From: Silvibacterium sp.
GTDB taxonomy: Bacteria; Acidobacteriota; Terriglobia; Terriglobales; Acidobacteriaceae
Direction of reading: 5' to 3'
DNA: 63,572 nucleotides
Assembly: GCA_019234945.1 (NCBI GenBank)
Contig: JAFAKX010000136.1
Location: 1 to 63,572, forward strand
The notes under the pieces: generated by a model
Database searches by the model: none
What the model saw: only the letters and a program-made list of their open reading frames with translations
Told to the model about the DNA's origin: nothing
Made by a program: the position numbers and the translations under genes
Shown: positions 1 through 63,572 of the stretch, piece by piece
Position numbering within the stretch: the stretch's first letter is position 1
How the letters are laid out: the number at the start of each line of letters is the position of its first letter

Positions 1-259
1 TATCGAAGTATCTGACCCAGGCGTGCTGCTCTTCGAGCGCCGGCGTCACCAGCGTTCGCAGGATCGAGGACTTGCCGACACCCGATGGGGCGTAAAGCAG
101 CGTGAGCCTTGCCGAGAAGATCTTGTCCTTGAGGTAATTGGCGTCGAGCTCGCGCCCGAAGAAGATGGCCTTCTCGGTCCGCTCGCAGGGACGCAGCCCG
201 ACGTAGGGCGCCCTGAGGTGAGCGATTGCTGAGTCGATTTCGAGACTGCTAGCCAGCAC
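1..259 (-). CDS. nSTAND1-type NTPase, N-terminal part (cut by left edge)
   Basis: Only the first 86 codons or so are present. Reading from a GTG at 259, the protein has a PYVGLRP segment, an IFFGRE segment and then a P-loop, APSGVGKSS, at about residues 53-61, followed by ILRTLVTPALEE. This order (P.GLRPF, FFGRE, GxSGxGKSS) is the signature of the nSTAND1 NTPase domain described in bacterial conflict systems. The GTG overlaps the stop of the DUF4062-SIR2 gene by 11 bases and no ATG is available, so translational coupling to that gene is likely. STAND NTPases usually act as ligand-triggered oligomerising switches; the C-terminal sensor or effector that would define the role lies outside the window. 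Family call firm, function inferred. Confidence 0.8.
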   Translation of the reverse strand, partial: MLASSLEIDSAIAHLRAPYVGLRPCERTEKAIFFGRELDANYLKDKIFSARLTLLYAPSGVGKSSILRTLVTPALEEQHAWVRYFD

Positions 260-1715
260 GGGAAGCACCGTTCTTTCCGGGGGAGAGACTCGCGAGCACG
301 CGCTGCGCAAACTCGTCGGGCGAGACGCGCAGTATGTCGGCGCCCAGCCTGTGCCAGACCATCTCTTCCATAGAAGAAGCTGGCTGCCTTACAACGATCG
401 GCGTCGGGCGCGATCCCTGCGCCTGCACGAGCTGGAAGACCTGCATAACGAGCCGGTAATGCCACACATCGAGGCCGTAGCCGGCGAACAGCAATGGCCG
501 GCGCTGCAGGTGGCGGCACAGGGCCGTAGGAATCTGCGTCATCTCGTGCTCGAGCCGCCCAAGCAGGACCAGGTGATCGCTCTCGGTCATGACGACGGTG
601 TCGATCTCGAGGTCTGGATCAAGCCGGTCGTGAAGAAGAGGCGAGCCGAGCGGCTTGTAGATGATGTACTTGTTCGGGTCGAGGCGAACCTTGTCGGCCA
701 CCGTGATCTCGTGCTTCTCTCCGTCAAAGACAAGCAGCTTTCCGTCGTTCTCGTTCCGGAACGAGCGCACGATATGGCAGACGAGGGTGTATTGCTTGCC
801 TTGTTTTTCCAGGTATTGCTCGAGCACCAGATCGCAGGTGGAGGAGACGATCAGGGGCGGACGCGCCGCTTCCAGCAGAAGCTGGTAAATGAGCGGCGGA
901 GTCTTCAGTTCGGCCATGCGCTCCTCGATGATGCGGTGCAGCTTTCCGAGGAAATCGAACCGCGAATCCAGGTGGCGCTCCATGTATTCAGCTGCGGTCG
1001 CGAGGCAGGACTCGTCCTGGCTGGCATCCACGCCAAGGGCCTTCGACAGCTCACGCGCGCTGAGGCCTCCGTTGCCGTAGACGCCCGATCCCATGAACGG
1101 GATGATGGTACCCTCGACTACCCCGGCGCAGGCGCGGCTGAAGAAATCCGGCCCCTCGGCTGCGGCTGCAGCCTTTGCCTCCTCCCGGGCGATCAGCTCC
1201 TGCTGAAAGTTGAGCAGCACGGCTCCTACTTTGGAGCGAAACTGCGGAAGCTGATCGGTCTCCTTGGCGGCGGGATTGGGCTGCTCGGGATCGAAGAACT
1301 CCGCGGGCAGATTGAGGTTTCCGCGGAACTGCTTGACCCACTCGCGTGCGGTTTGGCTGTCTTCGTAAAGGTCGCCGGGCCAGGTGTTCTTGTTGGCAAG
1401 CAGACCGAGCACAGGAATGTTGTTCCTGCGCGCGTATTCGATTTCGAGCGCCGTGATGGAATCGGCTCCGTTGCCGCCCTGATCCACCGTGGGGACGTAA
1501 CCTTGGCGGAAGGCCATGAGGAGGAGCACCAGGTCGGCCTTCTCCATTTTTTTGCAGCATGCTTCGACCACCGGATTCGACATGGCGCCCCAATACTCGT
1601 TCATGATGGGGAACCAGCCGCGCGCAAGGATGACCTGCTGCGCTACCTGCCGATAGGAATGCAGATCCTCCGAGGTGGAGGAGACGAACACCGATAGCTG
1701 GCGATTCAGAGCCAT
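249..1715 (-). CDS. DUF4062 - SIR2-like domain protein
   Basis: 488 residues. Residues 5-150 match DUF4062 (LSVFVSSTSEDL near the start, then an LEIEYARRNNIPVLGL segment). Residues 190-450 form a SIR2_2-like domain: PFMGSGVY at about 206-213 is the nucleotide-binding glycine loop, followed by an SSTCDLVLE strand, a YKPLGSP strand, a TESDHL helix start and FAGYGLDVWHYR. SIR2 NADases of defence systems normally have TTN(F/Y)D and K(L/x)HG at the second and third of these; here the Asn position reads Thr and the His position reads Leu, so NAD hydrolysis may be lost. No signal peptide. It precedes and overlaps an nSTAND1 NTPase gene, suggesting a two-component sensor or defence module. The role is inferred. 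Confidence 0.85.
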   Translation of the reverse strand: MALNRQLSVFVSSTSEDLHSYRQVAQQVILARGWFPIMNEYWGAMSNPVVEACCKKMEKADLVLLLMAFRQGYVPTVDQGGNGADSITALEIEYARRNNIPVLGLLANKNTWPGDLYEDSQTAREWVKQFRGNLNLPAEFFDPEQPNPAAKETDQLPQFRSKVGAVLLNFQQELIAREEAKAAAAAEGPDFFSRACAGVVEGTIIPFMGSGVYGNGGLSARELSKALGVDASQDESCLATAAEYMERHLDSRFDFLGKLHRIIEERMAELKTPPLIYQLLLEAARPPLIVSSTCDLVLEQYLEKQGKQYTLVCHIVRSFRNENDGKLLVFDGEKHEITVADKVRLDPNKYIIYKPLGSPLLHDRLDPDLEIDTVVMTESDHLVLLGRLEHEMTQIPTALCRHLQRRPLLFAGYGLDVWHYRLVMQVFQLVQAQGSRPTPIVVRQPASSMEEMVWHRLGADILRVSPDEFAQRVLASLSPGKNGASRAG

Positions 1716-1915
1716 GCCATCCCTTTGAGATACGGCACTGTCGCGGTGCGAAACCAGAGGGCCGAGCCGTTATGCTCCGGCGGAAAGGCAATCCGCGCCG
1801 CGCTTGCGGCTTGCGCACAAAATTACCACCGCTGGTGCGGGGTTTCCACTACAACCGTTCTGCAGCGGGGAAATGTGCCGGGATAGCAAACGGCCATGGA
1901 AAGCAGGGCAGCGGC

Positions 1916-3334
1916 TCAGCGTGGAACCCTGGTTCTGGAGTTCTGCCACGCGTCGAAGCCGCCCGTCAGGTCGGCGATGTCGCGCAAGCCAGCGCGCCTC
2001 AGGATGCTGGTGGCGATAGAGCTGCGGTATCCGCCCTTGCAGTGGACGACGATAAGTCTGTCAGAATCAAGTTCGCCGGTTCGCGCCGACAACTGTTCGA
2101 GCGGGATACGGATAGAATTCTCAATCGCTCCTGCTTCGACCTCGCCCGGCTCGCGGACATCGAGAATGGCGACCTTGCCCTTTTCGCTCTCGAGGACCTC
2201 GTCAAACTCTGCAGGGGAAATCTGCGGGATGTAATCGAGCTCTAATCCGGGGATGTATTCGAGCTCCAATCCGGCTTCCATCCAGCCAGCGATTCCGTTT
2301 TCGAGGTATCCGTCGACGTGTTCGATGCCGACGCGCGCCAGCCGTAACTGCGATTCGCTCAAATGATCCGGGTCTTCGCAGACGAGAATGATGTGCTTAT
2401 CGAGGCCGAGAATGCGCGCGGCCCAGGAAGCGTATTGGCCGGAGAGGCCGATGTGCAGCGAGCCGGGAACATAAGCAACCGCAAACTGCACCGACGGGCG
2501 TGTGTCGAGAATAATTGCGCCCTCGGACTGCCGGCGCAACACTGCCGCTGCCTTAAGCGGAGCGGGCGGGGGAAGCTGAGCGATCGCTGAGGCCCCGTGA
2601 CGGTTCATCTCCGCGTCGCGGCCGAAGTATTCCGGCCGGGGCGGAAGGCTGTCGGTGAGCAGGTGGACGAACTCCTCTGGGGTACGTGCCTGCAGTGCGT
2701 AGTTGAAGCGGCGCTCCTTGCCGATGGTAGACGAGCGCTCGCTGCCCATCTGGCGACCGCACAGTGAGCCTGCGCCGTGCGCCGGAAAAATCTCCGTCTC
2801 ATCGGGAAGCTTGAGCAGCTTCCCGTGCAGGCTCTTGTAAAGCAGCGCTGCGAGCCCCTGCGGCGTGTGCTCGGCGGACAAATCTGGCCGGCCGACGTCG
2901 CCGACAAACAGCGTGTCGCCGGTGAAGACGGCGCGCGGTCTGGATGGCTGGGTGAGATCGGTCAACATAGCGCAGATGCTCTCGACAGTGTGTCCCGGAG
3001 TCTCGAGGAAATCGAATCGGCAGTTCCCGAACTCGAGCCGATCGCCGTCTTTGACGGGAACATGTGGGAAAGTCGCGCCGGCAGCGGCTCCCATATAAAT
3101 GCGCGCGCCGGTGCGTTCGGCAAGCTCGCGGTGCCCGGAGACGAAATCCGCATGCAGATGAGTCTCGATGATGTGCTCGATCTTCATGCCCTTCTCGCGC
3201 GCGGTGTCGATGTAGATGTCCACATCGCGCTGGGGATCGATGACGGCGGCGATTCCGTTTGAGCTGACAAGATAGGACGCGTGAGCAAGGCAGCCGAGGA
3301 AGAATTGCTCAATGGACACGAATTCTGTTTGCAT
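1916..3334 (-). CDS. MBL-fold hydrolase with two rhodanese domains (persulfide dioxygenase-like)
   Basis: About 472 residues from the ATG at 3334, where MQTEFVSIEQFF begins; a TTG at 3379 would add 15 unremarkable residues and is less likely. Residues 5-230 are a metallo-beta-lactamase fold of the ETHE1/persulfide-dioxygenase group, with THLHADFVSGH, ETPGHT, FTGDTLFVGDVGRPD and IFPAHG metal-ligand motifs. Two rhodanese domains follow: the first, near residue 280, has no CxGxxR loop (VCEDPDHLSE instead) and is probably structural; the second has the active loop HCKGGYRS. Such fusions (Blh/CstB-like) oxidise or transfer persulfide sulfur in the cytoplasm. A 24-base tandem duplication sits between the rhodanese domains. 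It stands alone downstream of the aminotransferase terminator. Confidence 0.88.
   Translation of the reverse strand: MQTEFVSIEQFFLGCLAHASYLVSSNGIAAVIDPQRDVDIYIDTAREKGMKIEHIIETHLHADFVSGHRELAERTGARIYMGAAAGATFPHVPVKDGDRLEFGNCRFDFLETPGHTVESICAMLTDLTQPSRPRAVFTGDTLFVGDVGRPDLSAEHTPQGLAALLYKSLHGKLLKLPDETEIFPAHGAGSLCGRQMGSERSSTIGKERRFNYALQARTPEEFVHLLTDSLPPRPEYFGRDAEMNRHGASAIAQLPPPAPLKAAAVLRRQSEGAIILDTRPSVQFAVAYVPGSLHIGLSGQYASWAARILGLDKHIILVCEDPDHLSESQLRLARVGIEHVDGYLENGIAGWMEAGLELEYIPGLELDYIPQISPAEFDEVLESEKGKVAILDVREPGEVEAGAIENSIRIPLEQLSARTGELDSDRLIVVHCKGGYRSSIATSILRRAGLRDIADLTGGFDAWQNSRTRVPR
2226..2273. repeat. 24-bp tandem duplication inside the MBL-rhodanese gene
   Basis: Two adjacent 24-base units, 2226-2249 and 2250-2273, differ at only two positions and keep the frame. 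On the protein they give GLELEYIP followed by GLELDYIP, in the linker between the two rhodanese domains. It looks like a recent in-frame slippage duplication. Confidence 0.85.
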
Positions 3335-3436
3335 GCGTGGGTTCTCACTATGATATGCGGCGTTTGTGCCTGAATCCAATCACGCCAGCGATTCAAGAAC
3401 CCGCGTAGAGTTGGAAGGCTCTCCAAGTAGAGCGGC

Positions 3437-3470
3437 AAAAGAAAAGGGCAGCAGAGAGGATCTGCCGCCC
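3437..3470 (-). terminator. Rho-independent terminator of the aminotransferase gene
   Basis: Read on the minus strand, GGGCGGCAG and CTGCTGCCC (3462-3470 and 3446-3454, one mismatch) flank a 7-base loop and are followed by TTTTCTTTT (3437-3445). It lies 15 bases past the stop of the gene at 3485-4888. Confidence 0.8.
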
Positions 3471-3484
3471 CGAGATTTTGCTGA

Positions 3485-4888
3485 CTAAACAGCCGTTCCC
3501 GCCAGCGATTTTGCCTGCTCTTGCCCGACCAGCAAGATGCACTCCTCGAGAATGTCCAGCGCGACGGCGGCTTCATGCTGATTGACGATCAGCGGAGGAG
3601 CCAGGCGGATGGATGTCTCGCCGCAGCCGAGAATCAACAGGCCGCGCTCGAAGGCCAGGTCGACGATGCGGTCACGCCATGTGCCGGCGGGCTCGCGCGA
3701 GTCCTGATCCTTCACGATCTCGATGCCGATCATCAGGCCGCGCCCGCGAACCTCGCCCACAATGTCGAAGCGCTCAGGCCAGCTGCGCAGCCGGTCGAAC
3801 ATCAGCTCACCGATCTTCGCCGCGTTCGCAATGCCTTCGCGTTCGAGGACGTCCATGGTGGCCAACGCCGCGGCAATGGCCACGGGGTTGCCGCCGAATG
3901 TCGACGCGTGCGAGCCCGGCTTCCAGTCCATGATTTCGGCGCGCGTCATGCAGATGCCGAGCGGCATGCCCGAAGCGATGCCCTTCGCCATGCAGACGAT
4001 ATCCGGCTCGACGCCCGTGTGCTCGATGGCCCACCACTTGCCCGTACGGCCCGCCCCGGACTGCACCTCATCCGCGACGAGAAGAATGCCGAACTTGTCG
4101 CAGATGCGCCGCAGCTCCTGCATGAAGATCGTGGGCGCAACTACGTATCCACCCTCGCCCTGGATCGGCTCGACAAAGATCGCGGCGACTTCCTCGGGAG
4201 GCAGCGTCGTCTTGAAGAGCTTGTCCTCGATGTAGCGCGCGCAGCCAAGGGCGAAGGCTTCTTCCTGCTCCGGGCCACCGCTGCATCCGCGATAGGTATA
4301 GGGATATCGGACGTGCGTCACGCCGGGCAGGAGCGGTGCAAACCGGCGGCGCTGCTGCGGCTTCGACGCGGTGAGCGAAAGGGCTCCCATGGTACGCCCG
4401 TGGAAAGCTCCGAAGAAGGCAATGACGTTCTGGCGTCCCGTGTGGTAGCGGGCGATCTTGAGAGCGCACTCGATGGCCTCGGCCCCGGAGTTGCCGTAAT
4501 AGAAGCGATGCGGCCCGGGCATGGGCGCGACGGCCGAAAGCCGCTCAGCGAGGGTCACCAGCGCCTCATAGTAGAAGTCCGTCCCGGACATGTGGATCAG
4601 CTCCGCGGCCTGCTCCTGAATGGCCTTGACAACCTCGGGATGACAATGGCCGGTCGAAGTGACGGCGATGCCCGCGGCAAAATCGAGAAATTCGTTGCCG
4701 TCGACGTCCTCTACGCGAACACCGCGGCCGCGCTTGGCGACCATGGGATAGGAGCGCGTGTAGCTGGGCGATATGAGGCGGTCGTCGGCTTCGACGATCC
4801 GGCGGGCATTGGGCCCCGGCAGCGGCGTGACCAGTTTTGGTCCGTGCTGGGCCCCTTTCTGGACATAGACTTCGGATTTCTCTGTCAT
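3485..4888 (-). CDS. Class III PLP aminotransferase (acetylornithine / 4-aminobutyrate aminotransferase family)
   Basis: 467 residues, the usual length for the GabT/ArgD/omega-aminotransferase group. Visible motifs are YYGNSGAEAIECALK (cofactor phosphate loop), AFFGAFHGRT, EPIQGEGGY, DEVQSGAGRTGK and CMAKGIASG, which holds the PLP lysine; SHASTFGGNPVA follows. The ATG is preceded by AGGAGAG at good spacing. It should transfer an omega-amino group (GABA, ornithine, lysine or acetylornithine) to 2-oxoglutarate in the cytoplasm; sequence alone does not fix the donor. No arginine or GABA genes are adjacent, and arginase is 29 kb away. Single-gene unit with its own terminator. Confidence 0.88.
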   Translation of the reverse strand: MTEKSEVYVQKGAQHGPKLVTPLPGPNARRIVEADDRLISPSYTRSYPMVAKRGRGVRVEDVDGNEFLDFAAGIAVTSTGHCHPEVVKAIQEQAAELIHMSGTDFYYEALVTLAERLSAVAPMPGPHRFYYGNSGAEAIECALKIARYHTGRQNVIAFFGAFHGRTMGALSLTASKPQQRRRFAPLLPGVTHVRYPYTYRGCSGGPEQEEAFALGCARYIEDKLFKTTLPPEEVAAIFVEPIQGEGGYVVAPTIFMQELRRICDKFGILLVADEVQSGAGRTGKWWAIEHTGVEPDIVCMAKGIASGMPLGICMTRAEIMDWKPGSHASTFGGNPVAIAAALATMDVLEREGIANAAKIGELMFDRLRSWPERFDIVGEVRGRGLMIGIEIVKDQDSREPAGTWRDRIVDLAFERGLLILGCGETSIRLAPPLIVNQHEAAVALDILEECILLVGQEQAKSLAGTAV

Positions 4889-5247
4889 CGTTCTCTCCTG
4901 AAGGCTGGTTCGCCTTGGGTTTTCGTGTGGTTCGCCGGCGGTCTCTATTGAGTTAGATATGGATTCGAGCGGCGAAGGGTGCGCATGGCTGCACGCGGAG
5001 TCCGCCGAAGGCGGGGATCGCGGGACGCGCAGTCCCCTAGTCGCTGCCGAAGAGGCTAGGTCGCGTGCAGGTAGGAAGCACGCGCAGATGCCGGCGGGGA
5101 GCCATGGCGCGAGCGAATGCCCGGTTCCAGCGCTTGCGGCCGGAGTCGCGATGCAGTGTTGTCGCAGAAGTGCGCATGGCTCGCCCTCGGGCTCAGGATA
5201 TCATGCGAGCTGCACGATGAGCGACGTTCAGGCCGCCTCGCGCCCGA
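4889..5247. other. Intergenic region, no gene seen
   Basis: 359 bases between the adenine deaminase stop and the aminotransferase start. The end near 4889-4905 carries the aminotransferase ribosome-binding site on the minus strand. I see no convincing coding frame, RNA gene or terminator; short GTGCGCATGGCT-like segments recur at 4978 and 5169 but have no evident meaning. Confidence 0.5.
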
Positions 5248-6948
5248 TCAGGAGCGGACCAATTCGAACCGGTCGACATCCACCAGGCCGAAGTCGGTGA
5301 TCTTCAGGTGGGGAATCACCGGGAGCGGCAGGAAAGCCAGGTGCAGGAATGGCTCCGATAACGTGCAGCCCATCTCCCGGACGGCAGTGCGAAGGGCGTA
5401 AAGATTCGCGCGTACCGTCTCGAATGGCTGCAGACTCATGAGTCCGGCAAATGGCAGGGCGAGTTCGGCGCGGACGCGGCCGTTTTCGACGGCGACGAAC
5501 CCTCCCCCGAGTTCACGCAGGCGGTTGACGGCGACGGCCATATCGCTGTCGCTCGCACCGACGACGCAAACATTATGGCTGTCGTGGCCGACCGAGGAAG
5601 CCAGCGCGCCCTGGCGGAGGCCAAAGCCCCTGACGAATCCGCGGCCGATATTGCCGTTGCGGCCGTGCCGCTCGAGCACGCACAGCTTCAGCAGATCGCG
5701 CTCTGGGTCAGCGTGGCGCTGCCCATCGCGATAGGGCAGGTCGGCATGCAATCGCTCGGTGAGAATTTTGCCGGGGATGATGCCGATGACCGGCGTCGAT
5801 GGTCCAGAGGCACGGACTGCGAAACTGTCCGAGGTAGCGAGGCCCATCTTGATCGTGTTACCGCCGGGCGGTTCCGGCATAATGCGATTCGCGAAGGTCT
5901 CGGCGGTGACCTTGCGTCCGCGGCGGAAAACAGAGTGAATTGCGCAGCTCGCGAGATCGTCGAGCAACAGGAAGTCGGCGAGATAGCCGGGCGCGATGAG
6001 CCCGCGGTCGGTTAATCCAAAGCCGCGCGCGGCGGACCAGCTTGCGGCGCGGTAGACGGCAGCGACAGGCGCGCCGAGCGCGATGACGCGGCGGATCATG
6101 TAGTCCAGATGGCCTTCTTCGTGGATGTCCAGGGGGTTCCGGTCGTCGGTGCAAAGTCCAAGAAACGGCGAGGCAAACTCGGTGATAAAGGGAGCAAGCG
6201 CAGCAAGATCCTTCGACACAGAACCCTCGCGGATGAGCACCTGCATCCCCTTGGAGAGCTTCTCGCGGCCTTCGGCGAGGTTCGTCGTCTCGTGGCAGTT
6301 GCGAATGCCGCAGGAGAGATAGGCATTCAGAGCGTGACCGGAGACCAGCGGGGCGTGCCCGTCGATGTGCCGGCCATGGAATGCCGCGAGCTTTTCCATG
6401 CACTCGGGGTCCTTGTTCAGCACGCCGGGCACGTTCATGAACTCGGCGAGTCCAATGACCTGCGGATGATCGGCATGGGGGATTAGATCGGCCGCCGTAA
6501 GCCGTGCGCCGGAAGTCTCGAGGTCCGTAGCCGGCACGCAGGAAGAAAGCTGGACGCGCAGGTCGATGGCGGTGTTCAGGGCGGAGTCAAGGAAGTATTG
6601 AAGTCCGGTAAGGCCCAGCACGTTGCAGATCTCGTGCGGATCGCAGACCGCCGTGGTGACTCCGTGCGGCAGCACGCAGCGGTCGAACTCGCCGGGCGTG
6701 ACAAGCGTGCTCTCGCAGTGCACATGGCTGTCGATGAATCCCGGAACCGCGAAACGACCCTGGGCGTCGATCTCGTCGACACCGCGATAACTGTCGAGCG
6801 TGCCGACGATAGTGCTTCCGCAGACCGCAATATCGCCGGTCTGGATCTCGCCGGTGACTACATTGAGGATGCGCGCGTTGCGCACGACCAGGTCGGCGGG
6901 CCGGCGGCCAAGCGCCTGATCGATCTGTCGCTCCAGAATTTCTCTCAT
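5248..6948 (-). CDS. ade: Adenine deaminase
   Basis: 566 residues, typical of Ade-type adenine deaminases (amidohydrolase superfamily, binuclear metal site, cytoplasmic). It converts adenine to hypoxanthine and ammonia. Motifs: ADLVVRNARILNVVTGE at the N-terminus, PGFIDSHVHCEST (first metal ligands), HGVTTAVCDPHE, GLAEFMNVPG, ISGHA-like VSGHAL, LCTDDRNP, and a C-terminal Ade domain with VGHDSHN and VAVNRLRELGGG. It is the last gene of a minus-strand series with gluQ 45 bases upstream. It supplies the adenine branch feeding the xanthine dehydrogenase/ureide operon at 44-55 kb, although the genes are far apart. Confidence 0.93.
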   Translation of the reverse strand: MREILERQIDQALGRRPADLVVRNARILNVVTGEIQTGDIAVCGSTIVGTLDSYRGVDEIDAQGRFAVPGFIDSHVHCESTLVTPGEFDRCVLPHGVTTAVCDPHEICNVLGLTGLQYFLDSALNTAIDLRVQLSSCVPATDLETSGARLTAADLIPHADHPQVIGLAEFMNVPGVLNKDPECMEKLAAFHGRHIDGHAPLVSGHALNAYLSCGIRNCHETTNLAEGREKLSKGMQVLIREGSVSKDLAALAPFITEFASPFLGLCTDDRNPLDIHEEGHLDYMIRRVIALGAPVAAVYRAASWSAARGFGLTDRGLIAPGYLADFLLLDDLASCAIHSVFRRGRKVTAETFANRIMPEPPGGNTIKMGLATSDSFAVRASGPSTPVIGIIPGKILTERLHADLPYRDGQRHADPERDLLKLCVLERHGRNGNIGRGFVRGFGLRQGALASSVGHDSHNVCVVGASDSDMAVAVNRLRELGGGFVAVENGRVRAELALPFAGLMSLQPFETVRANLYALRTAVREMGCTLSEPFLHLAFLPLPVIPHLKITDFGLVDVDRFELVRS

Positions 6949-6993
6949 CGCTCCCCTGCGAGCAGTGCGGATTCCGTAGATTATAGGGCGGCG

Positions 6994-7917
6994 CTAGGGA
7001 ATCGCTCCTCGCAGGGCATTGGCCGGCCTTAATGCTTCGGCCATCCGTCGCACCTCCTCGGGAGTTTTGCCTTGCTCGCGAAGGGCGCGGATGGCGAGCG
7101 CGTCGTGTCGCTTGGCTAACCGCTGGCCGTTGTCGTCGACGATCAGTGGACAGTGATACCAGGCGGGCGGCTCGACTCCGAGCGCGCGATAGAGCAGGAT
7201 CTGACGGGCCGTCGAACGAAGCAAGTCGGCGCCGCGGACCACTTCCGTGATGCGCATTCCTGCATCGTCGACCACGCAGGCGAGCTGGTAGGCGGGCACG
7301 TCGTCACGACGCCAGATGAGGAAGTCTCCGAAATCGGTTCCGGCAATGAACTTCTGCGCGCCGAAGTAGCCGTCTTCGAACGCTACGGGCTCGCCGTCAG
7401 GAACGCGGAAGCGCCAGTTGATCCCGGCGGGAGAGGCGAAGTTACGCGGAACCGGGCCGGATGGACGGCATGTGCCGGGGTAACGCGGCTCATCGTCGTT
7501 GTCCTGTGGAGCGCTTACAGCCTGTGCGAGGTCTTTCCGCGAGCATCGGCAGGGATAGATGAATCCGCTGTCGAGGAGCCTGCGCCATGCGGCGAGATAG
7601 TGATCGCGGCGCTCGCTCTCGGAATACGGAGCGAACGGCCCGCCAACGTCGGGGCCCTCCTGCCAGTAAATACCGAGCCAGGCGAGGTCTTCGAGCATCG
7701 CGTGATAGAACTCCGGCCGCGAGCGCTGCGCATCCAGATCGTCGCTGCGAAGTACCAGCGTTCCCCTGGCCTCGCGTGCCCGGGCGTCGGCTTCGAAGAA
7801 CGTGCTGGCGTGACCGAGATGCAGCAGTCCCGTTGGCGAGGGCGCGAGGCGTCCGCGATAATTTCGCAGCGGATCGGACGGGACCTGACGCGAACCCGCC
7901 TGTTCGGTCGAAGCCAT
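6994..7917 (-). CDS. gluQ: Glutamyl-Q tRNA(Asp) synthetase
   Basis: 307 residues, matching GluQ (YadB), a truncated class I glutamyl-tRNA synthetase that lacks the anticodon-binding domain and glutamylates queuosine on tRNA(Asp). The N-terminus has RLAPSPTGLLHLGHA (HIGH-type motif). CxC cysteines of the zinc site occur in YPCRCSRKDL and the PRYPGTC segment, and QRLAKRHD replaces KMSKS. It starts at an ATG at 7917 and sits 42 bases after the NrfD gene and 45 bases before ade, so it may share a transcript with them without a functional link. Confidence 0.93.
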   Translation of the reverse strand: MASTEQAGSRQVPSDPLRNYRGRLAPSPTGLLHLGHASTFFEADARAREARGTLVLRSDDLDAQRSRPEFYHAMLEDLAWLGIYWQEGPDVGGPFAPYSESERRDHYLAAWRRLLDSGFIYPCRCSRKDLAQAVSAPQDNDDEPRYPGTCRPSGPVPRNFASPAGINWRFRVPDGEPVAFEDGYFGAQKFIAGTDFGDFLIWRRDDVPAYQLACVVDDAGMRITEVVRGADLLRSTARQILLYRALGVEPPAWYHCPLIVDDNGQRLAKRHDALAIRALREQGKTPEEVRRMAEALRPANALRGAIP

Positions 7918-7959
7918 GTGTTGATTATGAACTGCTCAAGCCATTGCTCAAGACGAAGT

Positions 7960-9135
7960 TCAGCCGACAACCGTGAGAGTATCCTGCTTCTCGTACCACG
8001 GAGGCAGGAGCTTCACCAGCACCCACAGGAAGAACAACGGAAGTAGACTGAGCAGCACCGTCATGAGCAATCCTTCGCGCGTGATGAGACCCATCTTGTA
8101 GGTCGTGTATCCGAGGAAGCTCTTCGAAAACAGCTGCCCGCCAATCACGACATTCCACCGCATGGCGAAAATGCCAATCAGGGTGAGGCATCCTGCAATT
8201 GCGTAGATTCTCTTGCGGGCAAGGTCCGGCAACTTCACCACCTGCGTGAGCCCGAGCAGTGCGATCGGAGCCAGTGTGCCGGCAAATATCTGCAGAACTA
8301 TCTGTGAGAAGAAGAGTTTGGTGTGGATCATGAAGTCCAGGCTGCGAAACGATTCATCCGCCTCGTAAATACGGTGTACCAGGTCGAGCATCTCGAGGCT
8401 GAAATCGATGATGAAGATGTAGAGCAGGTAGCGCGCTACAGTATCGACGCAGCGCACGTCGATGGCCTGGCGGCGCAGACCCGCCGCCAGCATGTAGAGC
8501 AGCATCACGGCAGCGATGCCGGACACCATAGCCGAAAAGATGAACACCACCGGCATCAGGGGCGACGACCACCACGGATTTGCTTTGATGGATCCGAAGA
8601 TGAAGCCGACATATCCATGCAGAAGAAACGCCGACGGGATGCCGATGAGGGTGATCAGCCATCCGACGCGGTCATCGATCTCAAGAGCGCGAGCGCTGAT
8701 GTTGCTTGACCCCAGCGTCATCACGCAGTAGGCCCAGCGCCTCCAGCCGGTGACTGATTGCGACATGACCACGATGTCACGCCGATAGTCGAGCCAGATT
8801 TCCGCCACCAGAACGGCCATGAGATACCAGAGATAGATGAAGCCGAACATGGCCATTGCCGAGGTGCGATGAGGCGTGAGGTACATCTCGTAAGAGCGCT
8901 CGGGGTGGCCTAGATGCAGTTGCAGAGGCAGAGGCGCAACCAGAAGGAAAGCCAGGGCCGTCAGCATTGCCAGCCGGTAGGTCGGCCGCACAGCTTCAAC
9001 GTGGAAGATGCGCACCAGGGACGCAAGAATGAACGCGCCGGCGACGAGCCCTGTCACGAAGGGGTACAGAACGATCAGCACGCTCCATTGCAGCTGCACT
9101 TCGTTCGGATACATGAAGCCGTCGACGCCCTGCAT
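7960..9135 (-). CDS. NrfD/PsrC-type integral membrane quinone-interacting subunit
   Basis: 391 residues from the ATG at 9135, which has GAGAGGTG in front; an upstream in-frame start at 9162 would overlap the preceding gene and has no better site. Multiple hydrophobic helices (at least eight) are visible, e.g. WSVLIVLYPFVTGLVAGAFIL, GFIYLWYLMAVLV and LLYMLAAGL. Overall pattern is that of NrfD/PsrC membrane anchors that exchange electrons with the quinone pool. It follows the four-cluster ferredoxin gene by 10 bases and the tetraheme cytochrome gene, forming a membrane module. No heme or metal ligands are expected in this family. Family call firm; partner and direction of electron flow unknown. 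Confidence 0.85.
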   Translation of the reverse strand: MQGVDGFMYPNEVQLQWSVLIVLYPFVTGLVAGAFILASLVRIFHVEAVRPTYRLAMLTALAFLLVAPLPLQLHLGHPERSYEMYLTPHRTSAMAMFGFIYLWYLMAVLVAEIWLDYRRDIVVMSQSVTGWRRWAYCVMTLGSSNISARALEIDDRVGWLITLIGIPSAFLLHGYVGFIFGSIKANPWWSSPLMPVVFIFSAMVSGIAAVMLLYMLAAGLRRQAIDVRCVDTVARYLLYIFIIDFSLEMLDLVHRIYEADESFRSLDFMIHTKLFFSQIVLQIFAGTLAPIALLGLTQVVKLPDLARKRIYAIAGCLTLIGIFAMRWNVVIGGQLFSKSFLGYTTYKMGLITREGLLMTVLLSLLPLFFLWVLVKLLPPWYEKQDTLTVVG

Positions 9136-9145
9136 GGCACACCTC

Positions 9146-9877
9146 TCATCGCACCGAGCCATCGAGTTCGTTGTAGAAAGCCTTCGCGCCGGTGGCCATC
9201 TGAGGCTTCAGCACCTGCACCGCATGCGTTTTCAGGAATGCATGAATCGGATCGTTGGGATTCTTGAGATCGACAAGCTGCCGCGCACCCGTGGGGCACG
9301 CCTCACAGCACGCCGTTGTAAGACCCTTGGTGATGCGGTGGTAGCAAAGTGTGCATTTGTCTGCGACCCGCTTCTGCGGATGAATGTACCGGCTCCCGTA
9401 GGGGCAGGCCTGAACGCAGTAAGCACAGCCCAGACAATACTTCTGGTCGACCAGGACAACCCCGTCCGGGCTGATAAAGGTCGCTCCGACAGGGCATACC
9501 TGCGTGCAGGGCGACTCGGCGCAGTGGTTGCACATCTTCGGAACGAAGAAGTATTTGCCCTTGTCTTCCTTCGCGACGGGGAATCCGTGCTTGCCGCCGT
9601 CGGGCGAGATGACCTCAGGGTTTGCGAGATTCGAGTCGGTAACGTGATACCGCTCGATCCACGTCCGAAAGTATCCGTCGGGCACATCATTCTCGGCCTG
9701 GCAGGCACGCACGCAATTGCCACAACCAATGCACTTCGGGATATCGATCAGCATGCCCCACCAGTGCTCGCTCAGGTTGTAATTCGGCGACGATTCCGGA
9801 GTGCCGGCCAGGATCGATTCCCAGGCGACGGCCGCGGCCGGAAGCAGAATCAGCATCTGACGCCGTGTGATATTCAT
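9146..9877 (-). CDS. Tat-exported ferredoxin with four [4Fe-4S] motifs (NrfC/PsrB-like)
   Basis: 243 residues from the ATG at 9877, behind a perfect GGAGGT site. The N-terminus NITRRQMLILLPAAAVAW is a Tat-type signal or anchor (twin Arg, hydrophobic stretch). Four cysteine clusters follow in the DmsB/NrfC order: CIGCGNCVRAC, CNHCAESPCTQVCP, CLGCAYCVQACP and CTLCYH...CCEACP. It would relay electrons on the outer face of the membrane between the tetraheme cytochrome and NrfD. Its start overlaps the cytochrome stop (ATGA-type), and NrfD follows 10 bases on. Catalytic partner not present nearby. Confidence 0.9.
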   Translation of the reverse strand: MNITRRQMLILLPAAAVAWESILAGTPESSPNYNLSEHWWGMLIDIPKCIGCGNCVRACQAENDVPDGYFRTWIERYHVTDSNLANPEVISPDGGKHGFPVAKEDKGKYFFVPKMCNHCAESPCTQVCPVGATFISPDGVVLVDQKYCLGCAYCVQACPYGSRYIHPQKRVADKCTLCYHRITKGLTTACCEACPTGARQLVDLKNPNDPIHAFLKTHAVQVLKPQMATGAKAFYNELDGSVR

Positions 9878-10344
9878 TGCGCACCTCCTGCCGCGATGGC
9901 CGGGCTGTGCGCCTGATGGCAGGTCTCGCACGCAACGCCGTTCGCATGACTCTCAGTTTCGACCTGCGGGAAGCCCTTTGGCTTTGCAGCGCTGGCTTCG
10001 TGGCACTGACCGCACAGTTGCGCCGTGTTCAACTTTGCAGGCTGAATGGAAGGATCGTCGGCGTGGGAAGCCAGCGGGCCGTGACAGGCTTCACAGTTAA
10101 CCGAAACGTGCTTACCTGCAGTCTTTTTCTCAGCTATATCTGAATGACATGTTTCGCAGGTCTGGTGGCCGGCGAAGTGAACCGGCTTCGCCGCGATCTC
10201 GGTCAGAGCTGCTCCGCGATAGTGCCCGTACTGTCCGAAGGTGTGCGGCACGAGCCAACCGCGTATGGCAAGAAATATCAGGACGGCGGCGACGAAAATC
10301 CCTGCGAAGCGAAAGAGGTGTCCGGTATCGCGAAAGTTTGGCAT
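9874..10344 (-). CDS. Membrane-anchored tetraheme c-type cytochrome
   Basis: 156 residues from the ATG at 10344 with GGAGGG in front. One N-terminal transmembrane helix (about residues 10-28, FAGIFVAAVLIFLAIRGWL) anchors an outside-facing domain with four CxxCH heme sites: CETCH, CEACH, CGQCH and CETCH. Extra histidines (HFAGH, KHVS, SHADD, ESHANG) can be distal ligands, as in NapC/NrfH-like or cytochrome c3-like folds. First gene of the cytochrome-ferredoxin-NrfD unit, probably co-transcribed. Likely electron carrier between the quinone pool and an unknown partner; the exact complex is not recognised. Confidence 0.85.
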   Translation of the reverse strand: MPNFRDTGHLFRFAGIFVAAVLIFLAIRGWLVPHTFGQYGHYRGAALTEIAAKPVHFAGHQTCETCHSDIAEKKTAGKHVSVNCEACHGPLASHADDPSIQPAKLNTAQLCGQCHEASAAKPKGFPQVETESHANGVACETCHQAHSPAIAAGGAQ

Positions 10345-10465
10345 CGACCCTCCCTCCCGTTGCAATCAGAAGGAGGCGCAACAGCCTGAGCTGAAGAGTC
10401 GCGAGCATGCTAAGAAAAATCAGGCACGCAAGGCTGTGACCCAGGTCACAACAGAACGGCCGGTT

Positions 10466-10735
10466 TCACTTCGCATGAATCACTTGCAGGCGGAAGGAAT
10501 AGCCGAGGCCGATCTGGCAGTTGAGTTTCCACGGGTCAGCGCGCGAAACCGCATCCTGTTGTCGTTCGGGGGAAGCAGCAGTTTCACCGACGCCCAGAGG
10601 ATCGAAACGGTTACTCGCGGGTATCCGAAGAGATACCGAAAACGAGCTGCGGCGCTGAGCAGGTCCAATCGAGGTTGCAAGCGTGATTCGTATCTGATTG
10701 CAAACACAGGAGTGAAATCGCGGCGGGAAGTCTTC
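10466..10735 (-). pseudogene. Remnant of an outer-membrane MetA-like gene (C-terminal fragment)
   Basis: An open minus-strand frame of 89 codons without a start, bounded by a TAA at 10736-10738, ends in QIGLGYSFRLQVIHAK. These 16 residues are identical to the last 16 of the intact beta-barrel gene at 11422-12228, and the DNA is almost identical over about 50 bases (10470-10513 vs 11424-11467). Upstream the match fades, with apparent insertions and deletions. It is best read as a decaying duplicate tail, or as a recombination scar of the intact gene. Confidence 0.6.
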
Positions 10736-10752
10736 TTAGCCGATGCGCAGGT

Positions 10753-10768
10753 TTGGCACGGGGTTTGC
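10753..10768 (+). promoter_or_regulatory. Candidate sigma-54 (RpoN) promoter
   Basis: TTGGCACG (10753-10760), four bases, then TTGC (10765-10768) matches the -24/-12 consensus YTGGCACG-N4-TTGC exactly. Transcription would begin near 10780 and read into the small secreted protein gene at 10903. A matching upstream enhancer-binding site was not identified. Confidence 0.6.
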
Positions 10769-10902
10769 CATATCAGGAGCACAGCAGGCAGCGACCAAAA
10801 CCTACGGAAGCAGGCCGGCAAATTCCAGTTCGGGCTCCACTGCAAAAGGGGTCCAAAGACGGGACGCTCTCAAACGAGAGTTGTCTTGAGAGGAGAACAG
10901 CC

Positions 10903-11340
10903 ATGAAACGGATTACCGCTATCGCAGTCTTCGCCCTGGCATCCCTCGTCACCGCCGGCAGCGCAGTGGCGCAAGGACACGCCGTGAAAGCAACCGTCCC
11001 ATTCGATTTTGCAGTAGGCAACTCACATCTTCCAGCCGGCACTTACACGATCAGTTCGGCGGACGATCGCAGTTCGACCGAATTAGTGATTCGGAGCGAT
11101 TCAGGCAAGGTCGCCATTTTGACCACCGCTTATGCCGACGGGAAGCAGTCGAACACCGGCAAACTGGTTTTCGACAAGTACGGTGATCAGTACTTCATGC
11201 GTGAGATTCTCTGCTCGAACGCCGATATGGACCTGGCGCTTCCGGTTTCCAAGGCGGAGAAGAAGGTTCAGCAGCAGCAAGCGAGCGTGCAAAACAGCAA
11301 CAAGGATCAGGTTCTTGTCGCCCTCAACGAGGTTCGATAA
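10903..11340 (+). CDS. Small secreted protein, Acidobacteria-type paralog family
   Basis: 145 residues from an ATG behind AGAGGAGA. A Sec signal peptide (MKRITAIAVFALASLVTAGSAVA, cleavage after AQG or AVA) precedes a single domain with VPFDFAVGN, LPAGTYTI, KLVFDKYGDQYFMREI and a Gln-rich, charged tail. The same signatures are in the protein at 17847-18239, so the two are paralogs. I recognise the family as common in Terriglobia but know no function; the periplasmic, beta-rich, non-enzymatic look suggests a structural or stress role. A sigma-54-like promoter lies upstream and a strong terminator downstream, so it is a single-gene unit. Confidence 0.85.
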   Translation: MKRITAIAVFALASLVTAGSAVAQGHAVKATVPFDFAVGNSHLPAGTYTISSADDRSSTELVIRSDSGKVAILTTAYADGKQSNTGKLVFDKYGDQYFMREILCSNADMDLALPVSKAEKKVQQQQASVQNSNKDQVLVALNEVR

Positions 11341-11361
11341 CGAGAACCCAACCCTGTTTAG

Positions 11362-11397
11362 AAAAGCCCGGAGACCGAAATCTCCGGGCTTTTCTTT
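11362..11397. terminator. Bidirectional Rho-independent terminator
   Basis: AAAAGCCCGGAGA (11362-11374), loop CCGAAA, TCTCCGGGCTTTT (11381-11393): a perfect 13-base stem with A and T tracts on both sides. It lies between the convergent genes at 10903-11340 and 11422-12228 and can serve both. Confidence 0.92.
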
Positions 11398-11421
11398 GTG
11401 GATAAAGTTGACCCGGCTCAC

Positions 11422-12228
11422 TCACTTCGCATGGATCACCTGCAGGCGGAAGGAATAGCCCAAGCCGATCTGGTAATCCGGAGTCGCGGCCGAAAGCCCG
11501 AAGATCACGTGAAAATCGAGCTGCTGGTGCGGCGAAAGCTTGTATGCCATGCCTGTATTGATGACGTTTTGCGGGCCTCCGCGCTCGGGAAACGAGCCGG
11601 AGTATTCGACGTAGGCATCCCATGGCGCCGTGAGCTGGCGATCGAAGTACATGCTGGCCTGTCCGGTCCGATTGCGCCGGCCCGACTGCGTGGGCCATGC
11701 AACAGAGAACATGCCGGCGATTGTCCAGTTTCTGGGCAACCCGCGCGACCACGGCAGCTGCACCGTCGGATCGTAGTCGTGGCTCGAGATGAGATGGGCC
11801 CCGGTTGGCAGGCTGACCGAAGGGATGAGTGAGACGTTGAAGTTGCCAGGCGTCGGTCCGAGCTGCTGTTTGAAGCCCACGCTCATGTCGCCGAATCCGT
11901 TGGTGAATCCCGACCCCGTGTCGTAGTTATAGAAGTAGTCAGGCACTGCGAGGCGCAGTTCCGTCTTGCGCAGAATACCGAAGCGAACGGATGTTTCGGG
12001 AAAATCGGTCGTCTGCTGGCCTCCGTTGCCGGTAACCAGAAAGCCGTTCTCGAACTGAAGACTTCCGCAGGGGACGACGATGCTGGACGCGGTGTTCTGA
12101 GGCCGGTCGGTGGCGATGGTGCTTTGGGCATCTGAGCCGCACTTCTGCGCGCCGGCTTCGTGGGCGAGAACAGCCATTATCGCGATCAAGATCAGCGCAG
12201 ACCCGGAGCGGGGCATGACGAGGATCAT
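11422..12228 (-). CDS. Outer-membrane beta-barrel protein, MetA-like (phenol_MetA_deg family)
   Basis: 268 residues. N-terminal signal peptide (PRSGSALILIAIMAVLAHEAGAQ), then TDRPQNT, SLQFENGFLVT, ETSVRFGILRKTELRLAVPDYF and GFGDMSVGFKQQLGP, alternating aromatic strands and a terminal aromatic strand (IGLGYSFRLQV). TDRP followed by LRxGL.....E and GxGD is characteristic of the MetA-pathway outer-membrane family, which has no firm biochemical role and is often annotated as transporter. Two ATGs, at 12228 and 12216, are possible and neither has a good ribosome site. Its last 16 codons are duplicated at 10466-10513. Confidence 0.75.
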   Translation of the reverse strand: MILVMPRSGSALILIAIMAVLAHEAGAQKCGSDAQSTIATDRPQNTASSIVVPCGSLQFENGFLVTGNGGQQTTDFPETSVRFGILRKTELRLAVPDYFYNYDTGSGFTNGFGDMSVGFKQQLGPTPGNFNVSLIPSVSLPTGAHLISSHDYDPTVQLPWSRGLPRNWTIAGMFSVAWPTQSGRRNRTGQASMYFDRQLTAPWDAYVEYSGSFPERGGPQNVINTGMAYKLSPHQQLDFHVIFGLSAATPDYQIGLGYSFRLQVIHAK

Positions 12229-12331
12229 ACCGTGCCGGCCAGGGGCGATCTTCAGGAGCCGAGGCTATAATCAGGCTGCTTTCGAGAGCTCCGCCAGCGA
12301 ACCTGAAATCAGCGAAAAAAGAAGGTGAACG

Positions 12332-12655
12332 ATGCCCAGAGGCCTGACGATCGTATTTGTCAAGGACTTCGTCAGGAGTCTCTGGATGATGTTTCCACTG
12401 CTGTTCGCTCTGCTGGCGGCGATTATGGCTCTGGGGCAATGGGTGGGCCGGATCGAAACCTGGTCACCTCTGGACAGTCTCTACTGGTCGTTTGTTACCG
12501 CAACTACGCTCGGATACGGAGATTTGCGGCCCTCACATGCGAAATCGAAGGTAATTGCGATCCTGATCACATTTCTGGGGCTGATCCTGACGGGCATCGT
12601 GATCGCGGTCGCGGTGCAGGCGACCAGCCTCGCCCTTTCCCAGGTTCGCCGCTGA
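12332..12655 (+). CDS. Two-helix potassium channel subunit (Ion_trans_2)
   Basis: 107 residues, ATG behind AAGGTG. Two transmembrane helices (about residues 16-36 and 73-96) flank a pore helix and the selectivity filter TTLGYGDLRPS, the hallmark of KcsA-like K+ channels (TVGYGD with Leu for Val). The size fits the minimal pore module that assembles as a tetramer; no cytosolic RCK or nucleotide-binding domain is attached. A TATAAT lies at 12266-12271 but has no good -35. Transcribed alone, away from the MetA-like gene. Confidence 0.85.
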   Translation: MPRGLTIVFVKDFVRSLWMMFPLLFALLAAIMALGQWVGRIETWSPLDSLYWSFVTATTLGYGDLRPSHAKSKVIAILITFLGLILTGIVIAVAVQATSLALSQVRR

Positions 12656-12731
12656 TGTAACGCTTTTAAATAACTGGCAGCGTTTCGGGTGCATCCCAAG
12701 GGATAAGTCTTGGGCAAAGGCGGGCAGCTTC

Positions 12732-14336
12732 GTGAAAGAAACATGGACGACCCCGGAGGCCCCCTCATTCGTGAGGAGGCACCGCAGGCGGCTCCTCCGG
12801 GGGCTGGTTGTGTGTGTGCCCGTGATGATTGTTCTGGTTGCCGGCATTTACATCATTGACCAGCACTGGCCGTATCGATATCGCAACGTGAGGCCCCTGC
12901 TTGAGCAGGTGTTGGCGAGCCGGATCACAGTCAGCGCGTATCATCGGACCTATTTCCCGCATCCGGGATTCGTAGCCAAAGCACTTACACTGCGCCGGAA
13001 CACGGCGCCCGATCTTCCACCAGTGGGATCGACGGAGGACCTTATCGTTCAGGGCAGCTGGCTTGACCTGCTGCTGTTCCGGAGGCGGGTGCGGCTGGTG
13101 GATATCAAGGGGCTGCACGTGGTCATTCCGCCGGTGGGCAGCCGGGCGATGCAGGAGGACTTCCCACCAGGCAGCAGCGGAGACTTTACAGGCCCGGAAA
13201 CGGCAGTCGAGAAACTGGTCATTCACAGCGCTGTGCTCGACCTGATGCGCAAGAATGGCGGCCGCTATACCTATCCAATCCGCAATCTGGTCATGCGCAA
13301 TGTGCAGGAAGGGCAGGCGGCTTCCTACGTGGTTGATATGCAGAATGCGTGGCCTGCGGGGCAAATCCATGCGAGCGGGAGCTTTGGGCCGGTGACTCCG
13401 AAGAATTTGGGAGAGACGCGGCTTTCGGGCAAGTTTACGTTTACGGGCGTGCGTCTGGATCAGATTGGAGAGCTGCACGGGACGCTGACATCGGAGGGCC
13501 GGTTTTCCGGCGCCCTGGCGGCGATAGAGTTGTTTGCCACGGCGTCGACGGGTGATCTGGCGATCGAGGACGGACAGCCGTCGCAGGTAAACGGATCGAT
13601 ACAGTGCACGCTGAATGGCCTTACCGGAAACATGGTCCTTCACCAGATCGAGGTGAAGACCGGCAAGAGCATAGTGACGGCCGCTGGCACAGTAACGGGG
13701 CCGGCGAACATGCCGAAGTCGGCGGATCTCGACCTGAAGGCTACGAAAGCGAGGGCGCAGGACCTGCTGCGACCCTTTCTTCACATCGAGCCGCCGGTTG
13801 CCGGCCCGGTCGCGCTCAAGGCTCATGCACATCTAGCGCCGCAGTCCGACGGAGCGAAGTTTCTTCAGAGGCTGACGATGGATGGAGGCTTCGTTCTGCC
13901 TAATGATCGTGTGACAGATCCTGCAAAGGAAAGCACGCTGACGGCTTTTAGCGAGCGAGCGCAGGGACTCAAGCCCTCAAAGGATGATCCAGCTAAAGCC
14001 GAAACAGATCCGGCGGTCGCGGTTCTCTCGAGCCTGGAGGGACAGGTAAATGTTCGCGATGGAGTGGTCTCGACTGAGCGGCTGACGTTTGCGATGCCGG
14101 GAGCCTCGGCGGATTTGAAGGGCACGTTCGATCTGCGGGACGGCAACGTGCACATGCTCGGCGAGCTGAAGATGGAGTCCGACATCTCGCACGCGACAAC
14201 GGGGTTCAAATCGCTGCTGCTGAAACCGCTGGCGCCATTTTTCAAGAAGAAGCATGCGGGCGTGGTGGTTCCCATTGCCGTGACAGGGGGACCGGGAAAT
14301 TACAAGGTGAATCAGGACCTTCTGCACGACAAGTAG
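12732..14336 (+). CDS. AsmA-like protein, membrane anchored
   Basis: 534 residues from a GTG at 12732. A basic N-terminus (RRHRRRLLRG) precedes one transmembrane helix (VCVPVMIVLVAGIYII, about residues 26-44), then a long beta-rich periplasmic part. Features typical of AsmA/DUF748-like proteins: DLIVQGSWLDLLLFRRRVRLVDIKGLHV, repeated G.F....NLG..L.G.FTF, and a C-terminal segment with FDLRDGNVHMLGELKM, KPLAPFFKK and VPIAVTGGPGNYKV. These proteins are thought to bridge the periplasm and influence phospholipid transport or outer-membrane biogenesis. No operon partners. Family call moderate to good. Confidence 0.75.
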   Translation: MKETWTTPEAPSFVRRHRRRLLRGLVVCVPVMIVLVAGIYIIDQHWPYRYRNVRPLLEQVLASRITVSAYHRTYFPHPGFVAKALTLRRNTAPDLPPVGSTEDLIVQGSWLDLLLFRRRVRLVDIKGLHVVIPPVGSRAMQEDFPPGSSGDFTGPETAVEKLVIHSAVLDLMRKNGGRYTYPIRNLVMRNVQEGQAASYVVDMQNAWPAGQIHASGSFGPVTPKNLGETRLSGKFTFTGVRLDQIGELHGTLTSEGRFSGALAAIELFATASTGDLAIEDGQPSQVNGSIQCTLNGLTGNMVLHQIEVKTGKSIVTAAGTVTGPANMPKSADLDLKATKARAQDLLRPFLHIEPPVAGPVALKAHAHLAPQSDGAKFLQRLTMDGGFVLPNDRVTDPAKESTLTAFSERAQGLKPSKDDPAKAETDPAVAVLSSLEGQVNVRDGVVSTERLTFAMPGASADLKGTFDLRDGNVHMLGELKMESDISHATTGFKSLLLKPLAPFFKKKHAGVVVPIAVTGGPGNYKVNQDLLHDK

Positions 14337-14430
14337 CGGCGTCTCCAATTCCGGGTTGATGCTGTTCTTTGACGGCCACGGCATGACATCGCACCCATTC
14401 CTGGGAAATCCATCAAATAAGAGGAGCTGT

Positions 14431-14631
14431 ATGGCACACGAAGCGCACCGTAAAGCAGCCGAGCATCACGAACATGCCACCAGGGCCCATCACGCCGCAG
14501 CGGAGCACCATGAAAAGGGCAATCACGAGGAAGCCCACGAGCACTCGAGGATCGCCTACGAGCATTCAACAAAAGCTCACGAGCACTCCCATGGGGCTCA
14601 CGAGCAGTCGAGTGAGGCTGTGGCTAAGTAA
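14431..14631 (+). CDS. Small histidine-rich protein
   Basis: 66 residues, ATG behind AAGAGGAG. 17 of 66 residues are His and most of the rest are Ala, Glu, Ser and Lys; heptad-like AEHHEHA, AEHHEKG, AHEHS and AHEHSHG repeats suggest a charged helix. No signal peptide. Such composition suggests metal (Ni, Zn, Cu) binding or pH buffering, but no function is known to me. It has its own ribosome site and terminator, so it is a genuine transcription unit despite its size. Confidence 0.75.
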   Translation: MAHEAHRKAAEHHEHATRAHHAAAEHHEKGNHEEAHEHSRIAYEHSTKAHEHSHGAHEQSSEAVAK

Positions 14632-14639
14632 AGGAGCAC

Positions 14640-14670
14640 GGCCGGGCTCCTCCAGCAGCCCGGCCTTTCT
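14640..14670 (+). terminator. Rho-independent terminator of the His-rich gene
   Basis: GGCCGGGCT (14640-14648) pairs with AGCCCGGCC (14657-14665) over an 8-base loop, followed by TTTCT. It begins 8 bases after the stop. Confidence 0.85.
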
Positions 14671-14707
14671 CACGGCGGCCGACTTACGCTGCCCTTGTCT
14701 TCCTTCT

Positions 14708-16111
14708 CTATACGTCCTGCACGCTCAGCGTGCGCGGATCCCTCACGCGCTGCATCAACGCGGCGGCGATCAGCATGAAGACGCCTCCAGCGATGATGGC
14801 GTAGATGCGGTTGTTATGCAGAAGATGGATCATGATCCATCCGAAGAAGAGAGAGGCTAGGATCTCCGGCGTGACGATGAAGAAGTTGAAGATTCCCATA
14901 TAGACGCCGGTGCGATCGGGCGGCAGCGATGCGGCCAGCACAGCGTACGGCATCGAGAGCGTACTGGCCCAGGCGATGCCGACTCCAACCATCGTGAGCA
15001 GCAGCACGTATTTGTTGTGGATGACCGCGACTGACATGAGCCCGAGCGCGCCGCAGATGAGGCATAGCGTGTGCGTGTGCTTGCGGCCCAGCTTTCTGGC
15101 CAGGCCCGGCAGCGCGAACGAGAAGGCGAAGCATACGGCCGAATAAAGGGCAAAGCAGATTCCGCCCCAGTCGACTCCTGCTTCGTACAGCGGAGACTTC
15201 GGGTCTTCGGCACCGAAGACGTTATGCGCAACGGCGACCGGAAAATAGAGCCACATGCAGAAGAGCCCCAGCCAGGTGAACAACTGCACCGGTCCCAGCT
15301 TGCGCATGGTGTCGGGCATCTCGGAGATGGCGGCAAAAATCTCCTTCACATTCGCCGCGAGGCCGGTCTTCTGCGCTTTGAGAGCCTTGAACGCCTCCAT
15401 GTCTTCGGGCGGATATTCCGGCGTGGTGATGATGGTCCACAGAACAGCGCCGATGAAAGCAGCGGCTCCTATATAGAAGGAAAGCCGCACCGTGCTCGGG
15501 ACGGCGTGGGGGTCTCCTGAGAACTGGTGCATATGGAAGACGTTGGTCAGCAGCCAGGGAAGGGCGGATGCGACAACGGCTCCGAGGCCGATGAACAAGC
15601 TCTGCATGGCGAAGCCGCTGGTGCGCTGGCCTTCGGGAAGAATGTCGGCAACGAAGGCGCGGAAAGGCTCCATGCTCACGTTGATGGAGGCGTCGAGAAT
15701 CCAGAGCATGCATGCGGCCATCCACAACGCGGAGCTGTTCGGCATGAGCAGCAGCATCGTTGAGGCCAGGATCGCGCCGGCGAGGAAATAGGGCCGGCGG
15801 CGGCCGAGGCGTCCCCATGTGCGATCGCTCGCGTGGCCGATGATCGGCTGAATGATCATCCCGGTGAGCGGCGCGGCGAGCCACAGGATGGGAATCTGGT
15901 CGGCGCGGGCTCCAAGATACTCATAGATGGCGCTCATGTTGGCCATCTGCAGGCCCCATCCGAACTGAATGCCGAAGAACCCGAAGCTCATGTTCCATAT
16001 CTGCCAGAAGCTGCGGGTGGGCTTGCGGAAATGCTTTGTGCGCTTCGTCTGCACTTCGGGCGAAATAGCTTCTGCTCTTTCGAGGCCGGGCGCTGTCTGG
16101 GATGGGTTCAT
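14708..16111 (-). CDS. MFS sugar transporter (maltose/sucrose permease type)
   Basis: 467 residues with about 12 hydrophobic helices. The loop between helices 2 and 3 reads IGHASDRTWGRLGRRRPYFLAG, and the N-terminal part has NMSFGFFGIQFGWGLQMAN, both typical of the SLC45/GPH-like family of disaccharide:proton symporters (e.g. MalT/SUT-like). It starts inside the stop of the preceding alpha-amylase-family gene (ATGA, 16108-16111), so the two are translationally coupled and the substrate is probably a maltodextrin or related alpha-glucoside. Inner membrane. Substrate is inferred from context only. Confidence 0.85.
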   Translation of the reverse strand: MNPSQTAPGLERAEAISPEVQTKRTKHFRKPTRSFWQIWNMSFGFFGIQFGWGLQMANMSAIYEYLGARADQIPILWLAAPLTGMIIQPIIGHASDRTWGRLGRRRPYFLAGAILASTMLLLMPNSSALWMAACMLWILDASINVSMEPFRAFVADILPEGQRTSGFAMQSLFIGLGAVVASALPWLLTNVFHMHQFSGDPHAVPSTVRLSFYIGAAAFIGAVLWTIITTPEYPPEDMEAFKALKAQKTGLAANVKEIFAAISEMPDTMRKLGPVQLFTWLGLFCMWLYFPVAVAHNVFGAEDPKSPLYEAGVDWGGICFALYSAVCFAFSFALPGLARKLGRKHTHTLCLICGALGLMSVAVIHNKYVLLLTMVGVGIAWASTLSMPYAVLAASLPPDRTGVYMGIFNFFIVTPEILASLFFGWIMIHLLHNNRIYAIIAGGVFMLIAAALMQRVRDPRTLSVQDV

Positions 16112-17511
16112 GGCTGGCCTCCAGGCACCTGCGTTTCGAAGATACGCGCTCCGAATGCGTCAAGGGAAACGAAAGGGAGAGCCCCGGTTTCAGGCTTCGC
16201 AATCGGCAGCTCGATTTCCTTCCAGCTTCCGGCCGGAGCTTCGACGGTTCCGCGAAACGGCGTGTTCGACAGATTGATGGCCACCAGGAATTCGTCCGTT
16301 CCGGATCGGCGCAGGAAGGTGACGACGTGCTGCTCGTTGGAGTTGTGGATCCAGATCAGCTCGCCCTGCTGCAGCGCGGGATGCGTCCGGCGAAGTCCGG
16401 CGATTGCCGCATAGAACTTCGGATACTCGGGATGCCACGTCGCCGCCTGCCAGAATATCTTCTGCGGCTCGAAGAGCGCAGGGTCGCGCGACTGCGTAGA
16501 GTCGCCAACCTCCATGCCGTTATAGATAAGCGGCGCGCCATCGAGCGTGAAGATGAGCGCCGCGGCGGCGATGCTTCCGGGATAGCCAAAGCGGGTCGTC
16601 GCGCGCAGCTCGTCGTGGTCGTCGCTGATGCGCATGTGCAGCGCGCCTTTCGGGAAGCGCTCCTTCTGCTGCTCGATGTTTGTACGGATCGCGGTCGCTG
16701 GTTCTCCATCCATGATCACGTCATTCAGCGTGTGCATCAGCGGCCACGAGTAGTCCATATCGAAGGCGCTGCGCAGCAGTTCAGGCTTGTCGGCTTCGGC
16801 CAGCAGCATGATGTTCGCTTTGACCTTCTCGAGTGCTGCGCGCGCCTGCTCCCAGAAGTCGGTCGGCACCTCGCCTGCGGCATCGCAGCGGAAGCCGTCG
16901 AGGTCGAACTCCTTGATCCAGTAAACGAGCATGTCGATCATGTACTGGCGCAGCCGGGGGTTCGAATAGTCGAGCCATGCAACGTCGGTCCAGTCGTGCG
17001 GATAGGTGATGTGGCCCTGCGCGTCTTTGTGGTAGAAGTCGGGGTGCGCCATCATCACGCTGTCCCACGCGGTGTGGTTGGCGACGATATCGATGATGAC
17101 TTTCATCTGCCGTCGATGCGCCTCCTCGACGAGCCGATGCAGATCGGCTTTTGTGCCGAGCGCTGGGTCGATTGCGTAGTAGTCGCGCACTGCATAGGGG
17201 CTGCCGAGTGAACCCTTCTTCTTCACCTGCCCGTTGGGATGAATCGGCATGAGCCAGAGGATATTCACGTTGAGCGTATGCAGGTCATCGAGACGTGCTG
17301 TGACGCCGTTGAGGTCGCCGGCTGGCGAGAATTCGCGCACGAAAATCTGATAGACGACTCCGGATTTGAGCCAATCCGGCGACGTGCGTGCGGGCTGCGA
17401 TGCAAGCGCCGAATCCGGCTCCTGAGCATAGAGACAGTTCCCCGCCGCAAGCGCTACGGCGAGAAGCAACCCACGCGCGACTCGCCATCCAGGCTTCCAT
17501 CCGGGCTTCAT
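16108..17511 (-). CDS. Secreted GH13 alpha-amylase-family glycoside hydrolase
   Basis: 467 residues from the ATG at 17511; a longer TTG start at 17568 would spoil the signal peptide (GWKPGWRVARGLLLAVALAAGNCLYA). GH13 conserved regions are all visible: DIVANHT (region I), FRCDAAGEVP with the nucleophile Asp (II), LLAEADKPEL with the acid/base Glu (III) and ISDDHDEL with the third acid (IV, with Asp-His-Asp). NILWLMPIHPNGQ and SPYAVRDYYAIDP are typical of the cyclodextrinase/neopullulanase side of the family. It precedes and overlaps a sugar MFS permease, so it probably trims maltodextrins in the periplasm for uptake. Confidence 0.9.
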   Translation of the reverse strand: MKPGWKPGWRVARGLLLAVALAAGNCLYAQEPDSALASQPARTSPDWLKSGVVYQIFVREFSPAGDLNGVTARLDDLHTLNVNILWLMPIHPNGQVKKKGSLGSPYAVRDYYAIDPALGTKADLHRLVEEAHRRQMKVIIDIVANHTAWDSVMMAHPDFYHKDAQGHITYPHDWTDVAWLDYSNPRLRQYMIDMLVYWIKEFDLDGFRCDAAGEVPTDFWEQARAALEKVKANIMLLAEADKPELLRSAFDMDYSWPLMHTLNDVIMDGEPATAIRTNIEQQKERFPKGALHMRISDDHDELRATTRFGYPGSIAAAALIFTLDGAPLIYNGMEVGDSTQSRDPALFEPQKIFWQAATWHPEYPKFYAAIAGLRRTHPALQQGELIWIHNSNEQHVVTFLRRSGTDEFLVAINLSNTPFRGTVEAPAGSWKEIELPIAKPETGALPFVSLDAFGARIFETQVPGGQP

Positions 17512-17712
17512 GGAGCGAGAAGGATAGCAGGCGCACAACCTATCGCGCCACGAGGCAAATTTGACCAAAAATTGGACAGATCAAGCTCCGCGCCTCTTTT
17601 TGCCTGCAGGGACCGAGAGCAAGCGGTGGTCAGCTCGCAATTCTCCTGTCCATCAACAAAAACCTAGCCTGCAAAAGATTGCTCAATAAAAGCAAATAGT
17701 TACGTGCAGCAT

Positions 17713-17742
17713 TTGACAATCGTGTTGTTTGGTAGTTATCAT
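17713..17742 (+). promoter_or_regulatory. Candidate sigma-70 promoter
   Basis: TTGACA (17713-17718), 18-base spacer, TATCAT (17737-17742). It would give a leader of about 100 bases for the secreted protein at 17847. The rest of the 335-base gap 17512-17846 shows no other gene. Confidence 0.6.
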
Positions 17743-17846
17743 CTGATTGCGCTGTCGGCCTGCTCTCTTGACGTCGTAGGGTATTTACGAACCAAGATCA
17801 AGAACTTATTCAATCCGGCCCGCTTCGCGACAAGGAGATCTGTTGA

Positions 17847-18239
17847 ATGAAGAGCATCGCCCTGAAATCTTTAGTAATTTTGGCCGGAGCTATATCGGCT
17901 GCAAGTGCCTTGGCACAGGACAATATGGTCACTGCGAATGTGCCTTTTGCGTTCAACGTGCAGAACACAGTACTACCCGCGGGACGTTATCAAATAGAGC
18001 AGACTATCGATCGGCAAGTCCTCGACGGAGTCATCATTCGCAATATTGATAATCCGAAATATGCGGTTCTGGCGCTGGTTCCGGAAGGCCCCCAGGCGCC
18101 CAGCCAGGAAATCACGAATGCCCGTCTCGTTTTCGATAAATCCAGCGGCCAGTACTTCCTGCGTGAAGTGCGGGGCCCGGTGAATGGTGTAAACGCGAAA
18201 TTCCTGGTAACCAAGACTGAAAACAGCGCAAAGCCATAA
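17847..18239 (+). CDS. Small secreted protein, paralog of the one at 10903
   Basis: 130 residues; ATG preceded by AAGGAGAT. A signal peptide (KSIALKSLVILAGAISAASALA, then QD) precedes VPFAFNVQNTVLPAGRYQI, a variable core, and RLVFDKSSGQYFLREVRG. These landmarks line up with the protein at 10903-11340 (VPFDFAVGN...LPAGTYTI, LVFDKYGDQYFMREI). Function unknown; likely periplasmic. Promoter candidate at 17713 and a terminator at 18447; between stop and terminator lies a tail-like remnant. Confidence 0.85.
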   Translation: MKSIALKSLVILAGAISAASALAQDNMVTANVPFAFNVQNTVLPAGRYQIEQTIDRQVLDGVIIRNIDNPKYAVLALVPEGPQAPSQEITNARLVFDKSSGQYFLREVRGPVNGVNAKFLVTKTENSAKP

Positions 18240-18299
18240 CAAAGCGTCGCGGCCCACGAAGGCCGCCATCACTGCCGGTCTTTAGCAACAACGCGCGAA

Positions 18300-18419
18300 A
18301 TTGGGTTGTGTTGCCGCGAGGTAGAAAGCCTGAACCTCGGATTCCCGACTGCGAAAGCTGAAAAGACAGCCGAGCGCAGCACGCTAGCGTCGAACGCAAC
18401 ACAGACCACCGTGTTGTAG
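18300..18419 (+). pseudogene. Possible remnant of a third small secreted protein (C-terminal tail)
   Basis: In one plus frame ending at a TAG (18417-18419) the text reads ...REVESLNLGFPTAKAEK and then a Thr/Ala/Ser-rich tail of 17 residues. This resembles the end of the protein at 10903 (REILCSNADMDLALPVSKAEK then a polar tail). No start or signal peptide is left. Either a decayed paralog or the former 3' end of 17847-18239 after a frameshift; weak evidence. Confidence 0.3.
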
Positions 18420-18446
18420 GTGAATAAGCAACCGGCTCTGATGAAA

Positions 18447-18474
18447 AGCGCGGACTTAGGTCCGCGCTCTTCTT
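18447..18474 (+). terminator. Rho-independent terminator
   Basis: AGCGCGGAC (18447-18455), loop TTAG, GTCCGCGCT (18460-18468), then CTTCTTTT. Perfect 9-base stem ending the 17847 transcript. The remaining bases to 18641 show no intact gene. Confidence 0.88.
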
Positions 18475-18641
18475 TTGCGGACTCCGCCAGCCTGATTTTT
18501 GTAAAATTCTTGTGACGTCACTTTATCCGCAATACCATGGTCTGCACAGGGTAAGGGCACGTCTTTTGCTGGCTTCCCGGAGTCGTATCCCGAGAGTCGA
18601 ACTGTTTTGCTGGGCGCGCCTTTCAAGTAAGCCTGCTTCTT

Positions 18642-19907
18642 TTGTTTCCAAGATCGTTGGAGGGTTGGCGCGCGTTTCTGGGTACGCTTAAAAGCAACGG
18701 TATCTTTACGGTTAGCCGCTGGTATAGCCCGGCAAACCTGAACGAAACGGGCCGTATGGTTGGCCTTGCAACAGCGGCATTGCTTGATAGCGGGGTGAAG
18801 GACGCCCGCCCCTACCTCTTCGTGGCGACCGCCAATCACATTGCCACCCTGGTGTTGTCGAAGACACCTTTCACCGAGGAGCAACTGCGTATACTGCATG
18901 ACGTGGTAAGTACCGGCGGCTTCAAGGTTCTGCTGGCGCCCGACACTCCCCCGGATTCGACCCTGTTGCGCCAGGCAACGGAGAGCAGTGATCTCAGAAC
19001 CCTCAATCGCGCGCTGAACACCTCCTATCTTGATCTCGAGGTACCTACGGACGCCCGTCCGTTCTTCTTCAATCAATTGCGTATCTTTGATATCCCTCAG
19101 TTGGTCACGGTCGTGCGCCTGTTCTTGAAGGGCGAGATCAAGCAGGGCATTATCTCGGGCAATCTGATTGCTTCGTGCGCGCTCATCATGATTCTCTTCA
19201 TTTCAATCGTCGCAGTCATTGCGACAATTCTGATACCGCTCCGGGGGGCGGTGCGGGAATCTCAGCCGCGCCTGATTACGACCGGCAGCCTGTATTTTTC
19301 GTTTATCGGTATGGGCTTTATGCTGGCTGAGATCGCACTCCTGCAATATTTCAGCGTGTATCTGGGCCATCCCATCTACTCGCTTGGTGTATGCCTGTTC
19401 AGTTTGATTCTGGCATCCGGCCTGGGAAGCCTGACGTCGGACCGGCTCAAGCTCAACACGCGCGGCAGGCTGTTGACATGGGGAATGATTGTGACAGCGT
19501 ACCTGGTCATCATGGAGCAGATTCTGCCTATCGTCTTCCAGTCCACAACCGACCGCGAACGGTTGGTGCGCATCGGCATCGCGCTTGCCGCGATCATGCC
19601 CCTGGGATTTCTGCTGGGATTTGCTTTTCCCACTGGTATGCGCCTGGTAGAGGCGGTAGATAAAGGACCGACCCCGTGGTTCTGGGGCATCAACGGTGCC
19701 ACCGGCGTGCTCGCGTCCGTGCTCGGGGTGATGCTGAGCATGTCTTTTGGCATCAATCTGACACTACTGATTTCCGCGACCTGCTATTTCATGCTCATCC
19801 CGGTCAGCTTCGCTCTTTTCGGTCTACAACAACAGACCACGGTCCTTGGGGCTGCTTCCGGGGTGCAACTTTCGCGGAGCGAGGGCTACGTGGAGCCGGC
19901 GAAGTAG
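18642..19907 (+). pseudogene. N-terminally truncated multi-TM spermidine-synthase-like protein
   Basis: The 421-residue open frame begins at a poor TTG in the middle of a domain: SLEGWRAFLGTLKSNGIFTVSRW is the end of a SAM-binding methyltransferase/spermidine-synthase fold, followed by VPTDARPFFF (usually TDDRPFFF) and seven or so transmembrane helices (e.g. LIASCALIMILFISIVAVIATIL). Known relatives are around 800 residues, with N-terminal helices and the SAM-binding half, all missing here; upstream, in-frame sequence runs to a TAA at 18552-18554 without homology. No ribosome site. I read it as the 3' part of a broken gene; a functional short form cannot be excluded. Confidence 0.7.
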
Positions 19908-20040
19908 ATTGAACTGCCCTATGGATTGACAATGTGGCGCGCACGCAATGAACTGACCGGGGTTCGGTTCCCCACCTCATTGCGCCGCTTCGTCACAGAA
20001 TGCTTGCTGCCATGGTTTTGCGCCTTCTACTGTTTGGCGC

Positions 20041-21084
20041 ATGCCTCGATCAGTGAGGACATACTTCGTCCTGGGAATCGGGCTTGCTCTCGCGTCCCTG
20101 ACGCATACGCTCGGTGGACAAGAGCCTCACAATACGGAATCGGTCTCAACGCCGCAGAATTTTCCGCTGACTGACACGAAGGATCTCTCGGAGACGGGGG
20201 CAAAAGCGGAAGCGGTGGAGTACAAAGGCCGTAAAGCGATCCGCCTGGCCAAAGCGGAGGGAGATGAGGCTGGACTGGCGTTCGTCAACGGAACACAGTT
20301 TCGCGACGGGACCATCGAGGTTGATGTCGCAACGAAGGTGATCGCTCCGCCTGGAGTACGACGGCCCGGATTTACAGGAATCGCCTTTCGCGCGCGTACT
20401 GATGCTCAGCATTACGAGCTGTTTTATCTGCGGCCCGGGAACTCTCATTCGGAAGACCAGGCAATGCGGAACCACTCAGTTCAGTATGTTTCCGAGCCTG
20501 GTTTCGGATGGGAGAAATTGCGCAGGCAGTGGCCGTTCATCTATGAATCATCGACGGATCTTCAGCTCGAAGAGTGGACGAGGGTGAAGATTGAAGTTCA
20601 CGGGCGCCGGGCGACCCTGTATCTGAATGGATCTCCCAATCCGAGTCTCATTGTGGATGGACTGAAAGGCGAAGAGCTGCAGGGCGGTATCGCCTTGTGG
20701 AGCTATGCAGGAGAGGAGTCGTATTTCTCGAACCTGAAGATCACTCCCGCTAGGCCCGAAGTCGTAGAGAGCGGCGGCGAAGCAGCCGGCACGTGGGATG
20801 TGCAGTGCGCGACCGATGCGGGCGGTTTCGGAGGAACGCTGAAACTCGTGCGCCAGGACAGCACATTGTCTGGCATCTGGTCGGGAACTCTTGGCCCGGA
20901 TCAAGCTGTCAGCGGCATGTGGCGCAACGGCTACCTCGAACTCAGCTTCGCGGGAACCTGGCCCGAACAGCCCGGCAGCGTGACTGTGACGCTTGACGGG
21001 TGGATCGACAGCGATTCAGCAAAGGGCCGAATCAAGGTCGAAGGCCGCGCAATGGGCCGATGGACCGCTGTCCGGAGGAAATGA
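20041..21084 (+). CDS. Secreted LamG/concanavalin-like domain protein
   Basis: 347 residues. Signal peptide near RSVRTYFVLGIGLALASLTHTLGG. Residues 40-235 resemble a 3-keto-disaccharide-hydrolase/DUF1080-like jelly roll: DGTIEVDV, GFTGIAFRARTDAQHYELFYLRP, EEWTRVKIEVHGRRATLYLNG, GGIALWSYAGEESYFSNLKI. Residues 255-345 are a second small beta domain (TWDVQC...GTLKLVRQDSTLSG...GRWTAVRR) resembling the lipocalin-like add-on seen in secreted Acidobacteria proteins. Probably a carbohydrate-binding or glycan-processing protein outside the inner membrane. The ATG has no clear ribosome site. Confidence 0.7.
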   Translation: MPRSVRTYFVLGIGLALASLTHTLGGQEPHNTESVSTPQNFPLTDTKDLSETGAKAEAVEYKGRKAIRLAKAEGDEAGLAFVNGTQFRDGTIEVDVATKVIAPPGVRRPGFTGIAFRARTDAQHYELFYLRPGNSHSEDQAMRNHSVQYVSEPGFGWEKLRRQWPFIYESSTDLQLEEWTRVKIEVHGRRATLYLNGSPNPSLIVDGLKGEELQGGIALWSYAGEESYFSNLKITPARPEVVESGGEAAGTWDVQCATDAGGFGGTLKLVRQDSTLSGIWSGTLGPDQAVSGMWRNGYLELSFAGTWPEQPGSVTVTLDGWIDSDSAKGRIKVEGRAMGRWTAVRRK

Positions 21085-21147
21085 GCGGCCAGCGGTTCGC
21101 TTTATTTCCATTGGGGAAACAACGGGCGCCTGCTCTTCGATGACGTT

Positions 21148-22032
21148 CTAACCTACCCCGACTTCTGACACGGATAGAACAGCGTCATCGCCGTCCTGCA
21201 GAAGATCGAGCCACTCATCGACGAGCAGATTGAGCCTATCCGATTCTGCTACAGATAATGCGTCCGGACCGAAAATGCACGAAGCGCAAGTCCGCCAAAG
21301 CAGCCTCAGGTCGCTTCCCAGCGTAGCGGTCCGCATATACTCAAGGTCGAGCTGCGCTTTCCTGGGCTTGATGCAGACCTCGTAAAAGGCATCGAGGTGC
21401 TCGCGGGGAATGCCGGCAAGAATCTTTTCTTCGTCACGGAACGCAAGCGTCGCCACCCCGGTAATCCCCGGCCGATACGCGAGGTCAAGGCCCTCATGAT
21501 GCGGCAGCTTTGGGCGCGGGCCAACCAGGCTCATGTTGCCTTTCAGGACATTCCAGAACTGCGGCAGCTCGTCCAGTTTGTAGCGGCGGAGAAAAGCTCC
21601 GACCGGCGTAATCCGGCAATCGCCGCTGACGGTAATGGCAGGTCCGCAGGGATCCTCCACGCGCATCGACCGGAATTTGAAAAGGATGAATTCGTCGCGG
21701 TTACGTCCTGCGCGGCGCTGGCAAAAAAGCGCCGGTCCGGGCGAGCTCAGCCGCACCACAAGCATGATTACCAGCATTACCGGAAACAGCACCAGCAGAA
21801 CGATGGCCGCCACCATGCGGTCAAGGCAGCAACGCGCCCTCGACATGACCCACGGACTGTCGGACGAAGTCTGTTCAAGGAGTTCCGCGTCGGACTCCGC
21901 AATACTGGCAGCTCTGGATGAATACCTGCCCCTACCCTCATGCTCTTCGAGGAGCCGTTTCGCGTCTACCAGGATTGGTTCTACGTCCGAGCTGTTACCA
22001 AAACGAGGTTCTGCTATTGGGTGTGCACTCAT
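21148..22032 (-). CDS. Polyprenyl-phosphate sugar-1-phosphate transferase (exopolysaccharide)
   Basis: 294 residues from the ATG at 22032 (a TTG at 22068 is also open). A polar N-terminal 80 residues is followed by one membrane helix (MVAAIVLLVLFPVMLVIMLVVRL) and the bacterial sugar transferase core: SPGPALFCQRRAGRNRDEFILFKFRSMR, GAFLRRYKLDELPQFWNVLKG and LVGPRPKLPHH, then YRPGITG. It is the short, single-helix form (WbaP/PglC-like C-terminal core), which loads the first sugar phosphate onto undecaprenyl phosphate. It is divergent from the Wza-like exporter gene, consistent with a small exopolysaccharide locus. Confidence 0.9.
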   Translation of the reverse strand: MSAHPIAEPRFGNSSDVEPILVDAKRLLEEHEGRGRYSSRAASIAESDAELLEQTSSDSPWVMSRARCCLDRMVAAIVLLVLFPVMLVIMLVVRLSSPGPALFCQRRAGRNRDEFILFKFRSMRVEDPCGPAITVSGDCRITPVGAFLRRYKLDELPQFWNVLKGNMSLVGPRPKLPHHEGLDLAYRPGITGVATLAFRDEEKILAGIPREHLDAFYEVCIKPRKAQLDLEYMRTATLGSDLRLLWRTCASCIFGPDALSVAESDRLNLLVDEWLDLLQDGDDAVLSVSEVGVG

Positions 22033-22548
22033 TAGCGGCGAAAATCCCCCGGGGTGCCTATATGGCAAGTTGGTCCGCTACAACGAAGATCTTATATGTT
22101 TGTTTGAGGCTACTCACTTCTGACTGCGAATACAGTAAAGGCACTGCTGTGACTAGCGATACTTGAAATGTAATTTCCACATGATCTTACCGGACAAGCT
22201 GCAAGCGGGCAATCCATAAGCGACAAAATTCAGTGCCGCTCGTAACCAAACCGAAACCGGAGCATCATCTCGGGAACATTGACGAATTCCTTTTCGAATT
22301 CCCTTTCATGATAAGGCTATCTTTCGGCCAGCTGGTTGCACTGTGAGGTTCCACCGCCGATTGCCCCAGCGCGCATGTCATCGTCTTGTCTTAACATTGT
22401 CTGCCGTTGCTTGGTCTGGCGGTGCAGCCGCACGCGCGTGTTATCCTGCTGCTTAAATGCAAGTTAAGCCGCGGCACGATCGTGTGGGGCGTTGCCTTCC
22501 ATCGAGTGGCGCAATCCAACTTCTGAATCCCGCAGAAACATCTCTGGC
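22033..22548. other. Divergent intergenic region of the exopolysaccharide genes
   Basis: 516 bases, visibly more A+T-rich than its surroundings, separating the sugar transferase (minus) and exporter (plus). GAATTCCTTTTCGAATTC (22279-22296) is an imperfect palindrome. No convincing gene or standard promoter pair was found; regulatory sequences for both genes are expected here. Confidence 0.5.
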
Positions 22549-25275
22549 ATGCTGAATCGAAAAATCTGTTTGTTGGTACTGTCAACGTTGACGGTAGCCA
22601 TTCACGCCCAGGACCAATCCACCGGGGGCCTTCCTTCCGTCAATCCCCAGCAGCCCTATGGCACGGTCGATTGCACCGACCCGATGATGGCCGGTTCTCC
22701 ACAGTGCACCCAGCAGACTCAGGGATCGCAATTCAACCTCCCGGCGGGCGGTCAGAACGTGCCAGGAACTCTGCCCACCGGGCAGCTCCCCGGCAGCACA
22801 ATCTATCGTGACAACGGAACCCTCACATCGCAGTTCCCGAACCAGAACCTCGCGCTGCGAACGATCCTTCCCCCCGAGCCTCTGACGGAGTTCCAGAAAT
22901 TTGTCGCGTCCAGCACCAGCCAGGTACTTCCCATCTTCGGCGCCGATCTCTTCCGAAACGTGCCGTCCACTTTTGCTCCGCTGGATATGACGCCTGTGCC
23001 GCCCGACTATGTGATCGGCCCGGGCGATGAATTGCGGATAAGGGTTTGGGGCCAGATCAACTTCAACGCCGACCTGCGCGTTGATCGTTCCGGCGAAATC
23101 TATTTGCCCCAGGTCGGCAACATCCATGTAGCGGGACTTTCTTTTTCCGGTCTCGATGAGCAGTTGAGAAAATCCATTGGCCGCGTCTACAGGAACTTCG
23201 ACCTCACAGCGAACGTCGGCCAGATTCGAGCCATTCAGATCTACGTTGCTGGCCGGGCGCGGCGCGCAGGAGTCTACACCGTCAGCTCACTCAGCACCCT
23301 GGTCGACGCGCTCTTTGCCAGCGGCGGACCCTCGGTTGAGGGCTCGATGCGCCACATCCAGTTGAAACGCGAAGGCGAGGTCGTTACTGACTTCGACCTC
23401 TACGCCCTGCTCATTCGCGGTGACAAATCCAAGGACGTAAAGCTGCTGAATGGCGACGTCATCTTCATCCCTGCCGTTGGTCCGCAGATCGCCGTCACCG
23501 GGAGCGTCAAAACTCCGGGCATCTATGAAACGACGGACGGAGACACCATCGGCACCGCTGTCAATAACGCCGGAGGGCCGTCGACCATGGCTTCCGGCGC
23601 GCGCGTCTCGGTGCAACGCATCGCCGACCATCGTGACCAGCAGGCGATGGAGATTGCGATGGACTCGGCCGGTCTGGCCACTGCGCTGGCTGGCGGCGAC
23701 ATCGTGCGTGTTCTTGCCGTAGTGCCAAGGCTCCAGAAGACGGTGACGCTGCGCGGCAACACCGCGAATCCCGGACATTTTGCGTGGCATGAGGGCATGC
23801 GCCTCAACGACCTGATCCCGGACCGGGATTCGCTGATGAGCCGCGATTACTGGTGGAGGCGGACGCAGCTGGGATTTCCTTCTCCAGAGTTCGAGCCGGT
23901 GCCGGCTTTTTCGACCATGCGCCAGCCGACGAATCCGGTGGATTTGCCCAGAAGGCTTTTCCAGCCGCCGCAACAGCTGTTTGGGCAGTTTGCACCTCCG
24001 GGCCTACCGACTTCGCCATTTTCGCAGCAGAATCAGGCGAATCAATCGGGACAGTATCCCGCCGGACAGCAGCCGCAGCAGCAGTATCCGTTGCAGTCTC
24101 CGGATCAGCTGCTGGGTCAGCAGCCTTACGATTACACCAACTACCCTCCTGACTATTATTCCAATTATCCAAACCAGAACCCGTATCAGTATCCGTATCA
24201 GCAAACACCGCAACGGGCTGCGAATTCGTCTCTTGCGGCCCAGCAGGCGCAGTTGCAGACGCAAAATACGCCGCTGCAGGTGGAACGCACCGATGTCCGC
24301 ATCAGCTCGCCGGAAATCGACTGGAACTATGCGGTCATTGAGCGGCTTGACCCCGACACGCTGAAGACTTCGCTCATCCCATTCGATCTCGGCAGACTGG
24401 TGATGCAGCATGACCAGGGACAAAACCTCGAACTGCGGCCCGGGGACGTTGTCTCCATCTTTTCGCAGGGCGACATTCATGTTCCGCTTGCGCAGCAAAC
24501 AAAATATGTGCATCTCGAGGGTGAGTTCGCCCACGCGGGCATCTACAGCGTGAACCCGGGCGAAGGTTTGCGCGATCTGGTGCAGCGCGCGGGCGGCCTT
24601 ACGACCAATGCCTATCTGTTCGGATCAGAGTTCACGCGCGAGTCCACCCGCGTGATCCAGCAGGCCAGGATCGACGAATATGTCCAGAACCTGGAACTTC
24701 AGATCACCCGCGGGTCTATCCAAGCTATCGCGGCCGCCACTTCGACTGCCCAGGACGTCACCGCAGGTTCGGCGGCAACGGCCAGCGGCCGGGAACTCAT
24801 AACGCGTCTTCGTCAGATTCGGGCTACTGGCCGGATTGTTCTCGAATTCGCTTCAGACGCCACCGGGCAGCAACTGATTCCAGACATACCGCTTGAGGAC
24901 GGCGACCGCTTTGTCATACCGCCGGTTCCTTCAACCGTAAATGTGGTGGGCGCGGTTTACGATGAAAACTCGTTCCTGTACCAGCGATCACGGCCCAGCG
25001 GTGCCTATCTGCATCTTGCCGGCGGGCCGAATCGCAATGCAGACAAGAAGCACTCCTTCATTATCCGTGCAGATGGATCGGTTGTGAGCTGGAGTGCGGC
25101 CAACGGTCTATGGGGCAATACCTTTGAACAACTGAAGATGTTTCCAGGTGACACTATCGTGGTTCCGGAGAAGGGCTTCAACGTCTCTGGCCTCCGGAGC
25201 GTGATCGCGTGGTCGCAGTTGTTCTCGCAATTCGCCCTCGGTGCCGCTTCGCTCGCTGTAGCTACCGGACGCTGA
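22549..25275 (+). CDS. Wza-type polysaccharide export protein with SLBB domains
   Basis: 908 residues from the ATG at 22549, where a signal peptide begins (LNRKICLLVLSTLTVAIHAQ). The Poly_export domain is clear (PPDYVIGPGDELRIRVWGQIN, YLPQVGNIHVAGLS), followed by several SLBB repeats (QIAVTGSVKTPGIYE, TVTLRGNTANPGHF, YVHLEGEFAHAGIYSVNPGEGL, TVNVVGAVYDENSF). Family members in E. coli are about 380 residues; this one is more than twice as long, with additional SLBB units and a Gln/Pro/Tyr-rich insert at about residues 457-580. It forms the outer-membrane export channel for an extracellular polysaccharide. No Wzc-like kinase adjoins. Confidence 0.9.
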   Translation: MLNRKICLLVLSTLTVAIHAQDQSTGGLPSVNPQQPYGTVDCTDPMMAGSPQCTQQTQGSQFNLPAGGQNVPGTLPTGQLPGSTIYRDNGTLTSQFPNQNLALRTILPPEPLTEFQKFVASSTSQVLPIFGADLFRNVPSTFAPLDMTPVPPDYVIGPGDELRIRVWGQINFNADLRVDRSGEIYLPQVGNIHVAGLSFSGLDEQLRKSIGRVYRNFDLTANVGQIRAIQIYVAGRARRAGVYTVSSLSTLVDALFASGGPSVEGSMRHIQLKREGEVVTDFDLYALLIRGDKSKDVKLLNGDVIFIPAVGPQIAVTGSVKTPGIYETTDGDTIGTAVNNAGGPSTMASGARVSVQRIADHRDQQAMEIAMDSAGLATALAGGDIVRVLAVVPRLQKTVTLRGNTANPGHFAWHEGMRLNDLIPDRDSLMSRDYWWRRTQLGFPSPEFEPVPAFSTMRQPTNPVDLPRRLFQPPQQLFGQFAPPGLPTSPFSQQNQANQSGQYPAGQQPQQQYPLQSPDQLLGQQPYDYTNYPPDYYSNYPNQNPYQYPYQQTPQRAANSSLAAQQAQLQTQNTPLQVERTDVRISSPEIDWNYAVIERLDPDTLKTSLIPFDLGRLVMQHDQGQNLELRPGDVVSIFSQGDIHVPLAQQTKYVHLEGEFAHAGIYSVNPGEGLRDLVQRAGGLTTNAYLFGSEFTRESTRVIQQARIDEYVQNLELQITRGSIQAIAAATSTAQDVTAGSAATASGRELITRLRQIRATGRIVLEFASDATGQQLIPDIPLEDGDRFVIPPVPSTVNVVGAVYDENSFLYQRSRPSGAYLHLAGGPNRNADKKHSFIIRADGSVVSWSAANGLWGNTFEQLKMFPGDTIVVPEKGFNVSGLRSVIAWSQLFSQFALGAASLAVATGR

Positions 25276-25283
25276 CGCGGATT

Positions 25284-26120
25284 TTATTCAGGCGCATGCC
25301 TCTGCGCCTTCTGTAGCCGCCATTTGGTGCGCGTATAGGCGACGCGAAAGCCTGTGCGTTCGGCGTTGCGTTGCGACTGGCTGCCGGCCTCGGCGACCAT
25401 CATGGCCAGGTCGCAGCCTTGTTCGAGGGCGTAGCGCATTCGCGAATGCAGCAGCGCAGCCTGCAATCCACGGCGGCGCATTTCCGGAACGGTCGCCGCT
25501 CCTCCAAAGAGTGCCACACCCTGATGGAGGCACAGCACACCGGCGGCTCCAGGCTGGCCGTCCAGTTCGGCCAGAAAACACACGCTCTGCTCGCGCTCAG
25601 CGCTCAGCGCCCCAGAGTTTTCGAGAAAGCTCCGAAACTCGGGGTGATCGTGCGCCCAACCGCGCGCGTGGACGCTCGCCCATAGTGGAGCTTCTTCGGG
25701 CTCAATAGCGCGCACCGCGATGGCGTCATGGCCGGCGGTTGATGATCCGACTACCGTTGCGATCGACTGGTAAAGTACGCTGCTGATCTCAATCGGACGA
25801 TAGCCTCGATCGCACAGCAGGTCCAAAGTTGAAATACCGGCCAGCGGACACACCTCATGCATGACGGCCGCCCCGCGCTCGAGGAAAAAGCGCTCGATCT
25901 GTCCAATCGAGTCCGGAGTCGGCTCTTCAAAGATGCCTAGTCCAAAACTCTGCGTCACCGGCGAGTCGACGCCATCGAAGACGGCGTACGCCCCCGCGCA
26001 TTCCATCCACGTCGAACCACTCGCCGGATCGAGACGCGCCCGCGCCTCCGCAAAGGCTCGGCACGCATATCCCTCCGCGCGCTCCAGCCGCCGCGCGAGA
26101 TTCAGGTCCGCAAAGACCAT
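25284..26120 (-). CDS. GNAT-family N-acetyltransferase
   Basis: 278 residues from the ATG at 26120, which has GAGGCGG in front and leaves a 10-base gap from the preceding stop; an earlier start would overlap that gene. The C-terminal half holds the GNAT core: AVRAIEPEEAPLWASVHARGW, CFLAELDGQPGAAGVLCLHQGVALFGGAATVPEMRRRGLQAALLHSRM (the RRxGxA acetyl-CoA loop reads RRRGLQA) and AERTGFRVAYTRTKW. The N-terminal half looks like a degenerate second GNAT fold. Substrate unknown. Co-directional with the sialate O-acetylesterase gene and likely co-transcribed. Confidence 0.82.
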   Translation of the reverse strand: MVFADLNLARRLERAEGYACRAFAEARARLDPASGSTWMECAGAYAVFDGVDSPVTQSFGLGIFEEPTPDSIGQIERFFLERGAAVMHEVCPLAGISTLDLLCDRGYRPIEISSVLYQSIATVVGSSTAGHDAIAVRAIEPEEAPLWASVHARGWAHDHPEFRSFLENSGALSAEREQSVCFLAELDGQPGAAGVLCLHQGVALFGGAATVPEMRRRGLQAALLHSRMRYALEQGCDLAMMVAEAGSQSQRNAERTGFRVAYTRTKWRLQKAQRHAPE

Positions 26121-26130
26121 CCGAGCCGCC

Positions 26131-27645
26131 TCACTTCGACGTAAACGTGGACGCCGGCAGCTTCTCTTTATTGAAGAGATTCGCGTCGGTCCAGCCTGCC
26201 CATCCGTAGCGAACATATTTCGGATTGGCCACGCCTACCGCCTGAACGACCACCGTCGATCCGTCGATCTTTGCCGTTGCCGGGACGAACTTGCCATCCC
26301 CACCGGCGATTTCAAAGCCCGCCGGAGCGCTATCGCTTGTCAACCCGCTCGCGGCGTGGTCGAACCACAACCGCATGAAGGAGCCTTCGACGGTCGCCTC
26401 GCGAAACAGCGGTCCGGAATACTCCATACCGCGTTCGCCATAAACCGTCGCGCGCGCCGCCAGCGCCAGCCGCGCCGCTACCGTCTGTTTATCTGGCGGA
26501 TGTACGTTGTCTTTGGTCCCCACGTCGAGCGTCACAGCCATGGCCGTGTGGGTAACAGCCAGCGCCCGCCGCTGCGCATCGCGGATCGTGCCCCAGTCTT
26601 CATTGGGCGAGTAGAAATTCGAAATCTGCACGTAGAGAAACGGGAAATCCCCCTGACCCCACGCCCTGCGCCAGTCGGCGATCAGCGCCGGAAACTCCTT
26701 CACGTACAGCGGCGCTCGCTCGGGGTCGCTGTTCGTCTCGCCCTGGTACCAGATCACGCCCTTGATGGTGTAGCGTGTCGCGGGAGCAATCATCGCGTTG
26801 TAGAGCGCAGCCGGCTCCCACGACGCAGGATTCGGATGCCAGTGCTGCTCGGGAGGTGGCTGATGCGCAGCCTCCGCGGCATCGCGCTCGCGCTTCTCCT
26901 TCGCGCGAATCGCCTCATCATCGGCCAGATTCTGCGCAAACAACGCTCGCGACCGGAAGACCGGCATCAGCCCGGCGTCGGATGAGATGCCCATCAGGCT
27001 GATCCACGACTCCACCGGCGTGCCGCCCCACGTCGTGTCAATCAGACCGACCGGGACTTTCTCCTTCTCGTTGATCTCCCGCCCGAAAAAGTACGCGACC
27101 GCAGAGAAATCTGCCGCGGTCTGCGGATTGCACTCCGTCCACGTCGCCGAGATGTCGTCCATCGGGAACTCCGACGTGGTGTGCTCCAGGCGTAACAGCC
27201 GAACCGTAGGCAATGCCGCATGTGCGATCTCTTCCAATCCGTTCTTGATCACAGCGCTGCCCGGGAATCCGTTCAGCGGCATCTCCATGTTCGACTGTCC
27301 TGACGCCAACCACACATCGCCGACCAGAAGGTCTGACAGGGTTACACCCGCGCCGCCGCTGCGCCCTGTTGCCGTCAGCGTGTAGGGGCCTCCGGCCTTC
27401 TCGGGCATGAGCCACAGGCTCCATTTGCCCAGATCGTCTGCGGTGGCCGTGCGTGTCTGCTCATGGACGTGGACCGTCACCGTCTCACCGGGATCGGCCC
27501 AGCCCCAGATGTGGATCGGCGTGTCGCGCTGCAGCACGGCATGGTCGCTGAGCAGATGCGGCAGTTTTATCTCCGCGCGCGTGACTCCCGCCGCAATGAA
27601 GGCGAATGCAGCAACGGCACCGCATAGCTTTGCCGAAAATTTCAT
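26131..27645 (-). CDS. Sialate O-acetylesterase family protein (secreted)
   Basis: 504 residues. Signal peptide KFSAKLCGAVAAFAFIAAGVTRA, then LPHLLSDHAVLQRDTPIHIWGWADPGE, the usual N-terminal beta domain. The SGNH-type catalytic motifs are WLASGQSNMEMPL (nucleophile Ser), GLIDTTWGGTPVESW and DVGTKDNVHPPDK (Asp/His). It removes O-acetyl groups from sialic acid or, in plant-degrading Acidobacteria, from other acetylated glycans. Pairs with the downstream GNAT gene. Substrate not determinable here. Confidence 0.9.
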   Translation of the reverse strand: MKFSAKLCGAVAAFAFIAAGVTRAEIKLPHLLSDHAVLQRDTPIHIWGWADPGETVTVHVHEQTRTATADDLGKWSLWLMPEKAGGPYTLTATGRSGGAGVTLSDLLVGDVWLASGQSNMEMPLNGFPGSAVIKNGLEEIAHAALPTVRLLRLEHTTSEFPMDDISATWTECNPQTAADFSAVAYFFGREINEKEKVPVGLIDTTWGGTPVESWISLMGISSDAGLMPVFRSRALFAQNLADDEAIRAKEKRERDAAEAAHQPPPEQHWHPNPASWEPAALYNAMIAPATRYTIKGVIWYQGETNSDPERAPLYVKEFPALIADWRRAWGQGDFPFLYVQISNFYSPNEDWGTIRDAQRRALAVTHTAMAVTLDVGTKDNVHPPDKQTVAARLALAARATVYGERGMEYSGPLFREATVEGSFMRLWFDHAASGLTSDSAPAGFEIAGGDGKFVPATAKIDGSTVVVQAVGVANPKYVRYGWAGWTDANLFNKEKLPASTFTSK

Positions 27646-27813
27646 CGTGTTCGCAAGCCTCTTACAAATTTGTTTTTTTCACAAACGCGCTTCCACCATA
27701 TCAGCAGCGGCCCCTTCTTCCTGTTTTCTGTGGTGAAATCTGCGCTCTCGGCAGTATCGCGGCTGCTCCGGGCAGATTGAGGCCTTTGCAAGACCTCGTG
27801 TTAATGTCGCCCT

Positions 27814-29337
27814 ATGCCCCTGAAAGCAAGAGCACTCCTCACCGCGGCGCTTAGTGTCTTCGCTTCAACCTGCCTGGCACAGACACAACAGGCTGCGCAG
27901 CCCGCAAGCCCGAACGTGCAGGACCGACTCGCGCGCATGATGTCGGTGGGAACCGGCGCGTGGACGACCGACCAGCTCGCCAATATGGAGCGCCTCCGCG
28001 ACGCCGCACTGAACGACCCCTATGCGCTGAACGAGCTGCGCCACCTTACCGACAACATCGGCCCGCGCCTCTCCGGATCGCCGCAAGCGCAGGCCGCTGT
28101 CGATTACGTCGCCGCCGAGATGCGCGCTGTGGGAGCCGAGGTGCAGCTTGAGAAGACCACCGTTCCGCACTGGGTCCGCGGCGAAGAGACGGCCGCACTC
28201 ACGGCCTGGCCCGGCCAGGCTCCGGGCACGACGCAGAAGATCGTCCTCACGGCTCTCGGCGGCAGCGTGGCGACCCCGCCGGACGGCATTACTGCCGAGG
28301 TCGCGGTGGTGAACAACTTTGACGAAGCCCGCAAGCTCCCCGCTGGAGCCGCCAAAGGCAAGATTCTCCTTTTCAACGAAATCTTCGACAAGCGCCTCGC
28401 CGCCCAGGGCAATGGTCTCGCCGCTTACGGCAAGACAGTCGCCTATCGCGGTGGAGGTCCAAGTATCGCGTCCTCGCTCGGGGCCGCAGCCGTCCTCGTC
28501 CGCTCCGTCGGAGGCGCTGACTATCGCCTGCCCCACACCGGCGCGACCTACTATGCGTCCGGCATGGCAAAAATTCCCGCCGCGGCCGTCACCGCCGAAG
28601 ATGCCGACCTGCTCGCCAACCTCGCAAAGCAGGGCCCTGTCACGATGCACCTCACGCTCACTCCGCAGATTCTGCCGCCCGCACCGAGCTACAACGTCAT
28701 CGCCGACTGGAAGGGAAGTGAACATCCCGAGCAGATCGTCATCGTCTCCGGCCATCTCGATTCGTGGGATCTCGGCACCGGGGCAATCGACGACGGCGCG
28801 GGTATCGTCGTTTCGATGGAGGCGATTCAACTGCTCAAGCAGCTCGGACTTCACCCGAAGCGCACCGTGCGATTCATCGCGTGGATGGACGAAGAACAGG
28901 AAGGCTCAGGCGCGCAGACTTACGGAAAGGAACACGCCGCCGAGATGGCCAATCACATCGGCGCGCTCGAGTCCGACCTCGGAGCCGACCATCCCATTGG
29001 CGTTACCTATGCAGGCCCCGCTGCGCTCGGCGATTATCTGCGGCCCGTTGGGCAGATTCTCGATGCCATCGGCGCGTCGACGCTCACGCGCGGCGAAGAG
29101 GCCGGTGAAGATATCAGCTTCCTTAAGGGCGTGCCCGGATTCACTCCCACGCAGGACAGCCGCTTCTACTTCAACTACCACCACACCGCAGCCGATACCT
29201 TCGACAAGGTCGATCCGCAGCACCTTGGCGAGAACGCAGCCGTGATGGCCGTCGTCGCCTACGCGCTCGCCGATGCTTCAACTCCCGCGCCGCGCCGATC
29301 CGCGACAAAACCGGATGGCTCAAGAGAAATGCCATAG
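27814..29337 (+). CDS. Secreted M28 peptidase with PA insert
   Basis: 507 residues; signal peptide KARALLTAALSVFASTCLA then QTQQAAQ. M28 zinc-peptidase ligands are in order: SGHLDSWD (His, Asp), DDGAG (bridging Asp), MDEEQEGSGA (catalytic Glu pair), ESDLGAD (Asp) and YHHTAADTFDKVD (His). A PA (protease-associated) segment lies between residues 140 and 270 (GKILLFNEIF, AAYGKTVAYRGGG). This arrangement is that of the aminopeptidase/carboxypeptidase Q group. Exported di- or oligopeptide hydrolase. It is followed after 16 bases by gamma-glutamyltransferase, so the two are probably co-transcribed for peptide scavenging. Confidence 0.92.
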   Translation: MPLKARALLTAALSVFASTCLAQTQQAAQPASPNVQDRLARMMSVGTGAWTTDQLANMERLRDAALNDPYALNELRHLTDNIGPRLSGSPQAQAAVDYVAAEMRAVGAEVQLEKTTVPHWVRGEETAALTAWPGQAPGTTQKIVLTALGGSVATPPDGITAEVAVVNNFDEARKLPAGAAKGKILLFNEIFDKRLAAQGNGLAAYGKTVAYRGGGPSIASSLGAAAVLVRSVGGADYRLPHTGATYYASGMAKIPAAAVTAEDADLLANLAKQGPVTMHLTLTPQILPPAPSYNVIADWKGSEHPEQIVIVSGHLDSWDLGTGAIDDGAGIVVSMEAIQLLKQLGLHPKRTVRFIAWMDEEQEGSGAQTYGKEHAAEMANHIGALESDLGADHPIGVTYAGPAALGDYLRPVGQILDAIGASTLTRGEEAGEDISFLKGVPGFTPTQDSRFYFNYHHTAADTFDKVDPQHLGENAAVMAVVAYALADASTPAPRRSATKPDGSREMP

Positions 29338-29353
29338 ACTACCTCCTACCACC

Positions 29354-31120
29354 ATGCAAACTCACACGCGAATTGCGCCTGCTCTTGTTCTCGCTGTCTG
29401 CCTCTGCTCGCCGATCCTGCGCGCGCAGGACGCTGCGCCCGACGACGCGAAGAATAACGTCATCGCCACCGCTCACGAGCAGCCGGTGCGCACCAAGCAC
29501 GCCATGGTGGTCAGCGTGCATCACCTCGCGACCGACGCTGGCGTCGAGATCCTGAAGCAGGGAGGCAACGCGATCGACGCTGCGGTGGCTACAGGATTCG
29601 CGCTGGCAGTAGTTCACCCAGTCGCGGGAAATATCGGCGGCGGCGGCTTTATGCTGGTGCGTTTTGCGGCCGGAAACCCCACCTTCATCGACTACCGCGA
29701 GCGCGCGCCGCAGGCCGCGACGGCAAACATGTATCTCGACGCAAAGGGCAATGTCATTACCGACGCCAGCATCACCGGATACAAGGCAATCGGCGTGCCT
29801 GGATCTGTCGCCGGTATGGTCTACGCGGAGAAGAAGTATGGAAAGCTCGCGCTCGCGAAAGTCATGGGGCCGGCAATCAAGCTTGCGAGCCAGGGCTTCG
29901 TCTTGACCGAAGAAGAAGCCGCGGCGCTGCATGATGAAAGGCTGAGCGCGTTCCCCGAGTCGAAGCGCATTTTCCAGCGTGACGGCAACTTCTACAAGGC
30001 TGGCGAGACGTTCAGACAGCCCGAACTTGCTGCGACACTTAAGGCCATCGCCGCTGATCCAGACGATTTCTACCACGGACGCATCGCGAAACAGCTTGCC
30101 GCGGATATGCAGAAGAACGGCGGCCTCATCACGACCGATGACCTCGCCCGCTACTCCGTCAGAGAGCGCGAGCCGCTCACCGGAACCTACAAGGACTACA
30201 CCATCCTCAGCGCGCCTCCACCGTCGTCTGGCGGCGTAGCGCTCATTGAGACCCTCAATATCCTTGAAGGCTACAACCTGAGCCGCTGGAAGGACCGCAC
30301 GCCCGATGAGATGCACCTTATCGTCGAGGCCTATCGCCGCGCCTACATGGACCGCAGCGATTATCTCGGAGACCCCGACTACGTGAAGATTCCCGTCGAG
30401 CAGCTCATCGACAAGAAGTACGCAGCCGCCTGGCGCACCAGCATTAGAGTCGAACAGGCGACTCCGTCGAAGGACCTCAAGCGTCCAGCGGGATTTGTTT
30501 CTCCTCCGCCGACCATGAACGACGTGCGGCATGAATCAACCCAGACCACGCACTTCTCAGTCGTGGACGCGGACGGGAATGCGGTCGCGGTGACGACGAC
30601 CCTCAACAACAACTTCGGCTCAGCCGTCACCGCTACCGGACTCGGCTTCCTGCTCAATGATGAGATGGACGACTTTGCTTCGAAGCTTGGCGTGCCCAAC
30701 ATGTACGGACTCATCCAGGGTCCCGCCAACACCATCGCTCCCGGCAAGCGCCCGCTCTCCGCCATGACGCCGACCATCGTGCTCCAGGACAACAAGCTGC
30801 GGTTCGTCCTCGGTTCGCCCGGAGGCGGTCGCATCATCACGACGGTCGCGAACATCTTCCTCAGCGCCGCCGACGAGGGCCTTAACATTCAGGAAGCCGT
30901 CGACGCTCCGCGCTTCCACCACCAGTATCTGCCGGACATGCTCTTCATCGAGCCCGGCTTGTCCGACGCGACCACGGCCGCCCTGCGCGGGCTCGGCTAC
31001 CAGATCAAGGTCGGCGGCCACTGGAGCGACGGAGAGTGCATCGCGGTCGATCCCGCGACTGGGGACCTCGAAGGCGGGCAGGATCACCGGCATCACTTCG
31101 GCAAAGCGGGGGGATACTAG
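29354..31120 (+). CDS. ggt: Gamma-glutamyltransferase
   Basis: 588 residues from the ATG at 29354 with a signal peptide (QTHTRIAPALVLAVCLCSPILRAQ). Large subunit: GGNAIDAAVATGFALAVVHP, GNIGGGGFMLVR, DYRERAP and GSVAGM. The autoprocessing and nucleophilic threonine is in STQTTHFSVVD; downstream NNNFGS, KRPLSAMTPTI and GSPGGGRI are canonical. The proenzyme cleaves itself into two subunits in the periplasm and splits glutathione and gamma-glutamyl peptides. Directly after a secreted M28 peptidase, so it probably joins in peptide or glutathione recycling. Confidence 0.95.
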   Translation: MQTHTRIAPALVLAVCLCSPILRAQDAAPDDAKNNVIATAHEQPVRTKHAMVVSVHHLATDAGVEILKQGGNAIDAAVATGFALAVVHPVAGNIGGGGFMLVRFAAGNPTFIDYRERAPQAATANMYLDAKGNVITDASITGYKAIGVPGSVAGMVYAEKKYGKLALAKVMGPAIKLASQGFVLTEEEAAALHDERLSAFPESKRIFQRDGNFYKAGETFRQPELAATLKAIAADPDDFYHGRIAKQLAADMQKNGGLITTDDLARYSVREREPLTGTYKDYTILSAPPPSSGGVALIETLNILEGYNLSRWKDRTPDEMHLIVEAYRRAYMDRSDYLGDPDYVKIPVEQLIDKKYAAAWRTSIRVEQATPSKDLKRPAGFVSPPPTMNDVRHESTQTTHFSVVDADGNAVAVTTTLNNNFGSAVTATGLGFLLNDEMDDFASKLGVPNMYGLIQGPANTIAPGKRPLSAMTPTIVLQDNKLRFVLGSPGGGRIITTVANIFLSAADEGLNIQEAVDAPRFHHQYLPDMLFIEPGLSDATTAALRGLGYQIKVGGHWSDGECIAVDPATGDLEGGQDHRHHFGKAGGY

Positions 31121-31138
31121 CCGAGCAGCGTAAGCGCC

Positions 31139-31441
31139 TCACTCCTCGTCTATCAAGTGCTTCTCCGGCAGCATGCTTTGGTGCAGAATTCTACTGATAA
31201 AGACGCCCTGATCTGCCGGTCGAAAAATTACGATGTGCTTGCCTTGCTCGATCCGGCGATAACCATGCCGTACCTCATCGCAACGGCGGCCAAGCTCCGG
31301 TCGTCGAGCGATCAATTCGAAGCACTTAACCAAGCCGCTTAGATAGCGGTCCGCCTGGACGTCGCCCCACCTATCTACTGTGTAGTCCAGAATCTCTTCA
31401 AGATCGAGCTGCGCAAGTCTTGATAAGCGATACTCGGTCAA
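31139..31441 (-). CDS. parE: ParE/RelE-type toxin
   Basis: 100 residues. YRLSRLAQLDLEEILDYTVDRWG, a helix hairpin with RRPELGRRCDEVRHGYRRIEQGKHIVIFR and a C-terminal RILHQSMLPEKHL define the ParE/RelE fold; SMLPEKHL is a typical ParE terminus. It follows the ParD-like antitoxin by 4 bases. ParE toxins usually poison DNA gyrase; the target here is inferred. The pair sits between ggt and a sugar isomerase gene and looks like an independent insertion. Confidence 0.92.
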   Translation of the reverse strand: MTEYRLSRLAQLDLEEILDYTVDRWGDVQADRYLSGLVKCFELIARRPELGRRCDEVRHGYRRIEQGKHIVIFRPADQGVFISRILHQSMLPEKHLIDEE

Positions 31442-31445
31442 CGAT

Positions 31446-31712
31446 TCACCTTCCCCGTATCAGACGGGCTCGCCTGCGGATTCTCTTCCGGAGTTCCCCG
31501 ATAACATCGCCTTCAGCCATGCCGCTTTCCTCGCCCGCTTTGACGGCGGCGCGAATTGCCTCAAGTTTAGCCCGCTGCTCCTTTTCATACTGCTCTAAGG
31601 CCCGCAGGCCAGCACGAAGAACCTCACTGGCGTTGGCGTACCGACCGCTCTGAATCCTGGAATCCACAAACTCGTCCAATTCAGGTGTCAGGTTGATGTT
31701 GCGAGTTGGCAT
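31446..31712 (-). CDS. parD: ParD-type antitoxin
   Basis: 88 residues; ATG behind GGGGAAG. The N-terminus NINLTPELDEFVDSRIQSGRYANASEVLRAGLRALE is a ribbon-helix-helix DNA-binding domain of the ParD/CopG type; the basic C-terminal part wraps ParE. First gene of the operon with parE. It would neutralise the toxin and repress the promoter, expected in the 158 bases upstream (31713-31870). Confidence 0.92.
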   Translation of the reverse strand: MPTRNINLTPELDEFVDSRIQSGRYANASEVLRAGLRALEQYEKEQRAKLEAIRAAVKAGEESGMAEGDVIGELRKRIRRRARLIRGR

Positions 31713-31870
31713 GAATCTTCCCCTTGCGTGATCGTAGATGGATTGGCAACTGTTGGCAATCAGCCTACGAATGGCGCAAGCTGATTCTCTTTTCCCTAGG
31801 ACGTCACGCGAAGTGAGAAGATAGAAGAAGCCAGAAGATAGAGGAACGTCCTCTCCCAGGTTTCACTTTC

Positions 31871-32689
31871 ATGCTGAAGGTTATCTCGTCGCACGTTTTT
31901 CTTCGCAACCGGCTCCATCCCGGCTTGCTTGAGACCATTCAAAAATCCGGAGCCGACGGCGTGGAACTCTTCGCCGCGCGCCAGCACTTCGATTACAACG
32001 ATCGCAGCGCCATCCGCGATCTTTCCGAATGGTTTCGTTCGAACCCCACCGAAGCATTTTCGATGCACGCGCCGCTCTATGCCGACTACGAGATGGGCCG
32101 CTGGGGCGCACCCGGCATCAACGTTATCCACCCGGAAAAGGCCCGGCGCATCGATGCCATGGACGAAATCAAACGCGCCCTCGAAGTCGCCGAGCAGATT
32201 CCGTTCCGTTTTCTGATCGTTCACCTCGGCGAACGCGAGGATACCTGGAGCCCGCGCGCTCTCGAATATTCCATCACCGCACTCGAGCACTTGCGTGCCT
32301 TTGCCAGCCCGCTGGGTGTGAAGCTCTTGATCGAAAACATACCGAACGACGTCACGCGCCCGGCGAACATCATCCAGATCATCAACACAGGGCACTTCAC
32401 TGATATCGGAGTCTGCCTTGATGTAGGGCACGCAAATCTCGGCGACGGAGTGAAGGCGACGCTCGACGAACTTAAGGACCGCATCCGCTCCTCGCATCTG
32501 CACGACAACCAAGGCGACCGCGACGCTCACCTCTGGCCCGGTGACGGCTCCATTGTTTGGGATGAAGTCTACGACGGCCTGAAGACAGCGCCGCAGATTC
32601 CCGCCGGTGTGCTCGAAATTAACTACAGCCTCGAGGAGTCTCCTGAGACAGTAATGCAGAAGGCAGCTAAAGCTTTTGAGAGCTTTTAG
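31871..32689 (+). CDS. Sugar phosphate isomerase/epimerase (AP endonuclease 2 / xylose isomerase-like TIM barrel)
   Basis: 272 residues. TIM-barrel landmarks of the family are visible: SGADGVELFA, SMHAPLY, FLIVHLGERED, LLIENIPND, GVCLDVGHANL, SSHLHDNQGDRDAHLWPGDGSI and LEINYS. The His, Glu and Asp residues form the divalent-metal site. Reactions in this family (sugar epimerisation, isomerisation, inosose metabolism) cannot be separated by sequence here. It precedes asnS by 69 bases on the same strand. Confidence 0.85.
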   Translation: MLKVISSHVFLRNRLHPGLLETIQKSGADGVELFAARQHFDYNDRSAIRDLSEWFRSNPTEAFSMHAPLYADYEMGRWGAPGINVIHPEKARRIDAMDEIKRALEVAEQIPFRFLIVHLGEREDTWSPRALEYSITALEHLRAFASPLGVKLLIENIPNDVTRPANIIQIINTGHFTDIGVCLDVGHANLGDGVKATLDELKDRIRSSHLHDNQGDRDAHLWPGDGSIVWDEVYDGLKTAPQIPAGVLEINYSLEESPETVMQKAAKAFESF

Positions 32690-32758
32690 TAAAGCAGTGA
32701 ATAGGAAACAGGAAATACCGATCGGACAGTGGTAACGCTGAGGCAAAGCTTAGAGATC

Positions 32759-34129
32759 ATGGCAGAAGAAGCAAAGACAGAAGTCGTAACCGACACAGCA
32801 ATAGAAACGAAACCCCTCACCACCATCACCCGGATCGGCGAGCACGAAGGGCGAAGCGTCACCATCCAGGGTTGGCTCTACAATCTGCGCGAGAGTGGCA
32901 AGCTGCTTTTTCCGATCTTCCGCGACGGTACGGGAACCATCCAGGGCATCGTTCCCAAGGCCGCAGTCCCGGCCGGAGTCTTCGATGCCATCAAGGGTCT
33001 CACGCAGGAATCGAGCGTCGTCGTTACCGGCAAGGTGCGCGCCGATAAACGTGCCCCCGGCGGTTACGAATTGGACGTCGAGGACATCGACATCGTCCAG
33101 CGCGTGCCCGAGGACGCACCGTTTCCCATCTCCCTCAAGGAACACGGCACCGACTTCCTGATGGAGCACCGCCATCTCTGGATCCGCACGCCGCGCCAGG
33201 CCGCGATCCTGCGTATCCGAGCCGAGATCATCAAGGCGTGTCGCGACTTCCTCGACGACAACGGCTTCGTCCTCACCGATCCGCCGATCCTCACGCCGGC
33301 TGCCTGCGAGGGCACCAGCACGCTCTTCCCGGTCGAATATTTTGGAGATGAAGCGTACCTCACGCAGAGCGGACAGCTCTACATCGAGAGCACGGCCCTG
33401 GCGCTCGGCAAGGTCTACTCCTTCGGGCCGACATTTCGTGCCGAGAAGTCCAAAACGCGCCGGCATCTGACCGAGTTCTGGATGGTCGAGCCCGAGCTCG
33501 CCTACTGCGACCTTGATTGCCTGATGGAACTCGCCGAGCAGTTCCTCAGTTTCATCGTCGATCGCGTGGTCACGCGGCGGGCCGCCGACCTGAAAGTCAT
33601 CGGACGCGACACATCGAAGCTCGAATCGATCAAGCCGCCTTTCCCGCGCCTGCGCTACGACGAGGCTGTCGCGATGCTCAACGAAGCGCATGCCAAAGGT
33701 CTGCTCGAACACCCCTTTGAGTACGGCAACGACTTCGGCTCGCCCGACGAGACCTATATTTCCTCGCAGTTCGACCGTCCGGTGATGGTGCACCGCTACC
33801 CCGCCGCCGTGAAGGCCTTCTACATGGAGCCCGACCCGCAGGACCCGAAGTACGCGCTCTGCGTCGATGTGCTTGCGCCCGAGGGCTACGGCGAGATCAT
33901 CGGAGGCTCCCAGCGCATCGCGTCCTTCGATCTGCTCAAGAAGCGTATCGAAGAGCACAACTTGCCGCTCGATGCCTTTCAGTGGTATCTCGATCTGCGG
34001 AGGTATGGTTCGGTTCCCCACTCCGGATTCGGCATGGGCATCGAACGGGCCGTCGCGTGGATCTGCGGCCTCGAGCATGTGCGCGAGACCATTCCCTTCG
34101 CGCGCACGCTGAACCGCATCTATCCATAG
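32759..34129 (+). CDS. asnS: Asparaginyl-tRNA synthetase
   Basis: 456 residues from the ATG at 32759 (a GTG at 32729 is open but less likely). An OB-fold anticodon domain ([30 protein letters not shown]) precedes the class II catalytic core: [50 protein letters not shown] (motif 2) and [16 protein letters not shown] (motif 3). [11 protein letters not shown] and the [12 protein letters not shown] end are AsnRS features that separate it from AspRS. Cytoplasmic. Followed by arginase after 18 bases. Confidence 0.95.
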
Positions 34130-34147
34130 GGTCGAGAAGCAGACGTT

Positions 34148-35149
34148 ATGTCACGAGTTACCGAGATTCGAGCAGTCGCAAGAACCACAGCTGCTACCAC
34201 CGGCCGCCCAGCTTACACTGGAGTGCAGTCGCTCCCACCGCGCCGGATCAAAATCATCGGCGTTCCACTCGATCTCGGAGCCGCGCGCCGCGGCGTCGAC
34301 ATGGGCCCCTCGGCGGTCCGCGTCGCCGGTCTCGAAGCGCGCCTCGAAGCCCTCGGCCACGAGGTGAAAGACGGCGGCAACATCGGCGTTGCCATTGCCG
34401 AAACCAAGCCCGCAGGCCAGGAGAACGCCCGCTATCTCAAGGAAATCACCGAGACCTGCACCCAGGCGGCCCAGGCCGTCCTGCGCTCGCTCGAAGAAGG
34501 CCTGACGCCCGTCGTCCTTGGCGGCGATCATTCTGTCGCGGCCGGAACCGTCTCCGGCGTCGCCGAGTTCTACCGCCGCGACAACAAAAAGATCGGCCTC
34601 ATCTGGATCGATGCCCACTCGGACATCAACACGCCCGAGAGCTCGCCCAGCGGCAACGTCCACGGAATGCCATTGGCCGCGCTGCTCGGCCTCGGCCCCG
34701 AGCCGCTCGCGAACATCCTCGGCTTCTCACCAAAAGTCGTGCCCGAAAACACCGTGCTCATCGGCGTGCGCGACATCGACGCGACCGAGAAGGAAAACAT
34801 CCGCCGCGCCGGCATCACCGAGGTCTACACCATGCGCGACATCGACGAACGCGGCATGCGCACCGTGATGGAAGAGGCCCTGCGCGCCGCCGGACGCGGC
34901 ACCGCCGGCTATCACGTCTCCCTCGACATGGACTGGATCGATCCCGAGGATGCCCCCGGCGTCGGCACTCCGGTACGCGGCGGCGCCACCTACCGCGAGG
35001 CGCATCTGGCCATGGAGATCATCGCCGACCACGGCCGCATGCTGAGCTTCGAAATCGTCGAGGTAAACCCGGTCATCGACGAGCGCAATCGCACGGCGGA
35101 CCTCGCCGTCGAGCTTATTTCCTCGGCGTTTGGGAAGAAGATACTTTAG
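34148..35149 (+). CDS. rocF: Arginase
   Basis: 333 residues, binuclear manganese ureohydrolase. Motifs: GVPLDLGAARRGVDMGPSAVR (arginase-specific), VVLGGDHSVAAGT, IWIDAHSDINTPE, SGNVHGMPLA and SLDMDWIDPEDAPGVGTPVRGG. The GxDMGPSAxR start and SGNxHGMP favour arginase over agmatinase. It hydrolyses arginine to ornithine and urea. Its last 35 bases overlap the 3' end of the convergent Fic gene. The N-terminal 25 residues are an extension relative to Bacillus RocF. Its urea could also be a nitrogen store, but no urease is in the window. Confidence 0.92.
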   Translation: MSRVTEIRAVARTTAATTGRPAYTGVQSLPPRRIKIIGVPLDLGAARRGVDMGPSAVRVAGLEARLEALGHEVKDGGNIGVAIAETKPAGQENARYLKEITETCTQAAQAVLRSLEEGLTPVVLGGDHSVAAGTVSGVAEFYRRDNKKIGLIWIDAHSDINTPESSPSGNVHGMPLAALLGLGPEPLANILGFSPKVVPENTVLIGVRDIDATEKENIRRAGITEVYTMRDIDERGMRTVMEEALRAAGRGTAGYHVSLDMDWIDPEDAPGVGTPVRGGATYREAHLAMEIIADHGRMLSFEIVEVNPVIDERNRTADLAVELISSAFGKKIL

Positions 35150-36323
35150 ATTGTTTGGAAATGATAGACGGCCCGGTACCCTCGTTCAGGAGATCCAAAT
35201 AGTTGGCATATGCGAAGATTCGATCGCGCCTCCTGCCCGTGACCTCTTCTGCTACGCCAAGCGCTTGGAGTTGTTCCATCGCCTTTGCAACGGTCGCAAG
35301 AGTCAAACCAGTCCCCTCAGAAACCTGTTGCAGCGTGGTGATTGGACGGTGTTCGAGATACACGTGAACATTGATCATAGACCCACTTCTCGGGATCAAG
35401 CGGATTCTCGATTCATCGAATTCAAAGAGATCGCGAACCGCCACAGCTGTTGCACAGGCCTGATCGGCTGTTTCGCGGACTCCAACAAGGAAAAATTCGA
35501 CCCATGCTTCCCAATCGCCTTCGAGCCGTACCTTCTGGAGCAGGTTGTAATATTGGTCGCGCTTCTCCTTGAAATATAGGCTCAGATACAAGGATGGAGT
35601 CTTCAGTACCTGCCGTTCGCACAAAAGCAATGTGATAAGAAGCCGTCCAATGCGGCCGTTTCCATCCAAGAATGGATGCGCGGACTCGAATTGAACATGA
35701 GCGAGTGCGGCATCGATCAGCAATGGCAAATGCCCCGAATCACGATGAAGAAATTTTTCAAGGTTGCTCATCGTTTCGAGCATTTCTTCGACCGGAGGGG
35801 GCACATACACTGCGTTTCCTGGGCGTGTTCCTCCGATCCAATTCTGGGATTTCCGGAATTCGCCTGGTGTTTTGTCTGATCCGCGTCCCGAACGCAAAAG
35901 TACTTCATGCATTTCCCGAAGGAGTCGGTTCGATAAGGGAAATCCACTGCGTATCCTTCCCAGACCATGTTCCATAGCCGCTACATAATTCGAGACTTCC
36001 TCGGCGTCGCTATCACCCTGCAGGAGATGATTCTCAAAGAGAAGCAATTCAGACAATGACGATTGTGTTCCCTCGATTTGCGAAGAGAGCACGGCCTCCC
36101 GCCGGTTGTAAAAGTAAAGAAGCATGTTGACGTCCGGGAGAATCGCCTGAAGCCCGTCCAGTCGGCCCAAAGCTTGATTGGCTGCGTCGAGCAACGGATA
36201 GAATGTTTCAATGCGAATCGGAGGATTGGGAGGTAATGGTTTCGGGACATAGGCCCGAACCGCTTCTCCGAGTGTCGTGGTGGTAATGAACTGGCCGATT
36301 CTGGTGGAATAGTCGTCGGTCAT
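35115..36323 (-). CDS. Fic/DOC family protein (class II) with C-terminal winged helix
   Basis: 402 residues. A Fic_N region carries the autoinhibitory motif SSQIEGTQ with Glu84, and the catalytic Fic motif HPFLDGNGRIGRLL lies at 216-229 with all key residues (His216, Asp220, Asn222, Arg224 and Arg227) intact. Residues 320-375 form a winged-helix DNA-binding domain (TTLQQVSEGTGLTLATVAKAMEQLQALGVAEEVTGRRR). This is the AMPylator type in which the N-terminal helix holds the enzyme off. The wHTH and inverted repeats upstream suggest autoregulation. Targets unknown. Its end overlaps arginase. Confidence 0.9.
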   Translation of the reverse strand: MTDDYSTRIGQFITTTTLGEAVRAYVPKPLPPNPPIRIETFYPLLDAANQALGRLDGLQAILPDVNMLLYFYNRREAVLSSQIEGTQSSLSELLLFENHLLQGDSDAEEVSNYVAAMEHGLGRIRSGFPLSNRLLREMHEVLLRSGRGSDKTPGEFRKSQNWIGGTRPGNAVYVPPPVEEMLETMSNLEKFLHRDSGHLPLLIDAALAHVQFESAHPFLDGNGRIGRLLITLLLCERQVLKTPSLYLSLYFKEKRDQYYNLLQKVRLEGDWEAWVEFFLVGVRETADQACATAVAVRDLFEFDESRIRLIPRSGSMINVHVYLEHRPITTLQQVSEGTGLTLATVAKAMEQLQALGVAEEVTGRRRDRIFAYANYLDLLNEGTGPSIISKQSKVSSSQTPRK

Positions 36324-36324
36324 C

Positions 36325-36374
36325 GCTAATTTAGTTTACGGCCTAATCTAAATTAGCAAGTTGAGCTAATTTAG
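36325..36374 (-). promoter_or_regulatory. Triple repeat upstream of the fic gene (probable operator)
   Basis: GCTAATTTAG at 36325-36334 and 36365-36374, with CTAAATTAGC, its exact reverse complement, at 36348-36357. Copies two and three form a 10-base inverted repeat over a 7-base spacer; copy one abuts the fic ATG. The A+T-rich cluster stands out in G+C-rich DNA and fits binding by the Fic protein's own winged helix. Confidence 0.6.
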
Positions 36375-36456
36375 AAACTAAAATTAAGCCGGAATTTCGG
36401 TCTAAAAAGGTTTCGCTGATAGCTGTCAGCTTTTTCCACCATAAAATCATAAAGTT

Positions 36457-37692
36457 ATGACCAAACTCCGCGTAGGCGTCCTCTTTGGCGGCCGCAGCGG
36501 CGAGCATGAGGTCTCGCTGCTCTCCGCCGCCTCGGTCCTCAAGGCCATCGACCCCAAAAAGTACGACATCACTCCCATCGGCATCACCAAGGAGGGCCGC
36601 TGGGTCACTGCCACCGATGCCACCCGACTGCTCAATGGCCAGCCTGCATCTCCTCCCCGCGCCCTTCAGGCCGGAGACCCCGAGACCACTCCCTCCGCTG
36701 CCGTTCTCGCGCGCGGAGAGTCCGTGATTGTCCCGCCGGTCCCGTCCGAGACCAAGACCGGAGCCCTCGTCCCCTTTGAGACCGACGCCCACTCCGTCGA
36801 TCTCCACGCGGGCGCAGGACCCAACTCGGCGCTCAGCCTCGACGTCATCTTCCCCGTCCTGCACGGAACCTTCGGCGAAGACGGGACCATCCAGGGCCTC
36901 TTCGAGCTCGCCGGAATCGCCTATGTCGGCTCCGGCGTGCTGGGCTCGGCCACGGGCATGGACAAGGACATCATGAAAAGTCTTTTTGCCGCCGCGAAGC
37001 TGCCCATCACGAAGCACGTCACCTTCCTGCGCTCCGAATGGGAAGCCAGCCCGAAGAAAGTCATCGCCCGGCTCGAGGCCGCCCTCCGCTACCCGCTCTT
37101 CGTCAAGCCCGCGAATCTCGGCTCGTCCGTTGGCATCACCAAGGCGCACGACCGCAAGGAACTCGGCCCCGCCATCGATATCGCCGCCGGATACGACCGC
37201 AAGATCGTCGTCGAGCAAGCGGTCGGAGGCCCCAGATCCCGAAACAAGGCCGGAAAAGCCCGCGAACTCGAGGTCGCCGTGCTTGGCAACGACAACCCAC
37301 AGGCCTCCGTCGTTGGCGAAATCGTCCCCGGCAAGGAGTTCTACGACTACGAGGCGAAGTACCTTAGCGAAGGCTCCGAGCTCATCATCCCCGCGAAGCT
37401 CACCAAGGCCCAGACCAAAGAAGTCCAGCAGATGGCCATCGCCGCCTTCCGCGCCTGCGACTGCTCCGGCCTCGCCCGCGTCGATTTCCTCATGGAACCT
37501 ACCTCATCCTCCGGCAAGCCCGGCCGCATCTACCTGAATGAGATCAACACCATGCCCGGCTTTACGTCTATCAGCATGTATCCCAAGCTGTGGGCGGCCT
37601 CCGGCATCGCGTATCCTGAGCTTATCGACCGGCTCATCTCACTGGCTCTGGAGCGCCGAGCCGAAAAAGACCGCACGCACTACAGCCGCTGA
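36457..37692 (+). CDS. ddl: D-alanine--D-alanine ligase
   Basis: 411 residues. ATP-grasp ligase with [22 protein letters not shown] at the N-terminus, [58 protein letters not shown] and [19 protein letters not shown] near the C-terminus. It makes D-Ala-D-Ala for peptidoglycan in the cytoplasm. Compared with E. coli DdlB (306) it has an insert at about residues 60-130 ([19 protein letters not shown]...), seen in the longer DdlA type, and a short polar insert near residue 260. Monocistronic, divergent from fic with the repeat cluster between. Confidence 0.95.
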
Positions 37693-37757
37693 GAGCGGCA
37701 GACCCGGGAAGCGTGGGCCCGAATCGATTTCATGACCGAAAGGAACCATAGCCGCCG

Positions 37758-38234
37758 ATGACCCTGATGGATGCTCCCAAGTTCGACGTGCGCCGTGAGA
37801 CGCGCAACCGTAATCTGCTGATCGCGGGAATTGTCATCGTGGTGCTCGCGGCCATTGCCACCGGCTCCTGGGCCATCGAGATGCCGTGGCAGATCTGGCA
37901 CTGGCCTTCCGACCATCGCGTCAACAACTTCTTCGCCGCCGTCCAGTCCGGTGATCTGCAGAAGGCTTACGGTCTCTGGAACAACGACCCCAACTGGCAG
38001 CAGCACACCGATCAATACAAGGCCTACGACTTCGGCGCCTTTCAGAAGGACTGGGGCCCGGCCAGTGACTACGGCGTGATCAAATCGCACAATATCGTCG
38101 TCGCCCACCGGGTCGGCAACGGCGTCGTCATGGGAGTCAACATCAACGGCGGCAAGACGCCCATCTTCCTCCGCGTGGACTCGAAGTCCAAGACCATCGG
38201 ATTTTCGCCTGTCGAGCTCTACCTGGGTCCGTAG
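37758..38234 (+). CDS. Hypothetical membrane-anchored protein
   Basis: 158 residues. One N-terminal transmembrane helix (LLIAGIVIVVLAAIATGSWAI, about 20-40) precedes an outside domain with WPSDHRVNNFFAAVQSGDLQKAYGLWNNDP, resembling the cystatin/SnoaL-like DUF4878 folds that occur as lipoprotein or membrane-tethered modules. I do not recognise a family with a known role. 65 bases after ddl and 43 before the aldo/keto reductase, all on the plus strand, so it may be in an operon with either. Confidence 0.7.
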   Translation: MTLMDAPKFDVRRETRNRNLLIAGIVIVVLAAIATGSWAIEMPWQIWHWPSDHRVNNFFAAVQSGDLQKAYGLWNNDPNWQQHTDQYKAYDFGAFQKDWGPASDYGVIKSHNIVVAHRVGNGVVMGVNINGGKTPIFLRVDSKSKTIGFSPVELYLGP

Positions 38235-38277
38235 TCTCTGGCATTCCTAAAAATCTCTCCACCCGAGGAGCAGCACG

Positions 38278-39264
38278 ATGCAGCAGCGCAAACTCGGCAC
38301 GCAGGGGCTCATCGTTTCGGAACTCGGCCTCGGCTGCATGGGCATGTCCGAGTTCTACGGCCCGCGTGATGACGAAGAATCGATTGCCACCATCCACCGG
38401 GCCATCGAACTCGGCATCAACTTCTTCGATACCTCCGACATCTATGGACCGCGCACGAACGAGGTCCTGGTCGGCAAGGCGCTGCGTCCCTACCGCGATA
38501 AGGTCGTCATCGCTACCAAGTTCGGCATCATACGCGAGGACAGCGGCGCGGGCCGCGGCTTGAACGGTCGCCCCGAGTACGTCCGCGCCGCCTGCGACGC
38601 GAGTCTCCAGCGCCTCGGCATCGACACCATCGATCTCTACTATCAGCACCGCGTCGATCCCAAAACTCCCATCGAGGAAACCGTCGGCGCCATGGCCGAG
38701 CTGGTCAAGGCAGGGAAGGTGCGTTACCTGGGACTCTCCGAGGCATCGCCCGCGACCATCCGCCGCGCTCATGCTGTCCATCTCATCAGCGCGCTCCAGA
38801 CCGAATATTCCCTCTGGAGCCGCGAGCCCGAAGACGAAATCCTGCCCACCATCCGTGAGCTGGGCATCGGCTTTGTGCCCTATTCGCCGTTAGGTCGCGG
38901 GTTCCTTACCGGGCAGATCAAGACTCCCGACGACCTCGCTGCCGACGACTGGCGGCGCACCTCGCCACGCTTCCAGGGCGAAAACTTTCAGCGCAACCTC
39001 GACACCGTCCGCAAGATCGAGCAGCTTGCCGCAAAAAAAGGTTGCACGCCCTCGCAGCTTGCTCTCGCGTGGGTCCTCGCCCAGGGAGACGACATGGCCC
39101 CAATCCCCGGCACCAAGCGCCGGAAGTACGTCGAAGAAAACGTCGCCGCCATAAACGTCCGTCTCACGTGCGAAGATCTCGCCGAGATCGACGCGATCGC
39201 CCCGAAGGGAGCGGCTTCCGGCGAACGCTACAGCGCTGCCGCCATGGCGCTTCTCGACCGGTAG
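38278..39264 (+). CDS. Aldo/keto reductase
   Basis: 328 residues; ATG behind GAGGAGC. Typical AKR TIM barrel: [42 protein letters not shown] (catalytic Asp/Tyr), VIATKFGI (Lys), YYQHRVDP (His), [14 protein letters not shown] and an NADPH-binding end with [17 protein letters not shown]. Closest to the AKR13-like YajO/IolS/PLR group. Reduces aldehydes or ketones with NADPH in the cytoplasm; substrate unknown. Confidence 0.92.
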
Positions 39265-39410
39265 CTAAACTCAGGGTGCCCCATGTCGGATTTTCGGACG
39301 TGGGATTTCCCTCGGCAAATCTGCTCACCTGCTGCCCTCCAGCGCTGATCGCCTTTGACGCCATGACAAGGCACTGATAGCTTCTTTCCTTCAAGAAGCG
39401 GAGACCCAGA

Positions 39411-39887
39411 ATGAATTTGAATCTGAAACCAATGACGACTCTCGTTGTGTTCACAATCACCGTCGCTACAGCCGCGCATGCACAGCAGGGACGATGGGCT
39501 GCGGCCGATGACGCGACTGCGAAGTTCATCATCGATGCGGAACGGCAATGGGCCGAGGGTGCGTGCACGCATAACAAGATCGCAGAACAGATCCTCGCCG
39601 ATGACTTCCAGGGCACGTCCCCGGAGGGAAGGCGTTACACGAAATCGAAAGAAGTGGCTGATAACCAGGATCTCTCGAATACTGCTCAGGATTGCCGGCT
39701 GCTCGACGCCAGGGTCCGTTTTTTCGGCGATAGCCTCGCGATGGTCTACGGGAGCGAGAGCTCAGTCCGAAAGGCGAAAGACGGATCGGAGAAATCACGA
39801 TGCCTTATCTGGACTGATAGCTGGCTCAAGCGAAGCGGCAAGTGGCAGATCATTGCGGCGCAGGACACGCAGTATGAATGCAAGTGA
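39411..39887 (+). CDS. Secreted SnoaL/DUF4440-like protein
   Basis: 158 residues. Signal peptide LKPMTTLVVFTITVATAAHAQ, then a DUF4440/NTF2-like fold: IDAERQWAEGACTHNKIAEQILADDFQGTSPEGRRYTK, DARVRFFGDSLAMVYGSES and WTDSWLKRSGKWQIIAAQDTQY. Such proteins are small, cone-shaped ligand-binding folds, sometimes isomerases; no function can be assigned. The two Cys (EGAC and DC) may form a disulfide in the periplasm. Single gene, plus strand. Confidence 0.8.
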   Translation: MNLNLKPMTTLVVFTITVATAAHAQQGRWAAADDATAKFIIDAERQWAEGACTHNKIAEQILADDFQGTSPEGRRYTKSKEVADNQDLSNTAQDCRLLDARVRFFGDSLAMVYGSESSVRKAKDGSEKSRCLIWTDSWLKRSGKWQIIAAQDTQYECK

Positions 39888-39931
39888 CCTGCGCCTGAAT
39901 TCTCGGGAACCGCACACGCTCCCGGCAGGAC

Positions 39932-40537
39932 CTATTCGAGCTCACAGAGAGTGGATTCCCCACTGCCTTGTGCTGGTTGTTGTGATTCCAGCTTGAGAAG
40001 CCATTGAAGCAGTGGACGAAGCGTCGTCCTTGCCGGTTGCTGCGATTCGTCCAGGGTTCGCGATTTCTCGAGAGCTTCTGACGTGGGATAGTGGGCATCG
40101 TCATGTTTGGAGACCTCCCACTCCATGTACCCGACACGCTGTACTGTTTCCTGGTTTCTGGAAATTTCCGCTTGAAAACCACGACGCAGACGTACTGGGA
40201 CTACAAGGTGGAATGGGACAAACTGGGGCAGCGTCACGACTTGCCGTTGGTCGAGAAGGCTTCGGAGTTGGTCAAGTTGTGCGTTGCTCAGAAGCGACTC
40301 ATGAATACGTAATGATGCTTCAGTTTTCGGGAGTTGTTGGAAGCGCTGTTCCATATGAAAATGCCCGTCGGGGAAGACAAGCAGGCAGTCGTTCCTGTTA
40401 ATACCATCTGGCGAGAGCTCTAACTCAGACCATGACATTCTGACGAGAAATGCTGGACGGTTTGGTGCAGGTTCCTGGGCCGCGGCCGTTACGACCGCCA
40501 GAAGACCGATGAGCGTTCTGAGGCTCCTGCTCTTCAT
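39932..40537 (-). CDS. Hypothetical secreted protein
   Basis: 201 residues from the ATG at 40537, where a signal peptide starts (KSRSLRTLIGLLAVVTAAAQ). Earlier in-frame starts up to 40657 would overlap fabD and lose the signal, so they are rejected. Beta-rich middle (LVRMSWSELELSPDGINRNDCLLVFPDGHFHMEQRFQQLP) and a basic, Gln-rich end. I do not recognise a family. It lies 37 bases after fabD on the same strand, so it may be co-transcribed. Confidence 0.65.
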   Translation of the reverse strand: MKSRSLRTLIGLLAVVTAAAQEPAPNRPAFLVRMSWSELELSPDGINRNDCLLVFPDGHFHMEQRFQQLPKTEASLRIHESLLSNAQLDQLRSLLDQRQVVTLPQFVPFHLVVPVRLRRGFQAEISRNQETVQRVGYMEWEVSKHDDAHYPTSEALEKSRTLDESQQPARTTLRPLLQWLLKLESQQPAQGSGESTLCELE

Positions 40538-40574
40538 GCCGACCTCATTCGCGACGGCGGTTACGGGCTGCCCA

Positions 40575-41552
40575 CTAACCAGCCGCTTCGCTGACCTGCT
40601 GACTTGCTGCCTCAAGCTGCTGCATCGTCTTCTCCAGACTCGCCACATCGCCCACATTCAGGCAGCTCTGGCTGCGGTCGATCTGCCGCATCAGTCCGCA
40701 CAGCACCTTGCCCGGACCGACCTCAATGAAGTGCGTCGGCTGCTCGGCGATCAGCACCCGCATCGACTCCACCCACCGCACCGAGCCTGTCACTTGTCGA
40801 ATCAGTGCGTCGCGCAGGCGTTCCGCGTCGCTCACGGCGGCCGCGTCTACATTGACCACCACCGGCACAGCAGCATCCGAGAAGGCGAGCCCCTTCAGCA
40901 GCGGAGCCAGCCGGTCCTGGGCCGGCTGCATTAGCGCGCAATGGAACGGAGCGCTCACCGGCAGCATGACTGTTTTCTTCGCGCCGCGCTCCTTGCACAG
41001 CGCCGCCGCCCGCTCGACGGGAGCCGCAGCGCCGGAAATCACCGTCTGCGCCGGAGAGTTGAAGTTTGCCGGCGAAACCACGCCTCCGGCCTCCGCTGCA
41101 GCATCTTCGCAGGCCTTCTGCGCGTCTTCCGAACTCATCCCGAGTATGGCCGCCATCGCGCCCTCGCCCGCCGGGACCGCCTCCTGCATGAACTGGCCGC
41201 GGCTGCGCACCGTGCGGACCGCATCAGCAAAGGAAACAACACCCGCCGCAACATCCGCCGAGTACTCGCCCAGCGAGTGACCGGCAACATAGCTGGGCTT
41301 GACGCCCTTTTCGGCGAGCACACGCTGCGCCGCAATGGAGACAGTAAAAATGGCCGGCTGCGTGAACTCCGTGAGCTTCAGTTGCTCTTCCGGCCCGTTG
41401 AAGCACAGCGCGGAGATAGCAAATCCGAGCGCATCGTCGGCCTCCTCGAAGGTCTGCCGTGCGACGGCGAAGTTATCGAAAAGCTCCCGGCCCATTCCAA
41501 CGGCCTGCGAGCCTTGTCCGGAAAAGAGAAAAGCGAGCTTGTGGGAAGTCAT
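40575..41552 (-). CDS. fabD: Malonyl-CoA:ACP transacylase
   Basis: 325 residues. FLFSGQGSQAVGMG at the N-terminus, AGHSLGEYSADVAAG with the catalytic Ser, RGQFMQEAVPAGEGAMAAI with the conserved Arg, VSAPFHCALM with the catalytic His, and EVGPGKVLCGL. Loads malonyl groups onto acyl carrier protein for fatty acid synthesis. In many genomes it adjoins plsX and fabH; here it is 15 kb away from the yceD-rpmF-plsX cluster. ATG at 41552; the YceI gene is divergent. Confidence 0.95.
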   Translation of the reverse strand: MTSHKLAFLFSGQGSQAVGMGRELFDNFAVARQTFEEADDALGFAISALCFNGPEEQLKLTEFTQPAIFTVSIAAQRVLAEKGVKPSYVAGHSLGEYSADVAAGVVSFADAVRTVRSRGQFMQEAVPAGEGAMAAILGMSSEDAQKACEDAAAEAGGVVSPANFNSPAQTVISGAAAPVERAAALCKERGAKKTVMLPVSAPFHCALMQPAQDRLAPLLKGLAFSDAAVPVVVNVDAAAVSDAERLRDALIRQVTGSVRWVESMRVLIAEQPTHFIEVGPGKVLCGLMRQIDRSQSCLNVGDVASLEKTMQQLEAASQQVSEAAG

Positions 41553-41652
41553 GCCAGAGGGTATTTCAAATCATTCGCACAGAAGGCGCAACTTCGCGCG
41601 GAAAGCCATTCGCCAAGTTGACAAGAATGCCCCGCGCAGCCAGACTCTCGTC

Positions 41653-42240
41653 ATGCGACTGCCAGTAGTGTGTCTCATAGCGACTGCATTGTTGTCTCTC
41701 CCGTCCCGGGCCCAGGTGCCTGTATTCAAAGTCACTCCGATTCAAGGCTCAATCCGATGCAATACGAGGTCTTCGTCCCCGATTGACGGCAATTTTGGTA
41801 AATGGAGCGCAACGTTGACGTTCACGTCACGTGACGCAGAGACGGGTGCGTTGGATGTCGAAATTCAGGCGGCCAGTGTTCAAACCGGAAACAAGACGAA
41901 AGACGATGCCTTGAAAAGTAAGGACTTCCTCAACTCCGGGAAGGATCCGGTAATCTCTTTCAAGACCACGAGTTCTGTCCAGACCAGTAAAACCACCTTT
42001 GACCTCGCCGGCACTCTTACTTTCCGCGGCGTGTCGAAGCCGGCGACCCTGAGCATCGTGATCGCGGATCAGGGCTTCGGGGTTGGATATGTCCAGGGAA
42101 CCATGTCCTTCAACCGTAAAGACTATGGAATGACTGGCAATAATTCCCTTAAGATCGCGGACTCCATCGAGATCGATCTCAACTTCAAAGCAGACCAGAT
42201 CAGCGGGCCCAAGTTGGCTTACAAACAGTTCCGCTATTAA
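41653..42240 (+). CDS. YceI-like periplasmic protein
   Basis: 195 residues from the ATG at 41653; longer in-frame text upstream is antisense to fabD and not used. Signal peptide RLPVVCLIATALLSLPSRAQ, then the YceI lipocalin-like barrel: GNFGKWSATLTFTSRD, LDVEIQAASVQTGNKTKDDALKSKDFL, DPVISFKTTSS, LTFRGVSKPATLSI and FNRKDYGM. YceI proteins bind polyisoprenoids in the periplasm. Monocistronic, with a terminator at 42293. Confidence 0.9.
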   Translation: MRLPVVCLIATALLSLPSRAQVPVFKVTPIQGSIRCNTRSSSPIDGNFGKWSATLTFTSRDAETGALDVEIQAASVQTGNKTKDDALKSKDFLNSGKDPVISFKTTSSVQTSKTTFDLAGTLTFRGVSKPATLSIVIADQGFGVGYVQGTMSFNRKDYGMTGNNSLKIADSIEIDLNFKADQISGPKLAYKQFRY

Positions 42241-42292
42241 ATGGCCGACTTAATTCTCACTACCCGGTATAATGGAATTAGAGGCAAAGAAG

Positions 42293-42320
42293 GCCCGGCT
42301 CTCACCAAGCCGGGCTTTTT
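42293..42320 (+). terminator. Rho-independent terminator of the YceI gene
   Basis: GCCCGGCT (42293-42300), loop CTCACCA, AGCCGGGC (42308-42315), then five T. Strong hairpin 52 bases after the stop. Confidence 0.9.
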
Positions 42321-42366
42321 CCATTGCGGGAAGATTCTCTGTCCGCGCCCCAAAACCTGCGCTGGT

Positions 42367-42421
42367 CAAGTCATTTTATATCTATGACTTGCTATAAATC
42401 ATTTGTTATCAATGGATAACA
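42367..42421. repeat. Two adjacent perfect inverted repeats
   Basis: CAAGTCAT (42367-42374) and ATGACTTG (42384-42391), then TGTTATC (42404-42410) and GATAACA (42415-42421). Both are exact. They lie in A+T-rich DNA between the 3' ends of YceI (plus) and GH127 (minus). Neither has a T-run, so terminators are unlikely; operator or recombination sites are possible. Confidence 0.5.
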
Positions 42422-42495
42422 GTGAGGTGCCGGTTAAGTATCATGTTTTGTATGAGAAGGGAGATCCCGGGGGAGGGGTACCCCTCAGCTCACTG

Positions 42496-44343
42496 TCATA
42501 TCACTGTCATATAGGTCGTGTAGCTCTCATCCGTAATCGCCGTGAACGGCAGCAGCCGTAGCGGTCCGGACGACGTCTGCACCTGCCATGCGGGCTGGAA
42601 CGACCCTGAGACCGGACTGGCAGCGAGAAGCTGCTGGCGGGTGATCTTCGGAGCCTGATCCGAAATGGCAAACAGCACCAGAGGTCCGCGAACCAGCGCG
42701 ACCGTGTCGGGATGCTCCGGATCGATCGGCTCCAGCCGCAGCGGCATTGGCAACTCGACCTCGACACGGTCGCCATCCTTCCACCTGCGCTGGATTGCCG
42801 CGAATCCGCTGGTCACGGCCGGCGAAACCGGCGCTCCATTCACCCGGATCATCGCTCCAGAGCCGGACGCGGCCGCCCAGGCCGGAATCCGCAGCCTCAG
42901 CGCGAACTCGCTGGGACGCGATACCCGCAAAACCATCCCGATCCTGCCGCCGATCGGATAGTCGCCCGACTGAGTGAGCGACATCTGCGCGCCGTCCGCC
43001 GCTGTCCACCTGAGCGTCGACGGCAGGTACAGGTTGACATAGATCCCCGCCGGATCGCGGAAGTAGATGAGGATGCGATAATCCGCCGCCACCTGGGGCA
43101 GGGTCCCCGAGCAGCACGGCCAGCGGTCAGGATGGTAGAACTTGCTGCCCGAGAAGTTGTAGTCCGAGTAATAAAACGCGTGCCCGTCGGGCTCGAGATG
43201 CTTTGCTCCAAGCACGGTGTTGTACAGCACGCGCTCCATGCTGTCTCCATAGCGGCCATCGGCAGTAACGCGCAGCAGGTAGCGCGTGATCTTGAAGTGT
43301 GCGTAGCTTCCGCAGGGCGTCTCGAAGCTGTGATGCGTGCCGGTGAGGCTCTCATACATCTTGCCGCTCCCAGGCGCGACGAAGCTCTCATTCGGTCCCC
43401 AACCTCCGGTCGCGAAGCTCTGTGCCACGATCATGTCGAAGGCGTTCTTCGCGGCTCGCAGGTGCTTCTCACTGCTATCGGCGATGTAAGCCTGCATGGC
43501 CGAGTTCAGCGAGTTGCAGAAGCTGTAAGCGTGATGCTTGTCGAGGACATTCTGGCCTTCCGCCAGCGGATCGAACCACGTCTTGTCGAGCAGGTAGCGC
43601 CCGGCCAAGTCGCGATAGCGCTCGCCGGCGCCGCGCTCCCAGGCGAGATAGAGGTTCTCGGGCATGGTGTAGTACTCGTCCCAGGTGTAGTCGTCGCTGG
43701 TGTTGTCTCCAACAGAGGCGCGCCAGCGGCGCTGCACCTCGTCGCGGTCGATCGCGGTGGGAGGCAGATGCGGCATGGCGGCATCTGTGGTGCGGTCGAG
43801 CAATGACCATGCATTGGAAATGCCGGCGAACTCGTGGGCATCGATCAGCCCGCAGACTACCTTGTCGTAGTCGTAACCGGGAAAGCGGAAGTTGGTGTAG
43901 AACTTGGCGGAGATCGCCGGCGAGTACAGGTCGAGCAGCGTCTGGACCTTGGCGCGGGTGTGTGTGTCGCCGGTCACGGCATATCCACGCGAGAGCGCCG
44001 AGATCCACTGGCCGAAGGTACCTGCGGGACAGAAGCCGTGCCCACCGCCCTCAGCCTTGTCGAGCGGCAGCTCGTCATACCAGCCGCCGAGATCCGGACC
44101 AGGCGCTGGAAGCCCCGCGCGGAGCCGCCACGGCTTCAGCAGGCTGTCATCGTTTAGCCCGAGAAGGACGGCCTGAGTCTGCTCGAACTGAGTCTGGGCA
44201 AGGCCGGGGGCGAGGGTAACGTCTCCGTAACCGAACTGAGTGAGGCGGACGCGAGAATCTTGATTGGCAAACAGTGAGGAATCTGAATAAAGTGCGGCAG
44301 CGGCGAGGCCAGTGGTTTTGAGGAAGGAGCGGCGCGACAGCAT
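42496..44343 (-). CDS. Tat-exported GH127-like enzyme (beta-L-arabinofuranosidase family, DUF1680)
   Basis: 615 residues. Tat signal SRRSFLKTTGLAAAALYSDSSLFA, then an (alpha/alpha)6 barrel: AGTFGQWISALSRGYAVTGD, YDYDKVVCGLIDAHEFAG, HAYSFCNSLNSAMQAYIADS and GGWGPNESF. The putative zinc/nucleophile site is FETPCGSYAHFK (Glu341, Cys344) and RWPCCSGTLPQ (Cys410, Cys411). In HypBA1-type GH127 enzymes Glu and Cys are separated by one residue; here there are two (E-T-P-C), a subfamily trait that may change specificity. Probably removes arabinose from plant glycans outside the cytoplasm. Confidence 0.88.
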   Translation of the reverse strand: MLSRRSFLKTTGLAAAALYSDSSLFANQDSRVRLTQFGYGDVTLAPGLAQTQFEQTQAVLLGLNDDSLLKPWRLRAGLPAPGPDLGGWYDELPLDKAEGGGHGFCPAGTFGQWISALSRGYAVTGDTHTRAKVQTLLDLYSPAISAKFYTNFRFPGYDYDKVVCGLIDAHEFAGISNAWSLLDRTTDAAMPHLPPTAIDRDEVQRRWRASVGDNTSDDYTWDEYYTMPENLYLAWERGAGERYRDLAGRYLLDKTWFDPLAEGQNVLDKHHAYSFCNSLNSAMQAYIADSSEKHLRAAKNAFDMIVAQSFATGGWGPNESFVAPGSGKMYESLTGTHHSFETPCGSYAHFKITRYLLRVTADGRYGDSMERVLYNTVLGAKHLEPDGHAFYYSDYNFSGSKFYHPDRWPCCSGTLPQVAADYRILIYFRDPAGIYVNLYLPSTLRWTAADGAQMSLTQSGDYPIGGRIGMVLRVSRPSEFALRLRIPAWAAASGSGAMIRVNGAPVSPAVTSGFAAIQRRWKDGDRVEVELPMPLRLEPIDPEHPDTVALVRGPLVLFAISDQAPKITRQQLLAASPVSGSFQPAWQVQTSSGPLRLLPFTAITDESYTTYMTVI

Positions 44344-44403
44344 TAGGGTTCTCCCATCAGTGATGGTATGCGCAGGAGAGCCGCGACGCCAAAAGGGGTG
44401 ACG

Positions 44404-44883
44404 TCAGTATTCAGTCTTCTCCGGTGTGTCGATCCAGAGCTGAAAGCTTTGCCACGCTTCGTCGGAGAGGATCTGCCGCAAGGGCACCGAGCGCGCGTCG
44501 CGGTGCAGTCGGATTTCCTCGTAGAAGTAGGAGTCGTCGAAGCCGGCTCGCGCCGCGTCGTTGCTGTCGCTGCCGAAGTAGATGGCGTCGATGCGGGCCC
44601 AGTAGATGGCCGCCAGGCACATGGGGCAGGGCTCGCAGCTTGTGTAAATGTCGCAGCCCTTGAGGGTGAAGGAGTTCAGGGCACGGCAGGCATTGCGGAT
44701 CGCGTTGACCTCAGCGTGAGCAGTCGGATCCTTTGTGCTCGTCACGCTGTTCGCGCCTTCGCCGACGATCTCGCCGTCCCGGACGATCACCGCTGCGAAT
44801 GGCCCTCCTTTGCGGGAGCGGACATTCTCGACGGCCAGTTGGATAGCTCGCTGCATGAAAACAGGGTTGGGATCAGACGGCAT
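44404..44883 (-). CDS. guaD: Guanine deaminase (cytidine deaminase fold)
   Basis: 159 residues. Zinc deaminase motifs HAEVNAI (ligand His and catalytic Glu) and SCEPCPMCLAAIYWARID (two ligand Cys). PTAHAEVNAIRNAC together with the C-terminal FYEEI and the overall size match Bacillus-type GuaD rather than tRNA adenosine deaminase. It converts guanine to xanthine and ammonia. Divergent from the allantoinase gene with only 42 bases between starts, so a shared control region with the purine operon is likely. Confidence 0.9.
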   Translation of the reverse strand: MPSDPNPVFMQRAIQLAVENVRSRKGGPFAAVIVRDGEIVGEGANSVTSTKDPTAHAEVNAIRNACRALNSFTLKGCDIYTSCEPCPMCLAAIYWARIDAIYFGSDSNDAARAGFDDSYFYEEIRLHRDARSVPLRQILSDEAWQSFQLWIDTPEKTEY

Positions 44884-44925
44884 CTGCGTTTTCTGGCCTT
44901 GCTCTTTGGGATTGAGGGCGGAATC

Positions 44926-46287
44926 ATGGACAGTATGGCACAGGCATTCGTCTCGGAGCGCGTGGTGACGCCGCAGGGCATTCGCGCGGCTGCGGTTCTG
45001 GAAGATGAGGGCAGGATTCGCGGGCTGTGCTCGCGGGAGGAAATTCCACCCGACTATGCCGTGCTTGATTTCGGCGACCTCGCCATCCTTCCCGGTCTAG
45101 TCGATAGCCATGTGCACATCAACGAGCCGGGCCGCACTGAATGGGAAGGCTTCTGGACGGCGACTCGGGCCGCGGCGGCGGGTGGTTACACGACTCTGAT
45201 CGACATGCCGCTCAACTGCCTGCCGGAGACGACGACGGTTCCGGCGCTTGAGGCCAAGCGCGAAGCGGCGCAGGGGAAGTGCTTCGTCGACTGGGCGGCG
45301 TGGGGCGGCGTGGCCGGCGACAACTGGGAGCACATCGAACCGCTGGCCCGGGCCGGGGTGAAAGGCTTCAAGTGCTTCCTGATCTATCCGGGATGCAAAG
45401 GCTTCGAAATGGTGACGCGCGAGCAACTCGAGCGGTCGTTGCCGCACGTCGCGCGGACGGGGTTACCGTTGCTGGTGCATGCTGAGCTTTCCGGCCCGAT
45501 TGAGGACGCTGCAGCAGCGCTCAACGGAGCGGATGGGGGCGCGGACTGGCGGTGCTATCAGACGTACCTGCAGTCGCGTCCGGATGAGGCAGAGCTGTTG
45601 GCGATCGGGCTGCTTCTGGGTTTGTGCCGGAAGTATCAATTTCGGCTGCACATTGTGCACTTGGCGACTGCGCTCGCGCTGAGGGACCTCCGTGCGGCGC
45701 GGCGGGAGGGACTACCGGTGACGGTGGAGACCTGTCCACATTATCTCCACTTTGCGGCCGAGGAGATCGCGGATGGCAGCATGCTGCACAAATGCGCGCC
45801 GCCTATCCGCAGCCGGGACAACCGCGAGCGCCTTTGGAGCGCTGTATGGAATAAGGACATCGATCTGGTGGCGACCGACCATTCGCCGTGTCCTCCCCAG
45901 ATGAAGCGGCAGGATATAGGCCACTTCGACCAGGCTTGGGGCGGAATCGCGAGCCTCTCAGTCGCGTTGTCCGTGATATGGACAGGCCTGCCGGCGCGGG
46001 GCCTGGCTTTAGGCGATGTGGCGCGGCTGATGGCGGAGAAGCCGGCAGTGCTTGCCGGAATCGACCAGCGCAAGGGCAAGATTGCACCCGGCTTCGATGC
46101 GGATCTGGTGGTCTTCGACCCGGAAACTGAGTTTGAAGTGACCGCCGATCACTTGCATACGCGGCACCGCATATCGCCGTATGTTGGCGAGCGGCTGCTC
46201 GGCCGGGTTGTCGCGACCTATGTACGCGGTCGGGAGGTGTTCCGCGAAGGCGAGTTTGCGCCAGAGCCTTTTGGAATTGAGGTTTGA
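44926..46287 (+). CDS. allB: Allantoinase
   Basis: 453 residues from the ATG at 44926 behind GAGGGCGG (a second ATG is three codons on). Amidohydrolase-superfamily motifs: LPGLVDSHVHINEPGRTEWEGF, GGYTTLIDMPLN, KGFKCFLIYPGC (carboxylated Lys), LLVHAELSGPI, LHIVHLAT, VETCPHYLHF and VATDHSPC. The DMPLN and HINEPGRTEWEGF segments identify allantoinase rather than hydantoinase. It hydrolyses allantoin to allantoate. First gene of the plus-strand purine-catabolism operon. Confidence 0.94.
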   Translation: MDSMAQAFVSERVVTPQGIRAAAVLEDEGRIRGLCSREEIPPDYAVLDFGDLAILPGLVDSHVHINEPGRTEWEGFWTATRAAAAGGYTTLIDMPLNCLPETTTVPALEAKREAAQGKCFVDWAAWGGVAGDNWEHIEPLARAGVKGFKCFLIYPGCKGFEMVTREQLERSLPHVARTGLPLLVHAELSGPIEDAAAALNGADGGADWRCYQTYLQSRPDEAELLAIGLLLGLCRKYQFRLHIVHLATALALRDLRAARREGLPVTVETCPHYLHFAAEEIADGSMLHKCAPPIRSRDNRERLWSAVWNKDIDLVATDHSPCPPQMKRQDIGHFDQAWGGIASLSVALSVIWTGLPARGLALGDVARLMAEKPAVLAGIDQRKGKIAPGFDADLVVFDPETEFEVTADHLHTRHRISPYVGERLLGRVVATYVRGREVFREGEFAPEPFGIEV

Positions 46288-46391
46288 GGACTCCGTAGTA
46301 TGATGAGGCAATTTCCTTGAAGCGAAGCTGGGAGACTCTGGAAGCTTACGGGGCCTTGGCGGCCTTCACGCTGGCGGGTAAAGGAGAGAGG

Positions 46392-48650
46392 ATGCAGAGC
46401 GAGCGCGTTGTCGGCCAGCCGGTCTTTCGCAAGGAGGGGCTTGCGAAGGTGCTGGGTGCGGCGCGCTACATCGATGACCTCTCGATGCCGGGAATGATCT
46501 ATGGCGCAACCGTACGGAGCGCCATTCCGCGCGGCCGCGTGCTCGGGATCGAATTTAGCCCGGGCATTCCGTGGGACGAGTTCACGATCGTTACGGCGAA
46601 GGACATCCCCGGCAAGAATTACATCGCAATGATCAATAACGATTGGCCATGCCTAGTCGATGGCGTCGTCAATCATCCGCAGGAGCCGATTCTGCTTCTG
46701 GCCCATCCGGACCGACATCTGCTCCCGCAGGCTGTGGCCGCGGTTCACGTCCGCTATGAAGAGATGTCATCGGTGCACTCGATCGAAGAAAGCGAGCGCG
46801 GCCGGACAATCATCTGGGGCGAGGACAATGTCCTCAAGTCGTATCTGCTGGAGAAGGGAGATGTGGATGCGGCGTTCGCCCAACCGGACATCATCATCGT
46901 CGTAGGCGAGTACACGACCGGGGCGCAGGAGCACCTCTACATCGAGAACAACGGCGCGATCGCCATGTATGACGAACATGCTGGCGTTACCCTGTGGGGA
47001 TCGCTGCAGTGCCCGTTCTATGCGCACAAATCTCTGATGGCCGTGACTGGCCTGCCCGAGGACAAGGTGCGCGTCATCCAGGTGGAAACGGGCGGGGCAT
47101 TTGGAGGCAAGGAAGATTACCCATCGATGATCGGCGCCCACGCGGCTCTGCTGGCCATGAAGTCGGGCCGTCCGGTGAAGATTGTGTACGACCGCGCGGA
47201 GGACATGGCGGCGACGACGAAGCGGCATCCGTCACGCACGCGGCATCGCACGGCGGTGACGAAAGACGGCAAGCTGCTGGCGGCGGATATCGAGTTGTGC
47301 CTCGATGGCGGGGCGTATTCGACCCTGTCGTCTACGGTGCTCTCGCGGGCGACGATCCACTCCGGCGGAGCGTATTTCTGGCCGAACATCCGCGTGCGGT
47401 CGAAGGCGTATGCGACCAATACGCCTCCCCACGGGGCCTTTCGCGGGTTCGGTGCACCGCAGGCGTTGTTCGCCACCGAGCGGCACATGGATCGCGTGGC
47501 GAAAGCGGTAGGACTCACGCCCGAGGAGTTCCGGCGGCGCAACCTGCTGCTCACCGGAGAGACGACGAGCACGGGGCAGGTGATCCGGCAGCAGATCGAT
47601 CTCCAGGGCTGGATGGAACGTGCGCTGGATTGTGCGAATTACCGCGAGAAGAAGGCTCGTTTTGATCGCGAGAACCCAGACGGTGTGCGCAAGAAGGGCA
47701 TAGGGTTTGCGGTGTTTCTCCACGGCTCAGGGTTCACCGGCTCAGGCGAGCGCTACCTGAATTCGCTGGTCGGCGTGGATGCTACGGCAGAAGGGCGCAT
47801 CCGCGTGCTGGTTTCAAGTACGGAGTTTGGGCAGGGAACGAACACGATCTTATGCCAGATCGCTGCCGAGACCCTGGGTGTGGACTACGACGTGGTCGAG
47901 ATGGCTCCGCCAGACACCGGCATCGTGCCCAACAGCGGGCCCACCGTGGCCTCGCGCACGGCGATGGTCGTGGGTCGCCTTGTGCAATCAGCTGCGCTGG
48001 GCCTGAAGCAGACGCTGATCGCAAGCGGGCTGTTAGGCGAACGGTATTTAACGGAAGAGTTCCAGGCAGCGGCGAAGGCGCATATCGGCAAGCACGGCGG
48101 CCTGTGTTCGATGAGCCGCTACCAGGCGCCTCCCGATGTTTACTGGGATGACCAGACGTATCGCGGAGAGGCGTATGCCGCGTATGCGTGGGCCGTATAT
48201 GTCGCCGAGGTCACAGTCGAAGTCACGACCTATTCTGTAGCAGTCGATGACTTTGTTGCCCTACAGGAGGTCGGGCGGGTGTTGAATCCGGTGCTGGCGA
48301 CGGGGCAGGTCGAGGGCGGAGTGGCGCAGGGCATCGGATATGCGCTCTACGAGAAAGTGTCCTGGGACCGTGGGCTGATGAAGAACAATCAGATGACCAA
48401 CTACATCATTCCCACTTCGCAGGATCTGCCGAAGATTCGCGTCTATTTCGAGGAGGTTCCGTTTGAACATGGGGCTTACGGCGCGAAGGGTATCGGCGAG
48501 TTGCCGATGGATGGGCCAGCGCCTGCGATCCTGAATGCGATTGCCCACGCAACCGGCGAGGATTTCAATGCAATTCCGTTGCTGCCCGAGGACATTGCCG
48601 AGCGCCTTGCCGCGGGTGCTCCGGCTGCGCAGGAGATGGCGACCGTATGA
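46392..48650 (+). CDS. Xanthine dehydrogenase, molybdopterin-binding subunit
   Basis: 752 residues from the ATG at 46392 (AAGGAGAGAGG in front). Xanthine oxidase-family large subunit: VVGQPVFRKEGLAKVLGAARYIDD, EYTTGAQEHLYIENNGAIA, GGAFGGKEDYPS (molybdopterin contact), NTPPHGAFRGFGAPQALFATE, VLVSSTEFGQGTNTILCQIAAE and HGAYGAKGIGELPMDGPAPAI with the catalytic Glu in GIGE. It oxidises hypoxanthine to xanthine to urate. Its end overlaps the 2Fe-2S subunit gene (ATGA). About 100 bases after allB. Confidence 0.92.
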   Translation: MQSERVVGQPVFRKEGLAKVLGAARYIDDLSMPGMIYGATVRSAIPRGRVLGIEFSPGIPWDEFTIVTAKDIPGKNYIAMINNDWPCLVDGVVNHPQEPILLLAHPDRHLLPQAVAAVHVRYEEMSSVHSIEESERGRTIIWGEDNVLKSYLLEKGDVDAAFAQPDIIIVVGEYTTGAQEHLYIENNGAIAMYDEHAGVTLWGSLQCPFYAHKSLMAVTGLPEDKVRVIQVETGGAFGGKEDYPSMIGAHAALLAMKSGRPVKIVYDRAEDMAATTKRHPSRTRHRTAVTKDGKLLAADIELCLDGGAYSTLSSTVLSRATIHSGGAYFWPNIRVRSKAYATNTPPHGAFRGFGAPQALFATERHMDRVAKAVGLTPEEFRRRNLLLTGETTSTGQVIRQQIDLQGWMERALDCANYREKKARFDRENPDGVRKKGIGFAVFLHGSGFTGSGERYLNSLVGVDATAEGRIRVLVSSTEFGQGTNTILCQIAAETLGVDYDVVEMAPPDTGIVPNSGPTVASRTAMVVGRLVQSAALGLKQTLIASGLLGERYLTEEFQAAAKAHIGKHGGLCSMSRYQAPPDVYWDDQTYRGEAYAAYAWAVYVAEVTVEVTTYSVAVDDFVALQEVGRVLNPVLATGQVEGGVAQGIGYALYEKVSWDRGLMKNNQMTNYIIPTSQDLPKIRVYFEEVPFEHGAYGAKGIGELPMDGPAPAILNAIAHATGEDFNAIPLLPEDIAERLAAGAPAAQEMATV

Positions 48651-49132
48651 GCATGCGGGAGTTTTCTCTCCGGGTGAATGGTGTAGAGCGGATAGTGAGC
48701 GCGCCGCCGATGGCGCGGCTGCTCGATGTACTGCGTCAGGAACTCGGGCTTACGGGCACCAAAGAAGGCTGTGGCGAGGGCGAGTGCGGGTCGTGTTCGG
48801 TGCTGATCAATGGAGAGCTGGTCAACAGTTGCCTCGTGCCGATTGCGCAGGCGGCGGGGACTTCGATCACAACGATTGAGGGCGTCGGAGCGCACACAAA
48901 GCTGCATCCAGTGCAGCAGGCTTTTCTCCAGTGTGGAGGAGCGCAGTGCGGCATCTGCACGCCGGGCATGATTCTGGCGGCTGTGCATCTGCTCGAAAAG
49001 TGCCCCAATCCAACGCGCGAGCAAATCGAAGAGGGTCTGAACGGAAACCTCTGCCGGTGTACAGGCTATATGCGAATCTTCGCAGCGGTGGAGAAGGCCG
49101 CAACCACGATTGAGGCGGGTGTGCCTGGATGA
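48647..49132 (+). CDS. Xanthine dehydrogenase, [2Fe-2S] subunit
   Basis: 161 residues. Plant-type cluster GCGEGECGSCSVLING (four Cys with the last in LVNSCLVP) and the second cluster CGGAQCGICTPG...CRCTGY. It carries electrons from the molybdopterin to the FAD subunit. ATGA overlaps with both neighbouring genes imply stoichiometric synthesis. Confidence 0.94.
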   Translation: MSMREFSLRVNGVERIVSAPPMARLLDVLRQELGLTGTKEGCGEGECGSCSVLINGELVNSCLVPIAQAAGTSITTIEGVGAHTKLHPVQQAFLQCGGAQCGICTPGMILAAVHLLEKCPNPTREQIEEGLNGNLCRCTGYMRIFAAVEKAATTIEAGVPG

Positions 49133-50013
49133 GGTCTTGTTCCGCCGAGTGTGAGCTTCTGACTCCGGGAAGCCTCGAGGCTGTTCTGTGCCTGCTGCAT
49201 GACGAGCCTGGCCTGTGGACGCCGATTGCGGGCGGCACGGAAATCATGGTGCTTTATGGAGCGGGGAAGCTCACGGAGCGGAAGTTCGTGAGCATTGCCG
49301 TTCCAGAGTTGCGCGAGATTACTGAAGATGGAGGCTGGATTTCGGTCGGCGGAGGCTGCAGCTTTACGCAGATCCGGAGGCATGTGGGGATTCAGAAGCA
49401 TTTTCCAATGCTCGCGCAGTGCGCCTCGTGGCTTGGCGGGATCGCCAATCAGAATCGCGGGACTATCGGTGGCAATCTGGCGAATGCTTCGCCGGCGGCA
49501 GACTCACCGCCCGCGCTGTTTGCCTATGGCGCAGAGCTGGAACTGATCTCGGCGCGCGGAAAGCGGCGGATTCCGTACGAAGAGTTCCATCTGGGATACA
49601 AGAAGACGGCGTTGGCTCTCGATGAGCTGATTGGCACGGTGCTTCTGCCCAAACGTTTCGATGATTCACTCCGTTATGTGCGCAAGGTCGGGACGCGCAA
49701 TGCCCAGGCCATCTCGAAGATCTGCATGGCGGCGACTGCTACGGTGAAACATGGCCACGTCGAGGAGATTCGGATCGGAATGGGCAGCGTGGCGCCAACT
49801 CCGCTGCGGCTTGCAGCAACGGAACGGGCGCTTATGGGAACAGAACTGACTGATGCGGCGATCCTAAATGTGGTGATTTGGGAGGCGCGCAGAGCGCTCG
49901 CGAGCGAGACCGCTCCGATCGACGACATTCGGTCGACGGCGGCCTACCGCACGCTGGTTGCCGGGAACCTGCTCGAAGAGATGCTGCGGACATTCGCGGG
50001 AGCGGCGAGGTGA
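49129..50013 (+). CDS. Xanthine dehydrogenase, FAD-binding subunit
   Basis: 294 residues. CO-dehydrogenase-flavoprotein fold: LWTPIAGGTEIMV (FAD contact), WISVGGGCSFTQI, GGIANQNRGTIGGNLANASPAADSPPALFAYGAE (second FAD-binding stretch) and RKVGTRNAQAISKICMAATATV in the C-terminal domain. It passes electrons to NAD or another acceptor. Third subunit of a three-gene dehydrogenase; overlaps the 2Fe-2S gene (ATGA) and the uraD gene (GTGA). Confidence 0.93.
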   Translation: MRSCSAECELLTPGSLEAVLCLLHDEPGLWTPIAGGTEIMVLYGAGKLTERKFVSIAVPELREITEDGGWISVGGGCSFTQIRRHVGIQKHFPMLAQCASWLGGIANQNRGTIGGNLANASPAADSPPALFAYGAELELISARGKRRIPYEEFHLGYKKTALALDELIGTVLLPKRFDDSLRYVRKVGTRNAQAISKICMAATATVKHGHVEEIRIGMGSVAPTPLRLAATERALMGTELTDAAILNVVIWEARRALASETAPIDDIRSTAAYRTLVAGNLLEEMLRTFAGAAR

Positions 50014-50522
50014 ATCCGGTGCTCGAGCGCTGGAATGGGCGAACGGAGAATGAGGCCGCGGAGGAAATCCTTCCCTGTGGCGGATCACGCCGCTGGGCGC
50101 GTGCACTGGCGGACCTGAGACCATTTGCGGACGCCGCGTCGCTGTTGGAACAATCGGACGGGATCTGGAACCGAGTCGATTTACTGGACTGGGACGAAGC
50201 GTTCGCAACCCACCCTCGGATCGGCGATAAGAAGGCTCCGGCCTCCGCTACGACGAAGTCGGCCGCGTGGTCGAGCCAGGAGCAAAGCGGAGTCGCAGGG
50301 GCTGCAGACGATATACAGGAGCGACTCAGGCAAAGGAACGAGGAGTATGAGCGGCGCTTCGGGCGGACCTACATTGTCTGCGCGACGGGCAAGTCCGCCG
50401 AAGAGATGTTGGCGATTCTCGAGCAGCGGCTCCAAAACGATGACGCGGCCGAACGCCGCGAGGCAGCCGAGCAGCAGAGGCAGATTTCCAGACTTCGGCT
50501 GAGAAAGTGGCTCGAACTGTGA
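50010..50522 (+). CDS. uraD: OHCU decarboxylase
   Basis: 170 residues from a GTG at 50010 that overlaps the stop of the preceding gene (GTGA). ILPCGGSRRWARALADLRPFADAASLLEQSD, WDEAFATHPRIGDKKA (catalytic His/Glu region HPRIG), WSSQEQSGV and LRQRNEEYERRFGRTYIVCATGKSAEEMLAILEQRL are the family hallmarks. It decarboxylates 2-oxo-4-hydroxy-4-carboxy-5-ureidoimidazoline to S-allantoin, the last step from urate. Confidence 0.93.
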   Translation: MNPVLERWNGRTENEAAEEILPCGGSRRWARALADLRPFADAASLLEQSDGIWNRVDLLDWDEAFATHPRIGDKKAPASATTKSAAWSSQEQSGVAGAADDIQERLRQRNEEYERRFGRTYIVCATGKSAEEMLAILEQRLQNDDAAERREAAEQQRQISRLRLRKWLEL

Positions 50523-50860
50523 GCGGGATCTCGACGCATATCCTGGACATTTCACGAGGGCGACCCGCCGATGGGGTACAGGTTACGCTGGAGCGGAGCG
50601 ATGGAGGCGACTGGCATGAGATCGCAACACAGGTCACGGACGATGATGGGCGTGTGAAGCGGCTGCTCCCTGTACACAAGCCGCTGCAAAGCGGCCAATA
50701 CCGGCTCACGTTTCACACTCAGGCCTATTTCGATGCCCTCGGTGTTGAGGGACTCTATCCTGTCGTGCAGATAACCATCACGACTACAGATAGCGGGGGA
50801 CACTACCATATCCCGCTGCTGCTGACGGCGAATGGCTACTCCACTTACCGGGGAAGTTGA
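50519..50860 (+). CDS. uraH: 5-hydroxyisourate hydrolase (transthyretin-like)
   Basis: 113 residues from the GTG at 50519, which overlaps the uraD stop (GTGA) and gives the usual SGISTHILD beginning; a GTG at 50507 is open but less apt. LDISRGRPADGVQVTLER holds the catalytic His/Arg region, YPVVQITI and HYHIPLLLTANGYSTYRGS with the invariant YRGS terminus complete the active site. Hydrolyses 5-hydroxyisourate to OHCU. Confidence 0.94.
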   Translation: MSGISTHILDISRGRPADGVQVTLERSDGGDWHEIATQVTDDDGRVKRLLPVHKPLQSGQYRLTFHTQAYFDALGVEGLYPVVQITITTTDSGGHYHIPLLLTANGYSTYRGS

Positions 50861-50861
50861 T

Positions 50862-51716
50862 ATGGCGATTGTTCTTGGCGAAAACCGTTACGGTAAATCT
50901 CGCGTGCGCGTCATGAAGGTGCAGCGCGAGGGCGCCCGGCACGAGGTCTTCGAGTGGAACGTCGAGGTGTGGCTGGCCGGGGACTTCCGGAGCTGCTTTG
51001 AAGACGGTGACAACAGTTGCATCCTGCCGACCGATACGATGAAGAACACTGTCTACTCGCTGGCGCGGGATTGCTCCGCCGCATCGATGGAGGATTTCGG
51101 CATCGAGCTGGTTTCGCACTTCATCGAGACGAACTCCCATGCAGATTCGGCAGGCGTGCGCATCGTGTCCACGCCTTGGAAGCACATCGACGGCTTTTCG
51201 GATGCGTTCACGCACGCAAGCGACAAATATGACACAACTGCGGTTACGTTATCCCGAGATGGTCTCCATTCTGTTTCCTCAGGATTTGAGAAGCTGTGGC
51301 TTCTGAAGACCGCAAAGTCGGCCTTTGCTGGCTACATGAACGATCGACTGACCACGCTCAGGGAGACGCAGGACCGGCTTTTTGGCACGCTGGCAACGGG
51401 GGAATGGCGCTATACAGGGACGGATCTCGACTACAACGCGTTGCGGCGGCGCATCGAGTCGGCTCTAGTTACAACCTTTGCCGCGCACGACAGCCTTTCA
51501 GTGCAGCAGACACTCTATGCGATGGCAAGGGCTGCGCTCGACCAGGTGAACGAAATCGCGGATGTTCATCTCCAGATGCCGAACAAGCACTGCAACCTCG
51601 TGGATCTGGCGCCTTTCGGGCAGGACAATCCGAATGAGATTTTTGTGCCTACGGATGAGCCGCACGGATCGATCGAAGCACGGGTCGGCAGGACCGATGA
51701 TCGCTGGAAAGAATGA
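50862..51716 (+). CDS. uox: Urate oxidase (cofactor-free uricase)
   Basis: 284 residues from the ATG at 50862 (GGGGAAG in front); it begins one base after the uraH stop. GENRYGKSRVRVMKV, LPTDTMKNTVYSLAR (catalytic Thr-Lys-Asn relay), GFEKLWLLKTAKSAFAGYMND, and MPNKHCNLVDLAPFGQDNPNEIFVPTDEPHG (conserved His and Asn) are uricase signatures. It turns urate, O2 and water into 5-hydroxyisourate and H2O2. ATGA overlap with the next gene. Confidence 0.95.
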   Translation: MAIVLGENRYGKSRVRVMKVQREGARHEVFEWNVEVWLAGDFRSCFEDGDNSCILPTDTMKNTVYSLARDCSAASMEDFGIELVSHFIETNSHADSAGVRIVSTPWKHIDGFSDAFTHASDKYDTTAVTLSRDGLHSVSSGFEKLWLLKTAKSAFAGYMNDRLTTLRETQDRLFGTLATGEWRYTGTDLDYNALRRRIESALVTTFAAHDSLSVQQTLYAMARAALDQVNEIADVHLQMPNKHCNLVDLAPFGQDNPNEIFVPTDEPHGSIEARVGRTDDRWKE

Positions 51717-53017
51717 GAACAATGCTCGCAGGCCACACGGCCAGAACTGAAACGGATTTCGACTCTATCGCCGCTACCGCCCTGGCGCGCTGCGACATGC
51801 TCGCCAAGTGCTCGGACGAGCCGGGGCAGATCACGCGAACGTTTTTATCTCCTGCGATGGAACGATGTAACCGCCTTGTGCAGGAATGGATGCGGTCCGC
51901 CGGCATGATAACCAGTTTCGATCGCGTGGGAAATCTGCGAGGCTACTACGCGGCGTCATCCGAGGATGCGCTTCGACTCATCATCGGCTCGCATCTTGAT
52001 ACAGTTCCGAATGCCGGGCGCTATGACGGCGTACTGGGCGTGATGCTCGGCATTGGGCTGGTAGAAGCGCTCGCTGGCCGGCGCTGTGGTTTCGGCATCG
52101 ATGTGATCGGCTTCTCCGACGAAGAGGGCGTGCGCTACGGATTGCCTTTTATCGGTAGCCGCGCGGCGACGGGAACGCTCCTTGCACCGCACCTGGCGCG
52201 CCGCGATGCGGACGGCATTGCGATGTATGCAGCCCTCGACGCTTTTCAGAACGCATATCCGGACGTGGTCGATGCAGGGCTTGATCCGCGTGCACGTGCG
52301 TACCTTGAATTCCATATCGAGCAGGGACCTGTGCTCGAACATGCCGGCCTGGCGCTCGGAGTCGTTGAGACCATCGCAGGACAGAGCCGCGCGACAGTCG
52401 CGTTCCGGGGCAGGGCTGGACATGCCGGAACGACGCCGATGTTTCTGCGCCGGGATGCGCTGGCCGCGGCAGCAGAGTGGCTCACGGCCGTCGAATCGGC
52501 AGCATCGTCAATGCCCGGGCTGGTAGCGACCACGGGGCGTATCTCGTGTGAGCCGGATGCAGCCAATGTGATTCCGGGTCTGGTCCGATGCAGCCTGGAT
52601 GTGCGCCATGCAGATGATGCGATCCGGCGGGCCGCTGTGGAGGATTTTCTGCGGACGGCAGACGCGATTGGAAATCGCCGCGAGATCGAGGTCGAGCGCG
52701 TTGTTGAATATGAGCAGGCTGCTGTCAGGTTGGATCGCACTCTCGTCGCCCTGGCCGACCAGGTCGTTTCCGAGGTGGGTGTTTCTCCGCGGCACATGAC
52801 GAGCGGCGCGGGCCACGACGCGATGATTATGGCCGCATGTGTTCCATCAGTAATGTTTTTTCTTCGCAGCCCGGGTGGAATCAGCCACCATCCGGATGAG
52901 GCGGTGTATGCGGAGGATGTTGCGATGGCGCTCCGTGCGGGGATTCGATTCTTAGAGAGATTCGAGGCTCATCTCGATCAACTCAGCGAAAGCGAGCGGA
53001 AATCTTGCACCACTTAG
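51713..53017 (+). CDS. allC: Allantoate amidohydrolase (M20 family)
   Basis: 434 residues. Zn/Mn peptidase-like M20 fold: LIIGSHLDTVPNAGRYDGVLGVMLGIGLVEAL, IDVIGFSDEEGVRYGLPFIGSRA, AYLEFHIEQGPVLE, GRAGHAGTTPM (dimerisation His), MTSGAGHDAMIMA and RSPGGISHHPDEAV. The order and spacing match AllC, which converts allantoate to (S)-ureidoglycine, CO2 and ammonia. Overlaps urate oxidase and the ureidoglycine aminohydrolase gene. The paralog at 53745 is the second M20 enzyme of the same operon. Confidence 0.9.
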   Translation: MRTMLAGHTARTETDFDSIAATALARCDMLAKCSDEPGQITRTFLSPAMERCNRLVQEWMRSAGMITSFDRVGNLRGYYAASSEDALRLIIGSHLDTVPNAGRYDGVLGVMLGIGLVEALAGRRCGFGIDVIGFSDEEGVRYGLPFIGSRAATGTLLAPHLARRDADGIAMYAALDAFQNAYPDVVDAGLDPRARAYLEFHIEQGPVLEHAGLALGVVETIAGQSRATVAFRGRAGHAGTTPMFLRRDALAAAAEWLTAVESAASSMPGLVATTGRISCEPDAANVIPGLVRCSLDVRHADDAIRRAAVEDFLRTADAIGNRREIEVERVVEYEQAAVRLDRTLVALADQVVSEVGVSPRHMTSGAGHDAMIMAACVPSVMFFLRSPGGISHHPDEAVYAEDVAMALRAGIRFLERFEAHLDQLSESERKSCTT

Positions 53018-53748
53018 GCCTGACACGCAGCGTGCGTCGTGCGAATCACGCGCTGCACACGCCGGATGCGTTTATCCGGACACAGATTCCCGGCATGTCG
53101 AAGGCGGCGGCCGTCGTACACGCCTCGCCTGCGCTGGGTGCCGCGTTCACGCAGTACACCGCTGAAATGGAAGCAGGCGGGAGGCTGGGAGCGTGTCTCC
53201 ACCAGCGATTCTTATTTGTGCTTGAGGGCGCGGTTGAGGTCTCGGTCGGCCCCGGGTATGAGCTGCTCGTGAAAGGCGACTACGCGTACCTCCCCGAAGC
53301 GACGGCACATGATGTGATGGCATCCGAACCGTCGCGTCTGGCGGTGATCGAAAAGGCTTACCAGAAGCTGCGTGGGGTGACGGCGCCGGAACCCATCTTT
53401 TCGAGTGAGGCGAAAATCGGGGGGCAGCCCCTGATGGGTGATCTGGATCTGATTGTCCGCAGCTTGCTGCCTGATACCGTGGCGTTCGACTTCGCCGTAA
53501 ACACCATGACTTATCAGCCTGGCGCGGGTCTGAGCATGGTCGAGGTCCACGTGATGGAGCACGGTCTGCTGATGCTCGAAGGCGGGGGCATTTACCGGCT
53601 CGATGAACAGTGGTATCCCGTCACGGCGGGCGATTTTATCTGGATGGGCCCGTACTGCCCGCAGTGGTTTGGGGCGATCGGGAAGACACCGGCGAAATAT
53701 CTTATCTACAAAGATTGGAACCGGCACCCTCTTGTTCAGACGAAATGA
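53005..53748 (+). CDS. allE: (S)-ureidoglycine aminohydrolase (bicupin)
   Basis: 247 residues from a TTG at 53005; the family N-terminus (HHLGLTRSV-R-NHAL.TPD) is complete only with this start, overlapping the allC stop by 13 bases. Two cupin domains: ACLHQRFLFVLEGAVEVSVG with PEATAHDVMA in the first, and GLSMVEVHVMEHGLLMLEGGGIYRLDEQWYPV with GDFIWMGPYCPQWF in the second (Mn ligands Glu, His, His, Gln-type). It removes ammonia from (S)-ureidoglycine to form ureidoglycolate. Confidence 0.9.
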   Translation: MHHLGLTRSVRRANHALHTPDAFIRTQIPGMSKAAAVVHASPALGAAFTQYTAEMEAGGRLGACLHQRFLFVLEGAVEVSVGPGYELLVKGDYAYLPEATAHDVMASEPSRLAVIEKAYQKLRGVTAPEPIFSSEAKIGGQPLMGDLDLIVRSLLPDTVAFDFAVNTMTYQPGAGLSMVEVHVMEHGLLMLEGGGIYRLDEQWYPVTAGDFIWMGPYCPQWFGAIGKTPAKYLIYKDWNRHPLVQTK

Positions 53749-55013
53749 AGATCGACATTGACCAACAACGACTGAATGGCGAAATTGATGCCCTGGCTGC
53801 GTTTTCCGATGCGGAAGCGCCGGCGGTCACGCGCGTCGTATTCAGTGAGCAGGACCTCAGAGCGCGAGCGTGGCTGAAGGAGCGCTTCGCCGAAGCGGGG
53901 CTCGCAGTCCGCGAAGATGCTGTGGGCAACACCTTTGCGCGGTGGCAGGGCACGAACCTCGACTTGCCCGCCGTCGCAACCGGGTCCCATGTGGACGCGA
54001 TTCCCCACGCGGGCAAATACGACGGCGTGGTCGGTGTGCTCGGCGGCCTGGAAGCCATTCGCGCGCTGCAGCGGGCCGGGTTCAGGCCCGACCGGTCGAT
54101 CGAGTTGATCATGTTCACCTCGGAGGAGCCGACCCGCTTTGGTTTGGGCTGCCTGGGGAGTCGGCTGATGTCCGGAATATTGAAGCCCTTTGCTGCAGCA
54201 GCTCTGCGCGATGCCGAGGGCCAGACGCTCGACACGGTCCGGCAACAGGCCGGCTTTCATGGATCACTCGAGAGTGTGAGGGTGGCACCGGGAACCTATT
54301 CCGGGTTTGTTGAACTGCACATCGAGCAGGGGCCGATCCTCGATCAACAGAAAAGGGAACAAGAGAAGGTTCCGCTGGGGCTGGTCACGCACATTGCGGC
54401 GCCCGCGAGTTCCCAGATCACGATCGAGGGTGAGGGCGGCCACGCCGGCGCGCGGCTGATGCCAGGTCGGCGCGATGCGCTATGCGCGGCGTCCGAGATA
54501 ATCCTTGCGGTGGAGCAGGCGGCGTTGAGCACCGGCGCAATCGACACTGTCGGGACAGTGGGCATCTGTCGGGTGCATCCGGGGGCGGTGAACTCCATAC
54601 CGTGCCGCGTGCAGTTGTCGCTTGACGTGCGGGACACGGACGCGGCGCGGCGCGACCGCGTGCAGGCCGAGATCGAGGCGGCAGTTCGCGAAATCGGCAA
54701 GCGCCGTGGGGTATCGGTGAACATTGAGGTGATTAATTCCGATCCTCCAGCGGAGTCGTCGCCGGAGATACTCACTGCCCTGACAACTGCCTGCGAGGCC
54801 GAGGGGATCGCCTACCGAAGGATGGTGAGCCGGGCGTATCACGACTCCTCGTTCATGTCGCGGATTGCCCCAATTGCGATGCTGTTTATTCCGTGCCGGG
54901 GAGGCGTGAGCCATCGCGCGGACGAGTATTCGTCGCCTGAGGAAATCGGCCAGGGCGTCCGGGTGCTCGCGCGGACACTGGCGATGCTTGCAGGTGGTGG
55001 GCGGCCGGTTTGA
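53745..55013 (+). CDS. M20 amidohydrolase, probable ureidoglycolate amidohydrolase
   Basis: 422 residues from the ATG at 53745 (ATGA overlap). Same M20 fold as AllC but divergent: VATGSHVDAIPHAGKYDGVVGVLGGLEAI, IELIMFTSEEPTRFGLGCLGSR, GFVELHIEQGPILDQQ, GEGGHAGARLMPGRRDAL, SRAYHDSSFMSRIAP and CRGGVSHRADEYSS. SEEPTRFG (rather than DEEGVRYG) and its place after the ureidoglycine aminohydrolase gene favour ureidoglycolate amidohydrolase (glyoxylate, CO2 and 2 NH3). A duplicated allantoate amidohydrolase is the alternative. Last gene of the operon. Confidence 0.82.
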   Translation: MKIDIDQQRLNGEIDALAAFSDAEAPAVTRVVFSEQDLRARAWLKERFAEAGLAVREDAVGNTFARWQGTNLDLPAVATGSHVDAIPHAGKYDGVVGVLGGLEAIRALQRAGFRPDRSIELIMFTSEEPTRFGLGCLGSRLMSGILKPFAAAALRDAEGQTLDTVRQQAGFHGSLESVRVAPGTYSGFVELHIEQGPILDQQKREQEKVPLGLVTHIAAPASSQITIEGEGGHAGARLMPGRRDALCAASEIILAVEQAALSTGAIDTVGTVGICRVHPGAVNSIPCRVQLSLDVRDTDAARRDRVQAEIEAAVREIGKRRGVSVNIEVINSDPPAESSPEILTALTTACEAEGIAYRRMVSRAYHDSSFMSRIAPIAMLFIPCRGGVSHRADEYSSPEEIGQGVRVLARTLAMLAGGGRPV

Positions 55014-55071
55014 CCGCACGGGCACCAAATCCTTACCTTTAGAGAAGACCCCACGCAAAAGAGGCCTGCCT

Positions 55072-55638
55072 ATGTTCATCCCTGTGCTCGATCTGGAAAA
55101 AGAGCAAGTCCGGTTCGATGTTGCCCTCGAGCCGGGCGCCATCGACTTCGGCGCGGAAGCCCATCAGAAGGGTCCGCTGACTGTGAAGGGGCAGGCCGAC
55201 CTGATCGAAGAAAAGCGGATAGGTGAGACCCGTGGATCGCTGCGAACCGTCGAGGACATCCGTCTAAGGGGAAGTTACCAGGGAGAGTTCGAGATCCCGT
55301 GCGCGCGGTGTCTGGATCCGGTCGCGCACTCGCTCAAGGGCGACTTTGACCTGCTGTTTCGTCCGCTGGGCGCTGACGCCAATTCCTCCGAGCGATCCAT
55401 TACGACGCCGGAGACGGAAATCGGTTATTATCAAGATGGCGGTCTTGCGCTTGAAGATGTCGTGCGGGAGCAGGTGTTTCTATCCCTGCCTGCACGTTCG
55501 CTTTGCGGCGAAGACTGCAAGGGAATCTGCCCGCGCTGCGGCAAAAACCTGAACTCCGAATCATGCACCTGCGATACGACTCCGGTCGATCCGCGGTGGT
55601 CGGCGCTTTCAGACTTGGCCAGCCGGATGAAGACATAA
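55072..55638 (+). CDS. yceD: DUF177 protein (YceD)
   Basis: 188 residues; ATG at 55072. Residues 1-125 form the DUF177 fold with CARCLDPVAHS, followed by an acidic linker and the usual C-terminal end LSLPARSLCGEDCKGICPRCGKNLN with four Cys able to bind zinc. YceD is tied genetically to 23S rRNA maturation and is nearly always immediately before rpmF, as here (79 bases). Confidence 0.9.
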   Translation: MFIPVLDLEKEQVRFDVALEPGAIDFGAEAHQKGPLTVKGQADLIEEKRIGETRGSLRTVEDIRLRGSYQGEFEIPCARCLDPVAHSLKGDFDLLFRPLGADANSSERSITTPETEIGYYQDGGLALEDVVREQVFLSLPARSLCGEDCKGICPRCGKNLNSESCTCDTTPVDPRWSALSDLASRMKT

Positions 55639-55717
55639 ATCGACGGCTCACCCGGCCGGCGTCTGTGGGACGCGAGAGGAGGCGGGTGACGAGCCGGAGC
55701 AAGGAAAGGAATCTGCA

Positions 55718-55903
55718 ATGCCTAACCCAAAGCGGCGCCACTCGAAGGCCCGCACCTCCAAGCGCCGTGCACACGATGCGCTGACCTCTGCCAGTCTCTC
55801 AGAGTGCCCCAACTGTCATGAGCGCAAGCTTCCGCATCGCGCCTGCCCGAAGTGCGGTTCCTACAAGGGCCGCGAAGTGCTCGAAGTCAAGGAAGCAAGC
55901 TAG
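55718..55903 (+). CDS. rpmF: 50S ribosomal protein L32
   Basis: 61 residues, ATG behind AAGGAAAGGA. PNPKRRHSKARTSKRRAHDAL at the N-terminus and a CPNCHERKLPHRACPKCGSYKGREV zinc ribbon (four Cys present, the zinc-binding C+ form). Located between yceD and plsX, the conserved order. Confidence 0.97.
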   Translation: MPNPKRRHSKARTSKRRAHDALTSASLSECPNCHERKLPHRACPKCGSYKGREVLEVKEAS

Positions 55904-55912
55904 CCTCGCTCG

Positions 55913-56956
55913 ATGCTGATCGACATCGCTCTCGATGCCATGGGGTCCGACAAGGCCCCGGACCCGGAAATTCGGGGAGCGATCCTTGCTTGCCGCCAGT
56001 TGCCGGTAAGGGTACACCTCGTGGGGCCCGAGGACGTGCTGCGGCGCGGTCTTTCGGCGGCGCTCGACGGCGAACACCTGCCGATCAACATTGTGCATGC
56101 CAGCGAGCACATCGGCATGGACGAGAAGGCGGCGCATGCCGTCCGTACCAAGCGCGATAGCTCGATGCGTGTCGGGCTGAAGCTTGTTCGCGAGAAGAAA
56201 GTAGCAGGTTTCATTACGGCGGGTAATACCGGTGCCGCCATGGCTACGGCCAAGATGGTGTTGGGGGCGCTGCCAGGCGTGGACCGGCCGGCGCTGACGA
56301 TCGTTGTGCCGACGCTATCGGGTACGCCTTCCATCCTGCTCGATGTAGGCGCGAACGTCGACTGCAAGCCGCAAAACCTGGAGCAGTTCGGCGTGATGGG
56401 CGAGCTCTATGCGCAGAGTGTGCTCAAGATCACTCGTCCCCGCGTGGGAATCCTCTCGGTCGGCGAGGAAGAGGGCAAGGGCAACGACCTGACGCGCGAA
56501 GCTTACGCGCTGTTGAAGCAGCTGCCGATCAACTTTATCGGCAATGTCGAGGGCCGGGACATCTACAACGGTCGCTGCGACGTTATCGTCTGCGACGGGT
56601 TTGTCGGCAATGTCGCTCTCAAGACCTCCGAGGGGCTGACGAAGCTGGTGCGGGAAATGCTGAAGACGTCTTTGAACACTACCGTCACGGCGCAGGTCGG
56701 CGCGCTGCTTTCGCGCAAGGCTTTTAACGCTTTCAAGAAGCGGCTCGATCCGGCGGAGTACGGCGGGGCCCCCCTGCTCGGAGTTCGCGGCGTATGCATC
56801 ATCGGGCATGGGTCTTCGAACGAACGGGCAATCATGAACGGTATCCGCGTGACCGCCGAGTTTGCCCAGGCGGGCATCAATGAGCGCATCGAGCGCGAGT
56901 TCACCCAGAGGCCTCAGCCGCTTGGAGCGAATCCGGTCGGGATTGCGCTGCAGTAG
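55913..56956 (+). CDS. plsX: Phosphate acyltransferase PlsX
   Basis: 347 residues. IALDAMGSDKAPDPEIRGA, GFITAGNTGAAMATAKMVLG, RPALTIVVPT, LLDVGANVDCKP, NFIGNVEGRDIYNGRCDVIVCDGFVGNVALKTSEGL and GVCIIGHGSSNERAIMNGI are all conserved PlsX segments. It converts acyl-ACP to acyl phosphate for phospholipid synthesis. It follows rpmF by 9 bases. A run of nine C (56967-56975) lies just past the stop. Confidence 0.97.
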   Translation: MLIDIALDAMGSDKAPDPEIRGAILACRQLPVRVHLVGPEDVLRRGLSAALDGEHLPINIVHASEHIGMDEKAAHAVRTKRDSSMRVGLKLVREKKVAGFITAGNTGAAMATAKMVLGALPGVDRPALTIVVPTLSGTPSILLDVGANVDCKPQNLEQFGVMGELYAQSVLKITRPRVGILSVGEEEGKGNDLTREAYALLKQLPINFIGNVEGRDIYNGRCDVIVCDGFVGNVALKTSEGLTKLVREMLKTSLNTTVTAQVGALLSRKAFNAFKKRLDPAEYGGAPLLGVRGVCIIGHGSSNERAIMNGIRVTAEFAQAGINERIEREFTQRPQPLGANPVGIALQ

Positions 56957-56997
56957 GGGTACGCCTCCCCCCCCCGTTTCTTGTAACTCGTTCATTT

Positions 56998-57024
56998 AAA
57001 AAGAAAAGGTGACTCCAGTCGACC
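56998..57024 (-). terminator. Possible terminator of the TonB-like gene
   Basis: On the minus strand a short imperfect hairpin (GGTCGACTGGAGTCACC, 57008-57024) is followed by TTTTCTTTTT (56998-57007). The stem is only about 6 to 7 base pairs, so it is tentative. Confidence 0.4.
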
Positions 57025-57037
57025 GCCAAAGCGAGTT

Positions 57038-58102
57038 CTATTGCTGGTCGGGCGGGATGTTGTAGAGGAAGTAGAAACGCAGCTCCAGGAATGGGCCTTT
57101 GAAGCCCTTGGGCAGCGGAGGGTAGGGCGCGGCTCCGGTGATACCTCCCCAGGCGGCGCGGTCGAGCGAGACGTCTCCAGAGGGTCCGTCAAGGTGCATC
57201 TCCTTCACGCTGCCGTCGGGAAAGATTTTGAAACGGATGGCGACGACTCCCTGCTTGAGGAGCGGCGGCTGGGCGGCCTCGGGAATGATGGGATACCAGG
57301 CGCGCTTGGTGTCATAAATGACGCGCTGCATGTAGGGGCCGAAGTCGACGCCCATGGTGTCGGAGAGGATTTCGACTTTGCCCTGTTGCGCGGGGTGCTG
57401 CATAGGAGCGTTGGCGCCCATGTCTCCGCCGTACTGGCCGGATTCACGAGCCTGCCGGGCCATCTGCTGGAGGTCCTGCCCAACGGTGGAGTGCCCGGTA
57501 CTAAAGTCAGGCCGGGTGGGGGCGGGACGCGGGGCTTCGATCTGGCTCTGCTGGTTCTGCGGCAAGGGCTGAGCCGGTGGCGATGGCGGCGCGGCCTGCG
57601 CAACCTGCGGTGCTGGAGGTGCAGGCAGGGAAGGTGCAGGCGAGGGCGGCATGTCGGGCCGCAGTGTGGGCGGGCCGGCACGGCGCATGGCCTCAAGCTG
57701 CTCAAGGGTCTTCTTGTCGAGGGTGGGCTTGCGGGACTCGGCGATACGGTTCTTGTCCGAGAGCGGCGCGGGCTTGGGCTTGATGTTCTTGAGAGCGTCG
57801 GGGGGCAGGTCGAGGTAGGTCAGTTCCTTTTCGCGCTGCTTCAGGACGACGGATGGGTCGACGACCTTGACGTTGAAGATGTACTTCGGCCCATAAGCGA
57901 TGTACCAGAAGACGAGCAGGTGAATGATCAGCGCGATCCAGATCTTTTCGCGCAGGCTGGCCCAGTTCCGGCTGCCTTCCAGTTCCTCGATGACGTTGAG
58001 CAGCTCGTGGAACTCGTAGTCGTCGTAGCGGTTAGGCCGACGAAAATGGGGCGGCTCGGGCGGAGCGCTCGGAGGACTGGGCGGAACTTCGGTGATCGGC
58101 AT
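57038..58102 (-). CDS. TonB-family energy transducer
   Basis: 354 residues. A cytoplasmic N-terminus (about 50 residues, unusually long), one transmembrane helix (IWIALIIHLLVFWYIAYG), a charged linker, a Pro/Ala-rich spacer at about 130-200, and a TonB C-terminal domain (PYMQRVIYDTKRAWYPIIPEAAQPPLLKQGVVAIRFKIFPDGSVKEMHLDGPSGDVSLDRAAWGGI). It transmits proton-motive energy to outer-membrane receptors; no ExbB, ExbD or receptor lies beside it, so its partner is unknown. Begins in the 175-base gap before moaB. Confidence 0.85.
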   Translation of the reverse strand: MPITEVPPSPPSAPPEPPHFRRPNRYDDYEFHELLNVIEELEGSRNWASLREKIWIALIIHLLVFWYIAYGPKYIFNVKVVDPSVVLKQREKELTYLDLPPDALKNIKPKPAPLSDKNRIAESRKPTLDKKTLEQLEAMRRAGPPTLRPDMPPSPAPSLPAPPAPQVAQAAPPSPPAQPLPQNQQSQIEAPRPAPTRPDFSTGHSTVGQDLQQMARQARESGQYGGDMGANAPMQHPAQQGKVEILSDTMGVDFGPYMQRVIYDTKRAWYPIIPEAAQPPLLKQGVVAIRFKIFPDGSVKEMHLDGPSGDVSLDRAAWGGITGAAPYPPLPKGFKGPFLELRFYFLYNIPPDQQ

Positions 58103-58277
58103 TCTAAGACTGTGTGGACAACGTGTGCCGAGTAGGAACGCGCAATTTTACCGCCGTCGACACGGAGTTGAAGATCATACTATTCTCTCATTCTTTGACG
58201 CATTTTCGCAGCCTTGTTTTGCGCCGAAACCGGTGTTTTAACAGGACCTTCCCACCCATCCCCTACAATCGTTAGAT

Positions 58278-58781
58278 ATGACTAAAGCAGCTGTGATCAC
58301 AGTGAGCGACCGATGCAGCCGGGGCGAGCGTGAAGACCTCTCTGGGCCGGCTGTTGAACAGGAACTCGAAGCTCAGGGATACGACGTAGAGTCGCCGGTT
58401 ATAGTGCCAGACGAGCGCCCGGCGATCGAGAACGCAATTCGCTCCGCGGCCAGGCGGGCCCGGCTTGTGGTAACGACGGGCGGCACTGGGCTCGCGCCGA
58501 GGGATGTGACTCCCGAAGCGACCCGGGCGGTATGTGATCGGCTGATTGAGGGCATTCCGGAGTTGATGCGCGCTGAGGGTCTCAAGAGGACCCTGCGGGC
58601 ACCGCTCACCCGAGGAGTGTGCGGGACAATCGATACCACCCTGGTGCTGAATCTGCCGGGGAGACCGAGCGGCGCGGTGGTGAATCTCAGGTCTGTGCAG
58701 CACCTGCTGCCCCATGCGCTGGAGCTGCTGGCGGGTGAGACGCACCATGATGAAACAGAGGACGAGGAAGACGAGGATTGA
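58278..58781 (+). CDS. Molybdenum cofactor protein MoaB/Mog
   Basis: 167 residues. AVITVSDRCSRGEREDLSGP, VVTTGGTGLAPRDVTPEAT, GIPELMRAEGLKRTLRAPLTRGVCGTIDTTLVLNLPGRPSGAVVNL are canonical (GGTG molybdopterin-phosphate loop). It adenylylates molybdopterin before molybdenum insertion. A Glu/Asp-rich tail (HHDETEDEEDED) is extra. Nearby on the map is the molybdenum enzyme xanthine dehydrogenase (8 kb). TTGA overlap with the next gene. Confidence 0.92.
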   Translation: MTKAAVITVSDRCSRGEREDLSGPAVEQELEAQGYDVESPVIVPDERPAIENAIRSAARRARLVVTTGGTGLAPRDVTPEATRAVCDRLIEGIPELMRAEGLKRTLRAPLTRGVCGTIDTTLVLNLPGRPSGAVVNLRSVQHLLPHALELLAGETHHDETEDEEDED

Positions 58782-59410
58782 AGGGGCTCGCGCACTTTTT
58801 CGATAAGTACCGGGTGCTGCTGTTGGGCTTTCTGAAGCCGCTGGGCTTCTGGGGCGTGGGCGCGGTGGCGCTGCTGGACTCGAGTTCAATACCCGTGCCG
58901 ATGGACCTGATTGTGGCGGGCTATGCGTGGAGCGATGCGCACCGCTTCTATCTCTACGTGCTGATGGCCGCGGTGGGCTCAGCGATCGGCGGTCTAGTGC
59001 CTTACTGGATCGGTCGTGTCGGAGGGGAGATCTTCCTGATGAAGCGCATCGACCGCGCGCGTTTCGAGAAAATGCGCGACCAGTTTGAACGGCAGGCGTT
59101 CCTGGCACTGATGATTCCATCGATGATGCCGCCGCCGACCCCGTGGAAGCTGTTTGTTTTTGCGTCGGGCGTGTTCGAGATGAGGGTGATCACGTTCATG
59201 CTGGCCGTGGCGGTCGGGCGCATGTTGCGATTCACGGTAGTGAGCCTGCTGGCGATCCAGTACGGGCCGCAGATCGTACATGAGATGACGGAGCTGATGC
59301 ATGTGCATCTGATCGCCACACTGGTCGTTCTGGGTCTGCTGCTGATTGTGCTGGCGGTTGTGGCAGTAAGAAAGGCCTTGGGCAGGCGCGGGGCGAAGGA
59401 GTTAGGTTAG
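58778..59410 (+). CDS. DedA/VTT-domain membrane protein
   Basis: 210 residues from a TTG that overlaps the moaB stop (TTGA) behind GAGGAAGACGAGG. Multiple helices and the VTT features: VALLDSSSIPVPMDLIVAGYAW, GSAIGGLVPYWIGRVGGE, MIPSMMPPPTPWKLFVFASGVFEM and a C-terminal VLGLLLIVLAVVAV helix. DedA-like proteins are thought to flip undecaprenyl phosphate or other lipids. Glu/Arg residues of the family (E in GGEIF and R in VGRML) are present. Confidence 0.85.
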   Translation: MKGLAHFFDKYRVLLLGFLKPLGFWGVGAVALLDSSSIPVPMDLIVAGYAWSDAHRFYLYVLMAAVGSAIGGLVPYWIGRVGGEIFLMKRIDRARFEKMRDQFERQAFLALMIPSMMPPPTPWKLFVFASGVFEMRVITFMLAVAVGRMLRFTVVSLLAIQYGPQIVHEMTELMHVHLIATLVVLGLLLIVLAVVAVRKALGRRGAKELG

Positions 59411-59462
59411 CGAGGGCAGCACTCCGCCGAAAGCGGCGTTCGCATGCTACGAAATTGCGGGG

Positions 59463-59645
59463 CTAGTAGTAATCTGCGCAGCTAAGGTAATAACCGCACC
59501 GGCGGCAGATGAGCTTGCAGCGATGTCCCCAGAGACGCTCGGAGCAGTTAGGGCAGTAGACGGAATGGTGCTCCTCTTCCGCGCTCTCCTGCTCGACCGG
59601 GATCGGCTCCTGTTTTGGCTCCTGCCCTGGCTTCTGGCGAGGCAT
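59463..59645 (-). CDS. Mini zinc-ribbon protein
   Basis: 60 residues from the ATG at 59645 (an earlier start at 59666 is open). An acidic, Gln-rich N-terminus precedes VYCPNCSERLWGHRCKLICR and then RCGYYLSCADYY. Six Cys (CxxC twice plus others) and one His could bind one or two zinc ions. It looks like a small Acidobacteria-specific protein; no function known to me. It ends 52 bases after the convergent DedA-like gene. Confidence 0.7.
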   Translation of the reverse strand: MPRQKPGQEPKQEPIPVEQESAEEEHHSVYCPNCSERLWGHRCKLICRRCGYYLSCADYY

Positions 59646-59881
59646 GGTTGAATCGGCGGTCTGCACGCGACAAGATTACAGGACTGGATGTGTGCGGGTA
59701 CAGATGACTCCAAACCTGGTCGCGTTCCTGGACATGCAACGCGCGCTGCGCGTGGAAATTCGACGGGCGGTGCTCTTCGATTTATTCTCGATGTTGCAGC
59801 GATTCTGCCTGTGCGGTACGCAATGTACTGATGTCTGGCCCGTCAATTTTTCTAATTGCTAAAGAGACAAGGAGCTAACGT

Positions 59882-60310
59882 ATGGAGCGCAAAGCGAGCG
59901 CGGTATGGCGCGGCGGTTTGAAGGATGGCAAGGGGACGATTTCAACACAAAGCGGAGTTCTCAAGGACACGCAGTATTCTTTCTCCACGCGGTTTGCAGA
60001 AGGCATCGGGACGAATCCCGAGGAATTGATTGCGGCGGCACACGCCGGCTGCTTCACGATGGCGCTGAGCGCGCAGCTTGGCGAAGCGGGTCTCACGGCT
60101 GAGTCGCTGGAGACCAGCGCGACAGTGAAATTTGAGAAGACCGATGCCGGCTTCACCCTTACGGCCATTCATCTGGTCACGAAGGCGAAGATTCCTGGTG
60201 CGAGCGAGTCGGCGTTCGAGACGGCCGCGAACAATGCCAAGGCGGGCTGCCCGATCTCGCGGCTGTTCAAAGGCAACACCGAGATAACCCTGGACGCAAA
60301 GCTGGTCTAG
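59882..60310 (+). CDS. OsmC-family peroxiredoxin
   Basis: 142 residues; ATG behind AAGGAG. ISTQSGVLKDTQYSFSTRF, GTNPEELIAAAHAGCFTMALS with the first redox Cys, and AKAGCPISRLFKGNTEITLDAKLV with the second Cys. The AAAHAGC/AxxxCPISR pair and length identify the OsmC rather than the Ohr branch. Reduces organic hydroperoxides in the cytoplasm using dihydrolipoamide-type donors. Monocistronic with a terminator. Confidence 0.93.
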   Translation: MERKASAVWRGGLKDGKGTISTQSGVLKDTQYSFSTRFAEGIGTNPEELIAAAHAGCFTMALSAQLGEAGLTAESLETSATVKFEKTDAGFTLTAIHLVTKAKIPGASESAFETAANNAKAGCPISRLFKGNTEITLDAKLV

Positions 60311-60331
60311 AGAACGCGAACAAGATTGAAG

Positions 60332-60361
60332 ACGCCGCGATTCTGTCGCGGCGTTTTTCTT
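60332..60361 (+). terminator. Rho-independent terminator of the OsmC gene
   Basis: ACGCCGCGA (60332-60340), loop TTCTG, TCGCGGCGT (60346-60354), then TTTTCTT. Also usable from the minus side for 60376-60612. Confidence 0.88.
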
Positions 60362-60375
60362 TGTGAGCGGCCGGT

Positions 60376-60612
60376 TTAGCTGTTGGAGCGAACGAAATCG
60401 CGGAGCTGGCGATTGATCTCGGTGGCCTTCTGGACTCCGCCGTCGAGCATGGCGCGCCATTTACGCCCGCTCTCGTCCAGAGGAAGGGTTCCGAGCAGAT
60501 AGCTGGTCTGCATGACGATTTCGAGCGCGTTGCTGAGATCGTGCGAAAGGCGGCGGATTTGCTGCGCGTGTTCGATGGGGATGCTCGGCGTTCCTGTATC
60601 GTCGGCAGTCAT
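60376..60612 (-). CDS. Orphan histidine-kinase dimerisation-like protein
   Basis: 78 residues; a GAAGGA stretch lies upstream of the ATG. The whole protein is a two-helix hairpin with an H-box, LSHDLSNALEIVMQTSYLL, followed by LPLDESGRKWRAMLDGGVQKATEINRQLRDFV, closely resembling the DHp (HisKA) helices of hybrid histidine kinases (LxHDxNNxLxxI). No ATP-binding domain follows. It could act as a phosphotransfer module or an inhibitor of a kinase. Convergent with the OsmC gene. Confidence 0.6.
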   Translation of the reverse strand: MTADDTGTPSIPIEHAQQIRRLSHDLSNALEIVMQTSYLLGTLPLDESGRKWRAMLDGGVQKATEINRQLRDFVRSNS

Positions 60613-60736
60613 GGTGAGCGGTCCTTCGGGGAACAGAGATTAGGCCAAGGCAGCGCCGTCAATTGACATCGATGGTGCCCTTTGTAACACTAGGAATTGC
60701 TGCCAGTCCAGCCCTTCGTGCTGGACTTACCTGCGT

Positions 60737-60823
60737 GCCGAAGTGGCGGAATTGGCAGACGCGCATGGTTCAGGTCCATGTACTCGCAAGGGTGTGGGGG
60801 TTCGAGTCCCTTCTTCGGCACCA
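60737..60823 (+). tRNA. tRNA-Leu (anticodon CAG)
   Basis: GCCGAAG (60737-60743) pairs with CTTCGGC (60813-60819), then A and an encoded CCA. The anticodon stem CATGG/CCATG encloses TTCAGGT, giving anticodon CAG, and a long variable arm (TACTCGCAAGGGTGT) marks a class II tRNA. TTCGAGT forms the T loop. Its 3' end is the likely integration site of the element to the right. Confidence 0.95.
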
Positions 60824-60895
60824 GCAAATAAACGTTTTTTTTCAATCTGCTGCAAAGCGTTGTACGTTAATTAGCAGCCTTGTACACTCTGCAGC

Positions 60896-62107
60896 ATGGC
60901 TCGTCGCACACCCAAACCTGCGCTTTTCTGGCACCATAAACCGTTCGGCTCTACAACGTGGCGCTACCTGCGCCTGACCGATGATCCAACCACGGACCTC
61001 GGCTATCTCCACGCGCAGTATCCCCAACTACACCCTCCGGGCCGTTTCGTAATCCGTACCTACGTCAACGGAAAGCGTCAGTACAAGCCAGTCGAAGGTC
61101 ACCCACATGACGGCACGCCCTTCAATGAAACACAGGCCGCGCTCGACGATGCCATCTTGGACGCCAGAGCGGAAGCCAAGTTGGAAGCGAAGTTACAGGC
61201 AGCACTGGCATCCCTCGGGGTGGCCTCGCAGGAGCCACGCAGTGGGAAAGGAAACGGTAGCTCATCCCTGCAATCGTCCTTAGACGCCTACGTGGACAAT
61301 CGTCGTGACCATCAGAAGCTGGAGGCTGCTCAAAATGCAGCTCTGGTACTCCGTGAGTTCACTCAAGCGAATCCGTCACTGGCTACCGTCAAGGGAATCC
61401 GTAAGGAGCACGTAACGGCGTATTGCAACTGGCTTCGCGCCAAGGGTGACCAGTCAGACCGTACTATCGCGAACAAGTACCAACGCGTCCGCGCCTTCCT
61501 TCGCTGGGCCAAACACGACGTCGGACTTGATGTCCACGAACGGCCAACGTACACGAAGAGCATCCCCAAGACCTACACATCATCAGAAATTGCCGCATTA
61601 TTAGCAGCAGCCTCCGCTGACGAATTCATGCTGGTGGCAATCACGATCATGCTCCGTCTAGGTCTCAGGATGCAGGAAGCCGCACATGCTGAGTGGTCAG
61701 ATATTCGCGGTCGTGTGTTCGTCGTACGCGACAAACCGCAGTACGGGTTCCGCGTTAAAGATAAAGAGCAACGCGAAATCCCCATCCCGTCAGACGTGGC
61801 AGCCCTACTCAGTGTCTGGCAGAGCCGCAACCGCCCAGGTACGTTAATTCTCGGCGTCGGCAAGGATGGCCACCCCACCCGCCATCTATACCGTCGTTTT
61901 CAAGTGATAGCAAGAAAGGCCGGAGTGCCGAACGCCACACAGCATCAGCTACGGCGGAACTACATCACGACGATGGCAAACTCAGGCTTCGCGATGTCTA
62001 CTGTACAGGCGTGGGCTGGCCACTCCGACTTGGCCTCCACCATGAGATACCTTCGGCCAGCGTCCGCACAAGAAATGCTGGACAAGGTGGATGCCGTCAA
62101 GTTCTGA
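60896..62107 (+). CDS. Tyrosine recombinase (phage/ICE-type integrase)
   Basis: 403 residues, ATG at 60896. An N-terminal DNA-binding part (RRTPKPALFWHHKPFGSTTWRYLRL) and a SAM-like core-binding domain (about residues 120-225) precede the catalytic domain: RLGLRMQEAAH (Arg), RVKDKEQREIPI (Lys), QHQLRRNYIT (His-x-x-Arg), AGHSDLASTMRYL (His and nucleophile Tyr near residue 384). All catalytic residues present, so it should be active. Next to the tRNA-Leu it reports integration of a phage, satellite or genomic island. Codon use and its A+T-rich patches differ from neighbours. Confidence 0.93.
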   Translation: MARRTPKPALFWHHKPFGSTTWRYLRLTDDPTTDLGYLHAQYPQLHPPGRFVIRTYVNGKRQYKPVEGHPHDGTPFNETQAALDDAILDARAEAKLEAKLQAALASLGVASQEPRSGKGNGSSSLQSSLDAYVDNRRDHQKLEAAQNAALVLREFTQANPSLATVKGIRKEHVTAYCNWLRAKGDQSDRTIANKYQRVRAFLRWAKHDVGLDVHERPTYTKSIPKTYTSSEIAALLAAASADEFMLVAITIMLRLGLRMQEAAHAEWSDIRGRVFVVRDKPQYGFRVKDKEQREIPIPSDVAALLSVWQSRNRPGTLILGVGKDGHPTRHLYRRFQVIARKAGVPNATQHQLRRNYITTMANSGFAMSTVQAWAGHSDLASTMRYLRPASAQEMLDKVDAVKF

Positions 62108-62177
62108 ACTTCCTCGCTAGAACCGGTCCAGGAGGCGGTAGATATGCGGGACCGATACCTCATAAGCCTGAAGTGAA

Positions 62178-62205
62178 GAAGAAGGCCCGGAAGCGGGTCT
62201 TCTTC
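62178..62205. other. Hairpin downstream of the integrase
   Basis: GAAGAAG-G-CCCG (62178-62189), loop GAAG, CGGG-T-CTTCTTC (62194-62205). An 11-base stem with one mismatch, 70 bases past the integrase stop. No T-run follows, so it may be a weak terminator or a mobile-element structure. Confidence 0.45.
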
Positions 62206-62268
62206 AAACAAAGAGTGAAAGAGAGCAAAAAAAAGCGAGGTTGCGAGCCCTACAAAAACCTACACAAC

Positions 62269-63572
62269 CTACATAACCTCCTCAAGCTGATTATTTTCTG
62301 CTGGTTGCGAATTGGGGAGGTTTTCATTGTTCGGGAGGAAATCCTCCTCAAGATACATGCTTGCAAGCTGGTGAATGACGGCGATTGTGACCGTATCGAA
62401 GATCAGACCTTTACCGGCCTGGCTGAGGCGCCGAGAACGCAGGCCCAGTTTTTTCAGGCGATGGCCCACCCGTTCCGGACTCAGCTTTATCTGTTCGCCT
62501 CGAAGTTCGAGAAGGCGATTCGCTTCAACCGCCACCTCGGAGACGTAGACGCTTTGCCGGTCGGCGCGACTGAGTGCGAGCGCTGCTTCTACGACGATTG
62601 CGTCAGTCAGGTCTACTCTTTGATAGCGGTCTTCACTATTTTGCCCTTTCAGCCGAAGGACTAATCTGTTGCGCAGCTCCGGTTCATCCACGATACAGCT
62701 CCCGAGGGCCGATGCGATGGCGGCAGCTTCCAGCGGCAGACCGTGGGCGACGAACTGACTGTGACGTACCACATCCAGATGCGCTTCGCGGTACTGGTTG
62801 AGGTGCTTCGGCATGTATTCGATGTGCGTCTGCAGCCAGGCAGGACGGCTCGCCGCTTTGATAAGCATGGGAGTGATGTGGACCTGGACGGAATGGAGGA
62901 TTTTATGTGCCCCAGGGTCATCGCCGACGTAGATCGCCGTCATCATTGGGGAACCGTTGAAAGAATCCCCTTCGACCAGATAGCATTTCGGATCGGTAAG
63001 ATCGCTTAATAAGGCGGCTGTCCGCTCATCTAGATCGGGCTTCGACAAAAGACAGGTTCCACAGGCAGCACTTTTTAGCACCCCCAGGTCGCTCCGCCGA
63101 AATCCCGCTACCCGTCCCGGTTGACAACAGTAGTCGCGCAGGCATTCAAGCACGAGCGTCGCATGGTACATCGGGCCGGTTATCACGAGGCATGGCAAGA
63201 CACGCAATACATCATGGAACCACGTGGCGATGCTCCAGTAAGTGACAAGCTCGGCGGAGGCCTCGGGCAGGTGTGTCCGCTCCACGACACTCTTCTTAAT
63301 CCAGCGGAAAATCTCGGCAGCGGTCGCCTTCCGCTGCCGAACTGGCGCAGCCGCTGGTTCTGTTTCCGGATCTGACGCCACGGCGCTGGGCGATGAGGGG
63401 CCGCCAGAGCCCGCGTCGCTTCCGTCTTCGGCGACGACCGAAGGAGGAGCTCCTGCCGTCGCGTGAGTCTCAGCCGGAGAACGGACGCTGCCTGGCTCGC
63501 GGAGCAATTCCTTAGCGAGAGTGGCGAGCGTCCGCGACCTCGGCGCGGGTTTAAGTGCAGGAGCTACTGACA
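62269..63572 (-). CDS. DUF3631-like helicase/primase-associated protein with degenerate P-loop (cut by right edge)
   Basis: About 434 residues visible; the frame is open to the right edge, so the start is missing. A Pro/Ala/Ser/Glu-rich leader (63250-63572) precedes HLPEASAELVTYWSIATWFHDVLRVLPCLVITGP, which matches the start of the DUF3631/bacteriophage primase-helicase ATPase. The Walker A site reads TGPMYHATL with no GK(S/T), so ATP binding is doubtful. A KxYLVEG-like strand, then a long linker, then a winged-helix end (KLSPERVGHRLKKLGLRSRRLSQAGKGLIFD) follow. It belongs to the element anchored at tRNA-Leu. Function unknown. Confidence 0.6.
   Translation of the reverse strand, partial: SVAPALKPAPRSRTLATLAKELLREPGSVRSPAETHATAGAPPSVVAEDGSDAGSGGPSSPSAVASDPETEPAAAPVRQRKATAAEIFRWIKKSVVERTHLPEASAELVTYWSIATWFHDVLRVLPCLVITGPMYHATLVLECLRDYCCQPGRVAGFRRSDLGVLKSAACGTCLLSKPDLDERTAALLSDLTDPKCYLVEGDSFNGSPMMTAIYVGDDPGAHKILHSVQVHITPMLIKAASRPAWLQTHIEYMPKHLNQYREAHLDVVRHSQFVAHGLPLEAAAIASALGSCIVDEPELRNRLVLRLKGQNSEDRYQRVDLTDAIVVEAALALSRADRQSVYVSEVAVEANRLLELRGEQIKLSPERVGHRLKKLGLRSRRLSQAGKGLIFDTVTIAVIHQLASMYLEEDFLPNNENLPNSQPAENNQLEEVM

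Follow-up and report, generated by a model that had tools for sequence, protein, structure and literature searches.

A probable purine-to-glyoxylate gene cluster with a predicted ureidoglycolate amidohydrolase in Silvibacterium sp. and other Acidobacteriaceae

We analysed a stretch of 63,572 nucleotides of a Silvibacterium sp. contig (hereafter, the window). A cluster of ten genes occupies positions 44926-55013 on its plus strand. It starts with allB (allantoinase, 44926-46287; TIGR03178 509.9 bits, cut-off 357.85), followed by the subunits of a probable xanthine dehydrogenase (XDH): xdhL (molybdopterin subunit, 46392-48650; PF02738, PF20256, PF01315), xdhS ([2Fe-2S] subunit, 48647-49132; PF01799, PF00111) and xdhM (FAD subunit, 49129-50013; PF00941, PF03450). 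Next come uraD (OHCU decarboxylase, 50010-50522, GTG start; TIGR03180 165.2 bits, cut-off 139.4; PF09349), uraH (5-hydroxyisourate hydrolase, 50519-50860, GTG start, with 50507 also possible; TIGR02962 135.5 bits, cut-off 87.45) and uox (cofactor-free uricase, 50862-51716, with a possible start at 50832; TIGR03383 288.5 bits, cut-off 168.4). The last three genes encode an M20 allantoate amidohydrolase (AAH, 51713-53017; NF006775 530.6 bits, cut-off 479; motif SGAGHDA), a bicupin (S)-ureidoglycine aminohydrolase (UGHY, 53005-53748, TTG start; TIGR03214 267.7 bits, cut-off 200) and a second M20 protein, a predicted (S)-ureidoglycolate amidohydrolase (UAH, 53745-55013). The gene guaD, for a guanine deaminase of the CDA fold (44404-44883; PF00383), lies on the minus strand. 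Gene starts are those that we picked from the sequence. The enzymes named in a preliminary description of this DNA are all present, close to where it placed them, except that guaD is not collinear with the others: it is divergent to allB, and 42 bases separate the two starts. The adenine deaminase that it located at 5248 is confirmed by TIGR01178 (586.6 bits, cut-off 472.5); this gene, ade (5248-6948, minus strand), is a distant feeder enzyme about 37 kb from the cluster.

The ATGA/GTGA overlaps of four bases noted previously occur at six of the nine junctions between the ten genes. The others are a 13-base overlap (AAH/UGHY), a 1-base gap (uraH/uox) and a 104-base gap (allB/xdhL). The genes may be co-transcribed, and because of the 104-base gap allB and the genes from xdhL onward may form two transcripts. 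A promoter-like TTGAGG-16-TATGAT (46277-46304, plus strand) spans the end of allB and the gap, in a region where the number of such sites is no better than chance (2 against 2.6 expected from shuffles). A scan of the region for terminators gave 10 terminator-like sites against 7.0 expected (sd 2.9). Downstream, at 55072-56956 on the plus strand, lie yceD-like and plsX-like genes (our names, from the sequence), which are outside the pathway and have counterparts downstream of the cluster in two relatives (L057 and L059).

Curated family cut-offs are exceeded by the products of allB, uraD, uraH, uox, AAH, UGHY and ade. Uox matches the solved uricase 7f2v (221 bits); its position is taken by a PuuD-type urate oxidase in three relatives of one genus. 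AAH scores 210 bits with the N-carbamoylase 3n5f, 190 with the allantoate amidohydrolase 1z2l and 179 with the ureidoglycolate hydrolase 4pxe. UGHY scores 265 bits with 1sfn, a conserved hypothetical protein, 186 with the ureidoglycine aminohydrolase 4e2q and 115 with ylbA (1rc6). GuaD exceeds no NCBIfam cut-off (best model TadA, 73.7 bits of the 150 needed). Its best solved matches are the guanine deaminases 1wkq/1tiy (178 bits; next match 107.5).

The three subunits of an XDH (Mo, 2Fe-2S and FAD) are all present by their Pfam domains. Their best NCBIfam models are pucD for XdhL (434 bits, cut-off 783.65), pucE for XdhS (178 bits, cut-off 254.3) and XdhB for XdhM (172 bits, cut-off 310). None of the three passes any NCBIfam cut-off, and hence none reaches an equivalog-level score for XDH, which is why we call the enzyme a probable XDH. 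Among solved structures, XdhL scores highest with a nicotinate dehydrogenase subunit (276 bits, against 252 for xanthine oxidase). Of 14 genomes with UAH that were tested, 10 have an orthologous XDH and four, including one of the same genus (G138), lack it; neither of two UAH-lacking genomes has it. The XDH segment is thus an accessory part of the cluster. These scores and absences would also fit a related molybdenum hydroxylase, acting on nicotinate or an aldehyde, with a pathway that runs from urate onward. We regard this as improbable. Aligned with 1fiq_C, XdhL keeps the residues of the xanthine oxidase pocket (Q, E, R, F-T and E), which lie in motifs that start at 177, 238, 349, 446 and 701. 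In the alignments shown, XdhL shares the pocket Glu with xanthine oxidase, and this position is occupied differently in nicotinate dehydrogenase and aldehyde oxidoreductase. The hydroxylase genes are also set between allB and uraD-uraH-uox, and the product of GuaD would require an XDH. Among four separate XDH loci that we retrieved from relatives, three have XdhC- and MocA-like genes next to the XDH, and in the fourth (L098) it is accompanied by uraD, uraH and uricase only.

The last M20 enzyme exceeds, among the 25 of 29 NCBIfam families listed, only the cut-off of the broad model TIGR01879. Its top specific hits fall short of their cut-offs, at 388 bits for N-carbamyl-L-glutamate amidohydrolase and 386 bits for allantoate amidohydrolase. 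On this basis it could be another AAH, or a hydrolase of N-carbamoyl amino acids, with ureidoglycolate decaying spontaneously or being split elsewhere. Yet its best structural match by far is the solved ureidoglycolate hydrolase 4pxe (444 bits; the next match that is not a UAH has 268). In a phylogenetic tree, 29 UAH rows (27 different sequences) form a clade with support 100/100, apart from 15 AAHs of the clusters and 11 other M20 rows, and the plant UAH is nested inside the bacterial clade. The two groups, 29 UAHs and 15 AAHs, are told apart by seven alignment columns with no more than one exception; of these, R363, Y365, P129 and A85 are fixed in all 29 UAHs. Residues H82, D93, E127, E128, H192 and H390, which correspond to the metal ligands and catalytic Glu of the M20 family, are common to at least 54 of the 55 aligned rows. 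The first E of the EEP motif, which aligns to E127 of the window's protein, is where the chain of 4pxb departs from 4pxe.

Two genomes of a single genus (G104 and G110) offer a further comparison. Their cluster reads xdhLSM-allB-allantoicase/UraD-uraH-uox, and they also carry a UAH (59-60% identity). AAH was not detected in them, either by the UAH query (no second match at E<=1e-40) or in the stretches of DNA retrieved. That UAH is kept in genomes with allantoicase and no detected AAH favours ureidoglycolate as its substrate. The score gap, the tree, the residues and these allantoicase genomes led us to reject a second AAH or an N-carbamoylase as the product of the last gene, a reading to which we give very little credence. 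We therefore designate the protein UAH on score, phylogeny and residues, and the evidence points to ureidoglycolate as what it splits. These proteins make up a family of bacterial UAHs, strongly backed by their genomic context, that would be misnamed under the nearest NCBIfam names (allantoate amidohydrolase, N-carbamoylase).

We then consider how widely the cluster is distributed. Counting the window's own genome, 56 of the 150 sampled from the order carry a UAH orthologue. The UAH query matched 66 genomes, of which 10 with only 31-36% identity were left out (G043, G055, G063, G067, G072, G080, G095, G128, G134 and G140). From the 55 further genomes that have an orthologue, out of the 149 others in the sample, we compared the DNA of 20 relatives, mostly the best-scoring ones, using identity thresholds of our own. 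AAH, UGHY and UAH are grouped on one strand in at least 19 of the 20, and guaD is divergent beside allB in at least 14; these counts are lower bounds because some stretches stop at contig ends (e.g. L063, L072). Since the grouping and the divergent guaD are retained to this extent, the arrangement is not due to chance. One relative (L076) has an allantoinase-like gene between AAH and UGHY. The cluster is common in Acidobacteriaceae and looks ordinary there. Plasmid-borne orthologues were rejected: 1246 plasmid records matched, all below 60% identity (39.9% for the best of the 15 listed), and the three matches that we examined were unannotated or in other contexts.

The preliminary description regarded the lack of a transporter, a regulator and an XDH maturation factor as unusual, and this view is not supported. 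The same genome has, on other contigs, an XdhC-family gene (C167; PF13478, E 2e-34; its best NCBIfam model is an XdhC-related aldehyde oxidoreductase factor, under cut-off), a MocA-like gene (C203) and an APC permease gene (C91), whose product is 58% identical to the permease adjoining the cluster in relatives. Some relatives have such maturation or permease-type genes beside the cluster: an APC permease in at least 5 of 20 and a PF00860-type permease in at least 3 of 20. PucR was not found in the window's genome and exceeds its cut-off in only 3 of the 150 genomes sampled from the order, so that its absence is normal here. The search for the missing genes thus yielded candidates for transport and maturation and no regulator: none was recognised by eye in the 40 largest clusters of 301 neighbouring ORFs at 34 loci, a weak test given the many antisense ORFs picked in this GC-rich DNA. 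The only transporter recognised among the window proteins scanned is an MFS protein (14708-16111) with no purine link, and no PF00860 purine permease turned up in the window's genome, whose assembly is 72% complete. Both observations would suit a cluster that recycles or detoxifies endogenous purines, or supplies carbon, instead of one that serves the uptake of external purines as a nitrogen source. We find this unlikely: against it stand the incompleteness of the assembly, the presence of PF00860 in all three other sampled genomes of the genus, the APC permease on C91 with its relatives beside the cluster elsewhere, and the PF00860-type permeases that adjoin the cluster in some relatives. Purine uptake for nitrogen would be the probable use.

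Taken together, the locus is very probably a catabolic operon that breaks purine bases down to glyoxylate, CO2 and ammonia, with XDH maturation and uptake provided by genes elsewhere in the genome. Ade would convert adenine into hypoxanthine and GuaD guanine into xanthine, which the three-subunit molybdenum XDH would oxidise to urate. Uricase, UraH and UraD would then produce (S)-allantoin, and AllB would open its ring to give allantoate. AAH would release CO2 and NH3 from allantoate to form ureidoglycine, UGHY would turn this into (S)-ureidoglycolate and NH3, and UAH would split the latter into glyoxylate, CO2 and two NH3. All four ureide nitrogens would be released as ammonia and none as urea. 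The claim of a complete hydrolytic path from adenine or guanine to glyoxylate is supported by the gene set, which covers xanthine/hypoxanthine to glyoxylate and is fed by guaD and ade. Its label of plant-type is misleading.

The three hydrolytic steps are indeed those of the plant ureide route (AAH, UGlyAH and UAH in Arabidopsis), and UAH and UGHY match the solved plant enzymes 4pxe and 4e2q. Here, in contrast, a bacterial operon holds everything from XDH to UAH in one stretch, and the position of the plant UAH within a bacterial clade shows that the route is not plant-specific. The allantoin regulon of E. coli comprises AllB, AllC, AllE and AllA. It has in common with the cluster the allantoinase, the M20 AAH and the bicupin UGHY homologues; it differs in that UAH is present here and no ureidoglycolate lyase family was found, while UGHY is closer to 4e2q (186 bits) than to ylbA (115 bits). 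The puc genes of Bacillus subtilis provide the best models for the large and iron-sulphur XDH subunits, and GuaD matches solved guanine deaminases (pucD/pucE and 1wkq/1tiy being of Bacillus origin). The differences are that scores remain under the puc cut-offs, PucR was not found, XDH maturation lies off the cluster and UAH is present. The variant of G104 and G110 shares homologous xdhLSM, allB, uraD domain, uraH and uox, as well as UAH, but an allantoicase-UraD fusion replaces AAH and UGHY in the cluster and UAH is at a separate locus.

UAH is broadly bacterial, and known as such in print: PMC6320678 reports it in plants and bacteria, and PMC3793230 names the Arabidopsis UAH and contrasts UAH with the lyase. 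In Rubrobacter xylanophilus, according to PMC4016543, the purine catabolic genes to glyoxylate are also clustered, a ureidoglycine carbamoyltransferase is used, and its authors did not find the classical allantoate-to-glyoxylate enzymes. Our search on Acidobacteria, Acidobacteriaceae or Acidobacteriota and purine catabolism, which covered few subscription journals, retrieved no description of the pathway, nor does the portion of PMC10244434 consulted describe it in Acidobacteria. The terms urea, purine, allantoin and uric do not occur in the text of PMC5900883 (24 acidobacterial genomes) or of PMC13362970.

That no urea would be formed is in keeping with the rarity of urease in the family. Only G083, G133 and G141, three of the 150 genomes sampled from the order, have a full-domain urease match (domain covered, E<1e-50); raw matches numbered 44 genomes, 37 of them over the Pfam cut-off, and those left uncounted are partial hits, no stronger than E 1e-7, that fall within other open reading frames. 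Urease is present in 2 of 56 genomes with UAH and in 1 of 94 without. Being rare in both groups, its rarity alone is no argument that UAH replaces it. A broader idea is that Acidobacteriaceae, as a family, recover all ureide nitrogen without urea or urease by means of a module-shuffled cluster, that their UAH and the plant enzyme have a common origin and that plants obtained theirs from a bacterial lineage. We put this forward tentatively, as possible and rather doubtful. If true, UAH would be the means by which ureidoglycolate is dealt with in acid soils without urease. The cluster would give a nearly complete genetic basis for the use of purine nitrogen in a major soil group, within a lineage nearly devoid of urease, and the clear prediction is that carriers grow on urate or allantoin without forming urea. 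The ureidoglycolate lyase family (PF04115), with no match in the window's 72% complete genome, is found in 2 of the 150 genomes of the order, and in these same two the lyase-type gene co-occurs with urease, about 8 kb away.

The cluster comprises ten plus-strand genes, from allB to the gene encoding the predicted ureidoglycolate amidohydrolase (UAH), at 44926-55013. Adjacent genes overlap by 4 bases (ATGA or GTGA) at six of the nine junctions and by 13 bases at a seventh; the other two are a 1-base gap and a 104-base spacing between allB and xdhL. AllB, UraD, UraH, Uox, allantoate amidohydrolase (AAH) and ureidoglycine aminohydrolase (UGHY) exceed the cut-offs of curated NCBIfam models. The guaD gene, which the preliminary description placed in the collinear series, instead runs divergently, on the minus strand. 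Among solved structures, guanine deaminases resemble its product most closely (178 bits; next match 107.5), and no NCBIfam model was matched above cut-off. The ade gene proposed at 5248-6948 was sound. From its gene content, the cluster would be a bacterial operon with an ammonia-only ureide route, of a kind already known: a passage of PMC6320678 states that UAH occurs in bacteria. A text search of the accessible literature, including PMC5900883 and PMC13362970, found no account of this pathway in Acidobacteria.

The best solved match of the last enzyme, UAH, is the Arabidopsis ureidoglycolate hydrolase 4pxe (444 bits), followed among non-UAH structures by an N-carbamoylase (268 bits); the AAH 1z2l scores 184. 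By comparison, the AAH of the cluster scores 210 against the same N-carbamoylase, 190 against AAH and 179 against UAH. In a tree of 55 M20 rows (53 different), hand-picked from the sequences of this analysis, the 29 UAH rows, with a single plant UAH among them, form one clade (support 100/100) separate from the 15 AAH rows. The plant row, which has an unusual residue composition, is nested within this clade, leaving two Pseudomonadales rows outside, an order that is weak (88/85). Seven alignment columns discriminate, with no more than one exception, between the two groups of 29 UAHs and 15 AAHs; next to the catalytic HD, all 29 UAHs have R and Y, whereas all 15 AAHs have G and G.

Genomes encoding allantoicase provide a natural test of the UAH substrate, in scope two genomes of one genus. 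G104 and G110 encode xdhLSM, allB, an allantoicase-UraD fusion, uraH and uox (stretches L117 and L118), the allantoicase and UraD domains sharing one open frame (L117 9299-10789; L118 9947-11437). Both retain UAH (59-60% identity) at a separate locus (L078, L119), the single match of the UAH query in each at E ≤ 1e-40. The fetched stretches, in which both AAH and UGHY were sought, contain neither. Because allantoicase yields ureidoglycolate directly, UAH in these genomes accords with ureidoglycolate as its substrate. The allantoicase model was negative in every one of 14 control genomes. In G142, which has allantoicase, the UAH query found no match.

The three subunits of the probable xanthine dehydrogenase (XDH) have the expected domains, yet miss all NCBIfam cut-offs. 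Aligned with xanthine oxidase 1fiq, XdhL conserves the purine-pocket residues Q, E, R, F-T and E; in the same alignments the pocket Glu is absent from nicotinate dehydrogenase and aldehyde oxidoreductase. Nine of 13 further UAH-bearing genomes selected for this comparison have XDH orthologues (62-75% identity), and the two UAH-lacking congeners have none; G138, G060, G018 and G071 carry the cluster without such orthologues. XdhC- and MocA-like genes neighbour three of the four separate XDH loci that were fetched; the fourth is next to uraD, uraH and uricase.

UAH orthologues, called by identity (at least 57% versus at most 38% among the matches listed), occur in 56 of the 150 genomes of the order, including that of the window. 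In a non-exhaustive pattern scan, the closest UAHs on named contigs were those of a Silvibacterium sp. MAG (two contigs, 85% and 80%) and of other Acidobacteriaceae, which places the window in an acidobacterium of this family. The scan also retrieved relatives (51-59% identity) on Verrucomicrobia, Planctomycetes, Chloroflexota and Pseudomonadales contigs. Across 20 relatives, chosen mostly from the best-scoring matches, UAH is accompanied by AAH and UGHY in 19, allB in 18, uraD in 16, uraH in 15, guaD in 14, uox in 12 and xdhLSM in nine; additional neighbours are an APC permease (5/20), a PuuD-type urate oxidase (3/20), a PF00860-type permease (3/20) and MocA (2/20). The modules vary in order: that of the window (allB, xdh/ura/uox, AAH-UGHY-UAH) recurs in L060, L062, L064, L067, L069 and L072, and the latter two blocks are exchanged in L061, L063 and L070, and also in L068, which lacks xdh. 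In L062, L064 and L067, all from one genus, a PuuD-type gene (by PF06181 in the first, by similarity in the others) occupies the uox position, apparently a non-homologous replacement of the cofactor-free uricase with gene order unchanged. Adjoining the purine cluster of L061, 15600-19998 encodes a PreA-type dihydropyrimidine dehydrogenase and genes resembling pyrimidine catabolism. In the G126 assembly, the UAH and AAH matches (contig C47; L024, L076) carry one in-frame TGA apiece.

A purine transporter, a regulator and an XDH maturation factor had been described as missing. This holds for the window, which takes up contig C223 entirely. On other contigs, its genome encodes an XdhC-family protein (C167), a MocA-like protein (C203) and a relative, at 58% identity, of the APC permease linked to the cluster (C91). 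At L115 6671-11758 (C203), the MocA-like gene lies near an MFS transporter and hydantoinase/oxoprolinase-subunit-like genes, names we assigned by resemblance; the MocA-type query itself scores below its NCBIfam cut-off (112 versus 186). PF00860 was not found in this assembly (3.5 Mb, 256 contigs), where absences rest on a completeness of 72%; it occurs in all three sampled congeners and in 109 of the 150 genomes. PucR exceeds its cut-off in three of the 150. Dispersal, together with an incomplete assembly, is the best explanation for the absence of these genes from the window.

Urease, counted at full-domain matches with E < 1e-50, occurs in three of the 150 genomes, as does allantoicase, and the ureidoglycolate lyase family in two (G083 and G141). 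In both of the latter, urease lies about 8 kb from the lyase-type gene (L100 and L099, respectively) and UAH is elsewhere. The G141 gene, above the Pfam cut-off and under every NCBIfam lyase cut-off, is a putative ureidoglycolate lyase by family membership. Since urease is found in 2/56 genomes with UAH versus 1/94 without, its scarcity characterises the family irrespective of UAH. Elsewhere in the window, a minus-strand gene (249-1715) encodes DUF4062 and SIR2-like domains, a pairing known from defence-type proteins, and a tRNA-Leu(cag) followed by a phage-type integrase (60737-62107) likely marks an integration site.
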